Assembly (NCBI GenBank): GCA_017883205.1
Contig: JADGNZ010000004.1
Span: forward strand, 124,001-188,000
DNA: 64,000 nt
Direction of reading: 5' to 3'
Origin: Thermoanaerobaculia bacterium
Lineage (GTDB): Bacteria > Acidobacteriota > Thermoanaerobaculia > Gp7-AA8
In this document: in pieces, positions 1 to 64,000 of the stretch
Layout of the letters: every line of letters begins with the position of its first letter
How positions within the stretch are numbered: position 1 is the first letter of the stretch
Made by a program: the position numbers and the translations under genes
Notes under the pieces: model-generated
Database searches by the model: none
Seen by the model: the letters and a program-made list of their open reading frames with translations, nothing else
What the model was told of the DNA's origin: nothing

Positions 1-81
1 CGCCGTTCAGTTGTCACCGACGCCGTCCGCAGACGGGCCGATGCTGACGATAGGAAGAACCGCGAACTTCAGGAGGGCACC

Positions 82-984
82 ATGCGCGATCTCGAAATCA
101 AACGAATTCTCGTCCCGACCGATCTCAGCGAGCAGTCGATCGTCTCGCTGCAATATGCGCGGTTTTTCGCGGAGCGATTCTCCTCGTCGCTGACGCTGCT
201 CTACGTCGATCCGCTGGTCTTCCCGATCAGCGATGCCGGCGCCGACATTCCGCTCTACATCGCCACGACACCCGCTCACATCGCGAAGCTGGAAAAAGAG
301 GTGCGCACCTATGCCGATGCCGCACTCCTCGGGTATCCCTACGACGTCGCCGCAGCCGTCGGCGAGCCGGTGCCGACGATCGTTCGTGAGGAACAGGAGC
401 GCGCGGCCGACCTCGTGATCATGGCCACACACGGACTCCGCGGCTGGCGCCGTCTCGTCCTCGGCTCGGTCACGGAAGGAGTGCTGCGCGGAGGCGACAG
501 TCCGGTGCTGAGCGTCAGCCGAAGCGGTGAGCGTCTTCGTACTCCCGACCCGGTGAAGAAGATTCTCTGCCCGATCAACTTCACGGAGACGGCGCGTGCA
601 TCGCTCGAATACGCGTCCCATCTCGCTGCCACCTTCGACTGTGAGCTGATCGTTGTTCACGTCGTCGAGGAGGATGTCAAGGCGAAGCCGGTTGCAGCAG
701 GCGGTATTCGAAGCTGGATCGATCCTGCCATCCAGAACCGATGCAGTTTCCGCGAGATCGTGCAACGCGGCGGCGCCGCCGAGCGCGTTCTCGACTGCGC
801 CGAGGACCTTGGCGCAGATCTGATCGTCATCGGCGCGCAACACAAACGCTTCCGCGACGAGACCGTGATCGGAACGACAACCGAGCGCCTGGTCCGCTTC
901 GCGCGGGTGCCAGTGTTGTCGGTGCCGCGGCGAGTGGAAGTGAAGAAGACGCGTGAAGAGGTGTTGGCGGCGCACGTGTACTAG
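82..984 (+). CDS. Universal stress protein, tandem UspA domains
   Basis: Two UspA-type domains in one 300-residue chain. Domain 1 starts with IKRILVPTDLSE and domain 2 (about residue 155) with VKKILCPINFTE, the usual first strand and nucleotide-contacting Asp/Asn region. The nucleotide-binding loop G-x2-G-x9-G-S is imperfect in domain 1 (ATHG instead of GTHG) and altered in domain 2 (GAQH, then GTT), so ATP binding may be partial. No signal peptide, so cytoplasmic. The ATG follows a clear AGGAGG ribosome-binding site at 71-76. A second tandem USP lies at 2109-2999 in the opposite direction. Such proteins usually respond to energy or oxygen stress, which fits the nearby Crp/Fnr genes; the exact role is unknown. 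Confidence 0.93.
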   Translation: MRDLEIKRILVPTDLSEQSIVSLQYARFFAERFSSSLTLLYVDPLVFPISDAGADIPLYIATTPAHIAKLEKEVRTYADAALLGYPYDVAAAVGEPVPTIVREEQERAADLVIMATHGLRGWRRLVLGSVTEGVLRGGDSPVLSVSRSGERLRTPDPVKKILCPINFTETARASLEYASHLAATFDCELIVVHVVEEDVKAKPVAAGGIRSWIDPAIQNRCSFREIVQRGGAAERVLDCAEDLGADLIVIGAQHKRFRDETVIGTTTERLVRFARVPVLSVPRRVEVKKTREEVLAAHVY

Positions 985-1050
985 GCGCTTTCGTTGATCG
1001 CCATGTTTGTTGACGACCGGTCGTCGTTGGTCCGTGAAGGTCCCCCTCCA

Positions 1051-1632
1051 TCACGTACTCTCGGACGTCGACGAACCCTCGTCCTCAGGATCTGCGGTGG
1101 GCGCCGAAGCCGGCGGCGAGGCGGGGGCCGGCGCGGCTTTCCTGCGGCGCCTGAAGCTCTTTAGCCGCGTGACCTCCTCCACATACGGCACGAGGATGGC
1201 GTTGGCCGGATCGCGCGCCAACCGCGTCCCGATGCTGTGCGCCTGCGAGGCGATGAACGCCAGGCGATGGCGGCGCATGAGGTTCGCGCCGGAGACGCCG
1301 TTCAGCATCATCCGCAGTTCGTCCTCGACCGCCGTCCAGCGGTTGGACTCGTCGGCCAACTGACGTACCTCCTCGGCCGGCTGGCCGACAGCCTGGGAGA
1401 CGATGTCCAGCGCGCCGATTGCGTTGATCGAGGCCTGCAAGACAGGATTGGATGTGCGTATGCCGTTGCGCAGCGCTGTACGCTGCGCAGCCGTCAGCGG
1501 CGTCATTTCGCTGATCCGCGCGCGTATGGCCCGCAAACCATCCACTACCTCGTCGGGCGTCATTGGCGGCGCCGCCTCCGGGAGGTCCTCAGCAGCAGAT
1601 CGATGTGTGCTTGTCTCCTGATCGGTTCTCAT
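1051..1632 (-). CDS. Orphan protein, paralogue of 55069-55638
   Basis: 193 residues, not recognised. The central part (about residues 25-160) is predicted helical and aligns without large gaps to the product of 55069-55638, at roughly 60% identity by eye. Shared blocks include QASIN, GALD-VSQAVGQPA, LNGV-GANL-RR and LARDPAN. The C-terminal tail is basic and then rich in Ala, Pro and Ser, so probably disordered. There is no signal peptide or membrane segment. No good ribosome-binding site precedes the ATG; the start is chosen because the N-termini of both paralogues line up. A 21-bp tandem repeat array sits 46 bases or more upstream of the start, as a 22-bp array does for the paralogue. Confidence 0.8.
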   Translation of the reverse strand: MRTDQETSTHRSAAEDLPEAAPPMTPDEVVDGLRAIRARISEMTPLTAAQRTALRNGIRTSNPVLQASINAIGALDIVSQAVGQPAEEVRQLADESNRWTAVEDELRMMLNGVSGANLMRRHRLAFIASQAHSIGTRLARDPANAILVPYVEEVTRLKSFRRRRKAAPAPASPPASAPTADPEDEGSSTSEST

Positions 1633-1677
1633 ACCGGTTTAGACGGGCGAGAAATCGGAAGGTTACGGCGAGCACCG

Positions 1678-1879
1678 GTGCACAGGAGCTGTGTCGCCGC
1701 GTACACACGCTGTGTCGCCAGGCACACGAGCCATGTAGCTGCGGACGCGAGCCGTGTCGATGCCTACACGAGCGGTGTTGACGTGTACACGAGCCGTGTT
1801 GCCGCGTACACGAGCTGTGTCACCGTATACACAAGCTGTGTCGCCATCTACACGAGCCGTGTCACCGGGTGCGATAGCG
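1678..1879. repeat. Minisatellite 1, 21-bp unit, about nine copies
   Basis: Nine imperfect 21-bp units run from 1691 to 1879, with a partial unit before them. A typical unit is GTGTCGCCGCGTACACGAGC plus one base. Each unit carries a small GTGT...ACAC inverted repeat. Because 21 is divisible by three the array stays open in several frames, but nothing suggests it is translated. It lies on the 5' side of the gene at 1051-1632. Confidence 0.9.
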
Positions 1880-1884
1880 TGTTA

Positions 1885-2001
1885 GCGAAGCAGCGGTGTC
1901 AGACCTTCGTTCGTTCGGCGCTCGTAACCTATTGAACGATCATGACTTGCGATCTCCGCAACCGGCGATTGCATCGGAGTGGTAGTTATTCGCAGATCGA
2001 A
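1885..2001. repeat. Dispersed 117-bp repeat, copy 1
   Basis: This segment, beginning GCGAAGCAGCGGTGTCAGAC, recurs at 60819-60935 in the same orientation with about 90% identity by eye. It encodes nothing recognisable. Its first part contains the GGTGTCAGACC core, close to the GGGGTCAGAC ends of the hairpins at 28955 and 56079. Confidence 0.85.
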
Positions 2002-2010
2002 CGTTAAGAG

Positions 2011-2081
2011 ACCGTTTCACGCGGAGACGCGGAGCACGCAGAGGAAACCTCCGCGACCTCCGCGTCTCCGCGTGAAACGGT
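2011..2081. repeat. Intergenic hairpin repeat, CACGCGGAGACGCGGAG type
   Basis: A perfect 24-bp inverted repeat (2011-2034 with 2058-2081) around a 23-base loop. It sits just after the stop of the minus-strand gene ending at 2109, so it can act as a transcription stop. Related hairpins lie at 10372-10438 and 13462-13532, each also directly after a gene. Confidence 0.85.
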
Positions 2082-2108
2082 TCCAGGGGAGAGGCGCTCC
2101 GACACAAA

Positions 2109-2999
2109 CTACGCCGCGACCGCCTTCGCCGCCGTCTCTTTCCGGATCACCGTCATCACCGCGTGCTTGGCGTAGCGGGTGATCCGCTCGGTGGTTGTGC
2201 CGGCGACGGTGGTGTCGGCGAAGCGTCGGTGTTGGGCGCCGATTACCAGGAGGTCGGCGTCGATCTGATCGGCCACCGCTAGCACTGCGGCCGCTGCGTC
2301 GCCGTGAACAACGACTTCGCTGTAGCGGGTGTTGGCCCGGACCAGCGGGTTGACCCAGGCTCGGAACTCGTTCTGCACGCCCGATGAGATCTGCGGCTCG
2401 CTTCCTTCGCAGACGTGCATCACGACGAGCTGGGCATCGAACGTTTTCGCGAGGCCGCTGGCCTTTTCCAGCGCCGACCGCGCGATCTCCGTGAAGTTGA
2501 CCGGACAGAGGATGGTGTGAATGCCGGCGCGCGCATCCGGCCGGAACTTCGATGGATTGACGGTGAGGACGGGTACGTCGGTTTCGCGGAGCACGTACTC
2601 GGCAACGGAGCCGAGCAGGGCGCGGCGAATCCCCCGGCGTCCGTGTGTGCCCATGATGATCAGATCGGCGTTGATGTCGCGGGCGGTTTGCACGATCGCG
2701 GTTTCCGGCGCGTCATCAACGAAGAGCGTATTGGCGTCCGGCGCGTGTGAGGCCGCATAGTCGACAAGGCGCTGCAGCAACGCCTTTTTGGCGTCCGACA
2801 CGTTCTCAAAGTAATAACCGATCGGATGCTCCTCGGCAAGCCAGGAGATTTCGCCCGCATACAAGAACGTCAGTTTCGCACCGAGCTTCTCGCGGAAGAG
2901 GAGCGCGTAGCGCAGCGCCAGATCGCCGAAAGTGCTCAGGTCAGTCGGTACCAGGATGCGCATCGCACGGTCAGAGCTGCCGGATTTTTGCGTGAACAT
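2109..2999 (-). CDS. Universal stress protein, tandem UspA domains
   Basis: 296 residues with two UspA domains, starting MRILVPTDLST and IHTILCPVNFTE. Domain 1 has an intact nucleotide loop, MGTHGRRGIRRALLGS (G-x2-G-x9-G-S); domain 2 has GAQH in place of the first part, as in the protein at 82-984. The start at 2999 is chosen because GGAGGG lies seven to twelve bases upstream; a longer reading frame exists but would run into the next gene. The cyclic-nucleotide-type sensor gene lies 188 bases upstream on the same strand, and the two could share a transcript. Likely a cytoplasmic stress protein. Confidence 0.92.
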   Translation of the reverse strand: MFTQKSGSSDRAMRILVPTDLSTFGDLALRYALLFREKLGAKLTFLYAGEISWLAEEHPIGYYFENVSDAKKALLQRLVDYAASHAPDANTLFVDDAPETAIVQTARDINADLIIMGTHGRRGIRRALLGSVAEYVLRETDVPVLTVNPSKFRPDARAGIHTILCPVNFTEIARSALEKASGLAKTFDAQLVVMHVCEGSEPQISSGVQNEFRAWVNPLVRANTRYSEVVVHGDAAAAVLAVADQIDADLLVIGAQHRRFADTTVAGTTTERITRYAKHAVMTVIRKETAAKAVAA

Positions 3000-3187
3000 G
3001 TCGGAGCCCTCCATCAGCAAGATCTTCGCTCCTCGATGACGATGGGGCGGTGATCGCTGGATGGTCCGGTGGTGACGCTGAACACTCGGGAGGCGAAGCG
3101 AGGGCGGTGGCCCGGGCTGAGCTCGAGAAGGTCGAGCTCGTTGCGTCCCCGCGTTGCGCGGGGACGCTGAAGGTCGCGGCTGGACGC

Positions 3188-3613
3188 TTACGTGCGCACG
3201 AACCCGGCGTGGCGCAGGGACTCGTACGAGGCGTGAATGTCCTGACTGAGCAGGCGGAGAACCGTGAGCCAGAGATCCGGACTTGCGTCGAGCATCTGCG
3301 TGAACGATTCCTTGTCGATGAATCCGAGCCTGCATCCCGTGACCACGCGGGCGGTGTAGTCATGCGGGCGGCAGGAGACGACCGAATCGAGTCCCAGAAT
3401 CTCGCCGACGGCTGCCGAGCGAGCGGGCTTCAGCTCGCGAGTACGCCCCTGGAAAAGGAGATCGATTGATCCCGAATGAACGACATAGATGCCACGCGGC
3501 TGGTCGCCCTCTTGAAAAAGGATGGTGCCTGCCGGTTGGAGTTGGAGCGTTTCACGTTCCGCCAGTGCATCTTCGAGAGTCAGCCGCCGAGTTGCGATTT
3601 CAGTAATCATCAC
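3188..3613 (-). CDS. Stand-alone cyclic-nucleotide-binding-fold protein
   Basis: 141 residues made almost only of a cNMP-binding beta-roll: LQPAGTILFQEGDQPRGIYVV, then VGEILGLDS and a C-terminal helix. The Crp-type helix-turn-helix is absent, so this is a sensor or adaptor domain without DNA binding. The phosphate-binding cassette of true cAMP receptors (GE-x-A/S-L plus R) is only partly present, so the ligand is uncertain. It lies between the stress protein (2109-2999) and a full-length Crp/Fnr regulator (3819-4535), all on the minus strand. It might bind a ligand for, or heterodimerise with, those regulators; that is inference. Confidence 0.8.
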   Translation of the reverse strand: MMITEIATRRLTLEDALAERETLQLQPAGTILFQEGDQPRGIYVVHSGSIDLLFQGRTRELKPARSAAVGEILGLDSVVSCRPHDYTARVVTGCRLGFIDKESFTQMLDASPDLWLTVLRLLSQDIHASYESLRHAGFVRT

Positions 3614-3679
3614 AGGTCACCCCGTGGAGCACGGTAGACGTGCATCGAAAGAGCTGCTGTGATGCTTGCTACCTGAACC

Positions 3680-3703
3680 CGTGATTTGTGAACAATTGCA
3701 TAA
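3680..3703 (-). promoter_or_regulatory. Possible Crp/Fnr half-palindrome
   Basis: TTTGTGAACAATTGCATAAA lies about 70 bases upstream of the sensor gene at 3188-3613. It has one good TGTGA half-site, six spacer bases and a poor second half (GCATA). Weak evidence, noted because better sites occur nearby. Confidence 0.3.
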
Positions 3704-3726
3704 AGAGTTCATGAAGAGTGGAGGGC

Positions 3727-3822
3727 AGAGATCAGAGATCGGAGATCAGATAAAGGAGATCGGAGATCAGGGACGATGTTTGTCTCTGATCTCTTCATCT
3801 CTGATCTCTGATCTCTTCTTAG
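3727..3822. repeat. GATC-rich GAGATCAGA hairpin 1
   Basis: An AGAGATC-rich arm is followed by a CTGATCTCT-rich arm, forming a long imperfect hairpin with about eight GATC tetramers. It lies at the 3' end of the Crp/Fnr gene ending at 3819 and probably serves as its terminator. Two relatives flank the other Crp/Fnr gene. Confidence 0.85.
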
Positions 3823-4535
3823 ATGCTGACCATTGCTTCGAGCGCGGGCACCTGAAGGAACATGCTCGATCCTTTGACTTCGATGATCTTCTTGCGCTTG
3901 AACTCGCTGAGCAGGCGCGTCACGGTCTCGCGCGTCGTGCCGATCATCTGGGCGATCTCTTCGTGCGTCAGGAGCACTTTCAGGCGGCTGCCCTTCGCGG
4001 TGGTCTCGCCCGTGCGGTTGGACCAGTCGAGGAAGAGACGCGCCAGTTTCTCGGAAGTGCTCTGCGAAAGGCCGAGGGCGCGGATCTCGCGTTGGGCCGA
4101 GTGGTACTTCGCGCTCAGTTGCTGTGCGGTGTGAAGGCAGGCTTCGGGGTGACTGTTCAGGAAGGCCATGAAGTCTTCCCGGCGGATGAAGTTCACCTGC
4201 GACGGTTCCAGCATTTCGGCGGAGACTTCGTAGGGCGTGCCGAGGATGCCGGCGCTGGCGCCGAGAACCTCGCCGGCTTCGGCGATCTTGACGATGAGGG
4301 TCTTGCCTTCGGCAGAGGACGTCGTCAGCTTCGCGCGGCCGCTGCAGATGATGAACACGCCTCGGGGCTGCTCCCCTTCGACGAACAGGACCGAGCCCTT
4401 CGGATAGACCGCCGTGAACTTGATCTCATCCATCCGCTTGATGGTCGCTGTGCCCATGTTGCAGAACTGGCGCTCGGAGCGGAAAGAGCATGACTCGCAG
4501 TGGTTCTGGGTGTCGATGTTGTAAGGGGTGTTCAT
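3819..4535 (-). CDS. Crp/Fnr-family transcription regulator with N-terminal Cys cluster
   Basis: 238 residues: an N-terminal Cys motif, a cNMP-type beta-roll (about 30-145) and a C-terminal Crp helix-turn-helix with LLTHEEIAQMIGTTRETVTR. Cysteines 13, 16 and 25 (CESC, then FC) form C-x2-C-x8-C, reminiscent of the iron-sulfur ligands of FNR. Two further Cys in the beta-roll (FIICSG, EACLH) are also present in the paralogue at 5635-6354. FNR's fourth ligand is not at the usual position. The start at 4535 is preceded by GGAGG seven bases upstream, and the N-terminus then matches the paralogue (MxTPYN). Probably an oxygen or nitric-oxide responsive regulator; cluster binding is inferred. Confidence 0.92.
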   Translation of the reverse strand: MNTPYNIDTQNHCESCSFRSERQFCNMGTATIKRMDEIKFTAVYPKGSVLFVEGEQPRGVFIICSGRAKLTTSSAEGKTLIVKIAEAGEVLGASAGILGTPYEVSAEMLEPSQVNFIRREDFMAFLNSHPEACLHTAQQLSAKYHSAQREIRALGLSQSTSEKLARLFLDWSNRTGETTAKGSRLKVLLTHEEIAQMIGTTRETVTRLLSEFKRKKIIEVKGSSMFLQVPALEAMVSI

Positions 4536-4572
4536 CGTTGCCTCCGTGTTGTTCGGTGTCGTCACCGTTGTG

Positions 4573-4588
4573 TGTAGTCAATATCACC
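4573..4588 (-). promoter_or_regulatory. Weak Crp/Fnr-like operator
   Basis: TGTAG-TCAATA-TCACC, seven of ten matches to TGTGA-N6-TCACA, 38 bases upstream of the Crp/Fnr start at 4535. It would allow autoregulation. Confidence 0.4.
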
Positions 4589-4653
4589 TCGTTTTGTGAC
4601 GAGCGCCCCACCCCGGGGGGTGGGAAGGCGAACATGGATAGGTGGGGTGGGGC

Positions 4654-4797
4654 AGAGATCAGAGAGAGGATCAGAGATCAGAGATCAGAGATCAGAGATC
4701 AGAGATCAGAGATCAAGAGATCAGAGATAAGAGAAAGAATCCTGATCTCTGATCTCTCGTCTCTGCTCCTGATCTCTTGTCTCTGATCTCTCCTTTC
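4654..4797. repeat. GATC-rich GAGATCAGA hairpin 2
   Basis: A run of nine-base AGAGATCAG units on one arm and CTGATCTCT units on the other, with 13 GATC sites counted by eye in about 140 bases. The stretch between the Crp/Fnr gene starting at 4535 and the next gene holds only this repeat and two operator-like sites. Confidence 0.9.
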
Positions 4798-4799
4798 AT

Positions 4800-4815
4800 C
4801 GTGATAGCGATCACA
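4800..4815 (+). promoter_or_regulatory. Crp/Fnr-like operator
   Basis: CGTGA-TAGCGA-TCACA, nine of ten matches to the TGTGA-N6-TCACA consensus, 57 bases before the ATG at 4872. Likely a binding site for one of the two adjacent Crp/Fnr proteins. Confidence 0.65.
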
Positions 4816-4871
4816 AGCGCTCGTGACTACCTGCACGGAGCGAATTGCATCTCCGCCCTAACCTTACGCCC

Positions 4872-5366
4872 ATGACGACGGGCGGCGGACCCACACGCTG
4901 GGAGGGGAGATTCAAACGACTGCGGACGATCGCCTTTTCGGCGCCGATCGTACTGATCGTAGCGCTGCACGCGGTCATTCTGCTCCGCCGCGTCGGCGAT
5001 GCATCGATCACGCGGCCGGTGGTTCTCGCGCAGTGGACGTTCGCTGCGGTGCTCCTGGCTGCGGCGCTGTTTGTCCGGCGCGCGTTGTCCCGCAACGGCG
5101 GCCGTCGCGCGGCGATCATCTTCTGGCTCTTCGTGGCCATTCTTCATCTGGCTCCGGCAGGCGAGCGCTATTTCAACATTCGTGAAGACGCAGCCTTGCT
5201 CGTCGAAGTGGGGCTGGTCGCCGTTCCTGCGATCGTGATTCTTGCGTCGCGCCAGGATTCCGGCGACGTTCCAACGCAATCGGGCTGGATTGGAATCGAC
5301 CTTCTTGCATTCGCACCCTTCAGCTCCGCGGTCTGCTTCGGCGACCGCGCTCCTCCTCGTTTCTGA
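4872..5366 (+). CDS. Small integral membrane protein between the two Crp/Fnr genes
   Basis: 164 residues, family not recognised. Four hydrophobic segments are visible: IAFSAPIVLIVALHAVILL near residue 22, VVLAQWTFAAVLLAAALFV, AAIIFWLFVAILHLA and VEVGLVAVPAIVIL. The last 35 residues look soluble and atypical and may be read-through of a decayed end. An upstream TTG at 4845 in the same frame is an alternative start. A good Crp/Fnr-type operator lies directly upstream, so the gene is probably in the regulon of its neighbours. It may be a membrane accessory of respiration, but nothing in the sequence proves this. Confidence 0.6.
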   Translation: MTTGGGPTRWEGRFKRLRTIAFSAPIVLIVALHAVILLRRVGDASITRPVVLAQWTFAAVLLAAALFVRRALSRNGGRRAAIIFWLFVAILHLAPAGERYFNIREDAALLVEVGLVAVPAIVILASRQDSGDVPTQSGWIGIDLLAFAPFSSAVCFGDRAPPRF

Positions 5367-5392
5367 ATCCTTCGATCCGCGACCCGCGCGAG

Positions 5393-5545
5393 GCAGAGAT
5401 CGGAGACGAAGAGATCAGGGACAAAGGTCGTCCCTGGTCTCTTATCTCTTGCAAACGGTAGAGATCAGAGACGAAGAGATCAGGACAGGGAAACGCTGAT
5501 CTCCAATCTCCAGTCTCCGATCTCTGCTTCCCGATCTCTGACTCA
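5393..5545. repeat. GATC-rich GAGATCAGA hairpins 3
   Basis: Two consecutive imperfect hairpins of the same family as those at 3727 and 4654, with about seven GATC sites. They lie after the small membrane gene and upstream of the second Crp/Fnr gene. Confidence 0.85.
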
Positions 5546-5549
5546 AGCA

Positions 5550-5565
5550 TGTGACATCCATCACT
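5550..5565 (+). promoter_or_regulatory. Crp/Fnr-like operator
   Basis: TGTGA-CATCCA-TCACT, nine of ten matches to the consensus, 69 bases upstream of the Crp/Fnr start at 5635. It suggests auto- or cross-regulation. Confidence 0.65.
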
Positions 5566-5634
5566 CGGAACGGTGAGATTGAGTGCCGACCTTGGCGACG
5601 AGCGCCTCTATATTCGGTGACGGGGATTTCTACC

Positions 5635-6354
5635 ATGCCGACACCGTACAACCTGAATGTTCACAATGACTGCTCCGAATGCGACGTGCGGGCGGGACGG
5701 ACCTTCTGCAATCTGGCGCCCGAAACGCTTGCGGAGCTCGACACCATCAAATTCACGGGGATCTACCCGAAAGGCTCGCTGCTCTTTGTGGAAGGCGAGC
5801 AGCCCCGAGGGGTCTTCCTGCTCTGCGCCGGCCGCGTGAAGCTCACGACGTCATCGTCGGAAGGCAAGACGCTGATCGTCAAGATCGCCGAGGTAGGCGA
5901 GGTACTTGGAGCGAGCGCCACGATCCTCGGCAAAGCCTACGAAGTTTCCGCTGAGACCATCGAGCCGTCCCAGTTGAACTTCATCAAGCGCGATGACTTC
6001 GTCCGCTTCCTCAGCTCGCACGTCGACGTCTGCATGCACACCGCGCAGCAGCTCAGCGAGAAGTATCAGTCCGCCCAGCGAGAGATCCGCTCCCTCGGCC
6101 TTTCGCAGACGACGTCGGAAAAGCTGGCCAGACTGCTGCTCGACTGGTGCAACAAGAACGGCGAACAGACGACCCGCGGGATCCGTCTCAGCGTTCTCCT
6201 GACGCACGAAGAAGTCGCCCAGATGATCGGAACGACCCGCGAGACCGTCACCCGCATCTTCAGCGACTTCAAGAAACGCCAGATCATCGAAGTCAAAGGC
6301 TCGAACATCTTCGTCCTGGCAAAGCCAAAGCTCGAAGCAATGATCGGCTCGTAG
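5635..6354 (+). CDS. Crp/Fnr-family transcription regulator, paralogue of 3819-4535
   Basis: 239 residues with the same architecture as the regulator at 3819-4535: N-terminal C13-x2-C16-x8-C25 (CSEC, then FC), a beta-roll with GIYPKGSLLFVEGEQPRGVF and the helix-turn-helix LTHEEVAQMIGTTRETVTR. The beta-roll Cys residues (LLCAG, DVCMH) are shared. The start MPTPYN at 5635 matches the paralogue; an upstream in-frame start would add an unrelated stretch covering the operator. The gene lies 169 bases upstream of a quinone methyltransferase, which fits redox control. The pair arose by duplication; whether they bind the same sites is not known. Confidence 0.92.
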   Translation: MPTPYNLNVHNDCSECDVRAGRTFCNLAPETLAELDTIKFTGIYPKGSLLFVEGEQPRGVFLLCAGRVKLTTSSSEGKTLIVKIAEVGEVLGASATILGKAYEVSAETIEPSQLNFIKRDDFVRFLSSHVDVCMHTAQQLSEKYQSAQREIRSLGLSQTTSEKLARLLLDWCNKNGEQTTRGIRLSVLLTHEEVAQMIGTTRETVTRIFSDFKKRQIIEVKGSNIFVLAKPKLEAMIGS

Positions 6355-6364
6355 CCTCGAAAAA

Positions 6365-6500
6365 CGTTCACCCAGCCGTTGGTAAGAGTTCCTGGCGTTG
6401 GGAACGCCGCCGTCTCGGCGGCTGGCCCGGCGGCGTCCTCGCCGCCGACCGGGTTGTCTTGCGCAAATTGGGCACGCAGTCCCTCAGCATCATCGATGGT
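6365..6500. repeat. GC-rich intergenic hairpins
   Basis: Nested inverted repeats such as GCCGCCGTCTCGGCGGC and GGCGGCGTCCTCGCCGCC after the Crp/Fnr gene. They can act as a terminator. No coding signal is visible before the ATG at 6524. Confidence 0.6.
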
Positions 6501-6523
6501 AACGTTCGCCGCCCAAGAAGCTC

Positions 6524-7306
6524 ATGGCCGACGACCGCCACCCATCCGCTGAGAACAGTCAACCGACAACCGACAACGCGTTGCCACCGCGCGCCAGCGC
6601 GGCGGCAACGCCATACACAGGTCCCGATCCAACCCGCATCAAAACCATGTTCGGCTCGATCGCCGCCCGTTACGACCGCGCGAACACCGTTCTCTCCGGC
6701 CCGGTCCATCACCTCTGGCGGCGCACAGCAGTGCGCTGGTCGGGCGTCGAACCCGGTGACGCAGTCCTCGACTGCGCGACCGGAACCGGCGATCTGGCGA
6801 TTGCATTCAAGAAGTCGGTGGGTCCGAACGGCCGCGTCGTCGGAACCGATTTCACTCCCGAGATGATCGATCTCGCCCGCATCAAGGCGCGAGACATCAC
6901 ATTCGAAGTCGCCGACGTGACCGCGTTGCCGTTCGACGACGACTCGTTCGATATCGCCAGCATCTCCTTCGGCATTCGCAACGTCGGCGATCCCGCGAAA
7001 GGCATCGCTGAGATGGCGCGCGTGGTTCGCCCCGGAGGACGCGTGATCGTGCTCGAGTTCGGACAGCCATCGAACAGGCTGGCCTCCGCGCTCTACGACT
7101 CCTACCGCCGCCACTTCCTCCCACGCCTCGGCGGCGCCGTAACCGGCGAGCGCGGCGCCTACGAATATCTCGAATCGTCCGCCGCGAAGTTTCCGTGTGG
7201 CGACGAGTTCGTAGCGATGATGAACCGCGCGGCGAGCTTCACATCGATCGATGTGAAACCGTTGACCTTCGGGATCGCGTACTTGTATCGCGGCGTGGTC
7301 TCGTAG
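6524..7306 (+). CDS. ubiE: Demethylmenaquinone/ubiquinone C-methyltransferase (UbiE/MenG family)
   Basis: 260 residues. The family signature MFGSIAARYDRANTVLSG is at about residues 42-59, followed by the S-adenosylmethionine-binding motif VLDCATGTGDLA and the second signature region with SISFGIRNV. The enzyme would methylate demethylmenaquinone to menaquinone in the cytoplasm with SAM as donor. The first 35 residues, rich in Ser, Thr and Pro, are longer than in most homologues, so translation may start later, for example near the conserved DPTRIKTMF. No other quinone genes are nearby. Its place beside the Crp/Fnr pair suggests respiratory control. Confidence 0.93.
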   Translation: MADDRHPSAENSQPTTDNALPPRASAAATPYTGPDPTRIKTMFGSIAARYDRANTVLSGPVHHLWRRTAVRWSGVEPGDAVLDCATGTGDLAIAFKKSVGPNGRVVGTDFTPEMIDLARIKARDITFEVADVTALPFDDDSFDIASISFGIRNVGDPAKGIAEMARVVRPGGRVIVLEFGQPSNRLASALYDSYRRHFLPRLGGAVTGERGAYEYLESSAAKFPCGDEFVAMMNRAASFTSIDVKPLTFGIAYLYRGVVS

Positions 7307-7487
7307 CGCGCCCAGTCGTAGCGCCGGCTTTCGTAGCGCCGTCGGCTCGACGGCTGTACCGCCGCCGGCCCGGCGGCGATTCTCGGATCTGCGCAGCGGC
7401 CGCAAGATCGCGCAGAACGAATCCACCAACTTCCGACGGGTTCGAGCACCGCAGCGAATTTCGATTCCAAGTCGCCGCCGAGCCGGC

Positions 7488-7562
7488 GGCGCTACGATCG
7501 ACGGCGCTACGATCGACGGCGCTACGATCGGCGGGGCTACCATCGAAGGCGCTACGATCGCC
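7488..7562. repeat. 15-bp direct repeat, five copies
   Basis: Five tandem units of GGCGCTACGATCGAC with few differences, ending at the stop codon of the peptidase gene. The rest of 7307-7487 holds related GTAGCGCCGGC motifs and small palindromes but no gene. Confidence 0.8.
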
Positions 7563-8980
7563 TACGGCTTCGCGTACATATCAATGATCCGCTCGATTGC
7601 CTTTCGGCACACCCGGCAGAAGCCGACCTCGTCCCTTGTGAACATGATGCAATCCGCCTCCGGCCGATAGAGTCCCTGCGCTTCGTACGCAGCCCCTTCG
7701 AACGCGCCTACTTTGCCTGCGAACTTCTGGCCGCCGAGGAGTTGGGTTTCCCAGGTGCGCTCAGCGGTGAAGAGCTTGTCCATCTCTGATTCCGGCGCAT
7801 TCGTCGCGCGCAGGCGGGCACGTTCCTTCTGAACTTCGTGGCTGTGCTTTTCGAACGCCTCCTTGTCCCACGGCGTCGGCAGGGGAGTGGAGGTGTCGAT
7901 GAGGTCCTTCCACTTCACGTTGGCGGGATCGTGGAGCGCGGTCACGTTCGGCTCCCATGGCTCGGGATGTTCGGTGCCGCCGCTCGCGTAGGAGACCGGC
8001 GAGGTGTAGTACTCATCGGCGAGCGCTGCGAAGTGATGTCCGAACTCGTGAACGAACACGTACTCGGCGAAGGCGCTGTCGACGCAGGCCGTAGCCTGAT
8101 CGTTGAAGATTCCGCCGCCGCCGTACTGCTTCTCGTTGACGAGGATCTCGATGAAGTCGTAGGGCGCGGACGAGGCCACATCGCGCATGCGGTGATCGTC
8201 GAGCGTCAGCATGTAGCGCTCGGAATCGAAGATGTTGTATTGCACGCCGGTCATGGTGCGGCGGTTGTCGTTCGTGCGCGGTCGATTGACGCCGCTGGCC
8301 GGCTCGGCCAGATCGAGTGCGCGGACGTTGAAGTCTTTGCGCCGGCTCTTGAATGGCTCGGTGGCAAAGAGCTTTCCGATCAGGCGTTCGACGTCCTTGT
8401 GAAACTTTGGCAGCTCCGATTCGGTGTATCCCTCGCCGATGACGAGGAGATCGACCTTCTCCGATGCCGGTCCGTTGTCGATCACGTTCCACACGTGACC
8501 GGCGGGTTTGCGGTCGGAAGGATTGACGAAGCGCGACGACGGATCGATCAGCGTCGAGAAGATCTGCTGGAACGCGCCATTCGTGTCGCGCTTCTTGACG
8601 ACGAGTTGCACCGGCTTCTTCGGCCACGGAAAACGGACCGACTCGGCGAACGTGCCGGCGCGCTCCTTTGCCTCATCGGTGGTCTGCCATTCGCCGAAGA
8701 CCGATGCGAAGCCGCGCGAGTAGATGGGTTGGTTCGTCTCGCGGTCGATGACTTCGAAGTAGTAGTTGCCGAGGTTGAGGGTGTCGATGAGGCGGGTCCG
8801 GCTGCCCGGCCACGGACCATCCGAGACGACCGAATCGAGCGCGATGACTTCCTCGCCATGGTTTCCCGTGTGGAAGTAGTTCACGCGCATCGTCTTGTCG
8901 AGAAACGTCTCCTCGAAACGGGCAGCGAAGGCGGAGGAAACAACGAGAAACATCGCGGTGACGAAAAGAAGTTTGCGCAT
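7562..8980 (-). CDS. Secreted M64-family zinc metallopeptidase
   Basis: 472 residues with a signal peptide (MRKLLFVTAMFLVVSSAFAA). The N-terminal half matches the M64 N-terminal beta domain; the catalytic half starts near residue 165 (DNGPASEKVDLLVIGEGYT). The zinc motif HEFGHHFAALADEY is at residues 311-324. M64 includes the Clostridium IgA peptidase, but the substrate here is unknown. The start at 8980 is taken because it begins the signal peptide; the frame stays open upstream through a repeat. Four Cys residues near the C-terminus (CIMFTRDEVGFCRVCRK) may form disulfides. The VWFA gene is divergent, 102 bases away. Confidence 0.92.
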   Translation of the reverse strand: MRKLLFVTAMFLVVSSAFAARFEETFLDKTMRVNYFHTGNHGEEVIALDSVVSDGPWPGSRTRLIDTLNLGNYYFEVIDRETNQPIYSRGFASVFGEWQTTDEAKERAGTFAESVRFPWPKKPVQLVVKKRDTNGAFQQIFSTLIDPSSRFVNPSDRKPAGHVWNVIDNGPASEKVDLLVIGEGYTESELPKFHKDVERLIGKLFATEPFKSRRKDFNVRALDLAEPASGVNRPRTNDNRRTMTGVQYNIFDSERYMLTLDDHRMRDVASSAPYDFIEILVNEKQYGGGGIFNDQATACVDSAFAEYVFVHEFGHHFAALADEYYTSPVSYASGGTEHPEPWEPNVTALHDPANVKWKDLIDTSTPLPTPWDKEAFEKHSHEVQKERARLRATNAPESEMDKLFTAERTWETQLLGGQKFAGKVGAFEGAAYEAQGLYRPEADCIMFTRDEVGFCRVCRKAIERIIDMYAKP

Positions 8981-9011
8981 AGGCAGATTGTAGTTGTGAA
9001 CGATCTGCGTC

Positions 9012-9071
9012 GATCTGTGACATCTGCGGATGAACCGTTTGTCCGCAGATGTCGCAGATGGGCGCAGATGT
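9012..9071. repeat. ATCTGCGGA-type intergenic inverted repeat
   Basis: GACATCTGCGGATGAAC faces GTCCGCAGATGTC around a short loop in the divergent promoter region of the peptidase and VWFA genes. A related CATCTGCG motif occurs at 33855-33890. Confidence 0.7.
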
Positions 9072-9082
9072 AGACTGCCGGG

Positions 9083-10114
9083 ATGCGCTCTCTTCTCATT
9101 GCGCTCGCGCTGTTCGCCACATCGCTCACCGCACAGATGCAGGAACAGATCACCGTCGAGCGCATCCTGGTCGACGCGCGGGTCACCGACGATCACGGCA
9201 ATCCGATCACGGGACTGAAGGCCGGCGACTTTCAGGTGCGTATCGACGGGAAGCCGGCGCGCGTTGAATCAGCCGAGTGGATTCCGGAGACGGCGGCAGC
9301 GCGCGAGCTGGCCAGCATCGATGCAGCCATCGCCGACGTGAACACGACGCTCGATCAGCCTGCGCCGCACGGACGCCTCCTCATCTTCTTCTACCAGACC
9401 GATTTCGCGCGCAACGAGTCACGGCTGGCCGGACAGATGCAGACGGTCGTCAACGCCGACGACTGGCTCGACTGGCTCGATCCCGAAGACCGCGTGGCGG
9501 TCTTCTCATTCGACTCGCACCTCAAGTTCCGACTCGATTTCACCAACAACAAGGACCACATCAAAGACGCGATGCAGCAGGCCTTGTACACGAACGAGCC
9601 ACCTCCGCCGCGGATGGTGCCGATGCCCGCGCTGGCGAAGCGACTCGACCCGGTCGAGATGCGCAAGGCTGCCACGCCGGAAGCAGCATTGATCATCGTC
9701 GCGAACGCGCTGCGGCAAATTCCGGGTCCGAAGTCGATCATCCTCTTCGGCTGGGGACTCGGCCGGCTGACGCCGAGCGGCGTGATGATGGAATCGAAAT
9801 ACGTCCCGGCGCGGCAGGCGCTCGAGTCGGTGCGAGCGAGCGTCTTTTCGATCGACTTCACGCAGGCCGATTTCCACTCGCTCGAAGTGGGGCTGGGAAA
9901 GGTCGCGGACGATACCGGCGGCTTCTACGCGAAGACATTTCACTTCCCCAAGATCGCCGTCGAGCGGCTTCAGAAAACGCTGGCCGGGCACTACGAGCTC
10001 GAGGTGCGCAAGCCGGATACGAAGGTCCGCGGCACGCACTCGATCGAAGTCGACGTCCCATCGCAACGGCGCGCTTCGATTCTGGCGCGCAGCACGTACA
10101 TCGATCGCGATTGA
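9083..10114 (+). CDS. Secreted VWFA-related protein, acidobacterial type
   Basis: 343 residues with a signal peptide (MRSLLIALALFATSLTAQ). It then has the feature pattern of the acidobacterial VWFA-related family: VERILVDARVTDDHGNPITGL and DFQVRIDGKP at the start, and a von Willebrand A core with LLIFFYQTDF, the strand VAVFSFDSHLKF and KSIILFGWGLG. The metal-ion-dependent adhesion site (DxSxS) is not clearly preserved; DFARNES is the nearest equivalent. The family is strongly expanded in Acidobacteriota, and this is the main taxonomic marker in the window. Function is unknown; probably extracytoplasmic binding. Confidence 0.9.
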   Translation: MRSLLIALALFATSLTAQMQEQITVERILVDARVTDDHGNPITGLKAGDFQVRIDGKPARVESAEWIPETAAARELASIDAAIADVNTTLDQPAPHGRLLIFFYQTDFARNESRLAGQMQTVVNADDWLDWLDPEDRVAVFSFDSHLKFRLDFTNNKDHIKDAMQQALYTNEPPPPRMVPMPALAKRLDPVEMRKAATPEAALIIVANALRQIPGPKSIILFGWGLGRLTPSGVMMESKYVPARQALESVRASVFSIDFTQADFHSLEVGLGKVADDTGGFYAKTFHFPKIAVERLQKTLAGHYELEVRKPDTKVRGTHSIEVDVPSQRRASILARSTYIDRD

Positions 10115-10169
10115 TGCGGGCAAACGACTTGCACTGCTGCCTGTGCAGAATCGAAAGGAGATTTTGCGC

Positions 10170-10364
10170 ATGGGAAGGTATGGTGAAAAGCCACAGAAGA
10201 AAGTCGAGAAGGCGATGAGCGAACGGAAGCACGGCACGCTGAAGAGCGGATCGACCGGTAAGGTGGTGACGAGTAAGAAGCAGGCCATCGCCATCGGCCT
10301 CTCCGAGGCAAGGCGCGCAGGCGGGAAGGTGCCGGCGAAGAAGTCGTCCTCGAAGAAGAAGTAG
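10170..10364 (+). CDS. Small basic protein, DUF6496-like
   Basis: 64 residues, about one third Lys or Arg, ending in a Lys/Ser tail. The segment SKKQAIAIGLSEARRAGGKVP resembles the DUF6496 motif found in many small bacterial proteins. The ATG at 10170 follows AAAGGAG with a nine-base spacing; an in-frame GTG at 10143 is upstream of that site and is rejected. Function is unknown; the charge suggests nucleic-acid association. Confidence 0.8.
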   Translation: MGRYGEKPQKKVEKAMSERKHGTLKSGSTGKVVTSKKQAIAIGLSEARRAGGKVPAKKSSSKKK

Positions 10365-10371
10365 AAAGGCT

Positions 10372-10438
10372 TTTCACGCGGAGGCGCGGAGAGCACGGAG
10401 AAAAACCCCTCCGCGTTTCTCCGCGTCTCCGCGTGAAA
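10372..10438. repeat. Intergenic hairpin repeat, CACGCGGAG type
   Basis: TTTCACGCGGAGGCGCGGAG faces CTCCGCGTCTCCGCGTGAAA, of the same family as 2011-2081, just after the small basic protein gene. Likely terminator. Confidence 0.8.
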
Positions 10439-10465
10439 CGCTTCTAAAGCCGTACACTGATACCC

Positions 10466-11071
10466 GTGACGAACCGCATCCTCCTCACACTCTTCGCCGC
10501 GTTCTTCGTCTGGTCGCTCATCCATCCGCACGATTACTTCACCTGGTTCCTCGAAGTCTTTCCGGCAATCATCGGCATCGCGCTCGTCATCGCGATGCGA
10601 AACCGGTTTCCGCTCACGCCGCTGCTCCTCACCCTGCTGACGATTCACGCCATCATCCTCATGGTCGGCGGGCACTACACGTACGCCGAGGTGCCGCTGG
10701 GATTCTGGATACGCGACGCGTTGCACATGGGGCGCAACGACTACGACCGCATCGGCCACTTCGCGCAGGGCTTCGTGCCGGCGATTGCCGCACGCGAGAT
10801 TCTCATCCGCCGCGATGTCGTTCGCAGCCGCGGCTGGCGCTACTACATCATCGTGTCGATCTGTCTCGCCATCAGCGCCGCCTACGAGTTGCTGGAGTGG
10901 CGTGTCAGCGTCGCTACCGGCAGCGCCGGTGATTCCTTCCTCGGCACCCAAGGCGACGTCTGGGACACGCAGGAGGACATGGCCACCGCGCTCGTCGGCG
11001 CGCTCATGGCGCCTTTGGTTTTGGGCTGGTTGCACGATCGTCAACTGGCGGCCCGGCAACTGGTGCCTTAA
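10466..11071 (+). CDS. DUF2238 (YjdF-like) membrane protein
   Basis: 201 residues with five or six membrane segments. It has the family features GHYTYAEVPLG, NDYDRIGHFAQGFVPA and YELLEWRVS, and the C-terminal block GDVWDTQEDMATALVGA. Acidic and His residues inside the membrane region suggest metal or proton handling, but the family function is not established. It begins with GTG at 10466. Its last 68 bases overlap the convergent membrane gene ending at 11004, and both reading frames look genuine. Confidence 0.88.
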   Translation: MTNRILLTLFAAFFVWSLIHPHDYFTWFLEVFPAIIGIALVIAMRNRFPLTPLLLTLLTIHAIILMVGGHYTYAEVPLGFWIRDALHMGRNDYDRIGHFAQGFVPAIAAREILIRRDVVRSRGWRYYIIVSICLAISAAYELLEWRVSVATGSAGDSFLGTQGDVWDTQEDMATALVGALMAPLVLGWLHDRQLAARQLVP

Positions 11072-11471
11072 CTGGTTCCGCAAGCGGCGTCGCAACTGTT
11101 GTCGCCGGCACCCGATCGCGAACGCCGCGAAAATCGGTGAGCGCCCAGAGCACCAGCATCAGCAGTCCGATCATCCAGTAGAAACGTGGCGAGGTGACGC
11201 CGCTGGTGAAGTTGCCGAACCACGGAGCCGCAATCAGACAAGCGATCAACAGCAGCTCCACGAATCCGTGCAGAGCGAGTCCGACGATCTTGACTATGCC
11301 GAGCGGCGAACGCGTCACGAGCGCCATCGCGAATAGCAGGCCGCCGAAGATGTACGCCCACGTCGCCTTCACACCTCCGAAGCCGGCGACCGACGGCCCG
11401 ATGATCAGCAGGATGGCCAGGGCGTAATCGAGGATGCCGTGCGATACCGCTCCGATGCTGCGATGAATCAT
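11004..11471 (-). CDS. SPW-repeat-like membrane protein
   Basis: 155 residues with four predicted helices; HGILDYALAILLIIGP and the paired-helix arrangement recall SPW-repeat proteins. The last 35 residues are Pro/Ala-rich and soluble. The ATG overlaps the stop of the upstream hydrolase gene by four bases (ATGA), so the two are translationally coupled. The coupling suggests a joint role at the membrane, perhaps in lipid metabolism given the hydrolase family; this is inference. Confidence 0.75.
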   Translation of the reverse strand: MIHRSIGAVSHGILDYALAILLIIGPSVAGFGGVKATWAYIFGGLLFAMALVTRSPLGIVKIVGLALHGFVELLLIACLIAAPWFGNFTSGVTSPRFYWMIGLLMLVLWALTDFRGVRDRVPATTVATPLAEPVKAPVAGPPVDDRATSPKPKAP

Positions 11472-12505
11472 GGCAGGTCGCGTCCTTCTCCCTGGCCGAG
11501 TACGAGAAACGGCGGATTGCCGTTCGCGGCCAGCGCGTCATTCAGATCGTGAATCGGATCGTACTCGCCATCGTCGCCGAGTGCGAATGTCCCGAAGTGA
11601 ACCGCCACGCTCGTCTGCGCGCCGAGGGCGAAGTGGGCGTCGACCGCCTGCGCGGGATCGATGTGCGCCGGTTGCATGAACCAGCGCGGCATGTACGATC
11701 CGATCGGCAGCAAGGCGGCGCGGATGGGAGAGAAGCGTTGGCCGATCTCCGCGAAGTGATTGCCCCATCCGGTGTCGCCGGCGAAGTAAACGTGCCCCGA
11801 CGGAGCGCTGATCACGAAGCCGCTCCAGAGATTGCGATTGCGGTCGCTGATTGCGCGCGCCGAGAAGTGCCGCGCCGGAACGACGGTCGTCTTGATGCCG
11901 CCTGTGTGATGCCCCGTCTCCCACCAATCGAGATCGCTCGCGCCAGTGACGCCATGCTTTCGCAGCAGCGCAGAGTTGCCGAGCGGCGTAACGATGGCCG
12001 GCCGGTGCCGCTCCTGCAGCGCGCGCAAAGTAGCCACGTCCATGTGGTCGTAGTGGTTGTGGCTGACGAGCACGAGATCGATCGGCGGCAGATCCTCGAA
12101 TCGGATCCCCGGCGCCCGATGCCGCTTCGGCCCCGCGAACGAAACAGGCGAGACGCGCTCCGACCAGACGGGATCGGTGAGGATGTTGACGTCATCGATC
12201 TGGATGAGCGTGGTCGAGTGATTGATGAAGGTGATACGCAGCCGCCCATCGCCAACCCGCTCCGGCGGCCGCGGTCCATACGACGCCTCCGGATGCTCCG
12301 GCCACGCCCCCCGCGCCCGATTCGCCATCCACCGGAGAAACGACCGCTCGGACTGCCAGCCATCCTCGCGATTACGAAACCGCTCGCCATCGAAGTGATC
12401 GGTGACCGCGCCACGCCATCGCGGCGACGCGAAGAAGATCCGATCGATCGCTACTGCCCCGAGCGCAGACCCAATCGCGATCGCCGCCTTCGTAGTGCCC
12501 CGCAC
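11468..12505 (-). CDS. Metallo-beta-lactamase-fold hydrolase, NAPE-PLD-like
   Basis: 345 residues if started at GTG 12505. It has the dinuclear metal motif SHNHYDHMD, a later His (PARHFSAR), FAGDTGWGNHF with the bridging Asp, and a C-terminal VAVHFGTF His. This pattern and the N-terminal SPRWRG...RWMANRARGAWPEH block fit the N-acyl-phosphatidylethanolamine phospholipase D / UlaG-like group, which cleaves phosphodiester or ester bonds in lipids or sugars. The reading frame runs on upstream into the inverted repeat at 12559-12765, so the longer start is rejected. First gene of a two-gene operon with the membrane protein at 11004. Confidence 0.88.
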   Translation of the reverse strand: MRGTTKAAIAIGSALGAVAIDRIFFASPRWRGAVTDHFDGERFRNREDGWQSERSFLRWMANRARGAWPEHPEASYGPRPPERVGDGRLRITFINHSTTLIQIDDVNILTDPVWSERVSPVSFAGPKRHRAPGIRFEDLPPIDLVLVSHNHYDHMDVATLRALQERHRPAIVTPLGNSALLRKHGVTGASDLDWWETGHHTGGIKTTVVPARHFSARAISDRNRNLWSGFVISAPSGHVYFAGDTGWGNHFAEIGQRFSPIRAALLPIGSYMPRWFMQPAHIDPAQAVDAHFALGAQTSVAVHFGTFALGDDGEYDPIHDLNDALAANGNPPFLVLGQGEGRDLP

Positions 12506-12558
12506 CGGCGTATTCCAACACAAGTGCGGCCAGCCATCAGAGCCACACTCACCATTAG

Positions 12559-12765
12559 TGTCATCCTGAGACAGCCGGAGCCGCCATCGGTGCTCGATCG
12601 ATTTGCGCAGCGTGTTGTGGCGGCGCAGGACGGCGAAGGATCTCAAGTTGCCGTGCACATGGCTTGTGCGTCGTAATTTGAGATCCTTCGCCGTCCTACG
12701 CCGCCGGCACATTCGGCGCGAGCGCATCGATTCGCGCGGGCGGCTCCGGCTGTCTCAGGATGACA
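12559..12765. repeat. Long nested inverted repeat, TCATCCTGAGA type
   Basis: The outer arms (12559-12583 with 12741-12765) are perfect over 25 bp, starting TGTCATCCTGAGACAGCC. Inner arms near 12620-12650 and 12677-12704 contain GGACGGCGAAGGATCTCAA and its complement. The whole could fold into a cruciform. It fills most of the gap between the hydrolase start and the gene at 12836. Confidence 0.88.
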
Positions 12766-12811
12766 CGATTGGTGACACGCGGATGGATGGAGACGACCCT
12801 GAACCTCCCGC

Positions 12812-12831
12812 CTCGTGACCGAGGTCACGAG
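12812..12831 (+). promoter_or_regulatory. Perfect palindromic Crp/Fnr-like operator
   Basis: CTCGTGACC-GA-GGTCACGAG has perfect nine-base arms and contains GTGA-N6-TCAC. It ends four bases before the ATG at 12836, a position suited to repression. Confidence 0.6.
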
Positions 12832-12835
12832 CGTC

Positions 12836-13456
12836 ATGCAACATCCGCCGAATACTCCGGCAATGCAAAAGAAACGCGTCGTCCTCGCGACTGCGGTCGT
12901 CCTCGTGGCCGTGCTCGCACTCGCATCGACGCCGAAAGGCATGGCCCCGCTGCCGGCGCAGTATCTTCACGCGGGCACCTTCCACTCGCCGGACGGCTGG
13001 TTCGAGATCCACGTGCCGATGACCTGGGAGTGGTTCGAGATGCGCGCGTTCGATGAGAAGGCCGACCCACGCTGGCCCGATGCAATCAATCACACCGTCG
13101 CATGGCTCGCTCGCGATCCCAAAACGTTCGACGATCTGGTCGTGATGGAATCGTACAGGCCGGGCGGGGACATCATCACAGAGAGCTTTGCCAGGAGCTT
13201 CGAGAGCAGCACACGAAAGGCCGTGGAGCCTGAAACGATGTCCGATTACTCATCGGAACTGCTCACGATCTCCGGCGAGCGGTCGCTGCACTACCGGTAC
13301 AAGCTCGTGAAGAAGAATCGCCCTCCGCTCTATCGCTTCGGCTACATCACCGGGATGGAGCACAAGCTGACGCTGTCAACCTCGGACGACAAGCCCGAAG
13401 AGCCGAAGCGGCTCTTCCAAAGCGTGGTCTCCATCCGCTGGCTGAAAGAGCCGTGA
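12836..13456 (+). CDS. Secreted or membrane-anchored protein, PsbP-like features
   Basis: 206 residues. A hydrophobic segment (KKRVVLATAVVLVAVLALAS) near the N-terminus is a signal or anchor. The rest is a single soluble domain that begins FHSPDGWFEIHVPMTWEW, like PsbP/Mog1-fold proteins in which a short lipid-exposed beta domain follows a signal, and ends with FQSVVSIRWL. No catalytic motif is seen. Starts at 12836 or 12863 are both possible; neither has a good ribosome-binding site. A perfect palindrome sits directly before it. Function unknown. Confidence 0.75.
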   Translation: MQHPPNTPAMQKKRVVLATAVVLVAVLALASTPKGMAPLPAQYLHAGTFHSPDGWFEIHVPMTWEWFEMRAFDEKADPRWPDAINHTVAWLARDPKTFDDLVVMESYRPGGDIITESFARSFESSTRKAVEPETMSDYSSELLTISGERSLHYRYKLVKKNRPPLYRFGYITGMEHKLTLSTSDDKPEEPKRLFQSVVSIRWLKEP

Positions 13457-13461
13457 AAACC

Positions 13462-13532
13462 GCTCACGCGAAGACGCGAAGCCGCGAAGGGGGGGTCCGT
13501 TCTTCTTCGCGTCTTCGCGTCTTCGCGTGAGC
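13462..13532. repeat. Intergenic hairpin repeat, CACGCGAAGACGCGAAG type
   Basis: GCTCACGCGAAGACGCGAAG (13462-13481) faces its exact complement at 13513-13532, directly after the gene ending at 13456. Probable terminator of the same repeat class as 2011 and 10372. Confidence 0.8.
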
Positions 13533-13668
13533 GCCTCTCTCTAGGTTCGCGAAGCGGCGCGCCTGACCCGTCGCCGATCCCTCGTTGACGCGCGCGGGAC
13601 ACACGCACTATCCTGTCCATCCTCGCTGAAATAGCGAGGAAACACAGCTCGTTGAGACGATCCCAAGC

Positions 13669-13744
13669 AGGCGCTTAGCTCAGTTGGTAGAGCATCACCT
13701 TCACACGGTGGGGGTCAGCGGTTCGAGTCCGCTAGCGCCTACCA
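13669..13744 (+). tRNA. trnV: tRNA-Val (anticodon CAC)
   Basis: All arms fold: acceptor AGGCGCT with AGCGCCT, D-arm AGCTCAGTTGGTAGAGC, anticodon stem TCACC/GGTGG with loop TTCACAC (anticodon CAC), and T-arm AGCGG-TTCGAGT-CCGCT. Discriminator A and CCA are encoded. A small hairpin (CCTCGCT-GAAAT-AGCGAGG, 13621-13639) lies upstream. The lanthipeptide cluster follows, but no duplicated tRNA end was found to suggest integration here. Confidence 0.96.
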
Positions 13745-13798
13745 AAACGCAAACTCCTGAAAAGCCCGAGGTTCCGCGCCTAGGGCTTTTCTGCGTTT
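13745..13798 (+). terminator. Terminator after tRNA-Val
   Basis: AAACGCA pairs with TGCGTTT and GAAAAGCCC with GGGCTTTTC in one extended stem right after the CCA end. The 630 bases from here to the lanthipeptide precursor hold no convincing gene on either strand, only the promoter noted at 14345. Confidence 0.75.
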
Positions 13799-14344
13799 CG
13801 GCGGCTTTCGCCCTCCAGCTTTTCATACAACGCGAGTCGGAAGATGCAGTCCCTCATCGCAGAAAGAAGCGGATGAAACCGCAGCCGAAGCTGCGGTGCG
13901 ATATTGGAGCGGAAAGTTGCTCGTCTTCATGTGTTCTACCAGAGCACACCTTCTTCCTTTCCACCACCCCAGGGATGTGCGGATGTCCCATCGAGAGCCG
14001 CACGATCCCATCTTCCCGAGAACAATTCCTCTCCCAAAGTCTTGGCGGGAGAGTCGAGCCGGTGGAAGGCGAGAAATACACCGGTTCGACCGCGACAGTG
14101 AGGTCCGTCAAGAATGGTGTTTCCCCGGCTCCGTAGCAGGACCTGCGCACTGGAGAAAGCATGCTGCCAGGCATACCTTCGTCCCGGCCGCTGCGCCCCG
14201 CGTTCCGTGAAGATTTCCCATTGCAGGGCACGCTTTGCATAGAGCCGGTCTCAACGGAAGTCGTATCGCACCGTTTCGGTGAACACCGCGACGAGCTCAT
14301 CCCAAGGATGGATAGCCGCTCTGCGGCAGGTGCGGAAGTGACGC

Positions 14345-14373
14345 TTGACAGTCGGAAGGAAGCATGCTTTTAT
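14345..14373 (+). promoter_or_regulatory. Predicted sigma-70-type promoter of the lanthipeptide operon
   Basis: TTGACA, a 17-base spacer and TTTTAT (four of six matches to TATAAT) lie 58 bases before the precursor ATG. A GGGAAAGGA ribosome-binding site precedes the ATG. Confidence 0.5.
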
Positions 14374-14430
14374 ACGCTGCTCCCAACTGGAGACCAAAGA
14401 CTCCAAAATCCAAGGGAAAGGAAAACTTGA

Positions 14431-14601
14431 ATGAAAGCTAAGTCCAAACTTGCCCCGAAACTGTCGCTTCATCGTGAAACCATCAAGCGCCTCACAGTCG
14501 AAGATCTCCGTGCGGTCCGCGGCGGACTGGGACTGATGGGCTGCGGCGAGACCGAATGCAAGAGCGACAAGCTCTGCACGGCCGTCACTCAGGCGCCCTG
14601 A
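14431..14601 (+). CDS. lanA: Class I lanthipeptide precursor peptide
   Basis: 56 residues. The leader contains KLSLHRETIKRLTVEDLRAV and ends in a double-Gly site (G31-G32), the pattern of class I lanthipeptide leaders (KLxLxKETIxxL...GG) processed by C39 peptidases. The predicted core is the 24 residues after GG, LGLMGCGETECKSDKLCTAV plus four more. It has Cys 38, 43 and 49 as ring partners and Thr 41, Ser 45, Thr 50 and Thr 54 as dehydration sites, so up to three thioether rings are possible. The gene is followed by a strong hairpin and then lanC, lanB and a peptidase-containing exporter. Product activity, antibiotic or signal, is not known. Confidence 0.9.
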   Translation: MKAKSKLAPKLSLHRETIKRLTVEDLRAVRGGLGLMGCGETECKSDKLCTAVTQAP

Positions 14602-14623
14602 TTTTTCGGCTTTCGGTGACTGG

Positions 14624-14650
14624 AAACGGCGGAGGACGACTCCGCCGTTT
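14624..14650 (+). terminator. Attenuating terminator between precursor and lanC
   Basis: AAACGGCGGAG-GACGA-CTCCGCCGTTT: an 11-bp perfect stem, 5-base loop and T-rich tail (CTTTCTTC). Partial read-through would make precursor mRNA more abundant than enzyme mRNA. Confidence 0.85.
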
Positions 14651-14674
14651 CTTTCTTCAATCAAATGCCAACGG

Positions 14675-15934
14675 ATGGTGACGAGGCCGGATTGTAAGTG
14701 GATTCCGTTATTGGAGGGCGCTGCGAACGCGAGAGCGGTCGCTATCAGCGACTCCATCGTCCGCGAGCTGCGGAACGTCTCGCGCTCGTGGGCTCCACAG
14801 GGTGCGAGCCGCAGCGAACAGGCGGTCAGCGATCTTTCTCTGGCTTGGGGGGCGGCGGGACGTCTTGCAGCGTTTGCTTACTGCGCACCCGGCCGGACAC
14901 GCGCGGCGATTCTCGAAAAGCACGCTGACAAACTTTCAAGCGGTCTCGCCCGAGTACCGTTGCCTTCGACACTGTTTCGCGGCTTCTGGGGAATCGGATG
15001 GGCGTATGCGCACATGCGGACCACCGGAATCTGGGATGCTCTTGATTCTGACGACCTGGATGATGCAATTCAGCCCAGCCTGGAGTGGATGAGCGACCAG
15101 CACGCATACGATCTGATGCGCGGGCTCGTGGGACTGGGGGTCTATGCTCTCGAAAGTCCGTCGAAGTCGAGAGCACGCAAGATTCTACGGTCTGTGGTTT
15201 CGGCCCTCGGGGCTGTCTGCACCTGGTCTGATCAGGGAGTCTTCTGGCCAACATCTCCCGAAGCGCTCGAAGCGGCCGAGCGGCGCACATGGCCGAGAGG
15301 GCGCACGGACCTCGGAATGGCCCATGGTTCTGCCGGTGTGATCGCCTTTCTCGCGGCGGTTGCGCACAGAGAACGCTCGCAGGCCACCGTTCGTCTCCTG
15401 GAAGGTGCCGTTTCCTGGCTTCTTGCACAGTCGCTGGGCCCGGGTCGAGGATCGTTGTTTTCTGCGTATGTTGATCAGGGCACGCAATCGTCGGAAACGC
15501 GGCTGGCCTGGTGCGTGGGCGACCTCGGGATCTCGGTTGCGTTGGCGCTGGCGGCCCGTTCTCTCCACCGGGAAGACTGGCGCGAGGAAGCTCTGCGCAT
15601 CGCACTTCATTCCGCGAACCGGCCGATCGGGGACGCCGTGAACGACACGTCGTTGTGTCATGGGAGCGCGGGGATCGCACATCTGTTCAGCCGCCTGTAT
15701 CAGTACCTCGGGCATTCCACTCTCCGTGAGGCAGCTGTGCGGTGGTACGAGCGTTGTCTCGCCGCCGAGACTCCGGGGCGATTTCTTGGTTTCGGCGCAC
15801 CTCGTTACGCCGGCTCCCGCCGGCTCGATCCAGGCTTCCTGATGGGAGCCGCAGGCGTAGCTCTTGCCCTCAAGGCCGCGACCACCGAACATGCTCCCTC
15901 GTGGGATAGAGTGCTTCTCATCGCGACCACATGA
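14675..15934 (+). CDS. lanC: Lanthionine synthetase C-like cyclase (LanC)
   Basis: 419 residues of the LanC double-helix-barrel fold. The zinc ligands are visible as Cys280 (AWCVGDLG), Cys328 and His329 (LCHGSAG). An AHGSAG repeat near residue 216 and the FLMGAAGVALAL C-terminal block complete the pattern. It would catalyse addition of precursor Cys thiols to dehydrated Ser/Thr to form (methyl)lanthionine rings. The ATG at 14675 has only a weak ribosome-binding site, so expression may depend on read-through of the preceding hairpin. Its end overlaps lanB by four bases. In most class I clusters lanC follows lanB; here it precedes it. Confidence 0.95.
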   Translation: MVTRPDCKWIPLLEGAANARAVAISDSIVRELRNVSRSWAPQGASRSEQAVSDLSLAWGAAGRLAAFAYCAPGRTRAAILEKHADKLSSGLARVPLPSTLFRGFWGIGWAYAHMRTTGIWDALDSDDLDDAIQPSLEWMSDQHAYDLMRGLVGLGVYALESPSKSRARKILRSVVSALGAVCTWSDQGVFWPTSPEALEAAERRTWPRGRTDLGMAHGSAGVIAFLAAVAHRERSQATVRLLEGAVSWLLAQSLGPGRGSLFSAYVDQGTQSSETRLAWCVGDLGISVALALAARSLHREDWREEALRIALHSANRPIGDAVNDTSLCHGSAGIAHLFSRLYQYLGHSTLREAAVRWYERCLAAETPGRFLGFGAPRYAGSRRLDPGFLMGAAGVALALKAATTEHAPSWDRVLLIATT

Positions 15935-18900
15935 TGAAAACGATGCAGGACGAGCCAGGTTTTCACGCGTCGGGATTCTTCGTCCTGCGGACGCCCCTGC
16001 TGCCGTTCTCCGCGTTTTCGTCCGACGCCTCCCTGAGTCTCGAGCTGGCGGAAAGCCGGCTGGCCCGCGTGCTGGAGGATCCCGACGTCCAGTCGGCGCT
16101 CCGTCTGGCATCGCCGGATCTGATGATGGCTTCGGATGCAAAACGGGCCGGCTTCGCCAAGCCGGAGCGGCAGCGAGCATTGTTGCACGCGCTACAACGC
16201 TATGTGGCGAGGATGTCAGGACGGGCCACTCCGTTCGGGCTGTTCGCCGGCGTGTCCACCGGTACCTTTTCAGATCGCACTCGTCTCCATCTTCCGGAAC
16301 GCGACAAGTGGGTCCGCAGGTCTCATATCGACATGGGGTTTCTGGCCCAAATCATCGAGCAATATCTTCGACGTGACGAGGTCAGAAGCGCCATTCGCTT
16401 CCGTCCGAACCAGGATCTTTACCGTATCGACCGCCAGTGGCGATACGCAGAGTCATTCAACGAGAACACAGGCCGAACTTACCGGCTCGTCTCCCTGAAA
16501 GACAGTCCACACCTGAGCGCTGTATTGGAGAGCGCTCGCCAGGGCGGAACGAGGACGACGCTGGCACGGCGGGCAACGCGTGTACTGCCGGGTGTATCCC
16601 GGAGACAGGTCGAAGAATTCATCGATGAGTTGATCGAAGCGCAGGTTCTCGTGCCGGACATCAATGTGCTGGTGACCGGTGCAGACGCGACGAAACGCTT
16701 GATCGAGCAGTTGGAATCGACCGCTGTCACCGCACCACTCTCGCGAGCACTGACTATTGTGCGGGAAGCTCTGGATGAATCTGACCGCCGTCCGTGGGGA
16801 ATGCTTCGCGAGCCGGCCGCCGGCATCGTCGAGGTCTTGCAGGAGTTCGGTGCACCACCACGGCCCGCGGAGGTCGTTCAAGTGGATCTCTTCAAGCCGG
16901 CCGAGCTTTCTCTCGGAAAAAAGGTCCTGGGCGCGATCGCAGAGGGAATCCGCGTGCTGCACCGATTCGGACCGGCTGGGGCAGCCCGAACGCCGCAACT
17001 CCATGAGTTTCGAAGAGAATTCATCGAGCGATACGGTGATTCTGAGATTCCGCTTTCTGAGGCGCTCGACGACGACTCCGGCATTGGTTTCCCAGTCGGC
17101 TCTCATCGGCTGCGTGACGAGTCTCCTCTGCTGGCAGGCCTCGGCATCGGGCGCCGCAGCAGAGATGAGACGATCCAGTGGGGGGTTCGGGAAGCGGTGC
17201 TCTCCGGAAAACTGGGAGAAGCACTGGCGCAGCAAGCGCAAGAGGTTCGCATCGCCGACGAGGACCTGCGACAGATTCAGATTGAGGCTCCGCCTCTGCC
17301 TGATTCCTTTGCAGCGTTCGGTACGGTCGCCGCCGCGTCGGCTGACGCCATCGACCGCGGAGATTTCCAGGTGCTCCTTCGATCGGTAATCGGCCCCTCG
17401 GGGGTGACGTTCCTGGGCAGGTTCTGTTATGGGGACGAACAACTCGAACGGTGGGTCCGAGAGCACATCGCGGACGAAGAGAGTATGAAGCCCGAGGCCA
17501 TCTTCGCGGAGATTGTTCATGTTCCGCGAGGCCGCCTCGGCAACTTCCTTCGCAGGCCGATCCTGCGCCGCTATGAGCTTCCCTACCTCGGCGACGCAGC
17601 GGTTCTTCCCGCGGATCGGATCACAGTCGACGACCTTCTCGTGTCCGTGCGCGACGACCGTATTGTTTTGCTATCTCAGTCGCGGGGGCGCGAAGTGCTT
17701 CCCCGGCTCACCTCGGCACATCATTACAACGTCGACCGTGAGATGCCGATCTATCGTTTCCTCGCCTCGCTCCAGTCTCAAGGCACCGCCTCGCGACTGG
17801 GGTGGGACTGGGGACCGATGAAGTACACGGTACCCTATCTGCCGCGGGTGGTGGCCGGCCGTTGTGTTCTGATGAGACGCTGCTGGAATCTCAGGGCCGG
17901 GGAGCTGGAGCCGTTGCGGCGCACGAAAGATGCGTCGGCACTACGCGACATCGTTCAACGGATCCGTAAGCAGCGAGATCTTCCCCGTTACATCGTGGTC
18001 GAGGAGCGGGATAACGAGCTGCCCATCGATTTCGAGAATCCGCTGAGCGTCGAAGGCTTCGCGGAGTTGATGAAGAAGGGGCCGGAAGGTCCCGTTTACG
18101 AGCTGTTCCCAGGTCCCGACCAATTGTGTGTCACCGGCGAGGACGGACGCTTCGTGCACGAGATGTTCGTGCCATTCAGCCTCGACAAAGCGCCTGCGGC
18201 ACGCGAGGGGGAAATCAGGCTTTCGTCTCCTCGAAAAGTGTCGCGGGCGACGATGCACCGGCCGGGCAGTGAATGGCTCTATCTCAAGCTCTACACCGGT
18301 ACCGCCACGGCGGACCAGCTGCTCATCGAGCTCGTAGCTCCCCTCATCAAGTGGGCAAAGAACGCGCAGCTTCTGAATCGCTGGTTCTTCCTGCGCTATG
18401 ACGATCCTGATCATCACATTCGACTGCGGATCCGGGGAGATATAAGCGGGTTGTATGGTGCTCTTCGTGAGCGACTCCGGCGGGATCTGAGCAGTGACCG
18501 CTTCAAGACAGCAGTCTGGCGGGAGCAGTGGGACACGTATGTAGCCGAGACGGGGCGCTACGGCGGGCCGGAAGGACTTGCGATCAGCGAGGAGTTGTTT
18601 CAGATCGACAGCGAGACCGTCCTTGCGTTGCTCCCTGTGGCGTCTTCCGACGTTCGGTGGATTTTTGCCTATGCCGGTGTCGACCGGTTACTAGCCGCCC
18701 TCGGTATGTCTCATGAAGAGAGACTGGCCTGCGTAGAAGGTTTGAGAGAAGGATTCTTCCGCGAATTCGCGCTGGAGGCATCCGACCGTCAGCGGCTCGG
18801 AGCGCGATTCCGAGAGCATCGCCCTCTGCTGATGTCTCTACTTGAATGGCCCGTCAAATGGCCCGAGCCCTTTCGAAGGAAGGCGGCGATTTTCGAGCGG

Positions 18901-19149
18901 AACGGAGAGCGGATCCGCGTCTGTTCCGAACAACTGCGCGATCTCTCACGCCGTGGTCACCTCAGCGAGCCGTTTCGCGATTTGGCCGCAAGCTTCATTC
19001 ACCTCCACGTGAATCGCATGTTGCGGTCCGGCCAGCGCGAGCATGAGACGGTTCTGTATCATTTTCTCGCTCAATCGTATCGGTCATTGCTCGCGATACG
19101 GTCTTCGACGGAATCGAAGACGGGTCCCGAACAGGAACCCACGGCATGA
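15931..19149 (+). CDS. lanB: Class I lanthipeptide dehydratase, full length (LanB)
   Basis: 1072 residues, the usual size for an undivided LanB. The N-terminal glutamylation domain starts with FVLRTPLLPFS and has YVARMSGRATPFGLFAGVS near residue 90; this domain transfers glutamate from Glu-tRNA to precursor Ser/Thr. The C-terminal elimination domain (from about residue 775, GSEWLYLKLYTG) contains WFFLRYDDPDHHIRLRI with the conserved Arg and His. It yields dehydroalanine and dehydrobutyrine, which LanC then cyclises. Start and stop overlap lanC and the exporter by four bases each, indicating one translationally coupled operon. Confidence 0.95.
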   Translation: MMKTMQDEPGFHASGFFVLRTPLLPFSAFSSDASLSLELAESRLARVLEDPDVQSALRLASPDLMMASDAKRAGFAKPERQRALLHALQRYVARMSGRATPFGLFAGVSTGTFSDRTRLHLPERDKWVRRSHIDMGFLAQIIEQYLRRDEVRSAIRFRPNQDLYRIDRQWRYAESFNENTGRTYRLVSLKDSPHLSAVLESARQGGTRTTLARRATRVLPGVSRRQVEEFIDELIEAQVLVPDINVLVTGADATKRLIEQLESTAVTAPLSRALTIVREALDESDRRPWGMLREPAAGIVEVLQEFGAPPRPAEVVQVDLFKPAELSLGKKVLGAIAEGIRVLHRFGPAGAARTPQLHEFRREFIERYGDSEIPLSEALDDDSGIGFPVGSHRLRDESPLLAGLGIGRRSRDETIQWGVREAVLSGKLGEALAQQAQEVRIADEDLRQIQIEAPPLPDSFAAFGTVAAASADAIDRGDFQVLLRSVIGPSGVTFLGRFCYGDEQLERWVREHIADEESMKPEAIFAEIVHVPRGRLGNFLRRPILRRYELPYLGDAAVLPADRITVDDLLVSVRDDRIVLLSQSRGREVLPRLTSAHHYNVDREMPIYRFLASLQSQGTASRLGWDWGPMKYTVPYLPRVVAGRCVLMRRCWNLRAGELEPLRRTKDASALRDIVQRIRKQRDLPRYIVVEERDNELPIDFENPLSVEGFAELMKKGPEGPVYELFPGPDQLCVTGEDGRFVHEMFVPFSLDKAPAAREGEIRLSSPRKVSRATMHRPGSEWLYLKLYTGTATADQLLIELVAPLIKWAKNAQLLNRWFFLRYDDPDHHIRLRIRGDISGLYGALRERLRRDLSSDRFKTAVWREQWDTYVAETGRYGGPEGLAISEELFQIDSETVLALLPVASSDVRWIFAYAGVDRLLAALGMSHEERLACVEGLREGFFREFALEASDRQRLGARFREHRPLLMSLLEWPVKWPEPFRRKAAIFERNGERIRVCSEQLRDLSRRGHLSEPFRDLAASFIHLHVNRMLRSGQREHETVLYHFLAQSYRSLLAIRSSTESKTGPEQEPTA

Positions 19150-21368
19150 CCGTCTCTTCGGGCCCGACGCTCCCGACGGTTCCCGGCGAACGCGAGAGCC
19201 GCACGTCCCGGCGATGGTTCGGCGTTCGTGTTCCAGTGATTCGGCAGATGACGATCACCGATTGCGGCGCCGCATGCCTGGGAATGGTTCTGAGCTTTCA
19301 CGGTCGGAAGGTAAGGATGCACGAGCTTCGTACGGCAGTCGGGGCGGGCCGGGACGGTACGAGCGCTCTCTCCCTCATGGAAGCAGCCAGCTCCTACGGC
19401 CTTTCGGTGGACCCGGTGGGCATTGGCGCTCAGGATCTGATGGGGCTCGAAGAGCCTGCAATCCTCCACTGGCAATCCAATCACTATGTGGTCCTGGAAA
19501 GAATCGGGAGGAACGGCGCAGTGATCGTCGACCCAATGTTGGGACGTCGCCGCCTTACCCTCCAGGCATTCGAAGAAGGATTCAGCGGCATTGCTTTCCT
19601 GATTACACCTGGAACTTCATTCTCCGCTCAGACGCTGAAGCGGGCGCGGTGGTCGAGATATTGGAAAATCCTTCGTCGCGCCCACTCGGAATCAGTTCGA
19701 GTACTGCTTGGATCGATTGCGCTGCAACTGATCGGGCTTGCCGTTCCGGCTGCGACGGCACTCGTCATCGACAAAGTCATCCCCTCGGGCCAGCATAGTC
19801 TGCTCACGCTCGTCATACTGGGAGCGCTCTGTTTTGGAGTACTCCATCTGGCAGTGTCCTACTTCAGGGCATTCGCACTGCTGCGCTTGCAGACACTTCT
19901 GGATCGCGAAATGACCACCGGCTTCGTTTCGCACATACTTTCGCTTCCGTTCAGCTTCTTTCAGAATCGAACGCTCGGCGGGGTATTCGCGTTCCTCAAC
20001 AGCATCGTCATCATCCGCGACGTGCTTTCCACCCAGTTCGTTTCCATGGCCCTGGACGCAGCGATGGTCAGCGGCTATTTCCTGCTGTTATTGAAAATCC
20101 GGCCCGTATTTGCCGTGGTCGCGCTGGGTACCGGCCTCCTGCAAGCACTGACGGTGCTGCTCACGAAGGAGCGCATCCATGTCGCGACACAGGACCAGGT
20201 TCACAGCCAATCACGCGCGCAGGGTCTGATCATTGAAATTCTCCGCGGGATTGAGACGATCAAATCGGCCGGGCTCGAAACGACCACGTTCGACAACTGG
20301 CGCGCACTCCATTGGAAACAGGCCGAGATGACCATGAAGAGGGAATTGATCGGCGAGGGCGTCCGCATCCTGCTGGCCAGTCTGACGGCCGTGAGTCCGA
20401 TCGTATTCCTCGCGCTCGGCGCCGGCGCAGTACTCGACCGGCAATTGTCGCTTGGAGCCATGCTGGCTCTGATTGCGCTGGCGGCAGGGTTCCTTACCCC
20501 GTTGAGCTCTCTTCTGGGCAGTCTGAACAAGACGCAAGTCGTCGGAGCTCATCTCGACCGGATCGACGATGTTTACGAGGAGATTCCCGAGCGGACCAGC
20601 GGCGAGGAGATCAACGACTTCGACGGCCGGATCGACTTTCGTCAGGTCAGCTTTCGTTACGCTCCCAACAGCCCACTGGTTCTGCGAAATCTCTCGTTTT
20701 CGATCGAACGGAATTCCACCGTTGCTCTCGTCGGTCCTTCCGGCTCCGGAAAGTCGACTGTGGCCAAGTTGATCCTGGGACTGTACACACTCACGGAGGG
20801 ACAGATCTTCGTCGATGGACGGCCGATCGAGGAGATCGATCTAAGGAACTTTCGGAAGCACATAGGAGTTGTCACGCAGGCCATGTTCCTCTTCAACGAC
20901 ACGGTGACCAGGAACATCGCCTTCGACCAACCCGGCATGAGCCCGGATGTCATCGTGAGAGCAGCGGAAATGGCATCGATCCACGCCGACATCCTGGCCA
21001 TGCCTCTGGGATACGATACGGTCATCGGCGAAGGCGGCGGGGGTCTGAGCGGTGGACAGCGGCAGCGAATCTGCCTGGCCCGGGCTCTCGCGCGCCGCCC
21101 TCGTATGCTCCTGTTCGACGAGGCTACGAGCGAGCTTGATGTCCTCTCGGAGCGGGCAGTTCAATCAGCCCTTGATACTCTCGACGTGACGCGGATACTC
21201 ATCGCGCATCGCGTGAGCACGATCCAGTCGGCGGACCAGATCCTCGTCTTGAGCGGAGGGGAGATCATCGAGCGCGGAACACATGACGAACTGATGGCCG
21301 GGCGCGGGCTTTACAATGAGATGGTGAGTGGAAGCAGCGCGACGGTGGGAGTATCGCTTGCTCATTGA
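19146..21368 (+). CDS. Peptidase-containing ABC exporter (C39-TMD-NBD)
   Basis: 740 residues. The N-terminal C39 peptidase has Gln34, Cys40 (ITDCGAAC), His113 (SNHYVVL) and Asp129 (VDPMLGRR) and would cut the precursor after Gly-Gly. Six transmembrane helices follow (about 165-470). The nucleotide-binding domain has Walker A GPSGSGKST (530-538), signature LSGGQ (634-638), Walker B LLFDE (655-659) and a switch His (IAHRVS). It couples leader removal to export of the modified peptide. It overlaps lanB by four bases and the adaptor gene by eleven. Confidence 0.96.
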   Translation: MTVSSGPTLPTVPGERESRTSRRWFGVRVPVIRQMTITDCGAACLGMVLSFHGRKVRMHELRTAVGAGRDGTSALSLMEAASSYGLSVDPVGIGAQDLMGLEEPAILHWQSNHYVVLERIGRNGAVIVDPMLGRRRLTLQAFEEGFSGIAFLITPGTSFSAQTLKRARWSRYWKILRRAHSESVRVLLGSIALQLIGLAVPAATALVIDKVIPSGQHSLLTLVILGALCFGVLHLAVSYFRAFALLRLQTLLDREMTTGFVSHILSLPFSFFQNRTLGGVFAFLNSIVIIRDVLSTQFVSMALDAAMVSGYFLLLLKIRPVFAVVALGTGLLQALTVLLTKERIHVATQDQVHSQSRAQGLIIEILRGIETIKSAGLETTTFDNWRALHWKQAEMTMKRELIGEGVRILLASLTAVSPIVFLALGAGAVLDRQLSLGAMLALIALAAGFLTPLSSLLGSLNKTQVVGAHLDRIDDVYEEIPERTSGEEINDFDGRIDFRQVSFRYAPNSPLVLRNLSFSIERNSTVALVGPSGSGKSTVAKLILGLYTLTEGQIFVDGRPIEEIDLRNFRKHIGVVTQAMFLFNDTVTRNIAFDQPGMSPDVIVRAAEMASIHADILAMPLGYDTVIGEGGGGLSGGQRQRICLARALARRPRMLLFDEATSELDVLSERAVQSALDTLDVTRILIAHRVSTIQSADQILVLSGGEIIERGTHDELMAGRGLYNEMVSGSSATVGVSLAH

Positions 21369-22455
21369 CTCAAGCGATCTGCGACGCAAGGGATCGCCCC
21401 CTCTGCCGTTCTTTCTGGCCGTCGCCCTGGCGCTCGTCTTCACGCCCGGTTGTCACCCAGCGAAAGACGCGGCGGAGGAACGGCCTATCGCCTCCGTGGA
21501 AGGGGTGACGCGGACGGATCAGGTCCAGGCGGCAGGAACGGTCAAGCCGCAAGTCGGCGCCGAGGTGAAGGTCGGTCCGCGGATCTCCGGAACCCTGAAG
21601 CGACTGAATGCCCGCGTGGGGCAGGTCGTACAGGCTGGCGCCCTGCTGGCCGAGATCGAAAGCTCTGCGCTCGAGTCGACGCTTGCACAGGCCAAAGCGG
21701 ATCGCGAGGAAGCCGAATTGGCGCATCGCCTGGCGGAGGAGAGCTTCCAGCGCCTCTACGCGCTCGGCAGGAGCGGCCTGGTATCGAAGGAGACCGTGCG
21801 GGAAGCAGAACTGGCCGAACTGCGGGCCGCCGCAGCGCTGCGAAAGAGCCGCGCCGCCGAGGAGTCGGCCAGGATCGAGCTGTCCTATGCCACGATCCGG
21901 GCACCGACATCGGGAACGGTAGCATCGATTTCTACGCAGACGGGGGAGACGGTCGCTGCTAGTTTTGCCAGCCCGACGTTCGTTACCATCATTGACTTGG
22001 ACCGGCTGCAGGTCGTCGCGTTCGTGGACGAAGTCGATATCCAACGCATCAAGATTGGACAATCCGTCACCTTTACGGCCGACGCCGTCCCCGACAGGGA
22101 GTTTCATGGGGTGATCACGGCGATCAATCCAGCGGCCCGTGTGCGCGAAAACGTCGTCAGCTTCGAGGTCGTCACGACGATCGCAGACGATGCTGCCCGA
22201 GTCCTACGGCCGGAAATGTCTGTCTCGGTTACGATCGTCACCGGCAGCCCGCACCAGGTGCTCACTGTGCCTGCCGACGCAATCCAGCACAGCGGAAGCC
22301 GCGCATTCGTCGATGTTGTCCAATCCGGAGGCGGTTTTCGGAAGCAGTGGGTTGACGTTGGGCGCCAGGAGGCAGGCAGCGTCGAGATTCGAAACGGACT
22401 CGCCCTCGGCGAACGCGTGACGCGTATCCCGCGCGAACAGAAGGGGGAACATTGA
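21358..22455 (+). CDS. Periplasmic adaptor (MacA/HlyD-type membrane fusion protein)
   Basis: 365 residues from TTG 21358, which is preceded by GGTGGGAG six bases upstream; a GTG at 21328 is the alternative. A hydrophobic N-terminal segment ends in FTPGC, which may be a lipoprotein site or a membrane anchor. The biotinyl-lipoyl halves (VGPRISGTLKRLNARVGQVV and IRAPTSGTVASISTQTGETV) flank a coiled-coil hairpin rich in Ala and Glu. The beta-barrel and membrane-proximal domains follow. It would bridge the inner-membrane exporter to an outer-membrane channel, which is not encoded here. It may serve both the C39 exporter and the MacB-like complex. Confidence 0.92.
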   Translation: MLIDSSDLRRKGSPPLPFFLAVALALVFTPGCHPAKDAAEERPIASVEGVTRTDQVQAAGTVKPQVGAEVKVGPRISGTLKRLNARVGQVVQAGALLAEIESSALESTLAQAKADREEAELAHRLAEESFQRLYALGRSGLVSKETVREAELAELRAAAALRKSRAAEESARIELSYATIRAPTSGTVASISTQTGETVAASFASPTFVTIIDLDRLQVVAFVDEVDIQRIKIGQSVTFTADAVPDREFHGVITAINPAARVRENVVSFEVVTTIADDAARVLRPEMSVSVTIVTGSPHQVLTVPADAIQHSGSRAFVDVVQSGGGFRKQWVDVGRQEAGSVEIRNGLALGERVTRIPREQKGEH

Positions 22456-23126
22456 TCGAGCTCGAGGGAATCGAAAAAGTCTACGACTCGCCGGCGAGAC
22501 GCGTGCTTCAGCGGATCGACGTGCGCATCGAGTCTGGCGAGCACGTGGCGATTACAGGCGGCTCCGGAGCGGGAAAGAGCACGTTGATGAACATCATCGG
22601 CTGCCTGGACCGGCCGACGGCGGGACAGTACCGGCTCGATGGCGAGGAACTGGCGAGCCGCTCCGACTCCTATCGCAGCGGGGTCAGGAACCGCCGCATC
22701 GGATTCGTCTTCCAGCTTTTTCACCTCTTACCGCGGCTGACCGTCATGGAGAACGTGCTGCTTCCGGTCATGTACTCGAACACCTCGCTACGGGACGCTG
22801 AAACACGCGCCCGTGGGCTGCTGGCCAGAGTCGGCCTGGCCGATCGTGCGGCGGACCGGCCGAACATCCTTTCCGGCGGGCAACAGCAGCGGGTCGCTAT
22901 CGTGCGGGCTCTGATCAACGAGCCGGCTCTCATTTTGGCGGACGAGCCGACCGGAAATCTCGATGGAGCGGCCGCTGCCGGCGTGCTCGAGCTCTTCGAC
23001 ACGCTCGTGGGAGGAGGACAGACTCTCGTCCTGGTGACTCATGATCCCTCCGTCGCCGCACGCGCGTCCCGCGTCCTCGAAATTGCCGCTGGCGAGATCG
23101 TGAACGATACGCGGAGGCCGTCGTGA
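22452..23126 (+). CDS. MacB/LolD-type ABC transporter ATPase
   Basis: 224 residues. Walker [10 protein letters not shown] (36-44), Q-loop FVFQLF, signature LSGGQQQR (140-147), Walker [12 protein letters not shown] and switch His197 (VTHD) place it with ATPases of the MacB/LolD/FtsE group, where the ATPase and permease are separate chains. It starts with TTG at 22452 after AGGGGG, overlapping the adaptor stop. With the two permeases downstream it likely forms a mechanotransmission-type complex for self-immunity or export of the lanthipeptide. Confidence 0.95.
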
Positions 23127-24325
23127 GACTCATCCGCCTGGCGTTGCATGCCGCTCGCACGCTGCGTTCCCAACCGGTTATGACTTCCCTCGTGGTCCTG
23201 TGTGTTGCCGTGGGCGTCGCCGCCTTCGTCACCGTGCTCGCCATGTCCCGCGCAATGGAGAACCAGGTCCGCAAAATCATGGAGGGTTTCGGTCCCCGCT
23301 CCCTCATGGTGACGACCACCACAGCCAGCGGCGCCGGCGGCGTCCGGCCCTTCTGGACGCCGCCGCAGATCGACACCCTGCGTTCGGCGCTCGGCAACCG
23401 CGCGATCGTCTCCGTCTACAAGCTCAAGTCCGACGAGCCGATCAAAGCCGGATCCACGACTACGACGACCGCGGTGTATGCCGTTGATACCTGGTTGCCT
23501 GAGCTGGAAGATCGCGATTATCAGGAGGGGTCTCCCCTGTCCAGCGGCGACGACCGCCAGCTCGCGCGTGTGTGCGTACTGGGTACCAGTCTCGCGGGGA
23601 AGCTCTTCGGCGCGCAGGATCCGATCGGACAGACCGTGCTCATTCGCGATGCACGCTTCACCGTCAAAGGACTTGCCGCGAAGCGCGGCGTGAGTCCGCT
23701 CGGCCTGGACATGGACGACTTCGTCTGGATCCCGCTGATGACCGGCGTCAAGCGGCTCTTCCGGGACGACCAGTTGCGAGTCATCCGTCTGCGGACGGAG
23801 GTCGGGGTCGATCCCAAAAGCTTCTCATCGGACCTTTCAGCCCAATTGCGCGCTCTCCACCGGCTTGGCGCCGGCCAGCCTGACGATTTCAAGATCATTG
23901 CCTCGGTGCAAGCAGAGCAACGACACCGCGATGCCACTGCATCGGCGCGGCGCGCCGGTTGGATCCTCAGTCTCATCAGCCTTTCCCTGGGCGGCATCAT
24001 CCTGGCGAATACCCTTCTGTTGTCCGTCAATCAGCGGCGTGCCGAGTTCGCACTCAAACGGGCATTGGGTGCGAAGGCAAGCGGAGTGTTCCTAGAGCTC
24101 GTTCTCGAGTCGTTGTTGATCTGTGTTTCCGGCCTGATCGCGGGTGCTCTGCTCGGCGTCGCCGCTACCTGGATTCTGACGCGGTTCCAGCCCCATTATC
24201 CGGCCGCACTGTCCTGGGAAGCGTTCGGGTTCGCAGCCGCCGTGTCGTCCGTTCTCGGAATTGTCGCGGGGTGTCTGCCCGGACGAAGTGCCGTTCGTAT
24301 CGAGCCCGCCAGCGCTCTGCGGTAA
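23123..24325 (+). CDS. MacB-like ABC permease 1
   Basis: 400 residues: an N-terminal membrane helix (VMTSLVVLCVAVGVAAFVTV), a periplasmic MacB-type domain of about 200 residues and three C-terminal helices. The loop SVNQRRAEFALKRALGA is the conserved coupling element that contacts the ATPase. It starts with GTG at 23123, overlapping the ATPase stop by four bases. The permease is about the same length as its neighbour but diverged, suggesting a heterodimer. Confidence 0.92.
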   Translation: MRLIRLALHAARTLRSQPVMTSLVVLCVAVGVAAFVTVLAMSRAMENQVRKIMEGFGPRSLMVTTTTASGAGGVRPFWTPPQIDTLRSALGNRAIVSVYKLKSDEPIKAGSTTTTTAVYAVDTWLPELEDRDYQEGSPLSSGDDRQLARVCVLGTSLAGKLFGAQDPIGQTVLIRDARFTVKGLAAKRGVSPLGLDMDDFVWIPLMTGVKRLFRDDQLRVIRLRTEVGVDPKSFSSDLSAQLRALHRLGAGQPDDFKIIASVQAEQRHRDATASARRAGWILSLISLSLGGIILANTLLLSVNQRRAEFALKRALGAKASGVFLELVLESLLICVSGLIAGALLGVAATWILTRFQPHYPAALSWEAFGFAAAVSSVLGIVAGCLPGRSAVRIEPASALR

Positions 24326-24337
24326 CGGGCCGAAGCA

Positions 24338-25531
24338 ATGCACTCCCATCAGTTGCGCAAATTGTCGGTTCGCATCCTTCTGACGCTCGGATTCCGCTCC
24401 GTCATCGCCTGCGGCGTGCTCGGTGCGGGCACCGCGGGACTGATTACGAACGTTGCGGTAACGAGCGCCGCCAGGCAGCACGCCCAACTGTCATTCCAGC
24501 GCTACGGCGCACAATACGTTTACGTCCTGCCCGTGGTGATCCGCAAGAAGAATGCGAATCCGGCCATCACCGCTCCAGGGCTCTCGCCGCTTCATTTAAG
24601 GATCATGCAATCGATGCCCGACTGCCTCTGGGCAGGAATCGCGCAGCGGACCCTGACCGTGGCCAGTCTGTCGCAAAAAGTGGTGACGGCGGTAGCAGGC
24701 GTCGACCCAAGCTACTTCGACGTTCGCGGACTGGCTGCCACGGAAGGACGACTGCTCGATGCGGAAGACGACCGGGCCCTGGCCCGGATCGCCGTTCTCT
24801 CTTCGGCCACCGCCAGAGACCTGTTTTCCGACGAGTCCTCTCTTGGAAAGGTCGTGAGGATCGGCGGAGTTCCGTTCGTCATCGTCGGAGTGCTCGAGTC
24901 TCGAGGAACCGATCTCGAAGGGCACGAGGTCGACACGGTTGTCTTCGTCCCGCGAAAAACTGCGGCCGTGCGCCTCTTCGGATCGTCGCAGATCGACATG
25001 ATCATCGCGCGCGGTGGAGCGGACGAAAGCGCGTCATCGCTCGCGGCCCGAATCACGGAACAGATGCAAAACGACAGGCATCGCGGCCAGCGTGCCGTGT
25101 CTGTGAAGCTGCCCGACGCCGTCATGAAGATGAGCGAGCGCACGGCAGCCGTCTACAACAGCTGGACGCTCGGTTCGGCAGTGATCGGCATGATCGCCGG
25201 CGGCATCGGAATCGTAACGATCATGCTCATCACGGTGAAGGAGCGTGGCCCTGAAATCGCCGTTCGCAGAGCTCTCGGAGCCACCCGCAGCGCCATCCTT
25301 CGACAGTTCATCTTCGAGACTACATGTCTCGTCGCCGCGGGGATCGTGGCAGGCGTGCTCGCTGGTGTAACGCTCGGAATGGGGATCTCGTCGGTCGCGT
25401 ACGACGTCCACTCGTTTCCGTGGAAGATCCTCGGCTACGCGATCATTCCGACAGCCTTCGGGATTCTGGCAGGCCTGATCCCCAGCTGGATCGCTGCGCG
25501 ATTGAACATCGTGCGCGCGCTCGCGGGTTAG
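24338..25531 (+). CDS. MacB-like ABC permease 2
   Basis: 397 residues with the same layout as the preceding permease: one N-terminal helix, a periplasmic domain containing VVTAVAGVDPSYFDVRGL and three C-terminal helices. The coupling segment TVKERGPEIAVRRALGATRSA is typical of MacB/FtsX permeases. It lies 12 bases after the first permease and closes the operon. The two permeases plus ATPase and adaptor resemble MacAB-TolC complexes lacking the outer-membrane part. Confidence 0.92.
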   Translation: MHSHQLRKLSVRILLTLGFRSVIACGVLGAGTAGLITNVAVTSAARQHAQLSFQRYGAQYVYVLPVVIRKKNANPAITAPGLSPLHLRIMQSMPDCLWAGIAQRTLTVASLSQKVVTAVAGVDPSYFDVRGLAATEGRLLDAEDDRALARIAVLSSATARDLFSDESSLGKVVRIGGVPFVIVGVLESRGTDLEGHEVDTVVFVPRKTAAVRLFGSSQIDMIIARGGADESASSLAARITEQMQNDRHRGQRAVSVKLPDAVMKMSERTAAVYNSWTLGSAVIGMIAGGIGIVTIMLITVKERGPEIAVRRALGATRSAILRQFIFETTCLVAAGIVAGVLAGVTLGMGISSVAYDVHSFPWKILGYAIIPTAFGILAGLIPSWIAARLNIVRALAG

Positions 25532-25590
25532 ATCGCGATCGATCGAGAGCCCGGCTTGCCGCATACCGCCGCGCCGGGAGGGACAAGCTG

Positions 25591-26754
25591 TCAGTTGACG
25601 AGCATCAGGTTCAGCGGCTCGTCGGGCGAAACCTTCACCCGGGGCTCCCTTTCGATTGCGGCAAGCAGGAACGACATCTGGGTACTGTCTTCGGGATCAG
25701 CGCGCCGAACCAGCCGCTTGAAATTATCCGAGGATCGTTCGTAGTCGACCGAAGTCACCAGCTGATTTAAGAAATGGCTGCTGGCCGAGACCGGCGGGAG
25801 ACCCTTCAATCGCCGCAGATTCGTGAATCCGTAATCCGGAACGCCCACAGGCTGACGAGTCCACGCTTTCCCCCGAGGCGGCCGGAAGCTCAGTAGCTCG
25901 TCATTCTTCACTTTGCGCCAAAGCAATTCTCCAAGCCCCTGCAGAAGCTCTTCTTTCCAGGGAGCATCGATATCGACCTTGCGGCTCAGCTCCTCCCCCT
26001 CCGTTGGTCCACCGGACAGGCTCCCGATGAATTGGCGGGTATAGCGCCGCTGCTTCTCTCCGTATAGAAGCTCGTGGCGGAGCCACAAGAGCAGGAGCGG
26101 ACTCTTGCGCACGTCTTCCGCGGTGAAGCCAGGGAACTCGCCGGTGCAGTAGAAGGCAGTCAGCGTCGCGAAAAATTCGGGCGACTGCACCTCCAGCGAC
26201 GGATCGAATCGCCGGAATTCCGCGACGTTCGATTCGTGATAGCTGGTCGTCAGCCCGCGATTCATCATGGATGTCCCGATGTCGCAGATCGTATTGAGGT
26301 TGACGGTACTCAGATACCAGTAGTCGACTCCCACCGTCGCAGCGGCTTCCGTGAGAAGGTGACAGAAGACGAAGTCTTCAAAATTTTCCGCGGTGATCGG
26401 CGCACGGCCATATCCGAGATTCGGTGCTAAATGATGGATCGCGTGAAATGACCAGACGTGCAGATAGTCGTGTACGGCGAAGAGCAACTCGGTCACCAGG
26501 TTGTCGTTGACGTTGAGCTCACGCGCCGAACCGGCCGGACTCCGAAGGAAGTCGCTGAGTACCGAATGTCTCGGGACAAAGACCCGTGACGTGAACGGGT
26601 TGAATCCACCCATCGAGCCCTTCAGATAGTCGTTGTAGACCCAACGTTGATCGACTCCCCGGATGCAGATGCTGACCGCCGGATCTGCGAGGAACTGTCC
26701 AAGCAGCGGAATGTGTAGAAGCGACTCTCTGTGAAGTGTCTTTCGACGAGCCAA
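25591..26754 (-). CDS. Unrecognised His-rich helical protein beside the lanthipeptide cluster
   Basis: 387 residues, no family recognised, no signal peptide or clear membrane helix. A striking cluster lies at residues 89-108: Glu89, His95, His99 (HDYLH), His104, His107 and His108 (HAIHH). It is followed by Glu123, Glu126, His132 and Glu136 (CHLLTEA) and Asp144. Spacing on predicted helices would suit a di-metal, perhaps di-iron, helical-bundle enzyme. Translation starts with TTG at 26754 after GGAGGA. The gene is convergent with the lanthipeptide operon, 59 bases from its end. A tailoring enzyme for the peptide is possible but unproven. Confidence 0.7.
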   Translation of the reverse strand: MARRKTLHRESLLHIPLLGQFLADPAVSICIRGVDQRWVYNDYLKGSMGGFNPFTSRVFVPRHSVLSDFLRSPAGSARELNVNDNLVTELLFAVHDYLHVWSFHAIHHLAPNLGYGRAPITAENFEDFVFCHLLTEAAATVGVDYWYLSTVNLNTICDIGTSMMNRGLTTSYHESNVAEFRRFDPSLEVQSPEFFATLTAFYCTGEFPGFTAEDVRKSPLLLLWLRHELLYGEKQRRYTRQFIGSLSGGPTEGEELSRKVDIDAPWKEELLQGLGELLWRKVKNDELLSFRPPRGKAWTRQPVGVPDYGFTNLRRLKGLPPVSASSHFLNQLVTSVDYERSSDNFKRLVRRADPEDSTQMSFLLAAIEREPRVKVSPDEPLNLMLVN

Positions 26755-27145
26755 CCTTGATTCCTCCTGCCTCTCTCAGCACCGGTTCATTACCGAGTCG
26801 CGAACGACTTCGCAGCGAGAGTGATTGTACGCGGATTCCGAACTTCAAACCTGGCCGGGCCGATGTTGACTGTTCCTGCACGACAGCGCGGCCGCTACCA
26901 CGCTGTCGCGGCATCTCACCGTGTGACCCTCGCGCGGTAATCGTTTTTCGTAGGACCGGAGCGTCCTGCATTCCGCCCGGCCTGCTCGCTCGTGAAAGCA
27001 GCCGCATTCCATGCGTTCCCCGGCATAAGCGGCAGAGTCGTCTGGCCGTCGTCGAGGCCGTAAGACGCATCGTTAGAGGTCGGGCCCCTCCTTCGTCTCA
27101 ACCTGCTCGCTCCGATCACAGCAGTTGAGAACATGAGGAGACATC

Positions 27146-27432
27146 ATGTCCACTTCAAATGAAGTTTCCGTTACACCCCACAGCAGTCGTATGCCGATTC
27201 CGCGCTGGCGCTCGTCGAAGAGCTTCGGGCCATGAGGGACAAGATCCCCAATTTGGTAATCCCGGAGACCAGAAACAGACGCCGGCGGCTGTCGGTCGCC
27301 GCCTCGGTTCCGCCGGAGTTTGTCGAGCTGACGTCGATGGCGGTCAAGACCCACGCGCCACTGGTCCGAGGAGGAGGCCAGGATCTGGCGCAGAAAAGCG
27401 ATCTGAAGGGCATGTTTGAAGAGGGGAAGTAG
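27146..27432 (+). pseudogene. Frameshifted small protein gene
   Basis: An ATG at 27146 has an excellent ribosome-binding site (GAGGAG) but the frame closes after 29 codons (MSTSNEVSVTP and onward). The -1 frame from about 27163 carries a protein-like stretch, ADSALALVEELRAMRDKIPN and then a basic segment and PPEFVELTSMAV, to a stop at 27430. Joining them at the run of four C residues near 27172 would give about 95 residues. It may be a decayed gene, an assembly error or, less likely, programmed frameshifting. The upstream region 26755-27145 shows no gene. Confidence 0.5.
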
Positions 27433-27859
27433 GGTCACACCTTTGGTCGTCGGTCGCTTCGTGCCTTTCTGTCGTAAGTGACACGCAGGGAGTTGGATTA
27501 CATCATCGGCCAAAATCCAAGAACACGATCCTCGCGAAAGTTGCGAGGCGGAGAAGCGGCGTGGTTGCAACAACTTAGGCCCGAAATCGAGTTTGCGTGT
27601 GCGCGACGTTCTTCCCGTCGCCGTCGGCGCAAGTCGATGAATCTGCGCGAGTTATGTGCGATTTCGATGGGACTTGCGAGGGCCGAAGGTCTGACGCCAC
27701 GAGGAATCGCCTTTAATCTCGCAGCGCAAGCTATTGGGTGACATGAAGGTGCACGAGACGCCTACGTTCCTGCGACGGAAGCCAGGACAGCTTGATCTGG
27801 CCTGAAGTAGCGGCGGCATTGCCCTCGCACTCTGGACTTTCGTATATCCGCGCGGCGAT
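27433..27859. other. Intergenic stretch without convincing gene
   Basis: Open frames exist on both strands (for example a GTG-started 87-codon frame at 27478-27741), but they have atypical composition, no good start signal and no recognisable similarity. Nothing supportable is seen here. Confidence 0.5.
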
Positions 27860-28160
27860 TTACTCACTCCTTCGGATCTCCTCCAGCCAGCCCCAGACGG
27901 CTGCGCCGATGCCGGGGATGTCGCGCTCGAGGCCGGCGACGTCGGCGATTGACAGGTGTTCCGCGAGGTGGAGCTCTCGAGGTAGTCGTTCAGGCTCACC
28001 GCTCTTCTTCCGGCGCGCCGGCGTTAGCCTTCGCGACCTGTTTCTCGAATGCCCGCACGAGGAACCGCGGGAGCTCGATCTCGATCCTGTCCCTTCCGAG
28101 CAGATCCTCCTGGCCGCCAAACCGGATTACGTTCTCCATGTCCGAACTTCGATCAGTCAT
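27860..28160 (-). pseudogene. Frameshifted antitoxin-like gene
   Basis: From ATG 28160 the frame reads MTDRSSDMENVIRFGGQ and then RIEIELPRFLVRAFEKQVA, NAGAPEEER, then stops. The continuation SLNDYLES is in a second frame and HLSIADVAGLERDIPGIG...WGWLEEIRRSE in a third, ending at 27860. Together they give a coherent small protein of about 95 residues resembling antitoxin-type proteins (NAGAPEEERV-SLNDYLE and a C-terminal helical part). Two single-base frameshifts are needed, so it is inactive or mis-sequenced. It is divergent from an XRE regulator, 39 bases away. Confidence 0.6.
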
Positions 28161-28199
28161 GGCCCGACGCTGATCACCACAACTTAAGATGGTGGCATC

Positions 28200-28472
28200 A
28201 TGCTCACAACTTTAGCGTGGAATGCAAAGGTGCAGACCGTTGCCGCGCTCTTCGGATCCACCCTCCGTGAAGTCCGTCAGGAGCATGGGTTGTCGCAGGA
28301 GCGCCTCGCCGAAATGACGGGCGTGAGCACGAACTTCGTGGGTGAGATGGAGCGCGGTCTGAAGGCTCCGGGACTCGGAGTCATCGTGCGTCTCAGCCTG
28401 GCGTTGGGCGTCTCGGTGCACGACTTACTGCGAGACTTCACCGATGCCAGAGTGCGGCGCCTGCGGCTTTAG
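28200..28472 (+). CDS. XRE-family helix-turn-helix regulator
   Basis: 90 residues. The Cro/C1-type helix-turn-helix spans about residues 20-75: LREVRQEHGLSQERLAEMTGV, then TNFVGEMERGLKAPGL and LSLALGVSVHDLL. It is likely a dimeric repressor of its own divergent promoter. The 39 bases between it and the antitoxin-like pseudogene contain a small imperfect repeat (CCAC...TGGTGG) that could be the operator. The partner gene has decayed, so this may be an orphan. Confidence 0.85.
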   Translation: MLTTLAWNAKVQTVAALFGSTLREVRQEHGLSQERLAEMTGVSTNFVGEMERGLKAPGLGVIVRLSLALGVSVHDLLRDFTDARVRRLRL

Positions 28473-28484
28473 ATGAGTCATGAA

Positions 28485-28514
28485 ACCCGGGCGCGCCTGC
28501 GAACGCGCCCGGGT
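28485..28514. terminator. GC-rich hairpin matching the one at 55659
   Basis: ACCCGGGCGCG-CCTGCGAA-CGCGCCCGGGT has an 11-bp perfect stem. It can terminate the XRE gene from one side. Its stem is nearly the same as the terminator after the orphan gene at 55069-55638. Confidence 0.7.
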
Positions 28515-28531
28515 CCACAAACTTCTCTACT

Positions 28532-28630
28532 CTACGATTTCGGTGCCGTGGACGTTTCGTGGGCGGCTGGCGGAGCCGGCGGCGCAGGCGGTGTCGCCTT
28601 CTCGGGACATTCCGAAGTGTCGCGCTTGAA
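28532..28630 (-). pseudogene. Possible C-terminal remnant of the orphan family of 1051 and 55069
   Basis: The minus-strand frame ending at 28532 reads CPEKATPPAPPAPPAAHETS and then TAPKS-stop, close in composition to the Pro/Ala/Thr tails of the proteins at 1051-1632 and 55069-55638. It is placed between a 21-bp array and a GC hairpin, in the same order as the locus at 54-55.7 kb. The gene body is missing. The call rests on composition and context only. Confidence 0.35.
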
Positions 28631-28663
28631 GCAACGTGCGCGGCAAGAGCGCGCGGAGTGCGT

Positions 28664-28835
28664 AGCGTTGCCGCGCTGGGGCGAAGCGTTGCTACGCTCG
28701 GGCAAAGCGTTTCTACGCGGGGACGCAGCGTTACCACCCGGACTGCGCAGCGTTGCTATACGGAGCGTGGAGCATTGCTACGCGGAGGGCGCAACATTGC
28801 TGCGCGGAGACGGAGCGTTGCCGCATGCCGCGTTC
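28664..28835. repeat. Minisatellite 2, 21-22 bp unit, about eight copies
   Basis: Units such as AGCGTTGCTACGCGGGGAC plus two bases repeat about eight times with slight decay. A second small group of 21-bp units (GCGCAGACCTCGCGGCGTAT plus one base) lies at about 28890-28955. No gene is recognised across 28640-28950. Confidence 0.85.
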
Positions 28836-28954
28836 GGACGTGTGCATCCAGCGCGCAGCGTTGCGACGCGGGAGAGTGCGCACGCGCCGCACGGCGCAGA
28901 CCTCGCGGCGTATACGGCATACCACGCGGCGTATGGCGCAAACCTCGCGGTGGC

Positions 28955-29053
28955 GGAAGGGGTCAGGTCGAAACCGAAACTGACGACACCTCGCTACGAA
29001 CATTCCGCTCGATGCAGGCCGTCGTCAGTTTCGGTTTCGACCTGACCCCTTCC
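28955..29053. repeat. REPIN/MITE-like perfect inverted repeat A
   Basis: Arms of 33 bp (28955-28987 and 29021-29053) are perfect complements, beginning GGAAGGGGTCAGGTCGAAAC, around a 33-base centre. The GGGGTCAG terminal motif is shared with the element at 56079-56173. It lies just after the stop of the IPTL-CTERM gene. Confidence 0.9.
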
Positions 29054-29057
29054 TGCT

Positions 29058-29594
29058 CTACGTCCGCAACTTCAGCGCCGCCATTCCGGCCAACGCCGCG
29101 GCGAGCGCGAACAGCATCCACACAGACAGCGTGGGGACAGCGCTCACTACCGTGAGTGTTGCGGTAGCAGGACCGCCGGCAGGAGTCCCGGTAGCGGTGA
29201 CCTGCGACGTGGTGTTTAGATGCGGGCCGAGCGCGGTTCCCTGGACTCTCACGATGATGGTGCACGACTGTCCCGCTGTCAGCGTATTTGAGGTACTCGA
29301 AAACGTGCCGGTACCGGGGTTGATCGAGAAGATCCCACCGCCGACGGCGAGCGTGCTGCACGTACCGCCGAGCTGCGTGATGAGAGCAACCCCTGCCGGC
29401 ATCGTGTCGCTGAACTGAACATTGGTGATGGGGAAGGCGTTCGGATTGGTGACCGTAATGGTCGAATCCGAAGTGCCGTTGAGCGCGACGATCGATGGGT
29501 TGAAGTCCTTCGTGATCGTGGGAGGGAGAGCCTGCGCAAACGCAGGCACGGCGAACGACGTCAGGAAGAGCGCTGCAAGCAACAATCGTTTCAT
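29058..29594 (-). CDS. Secreted IPTL-CTERM protein
   Basis: 178 residues. Signal peptide (MKRLLLAALFLTSFAVPAFA), then one immunoglobulin-like DUF11/DUF7933-type domain (TKDFNPSIVALNGTSDSTIT, NPNAFPITNVQFSDTMPAG). At the C-terminus is an IPTL-CTERM signal: VPTLSVWMLFALAAALAG followed by a basic end. Such tails are proposed to direct sorting and processing in exosortase/rhombosortase-like systems, none of which is seen in this window. Usually several Ig-like repeats precede the tail; this protein has only one, so it may be a minimal surface or spore-coat-type protein. Confidence 0.88.
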   Translation of the reverse strand: MKRLLLAALFLTSFAVPAFAQALPPTITKDFNPSIVALNGTSDSTITVTNPNAFPITNVQFSDTMPAGVALITQLGGTCSTLAVGGGIFSINPGTGTFSSTSNTLTAGQSCTIIVRVQGTALGPHLNTTSQVTATGTPAGGPATATLTVVSAVPTLSVWMLFALAAALAGMAALKLRT

Positions 29595-29642
29595 GGATCA
29601 CGATTATTGATCGAATCGGCGGCTCGAGAGGCACAGAATCGC

Positions 29643-32600
29643 TCACTGCCAACTCTCCGGAAACCATGCCGGCAGGTTACTCGGCGGCGGTTTGGCCAGC
29701 AGCCGCCTCTGGTGGTGTGCGGTCACCTGGCTGACAAATGCTTCGAGAGCCATACGCCGGGAGGGGTCGTCGCCGCCCGCATAGACGGCGCTCATGATCG
29801 GGATGTCGTTGTAGTCGTGCCGGATGTTCTCGATGATGGCTGTGGAGGCGTTCCCGACCATGCAGTTGAAGCAGATGGCGTTGATGATGCCATCCGCGCC
29901 ATGCTGCGCGAAGTCGACGATCTTGGCCACGTTGGTGAAGAGCAGCTCATGCCACTCGTTCGGCATGTAAGGAGCGGTCAGCTTCCTCATCTGCAGGTAA
30001 CCGGGCTCGTCTTCGCGCGTCACACGCCCGTCCACGACCTGGCGGATCCGCCATTGATGGATCGCGCGCCGCACGGCGATCGAGCCATGGAGCAGCAGGC
30101 TCGGAAGGTCGAGCGCTTCAACACTCTGGCTGAGGCTCCGCGAGATCCCGAAGTCGACGAGATCGATCTGGAACGGCGACGGCCACACTTCGACTCCATG
30201 TTCTTCCAGCCAGAGGAACAGGCCGTTATTCGCCACGGCGTTCGTCTTGGTGTAGATGTCGCCAGCCAATCCGATGATGGGCCGGTCACCTCGAGGATGG
30301 ATCGGAATTGCGGAGAGTTGATTCAACGACTCATCGAGAGCAGTGAGGACATTGCCACCGGCCACGGAGGCTTCGATCCGCGCGAGGTTGCGCGCATGGA
30401 CCGCATCGGTCCTTCCCTTCTCCCGCTCGTAAGGCCGGATCTGGCAGACGGCCTTGACGAGTAGCTCGATGGAAAGAAGCGCGAGATAGAAGCGCTCCAG
30501 CGCTTCGATGGGGTACGCCTTCATCAGATCGTCGCTGGACGGAGTGGAAACGGTGATGTTCCGGATGCCGAGGTCGGACAGGAGCAGCCGCAGTCCGCGC
30601 CCGTATTCATGGATAAGACACGGAAGGCTCGCTCCGGGGAAGAAGAACGTGACGCGATCGCCGTTGCTTCGCCGCGCCAGGTCGATCAGATCGCCGGCGA
30701 TCATCGAGTAGGCGTGACACTCCTTTCCGGATAAGCGGTCGCCGAGCCCGCAGATGGCGGGAGTGGGTGGTGGAAGCACCGCGGCGTCGCAGCCGAGAAA
30801 CCGCAGGAGGCCGCTGAAGGCGTAGGAATGATCCGCGAAGTAGGGGATCCGCACGATCGAGCCGGGTGCGGGAAGTGCGCTCACGCCGGAGAGGGCCGCT
30901 GAAGTGACCTGCCCGACGGCTGGGCCGCAGTCCGCCTCGATCTGATCGAGAAACGCTTCGATCCGGGTGATGACGCCGGCTTCGCCACGATGCTCGTCGA
31001 ACTCGAGGACGAGGTGCGGCGTGTTGCGTAACGTCTCCTCCTCGATCTGGTGCAGGGCGAACGCATCGGGACCACAGCCAAAGTTCGACACGATGACAGG
31101 CCGCAGCTCGTCGCGTCCGGCCAGGAGCTCCGCGGACGAGCTCATGTCCGTCGAGTAGCGCCAGGGGAACGCCGTGGCCGCATCCTCCTTCGCGAAAGGA
31201 AGGAACTTCTGCGGTATGGCCAGGACGCCCTTGCGGCGGAGCCGTTCGAAGAGCGAGAGATTCAGCCAGCCGTCGAACGTGTTGTACGGCTTGCCGAGGA
31301 TCGCGAAGGCGTGACGGAATTGGTGCTTCTCCAGAAGATCCAGGGCACGTTCCGAGAATTCTTCGTCAACCTCCCGTTGGGCGCGCCAGCCCTCGAGCCA
31401 GGCGTCTTCTATCTCGGTACGCGTGGCTCCCAGAAGATCCTCATGCACAGCGAAGCCATCCAGGAAGGTTTCGACATCGTGCAGCGAGATGACCGGCGAG
31501 AGAAGACGCCCATTCCCCTTCGAGCTGATCATGAAGGGAACAGCCATCGTGTAGGGACAGGGATAGGAATGCGACGGATCGTGACCCGGCAGATGGATGA
31601 CGGACGGGAGGAAGACGAAATCGACGCCGCGCTGCAGGAGCGTGTGAACGTGCCCGGCCGCAAGCTTGATGGGCAGACAGACACCAACCGCGAGATGCTT
31701 CAGGCCCGCACGCAATGTTTCCTCTGACGAAGGCGGCGAGAGCACCGGCCGATGCCCAAGCGTCTTGAAGAACGTTGCCCAGAACACGAAGGTCTCGAAG
31801 GTGATCGACGCGCGCGGGATACCGATGCGCAGGCCTGAATCGGAACCGGTGTCGAACGCTGCCTGGCATCGTTCGGTGTACTCCTCGGCCAGGTTCGGCG
31901 GCAGGTCCGCCGATTGGTCCAGAGCACTCCGGTTCGTATAGCGCTCGCACGTGTCGCCGAAGAAGGCGCGCTCCTTCCCGACCTTCACGACGTTGACCTC
32001 GCATCGATTCGAGCATTGGCGGCACTCGAAGGAGCGCAATGCCGGCTGGCTGTCGGCGGCGATGGTCCGGAAGCTCGATGTTCCCTTGTTGGCCTGCATG
32101 GCCGCGATCGCCGCGCCGATCGCGCCCGAAATGCGGTTGTAGGGATGCACGTGAACGGGACGCTCGAGGGCGCACTCGAAGGCGGCCACTACCGCCTCGT
32201 TGGAGGCCACGCCTCCCTGGAAGACGATGGAGTTGCCGATCCGGCGTGAGCCGACGACCTTCTCCAGATAGTTCCTTACGATCGAATGGGCCAGACCCGC
32301 GCAGACGTTCTCGGCGCTGGCGCCCTCATGCAATGCCCCCACGACCTCGGTCTCCATGAACACCGTGCAGCGCGTGCCGAGGTCGAGCGGCGCGGTGGCC
32401 GAGAATGCGCGACGGGCGAAATCATCGACGATGGCCACGTCCATCTCACGAGCCTGTTCCTCCAGAAACGAACCGGTGCCGGCCGCGCAGATCTTGTTCA
32501 TCGCAAAATCGCTGATGGCCCCGTTGCGCATGGAGATGAACTTCGAGTCCTGTCCGCCGATCTCCAGAATCGTGTCGGCATCGGGCACGTACGCGCGTGC

Positions 32601-33746
32601 TCCAAGAGCCTGACAGGTGATCTCGTTCTTGACCACGTCGGCGCCGATCAGTCGGGCGGCCATATGCCGCCCACTTCCGGTCGTGCCACAGCCTGCGATG
32701 GTCAAACCGCCGGGAAACCGCGATTGCAGCATGGCCAGGCCGTCCCGCAAAACATCGACCGGGCGTCCACGCGTTGGCAGGTAGATCGAGGAAAGAAGGA
32801 CGCCCTCCCGATCGAGAAGGACCAGATCGGTGCTGACGGAGCCGACGTCGATGCCGAGGAAGGCCTCGACCGGCTCTTTGCGGATATCTTCCGGCTCGAT
32901 CTTCCGTTCCATCGCGGCCCGTTGGCCAAGAGTCGGAACCGTCTGTCGTCGGGACGTCGATTCGACAAGCATCCCCGTCACCAGATCCCGGATTTGTTCG
33001 AGCTCGATCGGAGTGCCGGCCGCGCTGGCCACTGCCGCACCCATCGCCCCTTCCAATCCCGGGTGCAACGACTGCAGGACGTCCTCGGGCGCGATGGAGA
33101 GAGTCTCGCGAAAGGCGCGCATCACGCCGGCGTTCCGCGCACAACCTCCGGCGATCAGCACGGGAGCAACGGCTTCCCGTCCTTTCAGGAGCGTGGTCAG
33201 AGCGTTGCGGGAGATGGCCAGGCAGAGACCGTAGGCGATCTCCGCTACGGGGGTTCCCTTCTGCTGGAGATGAATCATGTCGGACTTGGCGAAAACGGAG
33301 CAGCGGCCGGCAACCGTGGCGCCGCTCTTCGCTTCGAGGCTGAGAGCCGAAAGATGTTCGATCGTCAGTTCCAGGCGTTTGGCCTGTTGCTCGAGAAAGG
33401 AGCCGGTTCCCGCCGCGCAGGCCTCGTTCGTGGCGAAATCAACCGGCTCTCCATCTTCGCCGAGGAGTAGAAACTTGGAGGTCTGCCCGCCGATCTCGAT
33501 GACGCTTCGCGCTGCCGGATACATCAGGCGCGCCCCGCGCCCGATCGTGAGCAGCGCGTTGGAGGCGATTCCAAAGGCAAAGCGCTGGCCCGGATAGCGG
33601 CCATGGATGTCGTCGAGAAAGAGGTCGATGGCCGCACGACCGCCGCGTTCTTTTCGGCAGTAGAGCGTCAGCTCCGGCCGCGATCCCTCATCGAGGAGCA
33701 CAGCCTTGGTGTAGATGGAGCCGAAATCGAAGCCGATCGACCTCAT
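29643..33746 (-). CDS. Giant acyl-CoA dehydratase activase-related protein
   Basis: 1367 residues. Two ASKHA ATPase domains in tandem (GFDFGSIYTKAVLLDE at the start, then GIDVGSVSTDLVLLDREG near residue 305), each with IEIGGQ and an NxxCAAGTGSFLE loop whose Cys can ligate a bridging [4Fe-4S] cluster. A CxxC-type region (ECRQCSNRCEV) and a DUF2229 / 2-hydroxyacyl-CoA dehydratase-like part follow (SGKEC, ICFNCMVGNAS). Relatives activate radical-type dehydratases by ATP-driven electron transfer. The fused layout is typical of this large family, whose substrate is unknown. It is a single gene without dehydratase subunits nearby. It starts 212 bases from a divergent gene. Confidence 0.92.
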   Translation of the reverse strand: MRSIGFDFGSIYTKAVLLDEGSRPELTLYCRKERGGRAAIDLFLDDIHGRYPGQRFAFGIASNALLTIGRGARLMYPAARSVIEIGGQTSKFLLLGEDGEPVDFATNEACAAGTGSFLEQQAKRLELTIEHLSALSLEAKSGATVAGRCSVFAKSDMIHLQQKGTPVAEIAYGLCLAISRNALTTLLKGREAVAPVLIAGGCARNAGVMRAFRETLSIAPEDVLQSLHPGLEGAMGAAVASAAGTPIELEQIRDLVTGMLVESTSRRQTVPTLGQRAAMERKIEPEDIRKEPVEAFLGIDVGSVSTDLVLLDREGVLLSSIYLPTRGRPVDVLRDGLAMLQSRFPGGLTIAGCGTTGSGRHMAARLIGADVVKNEITCQALGARAYVPDADTILEIGGQDSKFISMRNGAISDFAMNKICAAGTGSFLEEQAREMDVAIVDDFARRAFSATAPLDLGTRCTVFMETEVVGALHEGASAENVCAGLAHSIVRNYLEKVVGSRRIGNSIVFQGGVASNEAVVAAFECALERPVHVHPYNRISGAIGAAIAAMQANKGTSSFRTIAADSQPALRSFECRQCSNRCEVNVVKVGKERAFFGDTCERYTNRSALDQSADLPPNLAEEYTERCQAAFDTGSDSGLRIGIPRASITFETFVFWATFFKTLGHRPVLSPPSSEETLRAGLKHLAVGVCLPIKLAAGHVHTLLQRGVDFVFLPSVIHLPGHDPSHSYPCPYTMAVPFMISSKGNGRLLSPVISLHDVETFLDGFAVHEDLLGATRTEIEDAWLEGWRAQREVDEEFSERALDLLEKHQFRHAFAILGKPYNTFDGWLNLSLFERLRRKGVLAIPQKFLPFAKEDAATAFPWRYSTDMSSSAELLAGRDELRPVIVSNFGCGPDAFALHQIEEETLRNTPHLVLEFDEHRGEAGVITRIEAFLDQIEADCGPAVGQVTSAALSGVSALPAPGSIVRIPYFADHSYAFSGLLRFLGCDAAVLPPPTPAICGLGDRLSGKECHAYSMIAGDLIDLARRSNGDRVTFFFPGASLPCLIHEYGRGLRLLLSDLGIRNITVSTPSSDDLMKAYPIEALERFYLALLSIELLVKAVCQIRPYEREKGRTDAVHARNLARIEASVAGGNVLTALDESLNQLSAIPIHPRGDRPIIGLAGDIYTKTNAVANNGLFLWLEEHGVEVWPSPFQIDLVDFGISRSLSQSVEALDLPSLLLHGSIAVRRAIHQWRIRQVVDGRVTREDEPGYLQMRKLTAPYMPNEWHELLFTNVAKIVDFAQHGADGIINAICFNCMVGNASTAIIENIRHDYNDIPIMSAVYAGGDDPSRRMALEAFVSQVTAHHQRRLLAKPPPSNLPAWFPESWQ

Positions 33747-33783
33747 CTACTAATTTGATTCTTTCCGTAGGCTCGAACCAAGA

Positions 33784-33815
33784 GCGTGGATCACAGTCGC
33801 CTGTGACGCCAAAGG
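33784..33815. promoter_or_regulatory. Palindromic sequence in divergent promoter region
   Basis: TCACAG-TCGC-CTGTGA is followed by GTGATCAC nearby, between the activase and hydrolase-like genes. It could be an operator, but its half-sites point outward compared with a Crp box. Confidence 0.3.
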
Positions 33816-33958
33816 TGATCACGTGGCCTCGCCGGGCAGATCGTGCTTCGGTTTTCATCTGCGTCTATCTGCGTCATCTGCGGATCCGTGACGATGCGGT
33901 GAAGTCTTCGAACCGCCACTTGTTCGCGCGGCAATGGCAGCCTTAACCTCGTCGCGAG

Positions 33959-34984
33959 ATGCGAAGCCTGTTTGCTGCTTTGGCGATGTTCGTCGCATGC
34001 GGATCGGCGCTAGGGCAGAAGGCGATGGTTCAGACTCCCGCCGACGCGATGTACACGCGGCCGGGAACACTCATTCCGGCCGGCACACACCGGCTCAATT
34101 TCTACTGCATGGGAAGCGGCTCGCCTACCGTCATCATGGAGGGTGGGTTCGGCGACTGGTCGCCGGCGTTTTCCGGCCTGCAACAGCGCGTCGCGGCATT
34201 CACGCGCGTTTGTTCTTACGATCGCGCCGGATTCGGATTCAGCGATCCCGGTCCCATGCCGCGCCGCTTCGACCGTCTGGCTGAGGAGCTCCACACCGCG
34301 CTGCACAACGGCAACATTGCCGGACCATACCTCCTGGTCGCACTCGCGTTCGGAAGCAATCCGGCGCGCGCGTTTGCCGATCGGTGGATGCCGGAGGTAG
34401 CCGGTCTCGTGCTGATCAGCGGCGACGCGCCCGATCTCGAATCGACGGAGATGACCGATTTCTGGCAGCGGCTCGTGGCGCGTCAACTTCCTCAGGTGCG
34501 TCTGTGCCGTGACTGGGTCGCGGCGGGCAAGGCGATGCCGATCACACCACCGCCAGAGTATCCGCGTTTGAATTGCTACGCCCGGGTGTTTGAAGGCCTC
34601 CCGGATGCTCAATTCTCGCCTGCGTTGAATGCCGCCCTCGAGCGCGAAATGGCGACGAAGACCACGCTCTGGGACACGTTGATCTCCGAGATGGAAGAGG
34701 TGCCGAAAGGTGTGGCGTACCTGAAGGAACATCGAACATCTTTCGGATCGCGTCCGGTGCGCATCATCACCGCGAATCTCTTCCACGACACCGCCAGCAC
34801 GCCCAGCGCGGACCGGCTCCAGCACATGCGCATCTCGTATTACGAGGCACTGGCGCAGTCGCGTTTCCTCGACCTCTCATCGAACGCGAAACAGATCTTC
34901 TCGGATACCGGAATCATCGTTCACTTCGAAAAACCGGAGCTGGTCGTGCAAACGATTCGCGAGGCGTGGGAGCAGAGCAAGTGA
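33959..34984 (+). CDS. Secreted alpha/beta-hydrolase-fold protein, catalytic residues lost
   Basis: 341 residues with a signal peptide (MRSLFAALAMFVACGSALG). The fold is clear: VIMEGGFGDWSPAF (oxyanion region), VCSYDRAGFGFSDPG, LLVALAFGSNPARAFA and GLVLISGDAPD. In active relatives the nucleophile elbow is VGxSxGG; here it is VALAFGS, with Ala130 where Ser is expected. The C-terminal SGHxIQ..PE motif reads TGIIVHFEKPE, with Ile319 in place of the catalytic His. It therefore looks like a pseudoenzyme with a binding or regulatory role. Divergent from the activase gene. Confidence 0.85.
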   Translation: MRSLFAALAMFVACGSALGQKAMVQTPADAMYTRPGTLIPAGTHRLNFYCMGSGSPTVIMEGGFGDWSPAFSGLQQRVAAFTRVCSYDRAGFGFSDPGPMPRRFDRLAEELHTALHNGNIAGPYLLVALAFGSNPARAFADRWMPEVAGLVLISGDAPDLESTEMTDFWQRLVARQLPQVRLCRDWVAAGKAMPITPPPEYPRLNCYARVFEGLPDAQFSPALNAALEREMATKTTLWDTLISEMEEVPKGVAYLKEHRTSFGSRPVRIITANLFHDTASTPSADRLQHMRISYYEALAQSRFLDLSSNAKQIFSDTGIIVHFEKPELVVQTIREAWEQSK

Positions 34985-35230
34985 TGGGGGAAGGGGTCCG
35001 CGCGGCAGAAACTACGAAGCCGTGCTTCACGCAAGCATGAACGTCGACGAATTTCGACCTCCGCCCTGACCGCACTCCTTTCGTCTGAGGAGTGCGGGCG
35101 TCTCGCCAGGCGTCTCGCCCGCGGCCATCGAGGCGTCCCGCCTCGGTGGTCGGACCCAACCAATTGACGGGCTCAGGTTAGCAAGATCGAGCGCCGTTCC
35201 CATTTTTCTAGCTGGAGACCGTGATTGCGC

Positions 35231-38200
35231 TCATGTGGATGCGTCCACGAGTTGCTCCAAAGCCGCCTCGGCGTCTTCGAGCTCTTCCTCCCGGCGCAGG
35301 TAGCCGTGCTTGAAAATCAGGCGACGGGCCTCGGCGAGGTCGTGCTGCGGGGATTGCCACGGGTACTTTGCTTCATCGAAGAAAAGCCGAGCGCGATACA
35401 GATGAATGTCGGCCAGGAACAACGGCATCGGCCCGCGCTCGGCGATCTCCCACGCTTCATCCAGGTCGCTCTGCGCGCTCTCGGAACCGGTGCGCGGGCC
35501 GGTGAGACTGCGCAGCCAGGCACGTGTGAGGAGGCCGCGCGGGAGGTCGTCCTGCTGGCCTGCGCGGCGGAGGCCGGACACGGCGTGGTCCACATCCCTC
35601 GCTGCAGTAGTGAATCCGTGCTGACTTTCTTCGGACATCGGCGGGAAGGGTTGCGCACGCTCCGGTTGGTGGCTCCGCGATTCGAGAATCGCCGCGTAGA
35701 GCGCGGCGCGGCCCAGCGTGAGATGGTCGAGGGCAATGTCGAGGAGCCAGTGGTTGCGTTCACCAATCTCGAGCGTCTGCGCCACGCGCTCCGCTACGGC
35801 GCGGCACAGGACAAGACCTTCGTCGTTCTTTAGTTCTCCTTCCGCCTTCCCCGCCTCCCGCTCCGCCGCCGACAAGAGCAGGTCGCAATACCGGAAGCTC
35901 CCAATTGAATTAAGCAGCGGGTAGGCGGGCAGTCGCTCCGCCTGCATCTGCTCGGCCTCGCGGAAGCGCGCCTCCGCCTCCTCGCGACGGCCCGCCTGGT
36001 GACGGGCGTCGGCATGTGTCGTGCGATTGATCATCCGTTGAGACGCATAGCCGCTGCGGTCGGCGTAGGTCACGGACTGTTCGGCGTCCCACACCGCCCC
36101 CGCCACCGCGCCCAGCGTCAGCTCCAGCTCGCTCAGGTTGCCGGCGATGATGGCGGCGCTTTTCCAGACCTCCTGCCTGACGCGCATCTCCAGCCCGGCT
36201 CGCATCGGTTCGAGGGCCTCGGTCAGCCGGCCCAGGGCGCGCAGGCAGAAGGCGGCTTCGTTCAGCAACCATGCCTGTGCGGCTTCTGTGAGCGCGGGCG
36301 AGACGCGGCTCCATAGAGTCTGGAAGAAGGATGCTTGAGCGCCCAATTCCGAGCCGAATGCCCCAAGCTTGTGCCACGTGTAGTGTTCTCCACCTCGCAG
36401 GATGCGGTCGTAGTAAACCCTCGCACACGCCTCCTGTTGCAACCCCGCCTGGCAGCCGTGAATCACGGCTTGGTAGAGCGGTTGGAGGTCTTCGAGCGTG
36501 GCGTCGGGCTTGTCCTCCGTGGTCGCGCAAAGGTGCTCGTAGAGCCGCCGGTGTGCCGCCCGCCACGCCTCGGGCTGCGCATCGCGCAGGCGCTGGCCGA
36601 AGTACTCGCGAAGGAGAGGATGCGCCTCGATGTACACGAGCGCGCCGGAACCGGGCTCCCGCATCACCGTGAGCAGCTTTGCCTCTTCCAGACGCTGGAG
36701 GGCGAGGTTGCGTTGCGCCTCGGTGATGCCGGTGAGCGGCTCGGTCAGCCCGGCGATGGCCTCCCCTTCCCACAAAGCCGCCAAGAGGTTGGCCGTGGCG
36801 GGGCGGTCGAAGAGGCCGAGCAGGCGCAGGAGCGCCAGGGCGCGCCGGCCTTTCGCCTGATCGTCCGCCGTCTTGCCACCATTGGCGAGCGACTCCACAT
36901 ACGCATCCATGACATTGAAGGCGTGGCCGCCCTGCTCCTCGGCATCGGCTTCCGAGAGCCGGATGAGGTCGCGCTTGCGGATGTCCCCGCCGTGGGCGTC
37001 GCGCAGGTAGCTGCCGAGGAGATTGAGTGTGAGGGCGTGACCCTTCACGTCCTCAACCAGCTTCTCGAATTCATTCCAGAGCGTGCGCCCATCCGAGCTG
37101 GGGATGGTTTTGCGCAGACTGCCCTTCACATCGAAAGACTGAAGCAGCGCGACGCCGGCCTCGGTGGAAAGGCGCGCCAGCTTCTTCTCAGCAACTGTCT
37201 TCCCCACATAGGCGCGCAAGTCGGGAATGCTGTATCGGGTGGTAACGACGCAGAGGCCGCGGCTGTTGGTCGCCAGCCCTTTGAGCAGGGCGGCGATGCC
37301 CTGGTCCTTCAGCTCGCCCGGCGTGGGCGAGGTGGGCGCGTATTGCAACGGCTCCAGGCCATCCAGGATGAGCAGCGCCCGCCGCTCGCCGGCGAGCTGG
37401 GCCAGCCGCCGGCCCTTGTCGAACGCGCCCGCCGCGCTGGCAGCCATTGCAGCATCGCCGAAGAAAGTGAGGGCCTCATTGAGAAAGAGGTCGGACGAAG
37501 CCGCCAACTGCTCCCGCGTGCCTTGACTATAAAAGGACCAAGCCAGCACGGCATCGCACCCCGGCCAGTCCTGAAACGCCAGATCGACGGCCCACTTCGC
37601 GACCACAGAGGTCTTCCCTTCGCCGCCGAGGGCAACGAAGGTGAGGATGTGGGGACGCTTCGATTCTCCGCGCACAACCTGATCCCACGCCTCGTTCAGA
37701 ACCTTCGTTTCCGCCTCGCGCCCGATGAGATTCGACGGCGCGTATTTCATGATGCGGGAGATGTCGGCTTTGACGCTTCCGCCCCGCCTGTCGTCATGCG
37801 GCGCGTCCTCTTTCAGCATGCCCGGATGGAGCTCACGGTAGCGATCGAGGATCAGGCGGGCGACGTCTTCCGCCGGACGTTTGGACACGAGGGGGAAAAT
37901 GTCTGTGTCGTAACTGCCAGGGATCTCGACGTCATCGAACCGGAAAGGCATCACCCGATCGAATTCACGTTTGAATATCAGCGCTTCGATGGCGCGCAGT
38001 TCGACGCTGGTCCAGTCCTTCTTGACATAGTCCTCGGAGAAAAACGGCACAATCAAGTCGGATTCCGTCGCGTAAATACTCTGGAGCTTCCGGTCCGAGG
38101 TGTATCCGATGATCAAGCCCTCGTGCCAGTTGTCGTAGAAGATGCGCGACTTCCCCTTCTCGCCGCCGAACGCTGGCAGCAAGGCGTTCGCGACCTGCTC

Positions 38201-38278
38201 GACGTACTCGCGCCGTTCGCCGGGAAACGACAGGGCGATCGCAAAGCGCCGGCGCTTGGATGAATCGGTATTGCTCAT
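35231..38278 (-). CDS. TIR-STAND NTPase-TPR protein, probable anti-phage sensor
   Basis: 1015 residues from ATG 38278. TIR domain at about 11-147 (FAIALSFPGERREYVEQVAN, then SEDYVKKDWTSVELRAIEAL with Glu93 at the NAD-cleaving position). A STAND/NB-ARC-like NTPase follows, with Walker A GGEGKT (218-223) and Walker B ALLILDGLE (301-309), and from about 560 to the end helical TPR-like repeats for ligand sensing. The frame is open upstream to 38389, but the TIR domain begins right after the chosen start. Proteins of this layout act as single-gene abortive-infection systems in bacteria: TPR recognition, oligomerisation, then NAD+ depletion. No other defence gene adjoins it. Confidence 0.9.
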   Translation of the reverse strand: MSNTDSSKRRRFAIALSFPGERREYVEQVANALLPAFGGEKGKSRIFYDNWHEGLIIGYTSDRKLQSIYATESDLIVPFFSEDYVKKDWTSVELRAIEALIFKREFDRVMPFRFDDVEIPGSYDTDIFPLVSKRPAEDVARLILDRYRELHPGMLKEDAPHDDRRGGSVKADISRIMKYAPSNLIGREAETKVLNEAWDQVVRGESKRPHILTFVALGGEGKTSVVAKWAVDLAFQDWPGCDAVLAWSFYSQGTREQLAASSDLFLNEALTFFGDAAMAASAAGAFDKGRRLAQLAGERRALLILDGLEPLQYAPTSPTPGELKDQGIAALLKGLATNSRGLCVVTTRYSIPDLRAYVGKTVAEKKLARLSTEAGVALLQSFDVKGSLRKTIPSSDGRTLWNEFEKLVEDVKGHALTLNLLGSYLRDAHGGDIRKRDLIRLSEADAEEQGGHAFNVMDAYVESLANGGKTADDQAKGRRALALLRLLGLFDRPATANLLAALWEGEAIAGLTEPLTGITEAQRNLALQRLEEAKLLTVMREPGSGALVYIEAHPLLREYFGQRLRDAQPEAWRAAHRRLYEHLCATTEDKPDATLEDLQPLYQAVIHGCQAGLQQEACARVYYDRILRGGEHYTWHKLGAFGSELGAQASFFQTLWSRVSPALTEAAQAWLLNEAAFCLRALGRLTEALEPMRAGLEMRVRQEVWKSAAIIAGNLSELELTLGAVAGAVWDAEQSVTYADRSGYASQRMINRTTHADARHQAGRREEAEARFREAEQMQAERLPAYPLLNSIGSFRYCDLLLSAAEREAGKAEGELKNDEGLVLCRAVAERVAQTLEIGERNHWLLDIALDHLTLGRAALYAAILESRSHQPERAQPFPPMSEESQHGFTTAARDVDHAVSGLRRAGQQDDLPRGLLTRAWLRSLTGPRTGSESAQSDLDEAWEIAERGPMPLFLADIHLYRARLFFDEAKYPWQSPQHDLAEARRLIFKHGYLRREEELEDAEAALEQLVDAST

Positions 38279-38535
38279 TGGACCCAGCCCCGCAGCAGTT
38301 CGCCCGCTTCTGCCGCAAGCGATTGCCTCGAGCTCCGACCCCATAATACCGTCCAGCGTGCCGTAATTGGGCCGATACGTCGTGCTCAATTCCGTGTGGG
38401 GTGATCAGACGATGCGAGGAGCTATTCGCCGAAAACGACAAGTACCTCGAATATCGCGACCGCGCAATCGCCCTCCTGCACGCCTCAATCGGCATTTCCC
38501 GCTTTTCTCACACTCTTATCGCAACCTCTCCAATC

Positions 38536-38742
38536 GAGCGCCTTCTCCCCCACGCTTTTTGTGGGGGAGAAGGTGGCGAAGCCGGATGAGGGGGCGTTCC
38601 TACGAGTACGACATCCGTGCATGTGCCGCGGTTTCAGGCTGTTCGGACGAGGTGAAGTTGGTCGCTCTGCATATTTACTCCCCCCTCATCCGGCTTCGCC
38701 ACCTTCTCCCCCCGCAAAAAGCGCGGGGGGAGAAGGCGCTCG
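38536..38742. repeat. Inverted pair of TCCCCC hairpin repeats
   Basis: Left copy 38536-38594 contains CCTTCTCCCCCACGC, loop TTTTT and GTGGGGGAGAAGG, followed by TGGCGAAGCCGGATGAGGGG. The right copy (38688-38742) is its complement with a GCAAAAAGC loop. This is a repeat common in many genomes. The 577 bases between the TIR-STAND start and 38856 hold only this structure. Confidence 0.88.
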
Positions 38743-38855
38743 ATGTGAAAGCACTCCAAAGAACAAGGAAGAGGTGTGGCAAGAGTGCGCACCAAGCTTG
38801 TGGGAAATGCGGGTTAGGTAGGCGCGTCAGAAGAGTCGCCACGCGCTTCATTGCG

Positions 38856-39599
38856 TCAGGCGCGCCGCAATCGCGACTGCTCCGCCGCGTCAGACTGCTC
38901 CCACCATCGCTTGGCGTTCACGCCCATCACGAGGAGCCACAGAACCAGCAGCAACTCTCCGACATCCATGATCAGAAGGTAGCGGAAATACGTTGTGGCG
39001 AACGGCGGCCAGAGGAAGGTCAGCCCGATCGGACAGGAAATCGCCATCAGCACGCCGAGAATCCGAGGGAGGAAGGTGGACTTGAAAACGAGGTAGCCGA
39101 TCGTGAGATTGTAGAAACCGAAAAACACCAGACTGATGCCGTATGTCCCGGCATACAGCTTGAGAGACAGGTAGGCCAGCGACTGCAACTGGTCGGCTTT
39201 CCATGCGCCGAGGTAGGGCTGGTGGCTCAGGACGACGAGGGGAGCGAGCTCGAAGAGGCAGGCAAACGCCTGGGTCGCGCATCCCATCAGGCTGAAGAAC
39301 GCTGCCAGCAGCGAGACGTTCCTGCTCACAGGCCTCATCAAGTCGTACATCAGAGCCGTGAACACGATGTAGATGGCGACCACGAGGAGGTCTCCGGCGA
39401 ACGCCAGCCGGAACCAGGGCTCGTGCGCCATCATGTTGGCCGCGGTGGCCGCGGCGTCCCCCTTGACGACGAACCGGCCGCGCACGAACATGGCCACCCC
39501 TCCGGTCGGGAGCATGAGTAAGTAGCAGAGCCCGGCAATCCTGGCCTTCAACCGCGGCAATGCTTCCGCACTCCGTTCCGTCATTTCACCTGCGCCCAT
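38856..39599 (-). CDS. DUF4386 membrane protein
   Basis: 247 residues with six predicted membrane helices. Family features: RIAGLCYLLMLPTGGVA near the start, GDAAATAANMMAHEPWFRLAF and LLVVAIYIVFTALMYDLM. ATG 39599 follows AGGGAGG, so the longer frame to 39656 is rejected. Divergent from an AraC regulator 115 bases away that probably controls it. Its N-terminal end is also preserved as a fragment at 42464-42562. Confidence 0.9.
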   Translation of the reverse strand: MGAGEMTERSAEALPRLKARIAGLCYLLMLPTGGVAMFVRGRFVVKGDAAATAANMMAHEPWFRLAFAGDLLVVAIYIVFTALMYDLMRPVSRNVSLLAAFFSLMGCATQAFACLFELAPLVVLSHQPYLGAWKADQLQSLAYLSLKLYAGTYGISLVFFGFYNLTIGYLVFKSTFLPRILGVLMAISCPIGLTFLWPPFATTYFRYLLIMDVGELLLVLWLLVMGVNAKRWWEQSDAAEQSRLRRA

Positions 39600-39714
39600 G
39601 CGCCTCCCTTTTGATGCTTCGTGGATTGCGGCTAAGGTTATCGGCGGCCGAAACAACGGGACATGACGCGCCGTACCAAAAGCATGGCCGCAGGTTGCAA
39701 GGAGCTGGGAAGAG
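39600..39714. promoter_or_regulatory. Divergent promoter region, duplicated at 42563-42661
   Basis: The 60 bases before the AraC gene (GAAACAACGGGACATGAC, then CCGTACCAAAAGCATGGCCG and AGGTTGCA-GGAGCTG) recur almost unchanged before the paralogous AraC gene at 42662. Conservation beyond the coding region suggests a shared operator. Confidence 0.7.
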
Positions 39715-40761
39715 ATGGGTAATCCAACGATTTCTGCCGGCTATCCGAAAGCGCTGCTGGATTTCGCGGTCTCGCGCGGCGCTGACCGGCAGGCGCTGAT
39801 GGCGAGGGCCCACATTGATCCTGACGAGCTCCGGAATCAGGACAACCGCATTCCGCTGGCGAACTACCTTGCCCTGCTCAACGCGGGAATCGAGTTGTGT
39901 AACGAGCCGGCGCTCGCTCTGCTGTTCGGCGAGGCGGTCAAACTGGCGGAAATCTCGATCGTGGGGATGATGGGCCAGTTGGCCGGAAACAGCGAGGAGG
40001 GACGCCGGCAAATGAGCCGCTACGGACGTCTCGCGCTCGATGAGGATGACGGTGACCCCGCGGATCTCATGAAAGTCGTCCGCGATGGCAGTGATCTATG
40101 GCTGCGATCGACGAGCCGGCTCTACGTGGAGAACCCTCGTCTCACGGAATCCGCGTTCGCGCGCTGTATCTGTGGTGTGCGGGCGATGATTGCCTCGATG
40201 CCCAGCCTGGCGAACATGCGCTTTCCGAAAGCCATCCACTTCACGCACAAAGAGCCCGGCTATCGCGCCGAGTACGATCGGATCTTCGGTGTACCGCTCG
40301 TCTTCGAGAGTCACATGAATGCAATCGTGATTGATGAAGCCTTGATGCAGGTCTCGCTGCCGAGCCCGAACCCCTATCTGTCAGAAGTGTTGCGTGCGCA
40401 TGCCGAAGGGCTCCTCGAGAACCTCGAGCGCTCGAAATCGACCAGGGGACGCGTCGAGAGTCTGCTGATTCCTGCCTTGCACACCGGCCAGGTAAACATC
40501 GACACGATCGCCGGAAAACTCGCGCTCAGCCGCCAGACGCTGTTTCGCAAACTGAAAGCCGAGGGCGTGACCTTCGAGAAAGTGCTGGATGACTTGCGCC
40601 ACAAGCTGGCGATTCACTACCTGAGCGACAAGAGGGCTTCGGTACACGAAACTGCTTATTTAGTTGGCTACTCCGAACCTGCAGCGTTCTCGCGCGCTTT
40701 CAAGCGTTGGACCGGATCGAGTCCGCGGACGATGCGCGGCGCAAAGGTTGGGAATACCTGA
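39715..40761 (+). CDS. AraC-family regulator with arabinose-binding-like N-terminus
   Basis: 348 residues. The N-terminal part (LLDFAVSRGADRQALMARA, IPLANYLALLNAGIELCNEP) is the sensor domain of the OruR/ArgR-like AraC group. The C-terminal 100 residues are the double helix-turn-helix (VNIDTIAGKLALSRQTLFRK, ETAYLVGYSEPAAFSRAFKR). Likely senses a small molecule and controls the adjacent DUF4386 gene. It is a close paralogue of the gene at 42662-43711, with nearly identical DNA-binding domains, so both may bind the same site. Confidence 0.93.
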   Translation: MGNPTISAGYPKALLDFAVSRGADRQALMARAHIDPDELRNQDNRIPLANYLALLNAGIELCNEPALALLFGEAVKLAEISIVGMMGQLAGNSEEGRRQMSRYGRLALDEDDGDPADLMKVVRDGSDLWLRSTSRLYVENPRLTESAFARCICGVRAMIASMPSLANMRFPKAIHFTHKEPGYRAEYDRIFGVPLVFESHMNAIVIDEALMQVSLPSPNPYLSEVLRAHAEGLLENLERSKSTRGRVESLLIPALHTGQVNIDTIAGKLALSRQTLFRKLKAEGVTFEKVLDDLRHKLAIHYLSDKRASVHETAYLVGYSEPAAFSRAFKRWTGSSPRTMRGAKVGNT

Positions 40762-40767
40762 AAGTCG

Positions 40768-41529
40768 TCAGTAAGCGCCTTCGGAAGTCGCTGTTTTCGC
40801 TTTCCACTTCGGAACATCCACTCCCCTGACGAGTAACCAAATGCCCAGTGACAATCCACCGGGCAATATCAGCAGGAGAAGGCCGCCGGAGGGGTATGAC
40901 GGCGCCAGGACCAGCGCGAAGTTCCTCGAGATAAATCCAACACCACCGAGCATCAGTAGAACGCCTACAAACTTCGGAAGATAACCCGACCGGCAGATCA
41001 AATACCCTCGGAGAACGCAGGCAATCCCGTAGAACACCAGGAACAGCCCGCCGCAATATCCAAACAACTTGAGAGACAGCAGCGCAACCGTATTCAGTTG
41101 AGCAGGCGAAAAGCTCTTCAAATAGTCAGCGCCGCCAAGGATGATCGACGCCGCAAAATAGAAGAGCTCGGCGACGGCGTAAACAGCGGTCCCTACCAGC
41201 CCGAAGAATGCCGCGAGAAGGGAGAGATCCTTGCGAACTGGCGCCAGCAATTCATACAAGACGAGCGCCAGTCCAATATCGCACACGGCTTCGATGAGGT
41301 AGCCGGCAAAGCTCATGCGGAAGAGCAACACATTCGCATGGAAGTTTGCCGCAGTGGCGGCGGGATCGCCAGACACGATCAGCCTGGAGGGGACGTAGGC
41401 CTCACCGAAGCCCCCGGCCACAAATGAAAGCAGGAATAGGACTCCGGCAATCCTTGCGTACGTTCGTCCCGACACCATTTGCGTCCGCGCAAGCGGGCGA
41501 TCGTCATTCGCATTCAGAGCAGCGTTCAT
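40768..41529 (-). CDS. DUF4386 membrane protein
   Basis: 253 residues with six predicted helices and family features RIAGVLFLLSFVAGGFGEAY, GDPAATAANFHANVLLFRMS and APVRKDLSLLAAFFGLVG. The ATG at 41529 follows GAGGAG; an ATG at 41544 is upstream of that site. It is a diverged relative of the gene at 38856 and ends six bases after the AraC gene, convergently. Function of the family is unknown. Confidence 0.88.
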   Translation of the reverse strand: MNAALNANDDRPLARTQMVSGRTYARIAGVLFLLSFVAGGFGEAYVPSRLIVSGDPAATAANFHANVLLFRMSFAGYLIEAVCDIGLALVLYELLAPVRKDLSLLAAFFGLVGTAVYAVAELFYFAASIILGGADYLKSFSPAQLNTVALLSLKLFGYCGGLFLVFYGIACVLRGYLICRSGYLPKFVGVLLMLGGVGFISRNFALVLAPSYPSGGLLLLILPGGLSLGIWLLVRGVDVPKWKAKTATSEGAY

Positions 41530-41588
41530 CGCAGCACTCCTCATTGTTAGGATGTTGTTGGGAAGGCCTGCGGTTCAGTCTTGAGCAC

Positions 41589-42467
41589 TCATGAGACCCG
41601 CTTCAATGCCGCGTCGACATCCTTCTGATTTGGATTGATCTTCAACGACGCCGCGTAGCTCGACTTTGCCTCGGCCTTCTTTCCCTGTTTTTCGTAGATG
41701 CCGCCGAGCCAATAGTGGGCACGGGCGAGCGAAGGCTCGTCGTCTTTCGGGCTGTACGCGAGGTACTTCTTCAACGCAACCTCGCCGCGCGGCATGTTGC
41801 TCCCGGCGAGCGCGGCCAGGTGGCCGATCCGAAAGTACGCCGGCATGTATGATGGGTCGAGTTTCACCGCTGACTCGAGCTCAGCGTTCGCGGACGGGTA
41901 ATCCTTCTCTGTGAGCATCAGATAGACGCCGAACCAGTAGTGAGCGCGTGCAGACGCCGGTTGCTCCTTGACCATGCCGGCGTACTCTTTGCGGGCCAGC
42001 TCAGGCTTCTTCGTCCCGGTGTAAACGCGCGCGAACGCGCGATGACCGTCGATGGCGTCGCGTTTTCGGATCTCGGCGGCCTGCTCCAATGCGCCCGACT
42101 CACTCCCTCCTGCGAAGGAGGGAGCGGAGATGTAGACCTCCAGCAAGGCGAATCGCGCGGCGATCAGGTTCGGATCGAGCTGGATGGCGCGCTCGAGCTC
42201 CGCCTTCGTTTTTGTTATCAGCGACATTCCGCTGAACATACTTGCGTGCATGCCAGCCTGAATGGTCGCATTAGCGAGCCGGTAGTGGTAGTCGGCGTTA
42301 TTCGGCTTCAGCGCCACCGCCTTTTCGAAGAGCTCGACTGCTTTCTCGGGCTCGCCGTGGGTGATGGCATCGCGGCCGTGCTGAACGAGTACTTGAGGAT
42401 CGTTCGTCTGCGCTCCGGCGGCGAGAGACAGCGTGACAACGAACAGAATGGCTGCACTCCGCTTCAT
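41589..42467 (-). CDS. Secreted TPR-repeat protein
   Basis: 292 residues with a signal peptide (MKRSAAILFVVTLSLAAGAQ). About six TPR units follow (for example EPEKAVELFEKAVALKPNNA and DYPSANAELESAVKLDPSYM, ending KKAEAKSSYAASLKINPNQK). TPR arrays scaffold protein complexes; this one would be periplasmic or outer-membrane associated. Its ATG overlaps the stop of the DUF4386 remnant upstream by four bases, so the TPR gene appears to have been joined to the promoter of the truncated gene. Confidence 0.88.
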   Translation of the reverse strand: MKRSAAILFVVTLSLAAGAQTNDPQVLVQHGRDAITHGEPEKAVELFEKAVALKPNNADYHYRLANATIQAGMHASMFSGMSLITKTKAELERAIQLDPNLIAARFALLEVYISAPSFAGGSESGALEQAAEIRKRDAIDGHRAFARVYTGTKKPELARKEYAGMVKEQPASARAHYWFGVYLMLTEKDYPSANAELESAVKLDPSYMPAYFRIGHLAALAGSNMPRGEVALKKYLAYSPKDDEPSLARAHYWLGGIYEKQGKKAEAKSSYAASLKINPNQKDVDAALKRVS

Positions 42468-42562
42468 TGCGTCACCTCAAACGGTGGCCACAGACCGGCC
42501 ATCCTGGCCCTGAAACGCGGCGACACTTCTGCAATCCGTTTCGTCAGTTCAGCTGCGGCCAT
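42464..42562 (-). pseudogene. Truncated DUF4386 gene remnant
   Basis: A 32-codon frame, MAAAELTKRIAEVSPRFRAR then MAGLWPPFEV, lines up with the start of the DUF4386 protein at 38856-39599 (TERSAEALPRLKARIAGL). Homology stops there, and the frame ends in an ATGA overlap with the TPR gene. It shows that the whole divergent DUF4386/AraC module was duplicated and one copy then lost most of its membrane gene. Confidence 0.75.
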
Positions 42563-42661
42563 ATTCGTCCCCTCTCGATGCGAGAGTACTTCGTTTGAAA
42601 CAACGGGACATGACCAGCCGTACCAAAAGCATGGCCGCAGGTTGCAGGGAGCTGCGAAAAC

Positions 42662-43711
42662 ATGCGTAACCCAACGGTTTGTGCCGGCTATCCCAGGGCC
42701 CTTCTCGATTTCGCGGTCTCACGAGGCGCGGACCGGCAGACGCTGATCGCCAGGTCCCACATTCATCCCGACGAGCTCCGGAACCAGGACAACCGCATTC
42801 CTCTGGCGAATTACCTTGCCTTGCTCAAGGCAGGAATCGAGTTGTGCGACGAACCGGCTCTCTCTCTGCTGTTCGGCGAGGCGGTGAGTATGCCGGACAT
42901 TTCGCTCCTGGGGACGATGTGGCAGTTGGCGGGAGGGAGTGCGGAGGATGGGCGGAGGCAGATGAACCGCTACTTACCTCTCGCGCTCGATGACGGTGAC
43001 GGGGACACGTCGGATCGCGCTCTCATTGTCCGCGAGGGTACTAACGTATGGTTTGAGTTCACAAGCTCGATCTACATCGAACACCCACTTCTGACGGAAT
43101 CCGGCCTCGCTCGCGGCGTTTGCGGTGTTCGGGCGATGGTGGCGTCCATGCCGGACTTCGCGCACCTGCGTTTTCCCAAAGCAGTTCACTTCACGCACAA
43201 AGAGCCAGGCTATCGCAGCGAATACGACCGGATTTTCGGCGTCCCGCTGTTCTTCGGGAGCCACATGAATGCGCTCCTTGTGGACGAAGCACTCCTCGAC
43301 ATCAAGCTGCCGCGCCCAAACCCTTATCTCCTGGAAGTGCTGACAGCTCACGCCGAGGGTTTGCTCGAGAAGCTCGATCGCTCGACATCCACCAGGAGAC
43401 GCGTCGAGGGTCTGCTGATTCCTGTTCTGCACACCGGCAAGGCAAACATCGACATGATCGCCGGAAAACTCGCGCTCAGCCGTCAGACGCTGTTTCGCAA
43501 GCTGAAAGCTGAGGGCGTGACCTTCGAGAAAGTGCTGGATGACTTGCGCCACAAGCTGGCCATCCACTACCTGAGCGACAAAAAGGCTTCGGTACACGAA
43601 ACCGCCTATCTGGTTGGCTTCTCCGAACCGGCCGCGTTCTCGCGCGCCTTCAAGCGATGGACGGGATCGAGCCCGCGCACGATGCGCGGCGCAAAGGTTG
43701 GGAATGGGTGA
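42662..43711 (+). CDS. AraC-family regulator, paralogue of 39715-40761
   Basis: 349 residues, same domain order as the regulator at 39715: sensor domain with LLDFAVSRGADRQTLIARSH and DNA-binding domain with KLALSRQTLFRKLKAEGVTF and LVGFSEPAAFSRAFKRWTG. The two proteins are alike throughout (about three quarters identical by eye) and the nucleotide match extends upstream of the ATG. The sensor domains differ most in the middle, so ligand specificity may have diverged. Its original divergent partner is the truncated frame at 42464. Confidence 0.93.
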   Translation: MRNPTVCAGYPRALLDFAVSRGADRQTLIARSHIHPDELRNQDNRIPLANYLALLKAGIELCDEPALSLLFGEAVSMPDISLLGTMWQLAGGSAEDGRRQMNRYLPLALDDGDGDTSDRALIVREGTNVWFEFTSSIYIEHPLLTESGLARGVCGVRAMVASMPDFAHLRFPKAVHFTHKEPGYRSEYDRIFGVPLFFGSHMNALLVDEALLDIKLPRPNPYLLEVLTAHAEGLLEKLDRSTSTRRRVEGLLIPVLHTGKANIDMIAGKLALSRQTLFRKLKAEGVTFEKVLDDLRHKLAIHYLSDKKASVHETAYLVGFSEPAAFSRAFKRWTGSSPRTMRGAKVGNG

Positions 43712-43743
43712 GGTCGCGGGAAGGGAAACGTCTTTCCCTTCGC

Positions 43744-44988
43744 TCACCAGTAGTGCCGGACAAGCGTCAGCAGCGCAACGCAGTTGCAGGCGATCGCCGC
43801 GGCAACGATTGCCCACTGGCTGATGCGCCATCGAAAGCGTGGGAGCGAAATCGAAGCGAGGAACAGCGGCAGGATTTCGAGGAAGTAGCGGCCCTGCACG
43901 CCTTCGATTGCGTCACCGCAGACGATCGACCAGATCAGGTACTGCGACAGAAGGATGCCGAAGAATGTCACTGTGGTGATGGTCACCGCCGCCATCCGCA
44001 CGCGGCTTCGTAGCGCCGCGCCGGCCGTGAGTGCGACGGCGATCAGCAGGATGATTTCCACGGCCACCACGAACGGCGACAGCTTGATCTCGTTCGCACG
44101 GAAGCGTCCGATCATTTCTTCGACATAGAAACGGCCATTGGTCACGACGTCGTGCATCGCCATCCTGGCGAACTGAAATGGACCGGCAGCGATACACCGG
44201 ATTTGGGCCGCCGCATCGACCGGCAATCCGGCACGCGGGTTATAGGCACCCCGACTGGCCGTCACAAGTGATAGCAGAGTCCCGGCCGCGGTGGCGGCGA
44301 TGACGGCGATCCGGTTGCGCCAGCGGAGCGGGGCGGCAACTGCCAGCAGCGCGATCAGGAAGTATGCCGGTTTGCAGAGGGCCAGCGCGAAGCCGGCCAG
44401 CGCCACCACCCACACGCGCCGAGGCGGTACCAGAAGCAGTGCCGTGAAGAGCAACGCCAGGGCGATCGTCGCTGCGTCGGCGGACAACGATGCCAGCTCG
44501 TAAAGCGACATCGGCAGCAAAGCGGCGGCAGCGAAGATGCCGCCGTAGTCCGGCGCTGCACGGATCGCCAGCGCGATCAGGATCACCGCGACGAGGAGAT
44601 TAGCCACACGCCCGCCGTAAAAAACGATCATCGGCCGTAGAGGCAATGCCGCTACAAGCGACTGCGCTGCGTATGGCAGCGGTGTGTACCAGGCCGCGAA
44701 ACGCACGATCGCGCCAGGCGTCCGATCGTAGGGCAGCGCGGCAGCGATTCGCAACTTTTGCGCAAGCGTTTCGCGCGGTTCGGCGCGCGACAGAACCCAG
44801 ACGAAATTCTGTGTCGACTTGACAACAGGAGAGCTGTCAAACCCACCCCTGGGAAGAAGTTGACCGCGGCTGACCGCCAGCGTTCGCCAGAAGTGATTCT
44901 GCTCGTCCGGCACCTCGAACGGGGGAGTCACGAGAACGAACGCCAGTCCGAGGAGAAGCGCGACAGTGATGAAGAGACGCGGACTCAT
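43744..44988 (-). CDS. DUF2142 polytopic membrane protein
   Basis: 414 residues, about ten helices. The start (LAFVLVTPPFEVPDEQNHFW) carries the DEQNH motif typical of DUF2142, whose members have a GT-C glycosyltransferase-like fold and often sit in polysaccharide loci. SLYELASLSADAATIALALL and ALCKPAYFLIALL are further family features. It may transfer sugars from lipid-linked donors on the outer face of the membrane, but no other glycan gene is adjacent. Convergent with the AraC gene. Confidence 0.88.
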   Translation of the reverse strand: MSPRLFITVALLLGLAFVLVTPPFEVPDEQNHFWRTLAVSRGQLLPRGGFDSSPVVKSTQNFVWVLSRAEPRETLAQKLRIAAALPYDRTPGAIVRFAAWYTPLPYAAQSLVAALPLRPMIVFYGGRVANLLVAVILIALAIRAAPDYGGIFAAAALLPMSLYELASLSADAATIALALLFTALLLVPPRRVWVVALAGFALALCKPAYFLIALLAVAAPLRWRNRIAVIAATAAGTLLSLVTASRGAYNPRAGLPVDAAAQIRCIAAGPFQFARMAMHDVVTNGRFYVEEMIGRFRANEIKLSPFVVAVEIILLIAVALTAGAALRSRVRMAAVTITTVTFFGILLSQYLIWSIVCGDAIEGVQGRYFLEILPLFLASISLPRFRWRISQWAIVAAAIACNCVALLTLVRHYW

Positions 44989-45082
44989 GATGGGGCGACG
45001 GAGATCAGAAGACTGTGTCCCTGAATACGCATGACGGGCCCGATCCGTTAGAATCTTCTGAGAGAGTCAAGCGAGCTATTCG

Positions 45083-46771
45083 ATGACGTGCCGGAGCCCA
45101 GTTGCAGGGATTCGAGTAATCGGCGCATGCGCCTCGGTTCTGATCGGGCTGGCGTTTCCCTGCTTCTGCGCAGCGCAGGTACCGGGCCCCTATCAGGATC
45201 TTTACGGCCAGCTCAATGGTGATGTCACCGATTTCCAGGGAACGATCACCGGCCAGTGGAACGGTTCGAAACACCCGGTCAAGTTTGCGGGTCAATTGAC
45301 TGGTGCCAACTGCAATAACGGACCAGGCCTGCTGCAGCCCGCCAGCTTCACCCTCATCGAGAACGAGATTCTTCTCCTGAAGGCGATCGGTGTGAAAGCC
45401 ATCTCGGTGGAAGTGTCCTTCCCGATGCTGGACGCCGATTTCTTCAACTCCATCGGTCAGCCTGGCTACCAATCGCAATTCGGGACCTTCTATGCGAACG
45501 TCGCAGCGGCGATCCGCGCCCAGGGGCTGCAGGTTATCGTCGAGAGCCAATCGATGATCCCCACAGGCCTTCAATCGTCATGGGGCAGCGGCTTGCAGAA
45601 TTACTACGCAAGCCTGACCACCTTCCAGGCCTATGAGAACGCCCGAGCGCAGACGGCCAGCGTCGTCGCCCAAACGATGCGCCCCGATTACTTCGTGCTC
45701 CAGGAGGAGCCGGACACCGAGGCGGCTCAGTCGGGGCAGGCGTCTGCCGGGACGGTGGGCGGTTCGACAACGATGTTGAATGCCAGCCTGACAGCGGCCA
45801 GACAGGCCAACATCGCCGGAATGAAGATCGGCGCGGGGCTCGGCTCGTGGTTGCAGCAGTATCAGTTGTTCGCGAACAGCTTCACGCTCCAGCACTGCGG
45901 TCAAACCGTCAGCGGACAGATCCAGACTTGCATTTCCCAGCCGCTCGATTTCCTGGATCTGCATCTCTTCCCCATTACCGAGAACACTGTGGACTGCACG
46001 CCTCCACCTGCCCCGAAGCCTTGCGCCGCCCCGAACTTCTGGCAAAACGCCATGACCATCCTCAGCACGGCCAACGCGGCGAGCGTACCGATGGCCATCT
46101 CCCAGACGTGGCTTCGCAAGGTTCGTGACAACGAATGGGTTCAGATCAATGGCGACATTCAAGAGGCCCGCGAGGCATACAGCTTCTGGGCGCCGCTTGA
46201 TCTGGCGTTTCTACAAGATGTGTATGACCTCGCAAACTACGGCCAGATGTTGTTCGTCGTCCCCTTCAATACGCAGAACTTCTCCGCCTATATCGACTGG
46301 ACCGGCGGCAACTCTGCGTGCAGCGTTAGCGGCACGCCGGCGTGTACGGCGCTGCAAGGTGAAGGCGGCGGCAATACGCCGTCCCAGGTGTTTGCTGCTG
46401 TTCAGTCGGCCGGGACCACCAACGTTGCTGCCGCGCGTTACAGCAGTGTGGGGATCGGATATCACAACATGATCGTGTCCGATGCGATGGCGCCCAGGAA
46501 CCCTACCAACGTGTTTGTGCAACGGCCAACGCCAACCACTGCAACTCTGAGCTGGTCACCGTCGACAGACGATGTGGGCGTCGCGGGATACCACATCCTC
46601 CGCAACGGGACCCCGCTTCGCGACGTTTTTCAATCACCGCTGCAGGACACGGGCCTTTCGCCGGCCACCAGCTACACATACCAGGTACAGGCCTTCGACC
46701 TTGCCGGGAATGTCTCGGCCGCGGTGTCCTCGTCCACGCAAAGCGGACGGCGAAGAGCTGTCGCGCACTAA
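45083..46771 (+). CDS. Secreted TIM-barrel glycosidase-like protein with FN3 domain
   Basis: 562 residues with a signal peptide ending at about FCAAQ. A glycosidase-like barrel (about 60-450) includes IRAQGLQVIVESQSM, the strand DYFVLQEEPDTEA with a candidate acid/base Glu pair and LDFLDLHLFPITE. A fibronectin type III domain covers about 470-555 (PTNVFVQRPTPTTATLSWSP, GVAGYHILRNG). It ends GRRRAVAH, a basic tail also seen on the GH44 protein at 48780. The nearest glycoside hydrolase family is not recognised. ATG at 45083 is accepted; the upstream 94 bases contain the promoter region divergent from DUF2142. Confidence 0.75.
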   Translation: MTCRSPVAGIRVIGACASVLIGLAFPCFCAAQVPGPYQDLYGQLNGDVTDFQGTITGQWNGSKHPVKFAGQLTGANCNNGPGLLQPASFTLIENEILLLKAIGVKAISVEVSFPMLDADFFNSIGQPGYQSQFGTFYANVAAAIRAQGLQVIVESQSMIPTGLQSSWGSGLQNYYASLTTFQAYENARAQTASVVAQTMRPDYFVLQEEPDTEAAQSGQASAGTVGGSTTMLNASLTAARQANIAGMKIGAGLGSWLQQYQLFANSFTLQHCGQTVSGQIQTCISQPLDFLDLHLFPITENTVDCTPPPAPKPCAAPNFWQNAMTILSTANAASVPMAISQTWLRKVRDNEWVQINGDIQEAREAYSFWAPLDLAFLQDVYDLANYGQMLFVVPFNTQNFSAYIDWTGGNSACSVSGTPACTALQGEGGGNTPSQVFAAVQSAGTTNVAAARYSSVGIGYHNMIVSDAMAPRNPTNVFVQRPTPTTATLSWSPSTDDVGVAGYHILRNGTPLRDVFQSPLQDTGLSPATSYTYQVQAFDLAGNVSAAVSSSTQSGRRRAVAH

Positions 46772-46904
46772 GTCCTCTGCCGACCTCAGAAGTCCTCTAT
46801 GTACCAAAGGGAGTGCCGCCGATCCGGAAGGCAAAAACCGAGGCTCGATGAGAAATACCGGGACGCGCAATCTCGCGTCTTCAAGCTCGGCGCGAGCGAC
46901 GCAG

Positions 46905-48308
46905 CTAGCGCGCGCCAGCCATCTCCTCGACGCTCTTCCCATCGATCAGCATTGTTGACGCGTCGGTTCCTGTGATCCATTGTTCGAACCAGTGTCCCAC
47001 GTCGCGGCCTGACGATTTCTCGATGGCATGGCGGAAGTCATCGAAGCCGGCCGGTTTGTCGCTGTACGCAGCGAGGAAATCGGAGATCGCGCGGCGGAAT
47101 GGTTCCTCTCCGAGCAACTGATGCAGGACGTAAAGCGACCAGGCGCCTTTGGTGTACGAGAAGACTCCGATTTCTTCCTTGGCATAGCCGGCGATTGGAA
47201 CCGTGCGGCCCCGCGCATCGCGCGCCACCCGATCGAGGTAGGTCTGCCGGTAACTCTCCATCAGCGCGCGAAACGCTTCAGGCCCCTCGAACTTCCGGAC
47301 CGCCAGCGCTTCGAAGTACGAGGCGAAGGCTTCGTCGAAGTAGCGAGCGCGCTGCACGCCCTCGCTCGCCCTGGCGTTCCAGATGTGGCCAACCTCGTGA
47401 TACAGCTCCGATGCCCGGCTGCGATCCTTGAAGGCTGCTGCGCTCTGGAAAATGTGACCGGGCGCGCCGTAAGAGCCCCATCCGTCCGGGATTTCGACGA
47501 GCGTCAGGCTGCCGGCGCGGCGCATCTCACCGAAATACGATCGATAGAAATCGAGAGCACGCCGCATGTCAGCCATGACCTGCGTACCGGCTTCCGCATC
47601 GGCTTCGAGGACATCGACACGCAAATTACGCTCCGGATCGTCGAGAACGCGGAACTTCGCGACGGCTACGCTGATCTGCGCGCTTTCTGCGTCGCCGATG
47701 CAGCGGAACGTTGAGGTCCCTTCCCGCGTCTGCGCCTCTCCGGCGTCCTTTCCGCTGCAGACAGCGGTGAAGCCGGCCGGCACCTTCGTTTCGATCTCGA
47801 AGTCGAATTTGTTCTTGAACGACTGCCGCCAGCCCGCAATCGAGGGGGCTGCCACGATCGGATACGCCATCGTCTCCGCGCGAATCAACGAGTATTGCTC
47901 GCTGATCGTGTCCCGGACGTACTGCATGACTTCGGGGTAGCCGAAGAGCGGCCCTGCGTAGGTCAAATGAACGCTCGCTGTCTGGCCAGGAGGAAGCGGC
48001 TTTGCAAGCATCACCTCCACAGCGTTCACCTGCCACGTTGGTTCATCAGGAAACTTGACGACCTTCTGCGTGAAACGCAGCGGGTGGCCCGCCCCGTCCG
48101 ACGCGGCGCTGACATCCATCAGCCGGTAGAGCAGCACGGGGACGAGCGTGATCGCTTGCGTCTCGGTATTCCGCACTCCGAGATCAGCTTCCGCAGAGAG
48201 TGAATGACTCTTCGGATCGATGGCGAAGTGGAGCTTGTAGTGCTCCACGGCGGGCGCCGTACTCTGCATGGTCAACGAGAAGAGAAGGGCTGCTGTCAGA
48301 TGGAGCAC
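46905..48308 (-). CDS. M1-like (gluzincin) secreted metallopeptidase
   Basis: 467 residues with a hydrophobic signal. The beta-rich N-terminal half resembles the M1 N-domain. The zinc site HEVGHIW is followed by FDEAFASYFE; 17 residues separate the second His from the Glu, one fewer than the usual 18. The GAMEN exopeptidase motif is replaced by a GSYGAPGH segment, so aminopeptidase specificity is doubtful. Later features KGAWSLYVLHQLLGEEPFRR and WFEQWITGTDAS fit the helical domain. Probably a periplasmic or extracellular peptidase. Confidence 0.85.
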   Translation of the reverse strand: MLHLTAALLFSLTMQSTAPAVEHYKLHFAIDPKSHSLSAEADLGVRNTETQAITLVPVLLYRLMDVSAASDGAGHPLRFTQKVVKFPDEPTWQVNAVEVMLAKPLPPGQTASVHLTYAGPLFGYPEVMQYVRDTISEQYSLIRAETMAYPIVAAPSIAGWRQSFKNKFDFEIETKVPAGFTAVCSGKDAGEAQTREGTSTFRCIGDAESAQISVAVAKFRVLDDPERNLRVDVLEADAEAGTQVMADMRRALDFYRSYFGEMRRAGSLTLVEIPDGWGSYGAPGHIFQSAAAFKDRSRASELYHEVGHIWNARASEGVQRARYFDEAFASYFEALAVRKFEGPEAFRALMESYRQTYLDRVARDARGRTVPIAGYAKEEIGVFSYTKGAWSLYVLHQLLGEEPFRRAISDFLAAYSDKPAGFDDFRHAIEKSSGRDVGHWFEQWITGTDASTMLIDGKSVEEMAGAR

Positions 48309-48436
48309 GACTTACGAATATGTTCGTACTCGCCGGTGGTCGGTGACGATGCGCACCGGTCGAAGTTCGTACTTGTCAACGGAGTATTCCAGTCTGGCTT
48401 GCCAATTGCTCTCCGGCTAGTCAAAGGAGTAACGAA

Positions 48437-48727
48437 ATGAAGAAGCTGCTTGCATCCATCATCATGTCCGCGGCATTGGTCGCGTCCCTCGGCTGCTCGA
48501 ACTGGAACAGGATGACTCCGAAGTCGCTCGACAATTCGACGACGGCGTCAGAGGTCAAGAAGAATCTGCTGGCCGATCACCTGACCGGTGTCGATGTCGA
48601 TGTCAACGAAGGCGTCGTGACGCTGGCCGGCCACTTGCCCACCGCTGCGGATCGCCAGAAAGCCTACGACGACGCAGCGAAAGTCACCGGCGTCAAGAAG
48701 GTCGTCAACCACATCGACGTGCCGTAA
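48437..48727 (+). CDS. BON-domain lipoprotein
   Basis: 96 residues. Signal with a likely lipobox (LVASLGCS, Cys 20), then one BON domain (TTASEVKKNLLADHLTGVDV, GVVTLAGHLPTAADRQKAYD, GVKKVVNHIDV). BON domains bind phospholipid or envelope surfaces and are often osmotically or stress induced. ATG follows AAAGGAG with good spacing. Convergent with the GH44 gene; a short spacer with a weak GGAGGCGGAC...GTCCGCCTCC hairpin (48756-48779) separates the two. Confidence 0.9.
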   Translation: MKKLLASIIMSAALVASLGCSNWNRMTPKSLDNSTTASEVKKNLLADHLTGVDVDVNEGVVTLAGHLPTAADRQKAYDDAAKVTGVKKVVNHIDVP

Positions 48728-48779
48728 CGTCTTTCGTCATCGTCTCTGAACGAAGGAGGCGGACCCTCGTCCGCCTCCA

Positions 48780-50426
48780 TCAGCGATTCGCCGCCCGGCG
48801 ACGTGCTGCGCCAGCAGGCGGGAACACCACCAGGGTGATGCTCTGCGACGGCACGGTGATGACCGCGCTCGAGCCGGCCGGCGAGACATCGCCGAGCCGC
48901 GTGATCGCATTCAGCGACGTCAGTTGCCAGACCTGCGCGGGAGCGGTCAGCGTGCGGTTCCGGACATTGATAGTCACCGCTCGATCGCCGCTCAGAGCTT
49001 TGCTGACGAGCATGACCGTGAGCGCGCCGTCGCTCGTGCGAGTCGCAGCGAACGCAGAGAGGGTATCGGGATCGGGTGCGGCCGCGCGCACGCTCACGTC
49101 CCCGAACGACGACTTCCGGCCGTCGTAGTTGCGGTACATCCGGATGGCGTTGTAGGCGAGCGTACCGCTGTCCGGTGTCGTCCATCGATTGGCGACGTCG
49201 ATCCCCTCCCGTCCGAAAATGCCAAGGATGTCGGCTTGGGCTGTGGCGCCGTTGATGTGCTTCTCCGCGCCCCAGTTGTATTCGGTGATGCCCGTCATCG
49301 TGCCGGGGTAGTACGCGTTGACCCAACCGTGCAGCCGCGGAATCAGGGCCACGTTATCGTCGATCCACGACTCATCCTTATAGTTCGGGTCCCACAGCGC
49401 GCGCGTTGATCGGTTGCGTCGAAGCTGCATCTGCGCCGAGGTGTCGTCGCTGAGCTCACCGCCTTGCGGGTAGTAGTGGACGGTGAGGACGTCGAGCAGG
49501 CGCGCGCCGCCGGCATCCTGACGCGCTTTCAACTGCTGGAGCAGGTACGGAATGTAGTCGCGGCCGCCGTGCGACTCACGATCAGGAAAGCTCGACCAAT
49601 CATGTGCCGCTCCCCACTGCTGATCGTACCCACTGAAGAAATACCCGCTCCATCCCCACTCTTCGGGACCGAGAACGAGAGCGCCGGCGTCGGCCGTCTT
49701 GATCGCGCCCGAATACGCGATCATGTTCGCCAGCACTTCGTCCATCCGCGCGCCCTCGGGGTGAACGTCGCGATGCGTGGCAAACCAGATCGACGGCTCG
49801 TTGTCGAGGAGGTAGTAGCGCACGCCTCCGCCATTCGCCATTCCCCAGGTGCCGACCATGTGGCGCACCCACGCGGCCTGGAACTGCGCGTCCACCGGGA
49901 TGTTCGCCTCGTGCGGATCATTACCGGCGATCAGCGAGCCGTCGCTGCGGACTCCGTTGCCTGCGTCGGGCATGTACGAGTCGCTGCTCTGCTGCAACCC
50001 ATACCTGGCAACCGAGAAACTGGCCAGCTTCCCGCGATTCGGACCCAGCTTCGCCACCCACCCGATCATCGGAATCGTGATCATCGCCTCCGCACTCGCA
50101 GACTTCGCATCAGCGACGAAGCGGTCAGCACTCCCACCAGCGATTCCCGCATCCTCGCCAATGCTCTCAAAGAACCAGTCCTGTGCGCGATTGCTGGCGT
50201 CGTCCTGCCAGTTGTAGCGCGTGGTGGAGTTCCCGCCGGATCGATTGGTCGGGACATTCAGATCAGAAAGCTGCGCAGCAGTCGCAAACGCCACTCCGTA
50301 AATGCGCGAATCAATCGGGTGACGGTCAGCGGCGGCATCGACAACAACGGTCACCGCCGTCTGCGCGAAAGCGGAAACGGTCAGCAGCAGAGTGGCCAGG
50401 CAGAGACGGACGCCCATCGAAGACAA
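48780..50426 (-). CDS. Secreted glycoside hydrolase family 44 protein
   Basis: 548 residues with a signal peptide (SSMGVRLCLATLLLTVSAFA). GH44 features: DSRIYGVAFA and NRSGGNSTTRYNWQDDASNR, acid/base Glu210 in YYLLDNEPSIW and nucleophile Glu382 in GITEYNWGAEKH, then a C-terminal beta-sandwich. GH44 enzymes are endoglucanases/xyloglucanases acting on beta-1,4-glucans outside the cell. The protein ends ARRRAANR, similar to the tail at 45083-46771. A palindromic Crp/Fnr-like site lies 27 bases upstream of the ATG. Confidence 0.92.
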   Translation of the reverse strand: MSSMGVRLCLATLLLTVSAFAQTAVTVVVDAAADRHPIDSRIYGVAFATAAQLSDLNVPTNRSGGNSTTRYNWQDDASNRAQDWFFESIGEDAGIAGGSADRFVADAKSASAEAMITIPMIGWVAKLGPNRGKLASFSVARYGLQQSSDSYMPDAGNGVRSDGSLIAGNDPHEANIPVDAQFQAAWVRHMVGTWGMANGGGVRYYLLDNEPSIWFATHRDVHPEGARMDEVLANMIAYSGAIKTADAGALVLGPEEWGWSGYFFSGYDQQWGAAHDWSSFPDRESHGGRDYIPYLLQQLKARQDAGGARLLDVLTVHYYPQGGELSDDTSAQMQLRRNRSTRALWDPNYKDESWIDDNVALIPRLHGWVNAYYPGTMTGITEYNWGAEKHINGATAQADILGIFGREGIDVANRWTTPDSGTLAYNAIRMYRNYDGRKSSFGDVSVRAAAPDPDTLSAFAATRTSDGALTVMLVSKALSGDRAVTINVRNRTLTAPAQVWQLTSLNAITRLGDVSPAGSSAVITVPSQSITLVVFPPAGAARRRAANR

Positions 50427-50451
50427 CGTAGACCGGACCGGCCAACCAAGG

Positions 50452-50467
50452 CGTGACGAGGCTCACG
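50452..50467 (-). promoter_or_regulatory. Crp/Fnr-like operator upstream of GH44
   Basis: CGTGA-CGAGGC-TCACG, with perfect five-base arms around six bases, 26-41 bases before the GH44 ATG. The position suggests repression or close control of glucanase expression by a Crp/Fnr protein. Confidence 0.55.
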
Positions 50468-50469
50468 GG

Positions 50470-50921
50470 GTGGGTGTACTGCGGAGTGGCGCAAGGCAAA
50501 TGCGGTACGACTTGAGACGCGCAAGGCCATCGACGCCACGCACATGGTCCACTTCGGCATGAGGTGGGGGCGCCCATGGGGGCGATCCTTCCCGCCGTAG
50601 AGTCGCGGATCAGGGCGAACGTGCGCTACGTCGCCGGGTTTGCACCTCGGGGAAGGTGCTCCCGAGGCAGATGGGATGCTGTGGGGTCGTGACGCGGTCG
50701 AGGCGCACGTTGCCGAAGGGTACGCGGTGGTGGTCGAGAAACGCCTCTTGGCTCATGTACTTGCGCGCCGAGCGTGACGCCGCACAAGGCGTTCCGCCGG
50801 GAGACGGCTTGGACGTGTGAGTCTGAACACGGCGAATGCGCTCCGCTTTCATCCAATCGCGGAAGGGTGTAGGCTACTAGCAGCTTCATTAAGTATCTCT
50901 GGCGGTTCGTACGGAGGAGTC
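50470..50921. other. Intergenic stretch, possible decayed coding sequence
   Basis: No convincing gene. Minus-strand frames contain short protein-like pieces, such as HAEVDHVRGVDGLARLKS near 50500-50560, vaguely like an HNH nuclease region, and FLDHHRVPFGNVRLDRVTTP near 50700. They are in different frames with no start signal. Possibly a decayed gene. Confidence 0.35.
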
Positions 50922-51167
50922 GTGCCTCCAAAGATTCAAGGACGTGTCTGGTCAATCGCTGATCTGCTTCAAGTGATGATCGCGACAACAGCTTGCCTGT
51001 GCCTACTCATTGTTGTTCTTGGCGTGATGATAGGTGTCATGCAGCAGAAGATTAGCGCGGCTCTTCTAGGCAATATCAACCATCTCGGAGTCGCAGGCGG
51101 TCTGGTGGGAATCGTATGGATTCTATACTTGATCCTTTCCCGAACGCTGGCAGTGAGCGGGCGTTGA
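50922..51167 (+). CDS. Small two-helix membrane protein
   Basis: 81 residues from GTG 50922, which is preceded by GGAGGAG. Two membrane helices (MIATTACLCLLIVVLGVMIG and LGVAGGLVGIVWILYLIL) with short basic or polar loops. Family not recognised. It lies 32 bases before a membrane-anchored TPR gene on the same strand, and the two probably form an operon. Base composition is visibly less GC-rich than in neighbouring genes, which hints at acquisition. Confidence 0.7.
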   Translation: MPPKIQGRVWSIADLLQVMIATTACLCLLIVVLGVMIGVMQQKISAALLGNINHLGVAGGLVGIVWILYLILSRTLAVSGR

Positions 51168-51199
51168 TACGGACCAGCGTTCGTTGAGCGGGGTGTCTG

Positions 51200-51865
51200 A
51201 TGGCGGAAACAAGCACCGGTAGGAATCAAAATATACGCCGCCTCATCGTAGTTCAGATCATCGTAGCCATTCTTGCAATTGCGGTTACATTTATCGCCGG
51301 GCATCAGATATCGACCCTCATGCAGGAAAGGGAAGATCTTTCGCGTCAAGTCGCGGAGCAGAAATCGAACATCAAGAATTTGAAGGCCGCGCGCGCAATA
51401 GCGGAGGCCGAACGTACGAAGGCCGAAGCTGAGCGCGCGGAGATGGCTCAACAGCTCACAAGATCTCGTTTTGCCGCGGACCATGCCCGAAGAGGTATCA
51501 ATCATTACCAGCGCGGCGAGTTTGCCGCTGCGATCGTTGAGTACAACAAGGCGATACGCATAACGCCGGATAACGCTGAGATCTATGACTGGTTGGCTTT
51601 CTCGGAATACAGAAACGGCAATTATACTGAGGCTCTCCACCACGAAGAAGCAGCTGTCCAGCTCGATCCGTCTTATGCTCGGGGCTATTATAATATGGCA
51701 ATCGTGCTCTGGCGAATTGGGAGAAAGGATGATGCAATGTCCGCGTTGCGCCGCATGTCTCAACTAAGCCCGAGGATGGTCGCAGAGGTTCGCGTCGACG
51801 AACAGTTTGCGCCGTTTTGGGCGATACCTGAGTTTCGACGCATTTTTGGGCCACCGCCGAATTGA
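51200..51865 (+). CDS. Membrane-anchored coiled-coil TPR protein
   Basis: 221 residues: an N-terminal helix (RLIVVQIIVAILAIAVTFIA), a Glu/Lys/Ala-rich coiled coil (about 40-95), then two or three TPR units (FAAAIVEYNKAIRITPDNAE, NYTEALHHEEAAVQLDPSYA). It ends in a short TPR-capping region. Probably a membrane scaffold working with the two-helix protein upstream. Lower GC content than surrounding genes. No enzymatic motif. Confidence 0.82.
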   Translation: MAETSTGRNQNIRRLIVVQIIVAILAIAVTFIAGHQISTLMQEREDLSRQVAEQKSNIKNLKAARAIAEAERTKAEAERAEMAQQLTRSRFAADHARRGINHYQRGEFAAAIVEYNKAIRITPDNAEIYDWLAFSEYRNGNYTEALHHEEAAVQLDPSYARGYYNMAIVLWRIGRKDDAMSALRRMSQLSPRMVAEVRVDEQFAPFWAIPEFRRIFGPPPN

Positions 51866-51931
51866 TGCGATTGGCAAACCGATCAGTTGCGACCGTTCAG
51901 CACGCCGCGTTAGTCGAGCCGATGAGGTCCT

Positions 51932-52264
51932 TCAACCCGTCGCTTGATCGCCGGGAGTCACCTTCGCGTACACCTCGGCGATCTTCAGACGGCAGCGAAG
52001 TGAGGTGAGATCGATCTCGGCACCCGGGTCGTTCCACTCGCGCAGGAACCATCCTCCGTCGGGCTGGCGTGTGTAGACCTCGATGTGGATGCGAACCTGC
52101 GAAACGAGCAGGTATTCGGAAAGCGTGGCCACAGCGCGATAGCGCTCGAATTTCGCTCCGCGATCGTATTTCTCCGTCGAGTCGGAAAGGACCTCCGCGA
52201 TCACCTGGAGGTTGGTGAGAGTATCGCGGTGCTCATCGACGACTTCGACAGGATCGCCGACCAC
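51932..52264 (-). pseudogene. Uma2-family endonuclease fragment
   Basis: About 110 codons matching the C-terminal two thirds of Uma2/DUF820 proteins (VIAEVLSDSTEKYDRGAKFE, then RYRAVATLSEYLLVSQ). The usual N-terminal 70-80 residues, including the first catalytic region, are missing, and no proper start signal precedes the fragment. The next gene upstream begins only 38 bases away, so the 5' part was deleted. The family has a PD-(D/E)xK nuclease fold and unknown role. Confidence 0.75.
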
Positions 52265-52302
52265 GACAACTCTCCGACGAGGTTCTCAGGCCGGTTCGAT
52301 GG

Positions 52303-52962
52303 TTATCGAGATTCGACTCCGCCATCCTCGCTTCCGATCAGATAAATATGCTCTCCCGCGAGCACTTTCAGCAAAAAGGGATTCCTGCTCTTCCGGCGCC
52401 GCGCAAACTCCTCGGCGGTGTAGAGCGTCGGGTGGATACTGCGCCCCAGCGTCCTTTCAGCGGGAGCGAGCTTCGCGAAAAGCTCTTCGAGAGTAAGGCC
52501 CTCAGCCACAATGAGGAGATCGATGTCGCTGCCTGCGCGTGCTGCACCTTTCGCCACCGAGCCGTAGACAAGAGCGCGATCGATGCGCTTGGCGAGAGGC
52601 CGCAGCGCCAATCGCAACGGATCGATGAGCCCGACGGTCTTCGTCACGATTCCCCGCAGCTCCTCGAAAATGGGCGCGTTCCGGTTCGCCTGATAGTGTT
52701 TCTGGCTGCCGATGAGGGTCACCGTGACGAGCCCACTCTCAACGAGCCGGGCCAGCTCGCGCTGTACAGCCCCTGAGCCCGAGCCGGTTCGCGCGATCAA
52801 CTCCTGTTTGAAGTAGGTTCGCTCTGTGTTGCCGAACAGCTTCCGGAGAACACGTTGCTGCGTCGTTGTAAACAGCGCGTTGGCGAGACTGGTCGGGCGG
52901 GTGCCGGCCTGTCGATGCGGCGGAGAGGTAGATCTGCCCATTCCAGGCATTTTGCTGCCCAA
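52303..52962 (-). CDS. Winged-helix plus MNT-type nucleotidyltransferase protein
   Basis: 219 residues. An N-terminal winged helix (about 30-95; QQRVLRKLFGNTERTYFKQE, ARLVESGLVTVT) is followed by a minimal nucleotidyltransferase domain with ALVYGSVAKGAARAGSDIDL, the GS...DxD catalytic motif. Such fusions are linked to toxin-antitoxin-like loci, where the enzyme can nucleotidylate a partner or tRNA. No HEPN partner is next to it. The first 25 residues are probably not translated or are disordered; starts at 52951 or 52941 are possible. Confidence 0.82.
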   Translation of the reverse strand: MGSKMPGMGRSTSPPHRQAGTRPTSLANALFTTTQQRVLRKLFGNTERTYFKQELIARTGSGSGAVQRELARLVESGLVTVTLIGSQKHYQANRNAPIFEELRGIVTKTVGLIDPLRLALRPLAKRIDRALVYGSVAKGAARAGSDIDLLIVAEGLTLEELFAKLAPAERTLGRSIHPTLYTAEEFARRRKSRNPFLLKVLAGEHIYLIGSEDGGVESR

Positions 52963-53015
52963 AGTGGGCAGCGATCAACCTTCGCCAGAAAGTGGCAGTT
53001 TGTCTCGTATTCGAC

Positions 53016-53345
53016 TTACCGGCTTCGAGAAGCCCCGGCCAGTTTCCTTTCCGCCGGCGCACTGGCTTCAACAGCCGATTCCTCTTCCATTTCGATCTTG
53101 AGTCGGCAGCCGAGGCTCGCGGCAACGGAGACGAGCGTGCGAAGAGTGACGTTGCGGTCGCCTGCCATCACTCGAGTGACGACCGCGCGATCGACTTCCA
53201 TCCTCCGGGCCAGCTCCGCGCGCTTGATGTTCTTCGCGGCCATAGTGCGCACGAATGATTCGGTCAGTTCGAGAAACAGACGCTCGGTCTCCAGTCCGAC
53301 GCTGCCGGACCGTTCTGCCAGCCGCTTCTCAAGCCATGTCGTCAT
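53016..53345 (-). CDS. XRE-family antitoxin (HigA-like)
   Basis: 109 residues. The helix-turn-helix at about 35-90 (AAKNIKRAELARRMEVDRAV, MAGDRNVTLRTLVSVAASLG) is that of HigA/XRE antitoxins; a basic, low-complexity C-terminus follows. It overlaps the upstream toxin gene by 17 bases, the toxin-first order of HigBA systems. It would neutralise the toxin and repress the operon. Confidence 0.88.
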   Translation of the reverse strand: MTTWLEKRLAERSGSVGLETERLFLELTESFVRTMAAKNIKRAELARRMEVDRAVVTRVMAGDRNVTLRTLVSVAASLGCRLKIEMEEESAVEASAPAERKLAGASRSR

Positions 53346-53721
53346 ACTTCGCGTTCTCTTTCTTCAGCGCGGCGTCAAAGAGCGCACGTTGATGTTTCGC
53401 TTGTTTGATTTCACGGGTCGGTGTTCTCTGGCCCTGTTTCGCGAAGCCGTGGGTGATCACGATCGTCCAACGAAGTTTCGGATGATGAAAGAACGGCAGG
53501 CGGATGCCGTAGGGTTTCAGCTCGAAGATTCCATCTCCCAGCTTCCAGCATTTGTGTCGATTCATCGGAAGTCCCTGCTTCGTAACCCACTCCAGCAGTG
53601 CATCAGTCGCGTCGATGTCGTCAGGATCGGTAAGCTGTTCCAGGAACTCCACAACTCCGGGCATCGCGTAGATCGTGCAGCCTGCCGGCCCCACTGCCTT
53701 GCCGAGAAGCTTGAGTATCAC
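53329..53721 (-). CDS. RelE/HigB-type toxin (Gp49-like)
   Basis: 130 residues. VVEFLEQLTDPDDIDATDAL, then KLGDGIFELKPYGIRLPFFH and TIVITHGFAKQGQRTPTREI follow the phage Gp49-like HigB/RelE fold, a ribosome-dependent mRNA interferase. The FxKKxxKTP-like motif near the end is changed to FAKQGQRTP. First gene of a two-gene operon with the XRE antitoxin. Confidence 0.88.
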   Translation of the reverse strand: MILKLLGKAVGPAGCTIYAMPGVVEFLEQLTDPDDIDATDALLEWVTKQGLPMNRHKCWKLGDGIFELKPYGIRLPFFHHPKLRWTIVITHGFAKQGQRTPTREIKQAKHQRALFDAALKKENAKYDDMA

Positions 53722-53832
53722 TTCGTTGACTCCTGAGTCAACACGGCGGCGATTGCGGACATTCTCAGTTCGGCGGGACCTTCGGGCGCAGTCATCATTC
53801 GGTAGGGGTGCAGTTTATCCGAGGCAGGGCTG

Positions 53833-54027
53833 ATGTCCGCCTGCTACGACGATCCCTACGAGCGCGCCCACGCCCTCGGCCCCATCTTCCGCAGAGTGTG
53901 GTGGCATTCCGTGGCCGGAGCGGCGGTGATCGGATTGATCGCGCTGCTTGCAGGCCTACGTGTTCCCGGGCTCGATCCCGACGCATTGACGGCTGGGTCC
54001 TCTTTTTCGCCCCGTCGATCGGCGTAG
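53833..54027 (+). CDS. Doubtful small membrane protein
   Basis: 64 codons, MSACYDDPYERAHALGPIFR and then a hydrophobic segment (VAGAAVIGLIALLAGL). The ATG lacks a good ribosome-binding site and the end looks random. It may be a truncated gene at the edge of an insertion-sequence remnant, or not coding at all. Confidence 0.3.
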   Translation: MSACYDDPYERAHALGPIFRRVWWHSVAGAAVIGLIALLAGLRVPGLDPDALTAGSSFSPRRSA

Positions 54028-54049
54028 ATGAGGGAAGGCTGCCCTTTTG

Positions 54050-54110
54050 CGAATGACCCGGGGGGATTTTTAGCTGGCCGGATGGGGGGATTCTAGAGTG
54101 GCCGCCGACA
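54050..54110. mobile_element. Possible insertion-sequence end remnant
   Basis: GGGGGGATTTTTAGCTGGCC is followed by GGGGGGATTCTAGAGTGGCC, a pattern I associate with the non-coding end of IS21-type elements. No transposase fragment is visible. Low confidence. Confidence 0.35.
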
Positions 54111-54115
54111 CACGG

Positions 54116-54202
54116 AATGTTCAAGGTTGGATGTTGAACGTTGAGTGTTGAATGAACCGAGGATGGCGAACCTTCAACAGGCAACATTCAACATTCTCGC
54201 AA
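54116..54202. repeat. ATGTTCAA-type intergenic inverted repeat
   Basis: GAATGTTCAAGGTTGGATGT on one side faces ACCTTCAACAGGCAACATTC on the other, forming an imperfect hairpin just before the minisatellite. Confidence 0.6.
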
Positions 54203-54238
54203 GTTGCTTAGGTCACTTGGGTTGCGAGCACGGTCCCG

Positions 54239-54568
54239 CACCGTGTACCCGACGGTCCCACACCGTGTACCCCACGGTCCCACACCGTGTACCCCACGGT
54301 CCCACACCGTGTACCCCATGGTCCCGCACCGTGTACCCCATGGTCCCGCACCGTGTACCCCATGGTCCCGCACCGTGTACCCCATGGTCCCACACCGTGT
54401 ACCCCACGGTCCCACACTGTGTACCCCATGGTCCCGCACCGTGTGCCCCATGGTCCCACACCGTGTACCCCATGGTCCCGCACCGTGTACCCCATGGTCC
54501 CACACCGTGTACCCCACGGTCCCGCACCGTGTACCCCATGGTCCCGCACCGTGTTTCCGTGGGTCCCG
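54239..54568. repeat. Minisatellite 3, 22-bp unit, about fifteen copies
   Basis: Fifteen units of CACCGTGTACCCCATGGTCC plus two bases, differing mainly at CATGG/CACGG and the last base (A or G). 22 is not a multiple of three, so the array reads through all frames and is not a protein repeat. Degenerate 21-22 bp units seem to continue to about 54720. It lies on the 5' side of the orphan gene at 55069. Confidence 0.95.
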
Positions 54569-54754
54569 CGGCATCGACTGTCGATCCTGCATCGTCTACC
54601 GCTCGCTCCACACCTTGGACGCCTCAGTCACGCACTACATCTCCTCGGTCCCGACGCGTCGAACCGTGGTTCGCGCAGGGTGACCCTCGTCCCGCTCGGC
54701 GAACCCTCGCGGCTGTAGGTTGCGAACATTCAGACGCTCGTCAAAAACTCGCAG

Positions 54755-54783
54755 TTGACATTACCAGTTGACTCTGCTAACAT
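54755..54783 (+). promoter_or_regulatory. Sigma-70-type promoter before the orphan gene
   Basis: A perfect TTGACA, exactly 17 bases and TAACAT (four of six). The transcript would have a leader of about 280 bases before the ATG at 55069. Confidence 0.6.
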
Positions 54784-54789
54784 CCGTAC

Positions 54790-55068
54790 CCTCGATTATC
54801 GAGATGGGAGTCGGCGCTCGTGAGAGCCCCAGTCTCCCGGCGGCCAACGGGTGAGAACGGCTGCGCTGAAAAGTGCGGTTTTCATCCCTGCGGGAGTTTT
54901 GAGCGCTGCTCCTCCTGCCGTGGGCTCTCGAAGTGTGCGCACTTCGGGGAAACATCAACCGGAAGAGCGGCGCGTTGCCGTCTTTTCCAGCCGGTGGCCG
55001 CCTGCACTCGTGCACGAAGTGCTCGTCGGTTCCTCCGGCCATACCCAATGGTCTTAAGGAGGACCATC
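54790..55068 (+). promoter_or_regulatory. Long structured 5' leader
   Basis: The leader contains CGAAGTG-TGCG-CACTTCG (54929-54946), a perfect 7-bp hairpin, and several GC-rich inverted pairs. It ends in AAGGAGG before the ATG. An in-frame open stretch from 54820 is probably not translated. A regulatory RNA is possible; no known riboswitch class is recognised. Confidence 0.4.
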
Positions 55069-55638
55069 ATGAATACCAACGACGAAACTATCAATACTCA
55101 AACGAACAAAACGGCCAGCGCTGTGGATGTTCCGCCGGCCGAACCCGCACTCACACCCGAGGAGTTGGTGGATGTGTTGCGGACCACGCGTGCGCGCATC
55201 GCCGAGGTTGCACCGATGACAGCAAGGGAGCGGAAGCTGCTGCGCCGTCGCGCAAACGCCTCCGATCTGATCGTGCAGGCATCGATCAACGTCATGGGCG
55301 CGCTCGACAACGTGTCGCAGGCGGTCGGCCAGCCGGCCGGCGATGTGCGGCGTCTGTCGGACGAAGCGAACCGCTGGTTGGTGGCAGAGGGTGAGTTGAG
55401 GGCGATGCTGAATGGCGTCGCCGGAGCGAACCTCATCCGCCGCCAGCGCATCGCGCTGATCGCCGGGCAGGCGTTCAACATCGGAACCCAGTTGGCGCGC
55501 GATCCGGCGAACGCCGTCCTCGTGCCTCACCTGGAGGAGGTCAAGCGTCTGAAGAGCATCAAGCGCCGCAAGCATGCGGCGCCGGCTCCCGCGACGCCGG
55601 CCTCGGTTCCAGAAACGTCGAAGACACCACAAACGTAA
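55069..55638 (+). CDS. Orphan protein, paralogue of 1051-1632
   Basis: 189 residues from ATG 55069, preceded by TTAAGGAGG. Helical core with TPEELVDVLRTTRARIAEVA, VQASINVMGALDNVSQAVGQ and LNGVAGANLIRRQRIALIAG, then a basic Pro/Ala/Thr tail. It matches the gene at 1051-1632 along its whole length. No family, signal peptide or membrane segment is recognised. A GC-rich terminator follows, then another small gene. Both paralogues have a 21-22 bp tandem array upstream, which suggests a shared genetic unit. Confidence 0.85.
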   Translation: MNTNDETINTQTNKTASAVDVPPAEPALTPEELVDVLRTTRARIAEVAPMTARERKLLRRRANASDLIVQASINVMGALDNVSQAVGQPAGDVRRLSDEANRWLVAEGELRAMLNGVAGANLIRRQRIALIAGQAFNIGTQLARDPANAVLVPHLEEVKRLKSIKRRKHAAPAPATPASVPETSKTPQT

Positions 55639-55658
55639 TCATGAATGGGCGGGAGGGA

Positions 55659-55686
55659 GACCGGGCGCGTGCAAGCGCGCCCGGTC
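55659..55686 (+). terminator. Terminator after the orphan gene
   Basis: GACCGGGCGCG-TGCAAG-CGCGCCCGGTC followed by ATTTCTCC. The stem is almost the same as the hairpin at 28485-28514. Confidence 0.85.
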
Positions 55687-55714
55687 ATTTCTCCTGTCCG
55701 TCGAGGAGGTAACT

Positions 55715-56020
55715 ATGAGAACCAAAGACCGCGAACTTCTCAGGGACGAAACCGGACGGCACCTCGAGTTCATGTTCCGTAGCATCGGGCAGGTGAAACA
55801 GCTCTACCCCTGGCTGCGCCCCAATCAAAGCCACGCCCGGCTGCGCCGCGCCGTGGCGCGCCTCCGCTCCGGCGCGATGCCCAGCATCGATTCCCGGATT
55901 CCCGCCAGCGTCCTGGCCGACCTCCTCGAAGGATCGATCGAGCAGGACCGACGCCTCCGCGAGATCAACGCGGACACGGACGAGCTCAGGGAACTGGAGG
56001 AGAGGTTGAGAAGGAGGTAG
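55715..56020 (+). CDS. Small charged hypothetical protein
   Basis: 101 residues from ATG 55715 after a strong GAGGAGG site. Arg- and Glu-rich, predicted helical; family not recognised. RHLEFMFRSIGQVKQLYPWL and IDSRIPASVLADLLEGSIEQ look like ordered helices, and the end (RELEERLRRR) a short coiled coil. It may be cotranscribed with the orphan gene, although the hairpin between them would limit this. Confidence 0.7.
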   Translation: MRTKDRELLRDETGRHLEFMFRSIGQVKQLYPWLRPNQSHARLRRAVARLRSGAMPSIDSRIPASVLADLLEGSIEQDRRLREINADTDELRELEERLRRR

Positions 56021-56078
56021 GGGGGGAACGTACTCCGCTTCGAAGACTTGCCCTCTGGATGCTAACGCGTGATGTGGA

Positions 56079-56173
56079 GGGGGCAGACCCGAAGTGGAAG
56101 TGACGGAATTTGACTAGACCGCCTGGCCTGTGCGAAGGCCAATTCCGTCACTTCCACTTCGGGTCTGACCCCC
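56079..56173. repeat. REPIN/MITE-like inverted repeat B
   Basis: GGGGGCAGACCCGAAGTGGA (left arm 56079-56110) faces its complement at 56141-56173, with a single-base indel, around a 30-base centre. It shares the GGGTCAGACC terminal motif with element A and with both copies of the 117-bp repeat. No gene is seen in 56021-56421. Confidence 0.88.
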
Positions 56174-56421
56174 AACTGGGACCCACGGGGTGTCTGGGGT
56201 GCTTGTTGCTGCCTGGAGGCTCACACGGTAATGAGCGGCGGCGGCGTAATTCACGTACGCACCCGTAACCATCGTCGATGGTGGCGGTGGCCACGTTTAG
56301 GTGGTGGCCATCGAGCGCTGACAAGGCGGTAGTGTCCTAATTTGGCGGACTTGGGAAAGCATAAATAGAACCCGAAGTATGACTCGGGCTGATATGCTGG
56401 GAAAGCTCAGGGAGGCGTTTC

Positions 56422-57903
56422 ATGGCAACGCGCAACCGGCTGATACGCCGGATCGATTACGTGGATCCGCGAGGTTACGAGTACTACGATGTGGACATCG
56501 ACGTGCTTGTACCTGATCCCGAGAATCCTCGCATTCCTCCCCAGGAGCTCTCTACTCTGGAAACGATGCTCGCCCTGTTCCGGCTAAACGCAAGCTCGTT
56601 GTTTCGCTTAGCGGAAGACTTAGCTAAAGTCGGTACAAACCCGGCGGAGCTTCTTAATGTGACGAGGCTTGGGCCGAAGCTGTTCCTCGTTAAGGAGGGC
56701 AATCGGCGGCTGACCGCACGAAAGCTTCTTCGCAACCCAGAGCAATTGAGAGGTCATGTCACGCCGACGGAACTGCGCCGATGGCAAAAGCTCGCGTCGC
56801 GAGTAACAACGCAGCTATCGACGCGCCAGCTCGTAGTCGTTGGCGAAAACCACGACACGTGGGTGTTCAGACGTCATCAAGGTAACCAGGACGGCGTAGG
56901 CGTGTCGAATTGGGGGCCCGAGGCGAAGTCCCGTCATCTGCAGCAGAAGCTCGGTCGGCGGAACCGCGCGATGGCTTTGAGGGACGCGTTGATGGCTAAC
57001 TACCCGGAACGGTTCCCCGAGCTGCCGGGTAGGTCTTTCTCTGTTTTCGAACGTCTCATGGACTCAGGCGACACTCGGGCACACTTGGGCATTGACGTGA
57101 ACGAGGACGGACACCCGAAGCTGACCCGCGGCGAACGCTCGCTGCGGATGCTGGAGGAATTGGTAAACGATCTGCGCCGACCAAGAGGAGATCGGGAACG
57201 GCTGACGACGCGCACGATCAACACCGTAGAAGGCGCACACGAGTATCTTCAAAAGCTGGACAATCGAATTGACCAAGAATCGCCGCCGGAGAACGAAATT
57301 ACTCTAGTTGCACCCATGCCTAGTGGAATGTCCGCGGGTGCGCAGGTCTCCGCTGCTCCAGTCTCCGGATTGCGCAGTGGACATGCACCAACCGATGTCC
57401 TCAAGTCGTTCAACGAGCCAGCGGCCGCCCGACTTCGAAAGATCTTCGATGAGTTGGTGAAGGTAAAAAAGAGTAAGGCTCCGAACGCGGCGATGGTGCT
57501 CACTCGGGTTCTTCTCGAACTCTCCGTCGATGAATACTCCCAGCGTACCGGAGTCGACTTCGAAGCCCCAGATGCGGAGCTGAAGCAGCAAATACAGGAG
57601 TTGCGGACTTTCTTGAGCCTAAACGGCTACAAGATTCCAAAGAAGCTGAACAACGCCATCGGTCGCGCGGGTGTTTTCGCGCCATCCATTGGGCAGAAGC
57701 TTGACGCCGTGCTGGTTCAACTTCAGGGAAACGGGTCCATGTCAGGAAGAGAGGCGGCGGCTAAGAGCCGGGAGCTGAGAGACAAGGAAGTCGTGAACGT
57801 GCTGAATGATGCGGTCCACCGTTTAGAAAACTTCCCTTCCATCGAGCGCGTCAATTATGTTCTCGAGATTATCCGACCGATCTTCAATGGGATTCATCAA
57901 TAG
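56422..57903 (+). CDS. ParB/sulfiredoxin-like domain protein, paired with a methyltransferase
   Basis: 493 residues. Residues about 20-110 form a ParB-like domain: VDIDVLVPDPENPRIPPQEL near the start and LFLVKEGNRRLTARKLL, the (E)GNRR nucleotide-binding motif. The rest is helical with an Arg/Lys-rich middle, a Pro/Ser linker at about 295-325 and a C-terminal helical domain, none recognised. Some ParB-fold proteins cleave DNA or hydrolyse CTP, so it may be the effector partner of the adenine methyltransferase that starts two bases after its stop. The start has an AGGGAGG site. Codon use is less GC-rich than in neighbouring genes. Confidence 0.8.
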   Translation: MATRNRLIRRIDYVDPRGYEYYDVDIDVLVPDPENPRIPPQELSTLETMLALFRLNASSLFRLAEDLAKVGTNPAELLNVTRLGPKLFLVKEGNRRLTARKLLRNPEQLRGHVTPTELRRWQKLASRVTTQLSTRQLVVVGENHDTWVFRRHQGNQDGVGVSNWGPEAKSRHLQQKLGRRNRAMALRDALMANYPERFPELPGRSFSVFERLMDSGDTRAHLGIDVNEDGHPKLTRGERSLRMLEELVNDLRRPRGDRERLTTRTINTVEGAHEYLQKLDNRIDQESPPENEITLVAPMPSGMSAGAQVSAAPVSGLRSGHAPTDVLKSFNEPAAARLRKIFDELVKVKKSKAPNAAMVLTRVLLELSVDEYSQRTGVDFEAPDAELKQQIQELRTFLSLNGYKIPKKLNNAIGRAGVFAPSIGQKLDAVLVQLQGNGSMSGREAAAKSRELRDKEVVNVLNDAVHRLENFPSIERVNYVLEIIRPIFNGIHQ

Positions 57904-57905
57904 CG

Positions 57906-58769
57906 ATGGCTGCACCGTACACGCCACTCCGATATCCTGGCGGGAAATCGAAGCTCGGCCCCTATATTTCAGACGTCCTTCGGTTTAACAAGCTCACCGA
58001 TGGCCACTTCGCCGAGCCTTACGCAGGCGGAGCGGGTGCCGCGTTGTTCTTGCTGTTGCGCGGGTACACGAAGACAATTCACCTCAATGATATCGATCCC
58101 GCTGTCGCGTCATTCTGGCAAGCGGTGCTCAGGCACACGGAGAGGTTTGCAAGGGTGATTGAGACGATCCCTCTTAGTGTTGAGGAATGGGACCGTCAAC
58201 GCAAAATCTACACAAGCCGCTCGCGCGGATTCGATCTCGGGTTAGCGTTCTTCTATCTGAATCGCACGAACCGCTCTGGAATCATGAATGGTGGCATTAT
58301 CGGGGGAAGACGCCAGAGCGGGGAGTGGCGTCTTGATGCTAGGTTCAACAGATCAGATCTAGCGGCGCGCATTCGCAGGATCGGAGCAATGCGCCGGCTC
58401 ATCTCCATATCATCGGATGACGCCTTGGATTTCATGTCTGGGCTTCGCCCCAACAAACTGCATCTCAAGACTTTCATCTATCTGGACCCCCCTTATTTTC
58501 ACAAAGGTAGAGAACTCTACACAAACTTCTATACACCGGACGATCACGCGTCAATCGCCCAGCGCCTTCGTCGTTTGGGATTTCCATGGCTGCTCACGTA
58601 CGACGACTGTTCTGAGACTCGAGCGCTGTATTCCACTTTTGAGATGAAGGAAAGTGAGTTGAGCTACTCAGCACGCGAAGTTCGCCGTGGACGCGAAATC
58701 GTAGTCTTCAGCCCGAGGGTCAGACCGCCAGCCATGACAGCGCGCCGTGACGGGTTTCGTTTGTTGTAG
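57906..58769 (+). CDS. D12-class adenine-N6 DNA methyltransferase (Dam-like)
   Basis: 287 residues. LRYPGGKSKL (8-17) is the N-terminal D12 motif, FAEPYAGGAGAALFLL (35-50) binds S-adenosylmethionine and LDPPY (193-197) is the catalytic DPPY. FFYLNRTNRSGIMNGG is also typical. The family often methylates the A of GATC, but the target here cannot be read from sequence. Coupled to the ParB-like gene by a two-base gap, it could protect host DNA from a partner nuclease. No restriction endonuclease gene is nearby. Confidence 0.93.
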   Translation: MAAPYTPLRYPGGKSKLGPYISDVLRFNKLTDGHFAEPYAGGAGAALFLLLRGYTKTIHLNDIDPAVASFWQAVLRHTERFARVIETIPLSVEEWDRQRKIYTSRSRGFDLGLAFFYLNRTNRSGIMNGGIIGGRRQSGEWRLDARFNRSDLAARIRRIGAMRRLISISSDDALDFMSGLRPNKLHLKTFIYLDPPYFHKGRELYTNFYTPDDHASIAQRLRRLGFPWLLTYDDCSETRALYSTFEMKESELSYSAREVRRGREIVVFSPRVRPPAMTARRDGFRLL

Positions 58770-59001
58770 CGCGCGCTCGAGTAGGTTTCGTCGACACGTA
58801 GCGTCTTGACCCACGGTGCTGCGGCGCAGCAGCACAGAGGAGTGGGAATCGCAAGTGCCCTTCCGCATGGGAAACCACGCCTCGACCTGCTCTCGCAGAG
58901 CAATTCCGAAGGTTACTATGTTGCGGCGGCGTCGGGATGGAGTACGCGGGCTGTCGATGAGCGAGAAGCAGCTGGACTGAAGCGATGCCCTTTCGCTGAA
59001 A

Positions 59002-59868
59002 TCAGTCTTTCAGAAGGCTTTGAACTTCTGCGAAGCTTTCGATACTGTGAGTGGGCGGGAGCGCGATCGCTCGCTCGGCAGCGTCACGTTCCACGTCTTC
59101 GACGGTCCAGTACGTGATCTTTCGCAGTTCGTCTGTCAACTTAGCATCAACACGTGTGCCGTACCGTGCGTGGACATCGACAGCGCCGATCCGCTTCGCC
59201 ATTTGAATATCACGAACAATACTGTCGCCGACGTAGACCACTTGAGATGCATCGATGCGGAGGGCGTTCAGTAGGGGCGCGACAAAAGCAGGGTTTGGCT
59301 TTCGGATCTCCGATGAGACCTCGATGACGGCGGGAACGATAGTGTCGTAGTCGGAGCCATAGATTCTAATGTCGCCGGAAGCAAGGCCTGGCGGAAAGGT
59401 ATGGTCCTTCACGGTGAGTAGTGCATCGAAATAGCCTTCGAGCTGGAGGTGCTTTAGGCGTTGCACAACGTGGTAACGCAAGGATTCGGTTGCTGCGACG
59501 ATTCGATAGCCGTCGGACCTAATCGATGCAAGCGCTTGACGCACGCCGCAGTAGACTGCCGTCTCTGCAGCCGTGTTCCGCGCCGAGCGGAAGGCGTGAA
59601 TCGCCTCGTCGTACTTCCGGTAAATTTCGATTCCAGTCAACCCGCGATTCTCTTCTTCGAGGACGTCTAGTTCTTGAAGTGAAAAGGAGTACTCCGTGCT
59701 TCGATGACGTTCGTGGACGCGTTTGAAAGAGGCCTTCAGAGTCTCAGGGTCTCGGCCTGTCTGACGCGCAAGGACATCGATCATCGCGAGGAAGCTTGGT
59801 ATGTAATAGGATAGCCAATCGTACAGAGTATTGTCGAGGTCAGTGACGAGGACGGAATGACGAGTCAC
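59002..59868 (-). CDS. HAD-superfamily hydrolase
   Basis: 288 residues from GTG 59868, eight bases after the stop of the GAF gene; longer frames overlap that gene and are rejected. Motif I TDLDNTLYDW (Asp10, Asp12), a helical cap, motif II with VAATES, then RKPNPAF and motif IV VYVGDSIVRD. A phosphatase or nucleotidase acting in the cytoplasm is likely; the substrate is unknown. Translational coupling to a membrane GAF protein suggests a shared signalling task. Convergent with the methyltransferase; 232 bases without a gene lie between. Confidence 0.88.
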   Translation of the reverse strand: MTRHSVLVTDLDNTLYDWLSYYIPSFLAMIDVLARQTGRDPETLKASFKRVHERHRSTEYSFSLQELDVLEEENRGLTGIEIYRKYDEAIHAFRSARNTAAETAVYCGVRQALASIRSDGYRIVAATESLRYHVVQRLKHLQLEGYFDALLTVKDHTFPPGLASGDIRIYGSDYDTIVPAVIEVSSEIRKPNPAFVAPLLNALRIDASQVVYVGDSIVRDIQMAKRIGAVDVHARYGTRVDAKLTDELRKITYWTVEDVERDAAERAIALPPTHSIESFAEVQSLLKD

Positions 59869-59875
59869 GCGTTGG

Positions 59876-60580
59876 TTAGGCAAGCAACAGTTCGAGCTCG
59901 TCGCCGAATACCCGAAGCTCCTTCTGGTACTTGTCCATCGTCGTGTCATCGAAGCGCGCGGCGTCCGACGAGTCGAGGAAAACGACTGCACGGACGCTGC
60001 CTGCGACGAAGATCGGATACGCGAGGAATGAGGCACGTTCTCGTGTAAGGCGTGACATCTCATCCTGCGTGAACGACCAGCGGTCGCCCATCGCTTGCTC
60101 GAAGGTCTGGGCCGCCGGAATCGACCATGCGTACGGCTTGCCGTTCTTGATCACGTGGCCAACGATTCCGTGACTGAACGAAAACTCTCGGCCCCGACCT
60201 GCGTTCGTAGGATGGTAGTTCACGAGTTGCTGGTATCGCTCTCGTGAGAGAACATAGTGGATTGTAATCCTGTCGGTAGCGCCAAGCTCAAGCGCTCGGT
60301 GAATGATCGGAAGCAACTTGTCGATGATGCCGATGTGGGTGTACCTCTGAGGCACCTCGGCGGCCACGGCGAGCAGCGCGGAAGATGCTACAAACGCGAC
60401 CCACCACCCCAAAACCGGCGCACTCAGCAAGCGCAAGAGCACTGGCGTCCGCGGCGACCCAGTAAGCGTTAGCGACAGCGCGACGGCCAAGAAAGTCGAG
60501 CTGAATGTACTCGTGAGTGCAACGGCCAGCGTGCGATGGCGCGCGGTGAAATCGGCGGCCAAGTACCAGACTCCAGGCAT
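59876..60580 (-). CDS. Membrane-anchored GAF-domain protein
   Basis: 234 residues: two N-terminal helices (LAVALTSTFSSTFLAVALSL and VLGWWVAFVASSALLAVAA) and a GAF-like domain (about 85-230; ITIHYVLSRERYQQLVNYHP, FSHGIVGHVIKNGKPYAWSI, AYPIFVAGSVRAVVFLDSSD). GAF domains bind cyclic nucleotides or other small ligands. ATG follows GGAGG. No output domain is present, so the neighbouring HAD hydrolase may be the output. The SMODS-associated sensor type of two helices plus GAF is a possible parallel from phage defence. Confidence 0.82.
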   Translation of the reverse strand: MPGVWYLAADFTARHRTLAVALTSTFSSTFLAVALSLTLTGSPRTPVLLRLLSAPVLGWWVAFVASSALLAVAAEVPQRYTHIGIIDKLLPIIHRALELGATDRITIHYVLSRERYQQLVNYHPTNAGRGREFSFSHGIVGHVIKNGKPYAWSIPAAQTFEQAMGDRWSFTQDEMSRLTRERASFLAYPIFVAGSVRAVVFLDSSDAARFDDTTMDKYQKELRVFGDELELLLA

Positions 60581-60818
60581 CAGGCCTCCATTATGTCACT
60601 GCCTAGCTAAACTTAGCTAAACTTGGACACTACCCACCAGGCGGCTGGACGGCCCGTTCTGAGCAACTTGTGAGAATGTTGACTGCTCAAATCAACTGAT
60701 CTCTGCTCACTCACGCCACCCTACGCAGTACCACCATGGCATACGCCTCAACGACGACCTCTTCGCTGGCGAGCAGCTCGCGATGGTCGCGCAGATCGGG
60801 GACCGGCTGGCTTGATCG

Positions 60819-60935
60819 GCGAAGCAGCGGGGTCAGACCTTCGTTCGTTCAGCGTTCGTAACCTATTGAACGATCATCACTTGCGATCTACGCAACTGGC
60901 CATTGCAACGGAGTGGTGGTTATTCGTAGATCGAA
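60819..60935. repeat. Dispersed 117-bp repeat, copy 2
   Basis: Same sequence and orientation as 1885-2001 (GCGAAGCAGCGGGGTCAGAC at the start). No gene is seen in 60636-60973. Confidence 0.85.
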
Positions 60936-60973
60936 ACCCTTCGAACGCTGCCCCCCGAGGGGCGACGATTGCG

Positions 60974-63367
60974 TCAGCGATTGACGGACGTCCCGGGGGC
61001 CGGCGGACCGGGTGTCAGCTCCGGCGGCGCGGGGTGGCCGTCGGAACGGAACTGGAAGACGAAGTACGGCGGGATGCAGAGGCCGCGCTGGTCGTTTCGA
61101 GCTATCCACGCTGCGTCGGGGCTCTTTTGACCGAAGTCATTCGGGTCGTACGCGCGTCCATTCACCTGCTGAAAGTACGGCGAGGCCGCCAGACGCGCGG
61201 CTCGATCTTTGAACAGTTGCTCTGCGGTATCCGAGGTGTAGCCCATCGGCATGACGCAGATGTAGTCGTCACGGCATGGCGATCCGGCGTCGCAGGCGCG
61301 TATCCCGGCGTATGAGGTGAAATTGCTGAAGCAGGTGTCGATCGTGTAATTCGGATCGGTGGCAAGGCGTCCGATGCAGCCATTGAAACCGCTTGATGCG
61401 ATCAATCCGCACGTGGCCTCGGCGGGAAGTCCGATGCATTCGGAGAGCCGCAACATGCCCGCGGGGAATCCGCCGGTGAGCGCGTCGCGGCGAATCGCAT
61501 AGTCGGTCGATGTCGGGTCGCCCTCATAGAACTCCTGGTGAGCGCCGTAGTAGGCGTTGCTCGGTGGCGGCGGCGAAGGGAGCACTGAGGCCGGGATCCG
61601 CTGATCCGGGCTGACGGGCGCGCTCCGTGTGTACTTGTCGACGCCAAAGGCCGTGGAAACCACGTTGCCGCGCTGCAGTGGATCGCCGACCTGAGGGCGG
61701 CCGGACGGGACGCACGTACCGACGGCTGGATCATTTGCCGACGCGAACAGTTGCGTACACGTAAGTCCGAGGTCCTCGCGGCAGGTCCATTGCCGTTGCG
61801 TCGCCGGCAGCGCCGTGGAGATGATGCAGGCGGCACCCCATCCACCGATGAGTTGCGTGTCGCGCAGGTTGTCTGCGAAGCGCTTCATCGGCCGCGCCGA
61901 GTAGTTCGTCGCCAGTTCGTATTCGGACAGCCGCCGCCTCAGGCGCTTGGCCATCATCGTCACGATCTCTGTTCGCCGCGGCTGATCGCCGTAGAACTGC
62001 GGGGAGCCCGGGAGCAGGACGGCATTGACGGCCGGTGTCCCGGGCCGGTCGGCGCCGGGAAAATGGAAGCCGGCGATGGCCCGCGTCTGATGACAGCCCG
62101 TGCAACTCGTCTCATTGAGGCGCGTGCGGAAATCGTCCGCGGACTTCACGAAGCTGAACGCCACGCCAGCGGCGTGCGCCTTCTTCATTGCGGCAGCGAT
62201 CTCTGAATCCGAGATGACTTCCTGCGACGGCGTCAACGCTTTCCAGTAAGGCTGGTTGGCGGAGCGCTGCAAGCCGCCAGGCGAGATCGACAGCGCGCGG
62301 GTGGCGAGCACGCCGTAGTCATACGGCACCTCGAGCGTCCCTTTATCGATCGAGGCCATGACGTCGGGCCGGCTCAGGTAGCGGATGAGCCGTTTGCGCC
62401 GCGCCTGTTTCTCCGCGCATGCCGTCTTCGTGTCCGAGGGGTCGCAGAGGACTGTGGTGCGATCGATCTGGCAGCGCAGGAACTCGGGAAGGAACATCTT
62501 CAAGGGCGGGTACCACTTGAAGACGCGGATCAAATAGGCAGCCGCCGTCCCGAAATTTGTGTCGTCGCTCGACGCCCCTTTGCGATAGGCCTGCATGTTC
62601 AGTTCGAGTCGGATGAGATCGCGGCCATCAATGAACGCCAGCGGTCCGTGCGCAGGGTCGAGAAGATCGGCGGCCTGTTGTTGCGGGGTCCTTCCCGCCG
62701 GCTTCATTCCCTCGTCGAGCCAGCGTTGCGCGATGTCCGCACAGTCGACAGACCGGGTCTTTGACTGAGCAAGCGACCGCACCACCGCCCGCGACGGCAA
62801 CGCCGGAAAGACCATGTTCAACGTGACGGGAAGCCGCGAGGCCTGCTTGCCGTCGCGAATGGAGTAGGAGAACCGGTAGATGAGGCTGACCTCGCCGCAG
62901 CCGAGTTGCGCGTGGGTGAGGCCCACCGTCGGGTCCTTGATGAACTGCCGGTCCATGCGGTTGATTGCGCCGACCAGCTCAACGCGGGAGCCTGGATCGG
63001 TGAGGAAGTTGGGGCTGAGCTGTCCTTCGGTCGCGCCCGCGGTCGTGCGCACATCGGTCAAGTCCGATTGCACCGTGGCCAGGATCTTCGCCGCAACGGC
63101 CAGGTTGAATGGGTTCTGTCCCGCTACGTTCTCCTCCGGACTGCGCGCCTGCATCAGCCGGGCGAAGTTCAGCCGCCCTTCACACGCTGGCGTCGGACAC
63201 TCGAGCATCATGACGACCGCCGGATCCGAGATGAAGGGACCTCGCAGCGACTGGGGTATGGCCGTGGAGTAGGCAGACGGATGCGCGCTGTCAGCCTGCT
63301 GGGCATCCGCCAACGACATACTCGCGACAATCAGAACGATTCCGCCCGCCAACCGCGAAAGACGCAT
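60974..63367 (-). CDS. Large secreted protein with one CXXCH haem motif
   Basis: 797 residues with a signal peptide (MRLSRLAGGIVLIVASMSLADAQ). One c-type haem motif, CTGCH, lies near residue 425 in LNETSCTGCHQTRAIAGFHF. The C-terminal third is rich in Cys (CREDLGLTC, CIGLPAEATC, CDAGSPCRDDYIC), probably disulfide bonded. The rest matches no family I recognise. It ends in a Pro-rich stretch. A periplasmic or outer-surface redox or binding protein is possible; one haem is too few for a wire. It is preceded by a promoter region and the 63.4-kb GT-rich spacer. Confidence 0.75.
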   Translation of the reverse strand: MRLSRLAGGIVLIVASMSLADAQQADSAHPSAYSTAIPQSLRGPFISDPAVVMMLECPTPACEGRLNFARLMQARSPEENVAGQNPFNLAVAAKILATVQSDLTDVRTTAGATEGQLSPNFLTDPGSRVELVGAINRMDRQFIKDPTVGLTHAQLGCGEVSLIYRFSYSIRDGKQASRLPVTLNMVFPALPSRAVVRSLAQSKTRSVDCADIAQRWLDEGMKPAGRTPQQQAADLLDPAHGPLAFIDGRDLIRLELNMQAYRKGASSDDTNFGTAAAYLIRVFKWYPPLKMFLPEFLRCQIDRTTVLCDPSDTKTACAEKQARRKRLIRYLSRPDVMASIDKGTLEVPYDYGVLATRALSISPGGLQRSANQPYWKALTPSQEVISDSEIAAAMKKAHAAGVAFSFVKSADDFRTRLNETSCTGCHQTRAIAGFHFPGADRPGTPAVNAVLLPGSPQFYGDQPRRTEIVTMMAKRLRRRLSEYELATNYSARPMKRFADNLRDTQLIGGWGAACIISTALPATQRQWTCREDLGLTCTQLFASANDPAVGTCVPSGRPQVGDPLQRGNVVSTAFGVDKYTRSAPVSPDQRIPASVLPSPPPPSNAYYGAHQEFYEGDPTSTDYAIRRDALTGGFPAGMLRLSECIGLPAEATCGLIASSGFNGCIGRLATDPNYTIDTCFSNFTSYAGIRACDAGSPCRDDYICVMPMGYTSDTAEQLFKDRAARLAASPYFQQVNGRAYDPNDFGQKSPDAAWIARNDQRGLCIPPYFVFQFRSDGHPAPPELTPGPPAPGTSVNR

Positions 63368-63618
63368 GGAGACCCTCTGTATGGAAGAGCGGCGAGATTA
63401 TACGCGGGGGTGTGGGGAGTGGGGAGTGGGGAGTGGGAGTGGGGTGTCGGTGGTCAGTGTTGGCGGGCTAGACGCTAGCAGCCGGTTCTTCTCACACTCC
63501 CAACACCCCACTCCCAACACCCCGCCGCGTCCGCTGCTAAACCATTCTTCTTCAGAGCCTTACACGGCGCCAAACCTGGTATCTCCTTCGCACTAAACAA
63601 GTGACAAGGAGGCTCACT

Positions 63619-63874
63619 ATGGTTTCCACCAACAACAGCAAGCTTTCTGGCAGGTGTGCTCGCCGCAGCCCTTCTTCTACCGGCCTCGACCGCACTTGGA
63701 AATGACTGGTCCAAGCCGAAGAGCAGGACGAAGGGAACGGCGATCGGTCTCGTTGCCGGCGCCATCGTCGCTGGCCCTCCGGGAGCGGCCGTCGGTGCCG
63801 CGGTTGGTAATGGCGTGCAGGTACTCAGGCATCAGGCAACAGCCCGCCACTACCGCCACCATCGACGCTACTAG
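63619..63874 (+). pseudogene. Frameshifted glycine-zipper envelope protein
   Basis: ATG 63619 has an ideal AAGGAGG site, but its frame closes early. Removing one T from CTTTCTGG (63644-63651) gives a proper signal sequence, KLLAGVLAAALLLPASTALG, and then a short protein with glycine-zipper repeats (GTAIGLVAGAIVAGPPGAAV, GAAVGNGVQ) and a basic His/Arg end. The +1 frame alone could start at GTG 63656 but would lack the basic signal start. Decayed gene or a sequencing error. Confidence 0.7.
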
Positions 63875-63886
63875 CAAGTGAGTACG

Positions 63887-63915
63887 CGAGGGGCGAGATT
63901 CTCGCCCCTCGTTTT
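63887..63915 (+). terminator. Rho-independent terminator
   Basis: CGAGGGGCGAGA with TCTCGCCCCTCG, followed by TTTTGT. A 12-bp stem with almost no loop, right after the glycine-zipper gene. Confidence 0.85.
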
Positions 63916-63938
63916 GTCTGTACCTCACAAGACTGCGG

Positions 63939-64000
63939 TCAGTGCATTCGTCTCCCGACGATGAACTTCACGATGACGCGGTCCTTTGCCCGGGTGAGAC
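63939..64000 (-). CDS. Possible 3' end of a gene cut by the window edge
   Basis: The minus-strand frame reads LTRAKDRVIVKFIVGRRMH and stops at 63939. It looks protein-like, and the terminator nearby would serve both strands. Too short to identify. Confidence 0.3.
   Translation of the reverse strand, partial: LTRAKDRVIVKFIVGRRMH

Follow-up and report, generated by a model that had tools for sequence, protein, structure and literature searches.

LanFEG, the lanthipeptide immunity transporter, consists of one ATPase and two permeases. Class I lanthipeptide precursors with an LxLxKx5L leader, a GG cleavage site, and a C39 exporter have been described from Bacteroidetes, and pinensin is the isolated example in the excerpts of PMC7268733. 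According to the excerpts of PMC5985334, MacB-type pumps collect their substrate in the periplasm and drive it out through an outer-membrane duct. The excerpts that make up the literature consulted give no account of class I lanthipeptides crossing the outer membrane and of survival in double-membraned bacteria. We analyzed a 64,000-nucleotide stretch of a Thermoanaerobaculia genome (contig JADGNZ010000004.1), called the window below. This source bears out the first-pass annotation of the DNA, which had called the genome Acidobacteriota-like. The window shares its leader motif, GG cut site, LanB plus LanC, and C39 exporter with the excerpted PMC7268733 type, and differs from it in its Acidobacteriota host, its core, and a MacAB-type gene set within the operon. 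The leader/GG/C39 class I precursor type is already in print (excerpts of PMC7268733), so the biosynthetic half of the window operon adds a further case. The linked MacB-type branch is what sets the operon apart from the known class I type.

Pfam and NCBIfam domain searches define an eight-gene operon on the plus strand at positions 14431-25531. The first-pass annotation had described a class I lanthipeptide cluster with a precursor, lanC, lanB, a C39-ABC exporter, a MacA-like adaptor, an ATPase, and two permeases, and the same searches found all of them. The operon is a class I lanthipeptide cluster, and the biosynthetic assignment is strong. The features are as follows.

14431..14601, plus strand, lanA precursor, 56 aa (NF038153)
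14622..14652, plus strand, hairpin of 13 bp followed by TTTCTTC, in the lanA-lanC interval (RNA fold)
14675..15934, plus strand, lanC cyclase (PF05147, 130.7 bits)
15931..19149, plus strand, lanB dehydratase, a single chain carrying the glutamylation and elimination domains (PF04738, 513.9 bits; PF14028, 203.9 bits)
19146..21368, plus strand, lanT peptidase-containing ABC exporter (PF03412, 110.9 bits; PF00664, 87.2 bits; PF00005, 120.3 bits)
21328 (GTG start) or 21358 (TTG start)..22455, plus strand, macA-like periplasmic adaptor (PF16576, TIGR01730)
22452..23126, plus strand, MacB/LolD-type ATPase (PF00005, 116.7 bits)
23123..24325, plus strand, permease 1 with MacB periplasmic core and FtsX domain (PF12704, 97.0 bits; PF02687, 66.3 bits)
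24338..25531, plus strand, permease 2 with MacB periplasmic core and FtsX domain (PF12704, 81.2 bits; PF02687, 53.7 bits)
25591-26754, minus strand, convergent ORF (no Pfam or NCBIfam match)

Coupling of all the genes by short overlaps or a small gap, as first proposed, holds from lanC onward but not between the precursor and lanC. The coordinates give 4-base overlaps at lanC/lanB, lanB/lanT, macA/ATPase, and ATPase/permease 1. The lanT/macA overlap is 41 bases with the GTG start or 11 bases with the TTG start, and a gap of 12 bases separates the two permease genes. The 73 bases between lanA and lanC contain a strong hairpin. RNA folding of the hairpin region (14580-14674) gave -39 kcal/mol with a z-score of -4.09, and 0 of 200 shuffles were equally stable. 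A simple terminator scan (8 sites versus 10.6 in shuffles) omits this hairpin and was disregarded. The hairpin might act as an attenuator or a partial terminator, or mark an mRNA end, and may cause the precursor to be made in excess over the enzymes. The operon lies inside the range 14345-26754 originally assigned to the cluster, but the end of that range reflects the convergent minus-strand ORF, which had been left undescribed. No family match to this ORF was found in Pfam, NCBIfam, or PADLOC, nor any match in the 99 other genomes among the 100 searched, and its single-sequence structure model was useless (mean pLDDT 34.6).

The precursor leader scores 32.1 bits with the NF038153 model ("class I lanthipeptide") against a cut-off of 22, and the window lanA is the one over-cut-off match of three in the genome. 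The leader motif is present in 1 of the 540 window ORFs of 35-150 aa. The precursor reads ...LTVEDLRAVRGG up to the cut and LGLMGCGETECKSDKLCTAVTQAP beyond it. The leader ends in GG after residue 32, leaving a 24-residue core with three Cys (positions 6, 11, and 17) and four Ser/Thr (positions 9, 13, 18, and 21). Cys6 has no Ser/Thr upstream within the core. The leader residues L(-12), D(-8), and L(-7) before Gly-Gly occupy the C39 recognition positions, and they fit the recognition rule in the excerpts of PMC8277102 with Asp replacing Glu. The leader also has Arg where the motif in the PMC7268733 excerpts has Lys.

Both LanB domains, PF04738 and PF14028, score over their cut-offs, so the glutamylation and elimination domains are both present, and the protein aligns with the solved LanB-type proteins 9g04 and 5ehk over most of its length. 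The window LanB is full-length, unlike the split pinensin LanB of the PMC7268733 excerpts. LanC is a separate protein that is over the PF05147 cut-off, and alignment with NisC shows that the zinc-ligand pattern is kept (C280, C328, and H329). The C39 domain of LanT keeps its catalytic pattern (C40, H113, and D129) and is fused to an ABC exporter, with a GG substrate encoded nearby. LanT residues 21-728, nearly the full length, align with the solved bacteriocin transporter 4ry2.

The remaining four genes encode a MacAB-type transporter. The adaptor is over the cut-off of TIGR01730 (179.6 bits) and matches solved MacA; its score with PRK11578 (MacA) is 125 bits, under the cut-off of 342, and we therefore call it MacA-like rather than MacA. 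The best NCBIfam match of the ATPase is the ATPase part of MacB (233 bits, under the cut-off of 966). A profile built from the permease 1 proteins of the window and of two related loci, L044 and L042, matches solved MacB. Like MacA-MacB-TolC and two-permease relatives such as LolCDE in the PMC5985334 excerpts, the set has a MacA-type adaptor, a MacB-type ATPase, and MacB-core/FtsX permeases. Unlike the systems in those excerpts, it has no adjacent TolC-type gene, its ATPase and permeases are separate, and it sits in a lanthipeptide operon. The first-pass annotation had spoken of a complete MacAB-type complex, and this description does not stand. Three separate genes encode the ATPase and the two permeases, which differ from each other, and the ATPase-permease fusion of MacB is absent. 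The window has no outer-membrane channel gene: 0 of the genome's 18 PF02321 stretches are located in it, and all 18 fall in nine ORFs on other contigs. The MacA-like gene is the sole adaptor gene in the operon.

The reading that we favor, with modest confidence and from the gene content, is a working operon, in an acidobacterium of Gram-negative type, in which the peptide, once modified by LanB and LanC, is trimmed and passed into the periplasm by LanT and then expelled by the MacAB-type set, so that export and self-protection would be achieved jointly. LanB would dehydrate Ser/Thr residues of the core, and LanC would close at most two forward thioether rings, the simplest pattern being Thr9-Cys11 and Ser13-Cys17. 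The predicted mass of the core with two waters lost is 2418.105. LanT would cleave after Gly-Gly while carrying the core over the inner membrane into the periplasm. The MacA-like protein, the ATPase, permease 1, and permease 2 would then pick up the mature peptide in the periplasm, a role assigned to them because MacB draws its substrates from that compartment (excerpts of PMC5985334). Exit would be via an outer-membrane channel encoded elsewhere, for which the nine ORFs are candidates. The pump would complete export and probably protect the producer simultaneously. Because a C39-LanT acts at the inner membrane and the operon's only adaptor gene is the MacA-like one, we regard a two-step relay as the simplest interpretation.

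A census of neighboring genes was used to determine how rare the pairing is. The neighbors were read in 100 loci with 94 distinct LanB proteins, made up of 20 stretches around LanB or precursor places and 80 of at least 556 confirmed matches, using profiles built from the window and its relatives rather than from Pfam. After six duplicates were dropped, the main count covers 35 loci that have both LanB and a C39-LanT; the close Pseudoalteromonas loci L128, L129, L133, and L134 were kept. Among the matches listed, MacB-type permeases occur in 1 of the 35 (L044), an HlyD-type adaptor without a MacB-type permease in 24, and neither in 10. Actinomycetota or Bacillota account for six of the ten with neither (L058, L059, L065, L087, L098, and L111). 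Ten further loci from the window's class include two duplicates (L208 = L061 and L214 = L080), and 0 of the four that bear a LanT-type exporter has a MacB-type permease; one of these four, L211, is cut off where its contig ends. The total among the matches listed is one MacAB-type set in 39 other LanB plus LanT loci, or, counting the window, 2 of 40, with several contigs ending within a few kb. A C39 exporter and a MacAB-type set in one lanthipeptide operon is unusual, and the census upholds the first-pass claim to that effect. A literature search for lanthipeptide together with MacB, MacAB, HlyD, or Acidobacteriota returned no title naming the pairing within the terms and collection used, and the words lanthipeptide, RiPP, and bacteriocin are absent from PMC11245096, a paper on Acidobacteriota.

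Two loci, L130 and L058, hint at other pairings. L130, from Pseudoalteromonas, was left uncounted; its LanT-like exporter is cut at the edge of the stretch, and the stretch has no adaptor match. Near its lanC and lanB, a MacB-like ATPase scores 270 bits and a single FtsX-type permease scores weakly at 58 bits; L130 may be a further, different pairing. The Bacteroidota loci L115 and L123 have 789-aa permease-like ORFs near LanB with weak scores (83 and 95 bits) and another layout. In the Modestobacter locus L058, counted with neither component, a partial MacB-like ATPase (70 bits) lies where the contig ends.

Within Acidobacteriota, the class I machinery is patchily distributed. PF04738 has matches in 47 of the 396 genomes sampled from the phylum (over the cut-off in 42), and the leader model was over its cut-off in 6 of the 396 and in 3 of 40 relatives; each of these counts includes the window's genome. 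At E 1e-30, the LanB profile matched 15 of 148 genomes of the window's class, its own included, and 5 of 41 genomes of the class of G119, the source of L044, with G119 included.

The adaptor bears on the main alternative to the relay, which we consider unlikely. It holds that LanT exports alone with a borrowed adaptor, MacA or another, in the style of type I secretion, and that the ATPase and permeases serve immunity only as a Gram-negative counterpart of LanFEG. The window resembles LanFEG in having one ATPase and two permeases, the same subunit count, within a lanthipeptide operon; unlike LanFEG, its permeases are of the MacB/FtsX type and are accompanied by an adaptor. The usual partner of LanT is an HlyD-type adaptor without a MacB-type set, as in the 24 of 35 loci among the matches listed, and macA lies directly 3' of lanT in both the window and L044, an arrangement that would suit an adaptor borrowed by LanT. 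However, the adaptor is MacA-like, matches solved MacA, and has close relatives that adjoin ATPase and permease genes of like kind, which makes the pump, rather than LanT, its more likely partner.

L044 is the LanB locus of G119, an Acidobacteriota genome of a class other than the window's. Its leader and LanB are over cut-off, and LanC, LanT, and MacA domains were found. The window and L044 have the eight gene kinds in common, but in L044 the order is precursor, LanC, permease 1, LanB, LanT, MacA, ATPase, and permease 2. The transporter genes appear to go with lanABCT because L044 keeps equal content in a different order. By eye, the motifs C-G-x-T and C-x-[ST]-D-x-x-C are common to the two cores. 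The vicinity of L044 also contains two JmjC/cupin ORFs and one PhyH ORF.

That the MacAB-type genes form a general efflux operon, beside the lan genes by chance and unconnected with the peptide, is in our estimate improbable. The MacB family is very common among Acidobacteriota, and permease 1 has matches at E 1e-20 or better in 357 of 396 genomes. Its nearest outside relatives lie in operons without lan genes. The best ten genomes besides the window's (E 9e-73 to 4e-82, 34-39% identity; the next at 3.5e-49) have MacA, ATPase, and permease genes at the loci concerned (L166-L175), in which no ORF matches the window precursor, LanB, or LanC and none has LanT as its best match. The efflux operons L167, L168, L171, and L173 resemble the window in having MacA, ATPase, and two permeases consecutively, with permease 1 at 36-38% identity; unlike the window, they have a gene for a PF02321 outer-membrane efflux protein upstream and are without lan genes. 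The upstream ORF of L175 was tested and is not an outer-membrane efflux protein. These ten related loci would suit a chance neighbor, but the overlapping frames from lanC through permease 1 argue against it, as does L044, in which permease 1 lies between lanC and lanB and the remainder follows lanT. Permease 1 proteins linked to lan genes, from three genomes, also cluster together.

In the careful permease tree, the permease 1 proteins of the window, L044, and L042 form one clade (99/99) beside the operons of the L166-L175 type. The permease 2 proteins of the same loci form a clade at 94/91 that is not starred. Without the L042 row, the window and L044 permease 1 group at 91/96, not starred, and without the L044 row, the window and L042 group at 99/97. 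The careful tree omits a very long third L042 permease and the L152, L153, L169, L170, and L174 rows; a quick tree including them places the three permease 1 proteins together (99) and the permease 2 proteins together (89). Branches to the permease rows are long, which the trees flag with a warning. In the quick ATPase and adaptor trees, the three loci are not one clade, yet such a clade is not rejected (p-AU 0.45 and 0.50). The LanT tree places the window and L044 without resolution. A sister relationship of the window and L044 LanB was not taken as established: support was 96 in a quick tree of 76 rows and only 38/83 in a careful tree of 33 rows.

L042 is the LanB locus of G286, from the same class as the window, and it is broken. 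In tblastn searches, only residues 48-643 of the window LanB are matched (40% identity), and LanC is reduced to a 32-residue tail (residues 386-417, 56%, E 2.8e-5). Comparison with the L044 LanC also recovers the tail only (E 1.8e-6). LanT was not found at L042 by tblastn, the sole LanT-like match being the ATPase gene itself, and the leader motif is in no ORF of the locus. All four pump genes are full length and retain their domains, at 46% for the adaptor, 57% for the ATPase, and 31% for either permease. A pump that has outlasted the loss of most of lanC, the lanB end, and lanT fits a protective role in this one case. The retention of the pump without LanT is also a point for the immunity-only alternative.

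L042 is likewise an example of such a cluster decaying, and the window core is short, with one Cys that has no forward partner. That the window operon is itself silent or decayed and makes no product nevertheless seems to us the least probable reading; all eight of its frames are open, overlaps between frames are tight, and the LanC and C39 patterns are kept. Returning to the relay, we tentatively suggest that a dedicated, lanthipeptide-linked MacB branch in Acidobacteriota might form its second stage as a heterodimeric pump, acting as both outer-membrane exporter and immunity system, and might persist as a resistance module once the biosynthetic genes are lost. Two distant genomes with equal gene kinds in a different order, together with a broken locus that keeps its pump, make a testable case. 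The only LanC and C39 matches of G286 belong to a class II cluster, situated on a different contig, that encodes a DUF4135-LanC protein, an HlyD-type adaptor, and a C39 exporter, and the L042 pump could serve this separate cluster.

One further ORF adjoins the lanthipeptide operon in the window:

25591-26754, minus strand: convergent ORF of 387 aa.

No family match to this ORF was found in Pfam, NCBIfam, or PADLOC, and the other 99 of the 100 relatives searched gave no match either. It contains an HDYLHVW...HAIHHL stretch, seen by eye, that on the same visual inspection could bind metal.

Two loci pair lanthipeptide genes with pump components:

L042 (genome G286, same class as the window), 5804-13796: broken class I lanthipeptide locus whose MacAB-type pump genes are full length.
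L130 (Pseudoalteromonas), 2-9967: locus with transporter genes upstream of lanC/lanB.

L042 also carries a third permease of very divergent sequence. The upstream genes in L130 encode a LanT-like exporter (cut), a MacB-like ATPase, and a single FtsX-type permease, which may be a pairing of another kind than that in the window.

Precursors or precursor-like ORFs lie at four other loci:

L212 (a single Thermoanaerobaculia genome), 4523-5517: three consecutive precursors.
L058 (Modestobacter), 3492-3671, and L059, 8271-8492: precursors from actinomycetes, their leaders of the same type.
L063, 9520-9684 and 13289-13501, strand opposite to LanB: precursor-like ORFs bearing the leader motif.

The three L212 precursors have near-identical leaders and differing Cys-rich cores, and are adjoined by LanT and an HlyD-type adaptor. 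In L058 and L059 the core holds a single Cys and is rich in His/Asp/Arg or in Lys/Asp, an odd composition for lanthipeptides. The L063 ORFs have one Cys or none and many Thr/Ser.

The counterpart cluster in another Acidobacteriota class is flanked by possible tailoring genes:

L044, 524-3007 and 16713-17717: two JmjC/cupin-like ORFs and one PhyH-like ORF.

These are possible hydroxylases of the cluster's peptide.

Follow-up and report, generated by a model that had tools for sequence, protein, structure and literature searches.

Gene and array loci in the window

The window, that is the whole 64,000-nucleotide stretch of Thermoanaerobaculia DNA analysed here, contains a tandem array, a gene and a GC-rich hairpin that follow one another on the forward strand and are referred to as locus 3. 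The array (54229..54565) consists of 15 units of 22 bp, CACGGT-CCCRC-ACCGTG-TACCC, its extent being set by homology to a gene-less, or solo, copy at C91:115147-115483; TRF delimited it to 54232-54554 with 14.7 copies of a 22-bp unit, a score of 541 and 94% matches. A predicted sigma70-type promoter, TTGACA-N17-TAACAT (54755..54783, forward), is located between the array and the gene (55069..55638, forward), which encodes a predicted all-helical protein of 189 residues. The stop codon is followed by the hairpin GACCGGGCGCG-TGCAAG-CGCGCCCGGTC (55659..55686, forward), terminator-like and family-specific. Beyond it lies a short ORF of 101 codons (55715..56020, forward) that may or may not be part of the gene-array unit, similar ORFs being found 3' of two other family members.

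Locus 1 is on the reverse strand. The family gene (1051..1632, 193 residues) is preceded by a predicted ECF-type promoter, GTAACCTT-N-CGTC (1642..1666), roughly 10 nt before the start codon, and the promoter is adjoined by the end of an array of 21-bp units with ACAC..GTGT arms (1682..1867; 8.9 copies by TRF). Locus 2, also on the reverse strand, holds the final codons of a family gene together with a hairpin (28477..28602; stem CCCGGGCGCG...CGCGCCCGGG at 28486-28513) and a degenerate TRF array of 21/22-bp units (28660..28950). Judged from its sequence, locus 2 is a decayed cassette. A fourth member, truncated and of another subfamily, was found at 27178..27402 on the forward strand (profile positions 9-81). 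The sequence-only reading had described array, gene and hairpin as a unit recurring at three loci. All three were recovered as described, with locus 2 decayed, except that locus 1 has no GC hairpin, the best stem there being 8 bp; the tail-like remnant suspected at locus 2 was confirmed, as it aligns, hairpin included, to the 3' end of another family member in the genome (E 4e-24).

Several other repeats were observed. An inverted repeat, GGGGTCAGGTCGAAACCGAAACTGACGAC...GTCGTCAGTTTCGGTTTCGACCTGACCCC, adjoins the locus 2 array at 28960-29050, and a palindromic element of about 95 bp, GACCCGAAGTGGAAGTGACGGAATT..., is found at 56078-56172 and has some 20 other partial copies in the genome, on either strand. 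Paired heptamer arrays, CAGAGAT / CTGATCT, are present in both orientations at 3726-3816 and 4653-4791, with similar 7-bp arrays elsewhere in the genome, while REP-like hairpins, CCTTCTCCCC...GGGGAGAAGG, at 38541-38573 and 38702-38736 have many genomic copies. Long coding tandem repeats of 147 bp (GDFNGDGK-type; G000 C19:14076-15893, L206 and L211) are unrelated to the 21-bp arrays.

The protein family

The genome-wide search for further members that the sequence-only reading had suggested yielded 37 members by tblastn in the source genome (6.37 Mb, 105 contigs) and 66 with a profile built on 30 of these. In this fragmented metagenome assembly the true number is probably nearer 60, because some fragments at contig ends are probably halves of one gene. 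Many contigs, among them C85, C27, C72, C81, C54, C37, C92 and C70, terminate inside a family gene or a short way upstream of one, probably where arrays interrupted the assembly, which makes the copy number uncertain. Among 149 genomes of the class Thermoanaerobaculia the family is present in only two genera, and the relatives that carry it are metagenome genomes of Thermoanaerobaculia / Acidobacteriota.

No family assignment for the protein was obtained from Pfam, NCBIfam, PHROGs or PDB sequences. Comparison of 30 members with Pfam gave a single weak match, to Chap-C, and none of the 30 matched a nuclease or transposase family; among the anti-phage defence families of PADLOC, PDC-M17A was weakly matched by one of the 30 (E 0.0013). 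The AlphaFold model (pLDDT 87) is helical throughout, one helix having 53 residues. For this model Foldseek searches of the PDB and viral libraries returned nothing at E<0.001 and VIA-align a best Z of 4.5 at 9 A rmsd, unusable as a fold match. No recognised DNA-binding domain was matched. Residues 66-100 could be read as helix-turn-helix-like, but this was not adopted, given that residues 70-89 are the most conserved between close paralogues and that the fastest change in the folded part is seen at residues 50-69. All 74 close pairs had a dN/dS ratio below 1 (range 0.14-0.69, median 0.33), which indicates that the proteins are maintained by purifying selection.

Association of arrays with the gene in Thermoanaerobaculia

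In five related genomes, 59 of 76 full-length members were found to have a 21-bp-type array within 1.3 kb upstream, where about 5 were expected; the count takes in members whose upstream sequence extends to 1.3 kb and only strong arrays of 21-bp multiples at the TRF thresholds used. Downstream arrays were absent from all 84 members of the same five genomes. As the density of arrays in random regions predicts 0.06 per gene, the binomial probability of the association is approximately 2e-56. Several of the 17 members with no strong array in that interval have a weak array, an array further upstream (C1, C103) or, as later copies, a place in a tandem gene cluster with one common array (C2). In 326 kb from two relatives that do not have the family no 21-bp array was detected. 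Unit sequence tracks protein identity, which could be explained by common descent alone.

Promoters identified by regular expression were enriched between array and gene, the ECF type in 21 of 89 members (2.3 expected) and the sigma70 type in 16 of 89 (1.2 expected). Roughly 40% of the Thermoanaerobaculia members have such a predicted promoter, and in those the array is consequently outside the predicted transcript. Members of one subfamily (on C100, C3, C64, C49 and C75) have promoter and gene separated by a conserved leader of some 250 bp with many inverted repeats; the copy of this leader in the window had no Rfam match. A strong GC hairpin follows the gene in 78% of 85 members as compared to 13% of control stretches, and copies of its core, GGGCGCG...CGCGCCC, number 14 behind family genes against a single one elsewhere in approximately 1 Mb. 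The hairpin is probably a terminator in a family-specific form.

The association in a second class of Acidobacteriota

A weak match to the family came from G422, a genome of another class, whose paralogues carry 21-bp dyad arrays just 3' of the gene. A profile of these proteins retrieved relatives in 14 of 162 genomes of this second class, and the two protein sets, referred to below as class one (Thermoanaerobaculia) and class two, are homologous (hhalign probability 97.2%, E 4e-11). Arrays were found within about 280 bp downstream of the gene at 19 of 29 class-two loci and upstream at none, and three further loci showed 21/42-bp periodicity by autocorrelation. At one locus (L246) an intrinsic terminator separates gene and array. 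That such distant homologues repeat the pattern implies that the link between gene and array is old, and that geometry rather than sequence has been kept. No relatives were detected among phages, plasmids and viral contigs except for one plasmid gene on pTs417 of Ca. Thiodictyon syntrophicum (L247:5992-6459), which is homologous to the class-two genes and has no array. The expectation that members come with an array is borne out by the 59 of 76 above; a strong array within 1.3 kb is lacking at 17 class-one members, and any array at the Thiodictyon homologue.

The arrays could be upstream regulatory sites of separate transcription factors, the family being merely their commonest target gene, in keeping with class-one arrays abutting predicted ECF-type or sigma70-type promoters. 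This is improbable since class-two arrays are downstream of the gene, solo arrays have no such promoter alongside, and the unit sequences of paralogues differ to the point that one factor could hardly read all of them.

Unit geometry and dyad symmetry

Unit sequences vary between loci while the spacing stays. In class-one arrays an exact 21-bp spacing was measured for 483 of 537 units and a 22-bp spacing for 41; in class two 138 of 153 units are spaced at 21 bp. The claim that unit length and position are constant while sequences differ was thus upheld for unit length, position being conserved only within a class. A coding reading, in which 21 bp would correspond to 7 codons, was ruled out as periods of 22, 43 and 64 bp break the frame.

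With stems chosen from consensus units, the arm columns of 28 dyad-bearing class-one arrays were more uniform than the remaining columns (0.897 vs 0.752, Wilcoxon p = 8e-7), and the same was observed for arms and linkers in class two (0.82 vs 0.66, p = 1.6e-4). Only 37% of class-one arrays and 8 of 19 class-two arrays have a dyad in the unit consensus at p<0.05. Arm mismatches on the sense strand comprised 131 G-U and 162 A-C in class one and 91 G-U and 88 A-C in class two. The lack of a G-U excess points to selection on the symmetry of the DNA and not on an RNA stem.

This strand-specific wobble test, negative in both classes, bears on an RNA system modelled on type III toxin-antitoxin loci, in which transcribed array hairpins would bind or restrain the protein. 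A repeat array adjoining a small-protein gene, with units often able to form hairpins, speaks for such a system. Its chances are nevertheless slim: the predicted class-one promoter sits between array and gene, the terminator at L246 precedes the array, an RNA has no need for exact 21-bp spacing, and no type III toxin family was matched. In Rfam only a tRNA was found in the window and nothing convincing at the locus.

Neutral slippage satellites that persist by chance near an expanding gene family would account for the variable copy number and the drifting linkers, and satellites do exist in prokaryotes (PMC6749651). Given the conservation of the arms, the constant spacing, the replication in two classes and a gene-array association at P 2e-56, this explanation is disfavoured and hardly credible.

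Cassette duplication and solo arrays

Between recent paralogues, homology extends from the array to shortly beyond the hairpin and no further, which indicates that the cassette duplicates as a unit. A gene of 371-393 codons was observed directly 3' of the hairpin in a few members (L056 on C85; L188, which is G001 C237), and an M4-type metallopeptidase, recognised from sequence alone, follows a few members. The former gene is truncated or absent in recent cassettes, and a cargo gene 3' of the hairpin was ruled out as recent cassettes end before it. The proposal that array and gene are linked in function or in how they spread therefore fared well, in that the link holds for nearly all class-one members, recurs in the second class and extends to the joint duplication of cassettes.

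Approximately 15 arrays with no family gene were found in 400 kb of random DNA from the source genome, which translates to about 240 genome-wide (95% interval 134-394). The arrays are not confined to the family gene, which qualifies the sequence-only reading: about three quarters of those in the source genome are not near any family gene. Even so, 15 of the 21 solo arrays tested match one particular gene-linked array better than column-shuffled versions. The solo copy of the locus 3 array on C91 is 91% identical over exactly 54229-54565 and shows no flank homology. The promoter motif was absent at all 17 solo arrays examined, no neighbour gene common to solo arrays was found, and no target-site duplication was established.

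A selfish gene-satellite element resembling REPIN-RAYT, whose array is mobilised by the protein or by an enzyme acting in trans so as to leave gene-adjacent and solo copies, would explain why cassettes are duplicated whole with sharp ends, why most solo arrays match a specific gene-linked array and how the exact locus 3 array came to C91. We consider it unlikely, given an all-helical protein model with no nuclease or transposase match among 30 members and the target-site duplications that were not established; in addition, the class-two array has a constant place beside the gene, and spread alone leaves the strict 21-bp phasing unexplained.

Comparison with known systems

REPIN-RAYT systems combine a gene with its own palindromic repeats and dispersed copies in the genome, the repeat type tracking the gene copy (PMC3116915, PMC8266576). 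Dispersed gene-less copies are common to both systems, but the repeats described here come as phased tandem arrays with about 7-30 units each, dozens of copies of the gene are present, and the protein, all-helical in the model, has no Y1/HUH transposase match. The comparison hence fits the solo copies and not the protein.

Plasmid iteron origins and sopC-like centromeres consist of tandem sites spaced by about two helical turns and located next to the gene for the protein that binds them, a gene that is often autoregulated. The present arrays resemble iteron replicons in this spacing beside a gene. They differ from iteron and sopC arrays in being chromosomal and in forming dozens of paralogous sets per genome with differing unit sequences, and from an iteron replicon, ParABS or another partition centromere in that no Rep, ParB or known centromere-binding domain was matched in Pfam. 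Type III toxin-antitoxin loci also have tandem repeats beside a small-protein gene, but here the sequence argues against a transcribed array, which is placed outside the predicted transcript and shows no RNA signature, and no ToxN/TenpN/CptN-type or other toxin was matched in Pfam or NCBIfam. Unlike a CRISPR array, in which unique spacers separate identical repeats, the units are contiguous, 21 bp long and have similar linkers, and the gene has no Cas family match.

In the survey of Subirana and Messeguer (2019) transposed satellite families are rare in prokaryotes (PMC6749651). The arrays share with those satellites that they are non-coding, tandem and dispersed over the genome, yet they differ in having a dedicated partner gene family and a fixed 21-bp unit, and their estimated density of about 38 per Mb is above that of the bacteria tabulated there. 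In the open-paper literature no description of such a gene-array system was found.

Proposed role of the gene-array unit

Based on these sequence comparisons, the reading that we prefer, at a probability of roughly 0.55, is that of a two-part unit made up of a gene for a small all-helical protein and a satellite-like array of putative DNA binding sites. The arrays are probably sites for a dimeric protein, the product of the neighbouring gene. Binding of the protein to the repeats is plausible considering the dyads, the phasing at two helical turns and the purifying selection on the protein. Each unit is an inverted repeat that would suit a dimer, and the repetition of units at two helical turns (21 bp) would put bound dimers on one face and possibly allow them to polymerise, so that the protein would coat its own phased array. 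In Thermoanaerobaculia, where the array borders the promoter, binding would probably autoregulate the adjacent promoter; this cannot be the only role because in class two the array is on the other side of the gene. Solo arrays with a gene-linked unit would be further sites for that protein. The role is probably that of a local nucleoprotein platform, either regulatory or, by analogy with plasmid centromere or iteron arrays, chromosome-organising, and the unit would also spread within the genome. Weighing against this reading are the failure to match a DNA-binding domain or fold, the minority of arrays with a significant dyad, the large share of arrays away from any family gene, the array-less Thiodictyon homologue and the 17 class-one members where no strong array was located within 1.3 kb.

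A bolder reading, which we hold tentatively and at a little under even odds, is that of a new bacterial element in which nearly every member of an old family has a private dyad satellite with the 21-bp phase fixed and the sequence free. It would comprise gene-linked and solo arrays and, at the same tentative level, dozens of orthogonal protein-satellite pairs per genome, and might be seen as the bacterial counterpart of satellite DNA that has binding proteins of its own. With up to some 60 copies of the gene in soil acidobacteria, nearly all of them next to their own array, the family looks like one whose proteins each have a private and phased platform for binding DNA, an arrangement previously undescribed.

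The analysis ties a protein family with no named relative, across two bacterial classes, to arrays that are conserved in geometry only. Should the protein read its array, dozens of natural protein-DNA specificity pairs that have diverged under one architecture would exist in each genome. Bacteria would also possess satellite arrays that have partner genes of their own, and the spread of non-coding satellites in some prokaryotes becomes a testable question.
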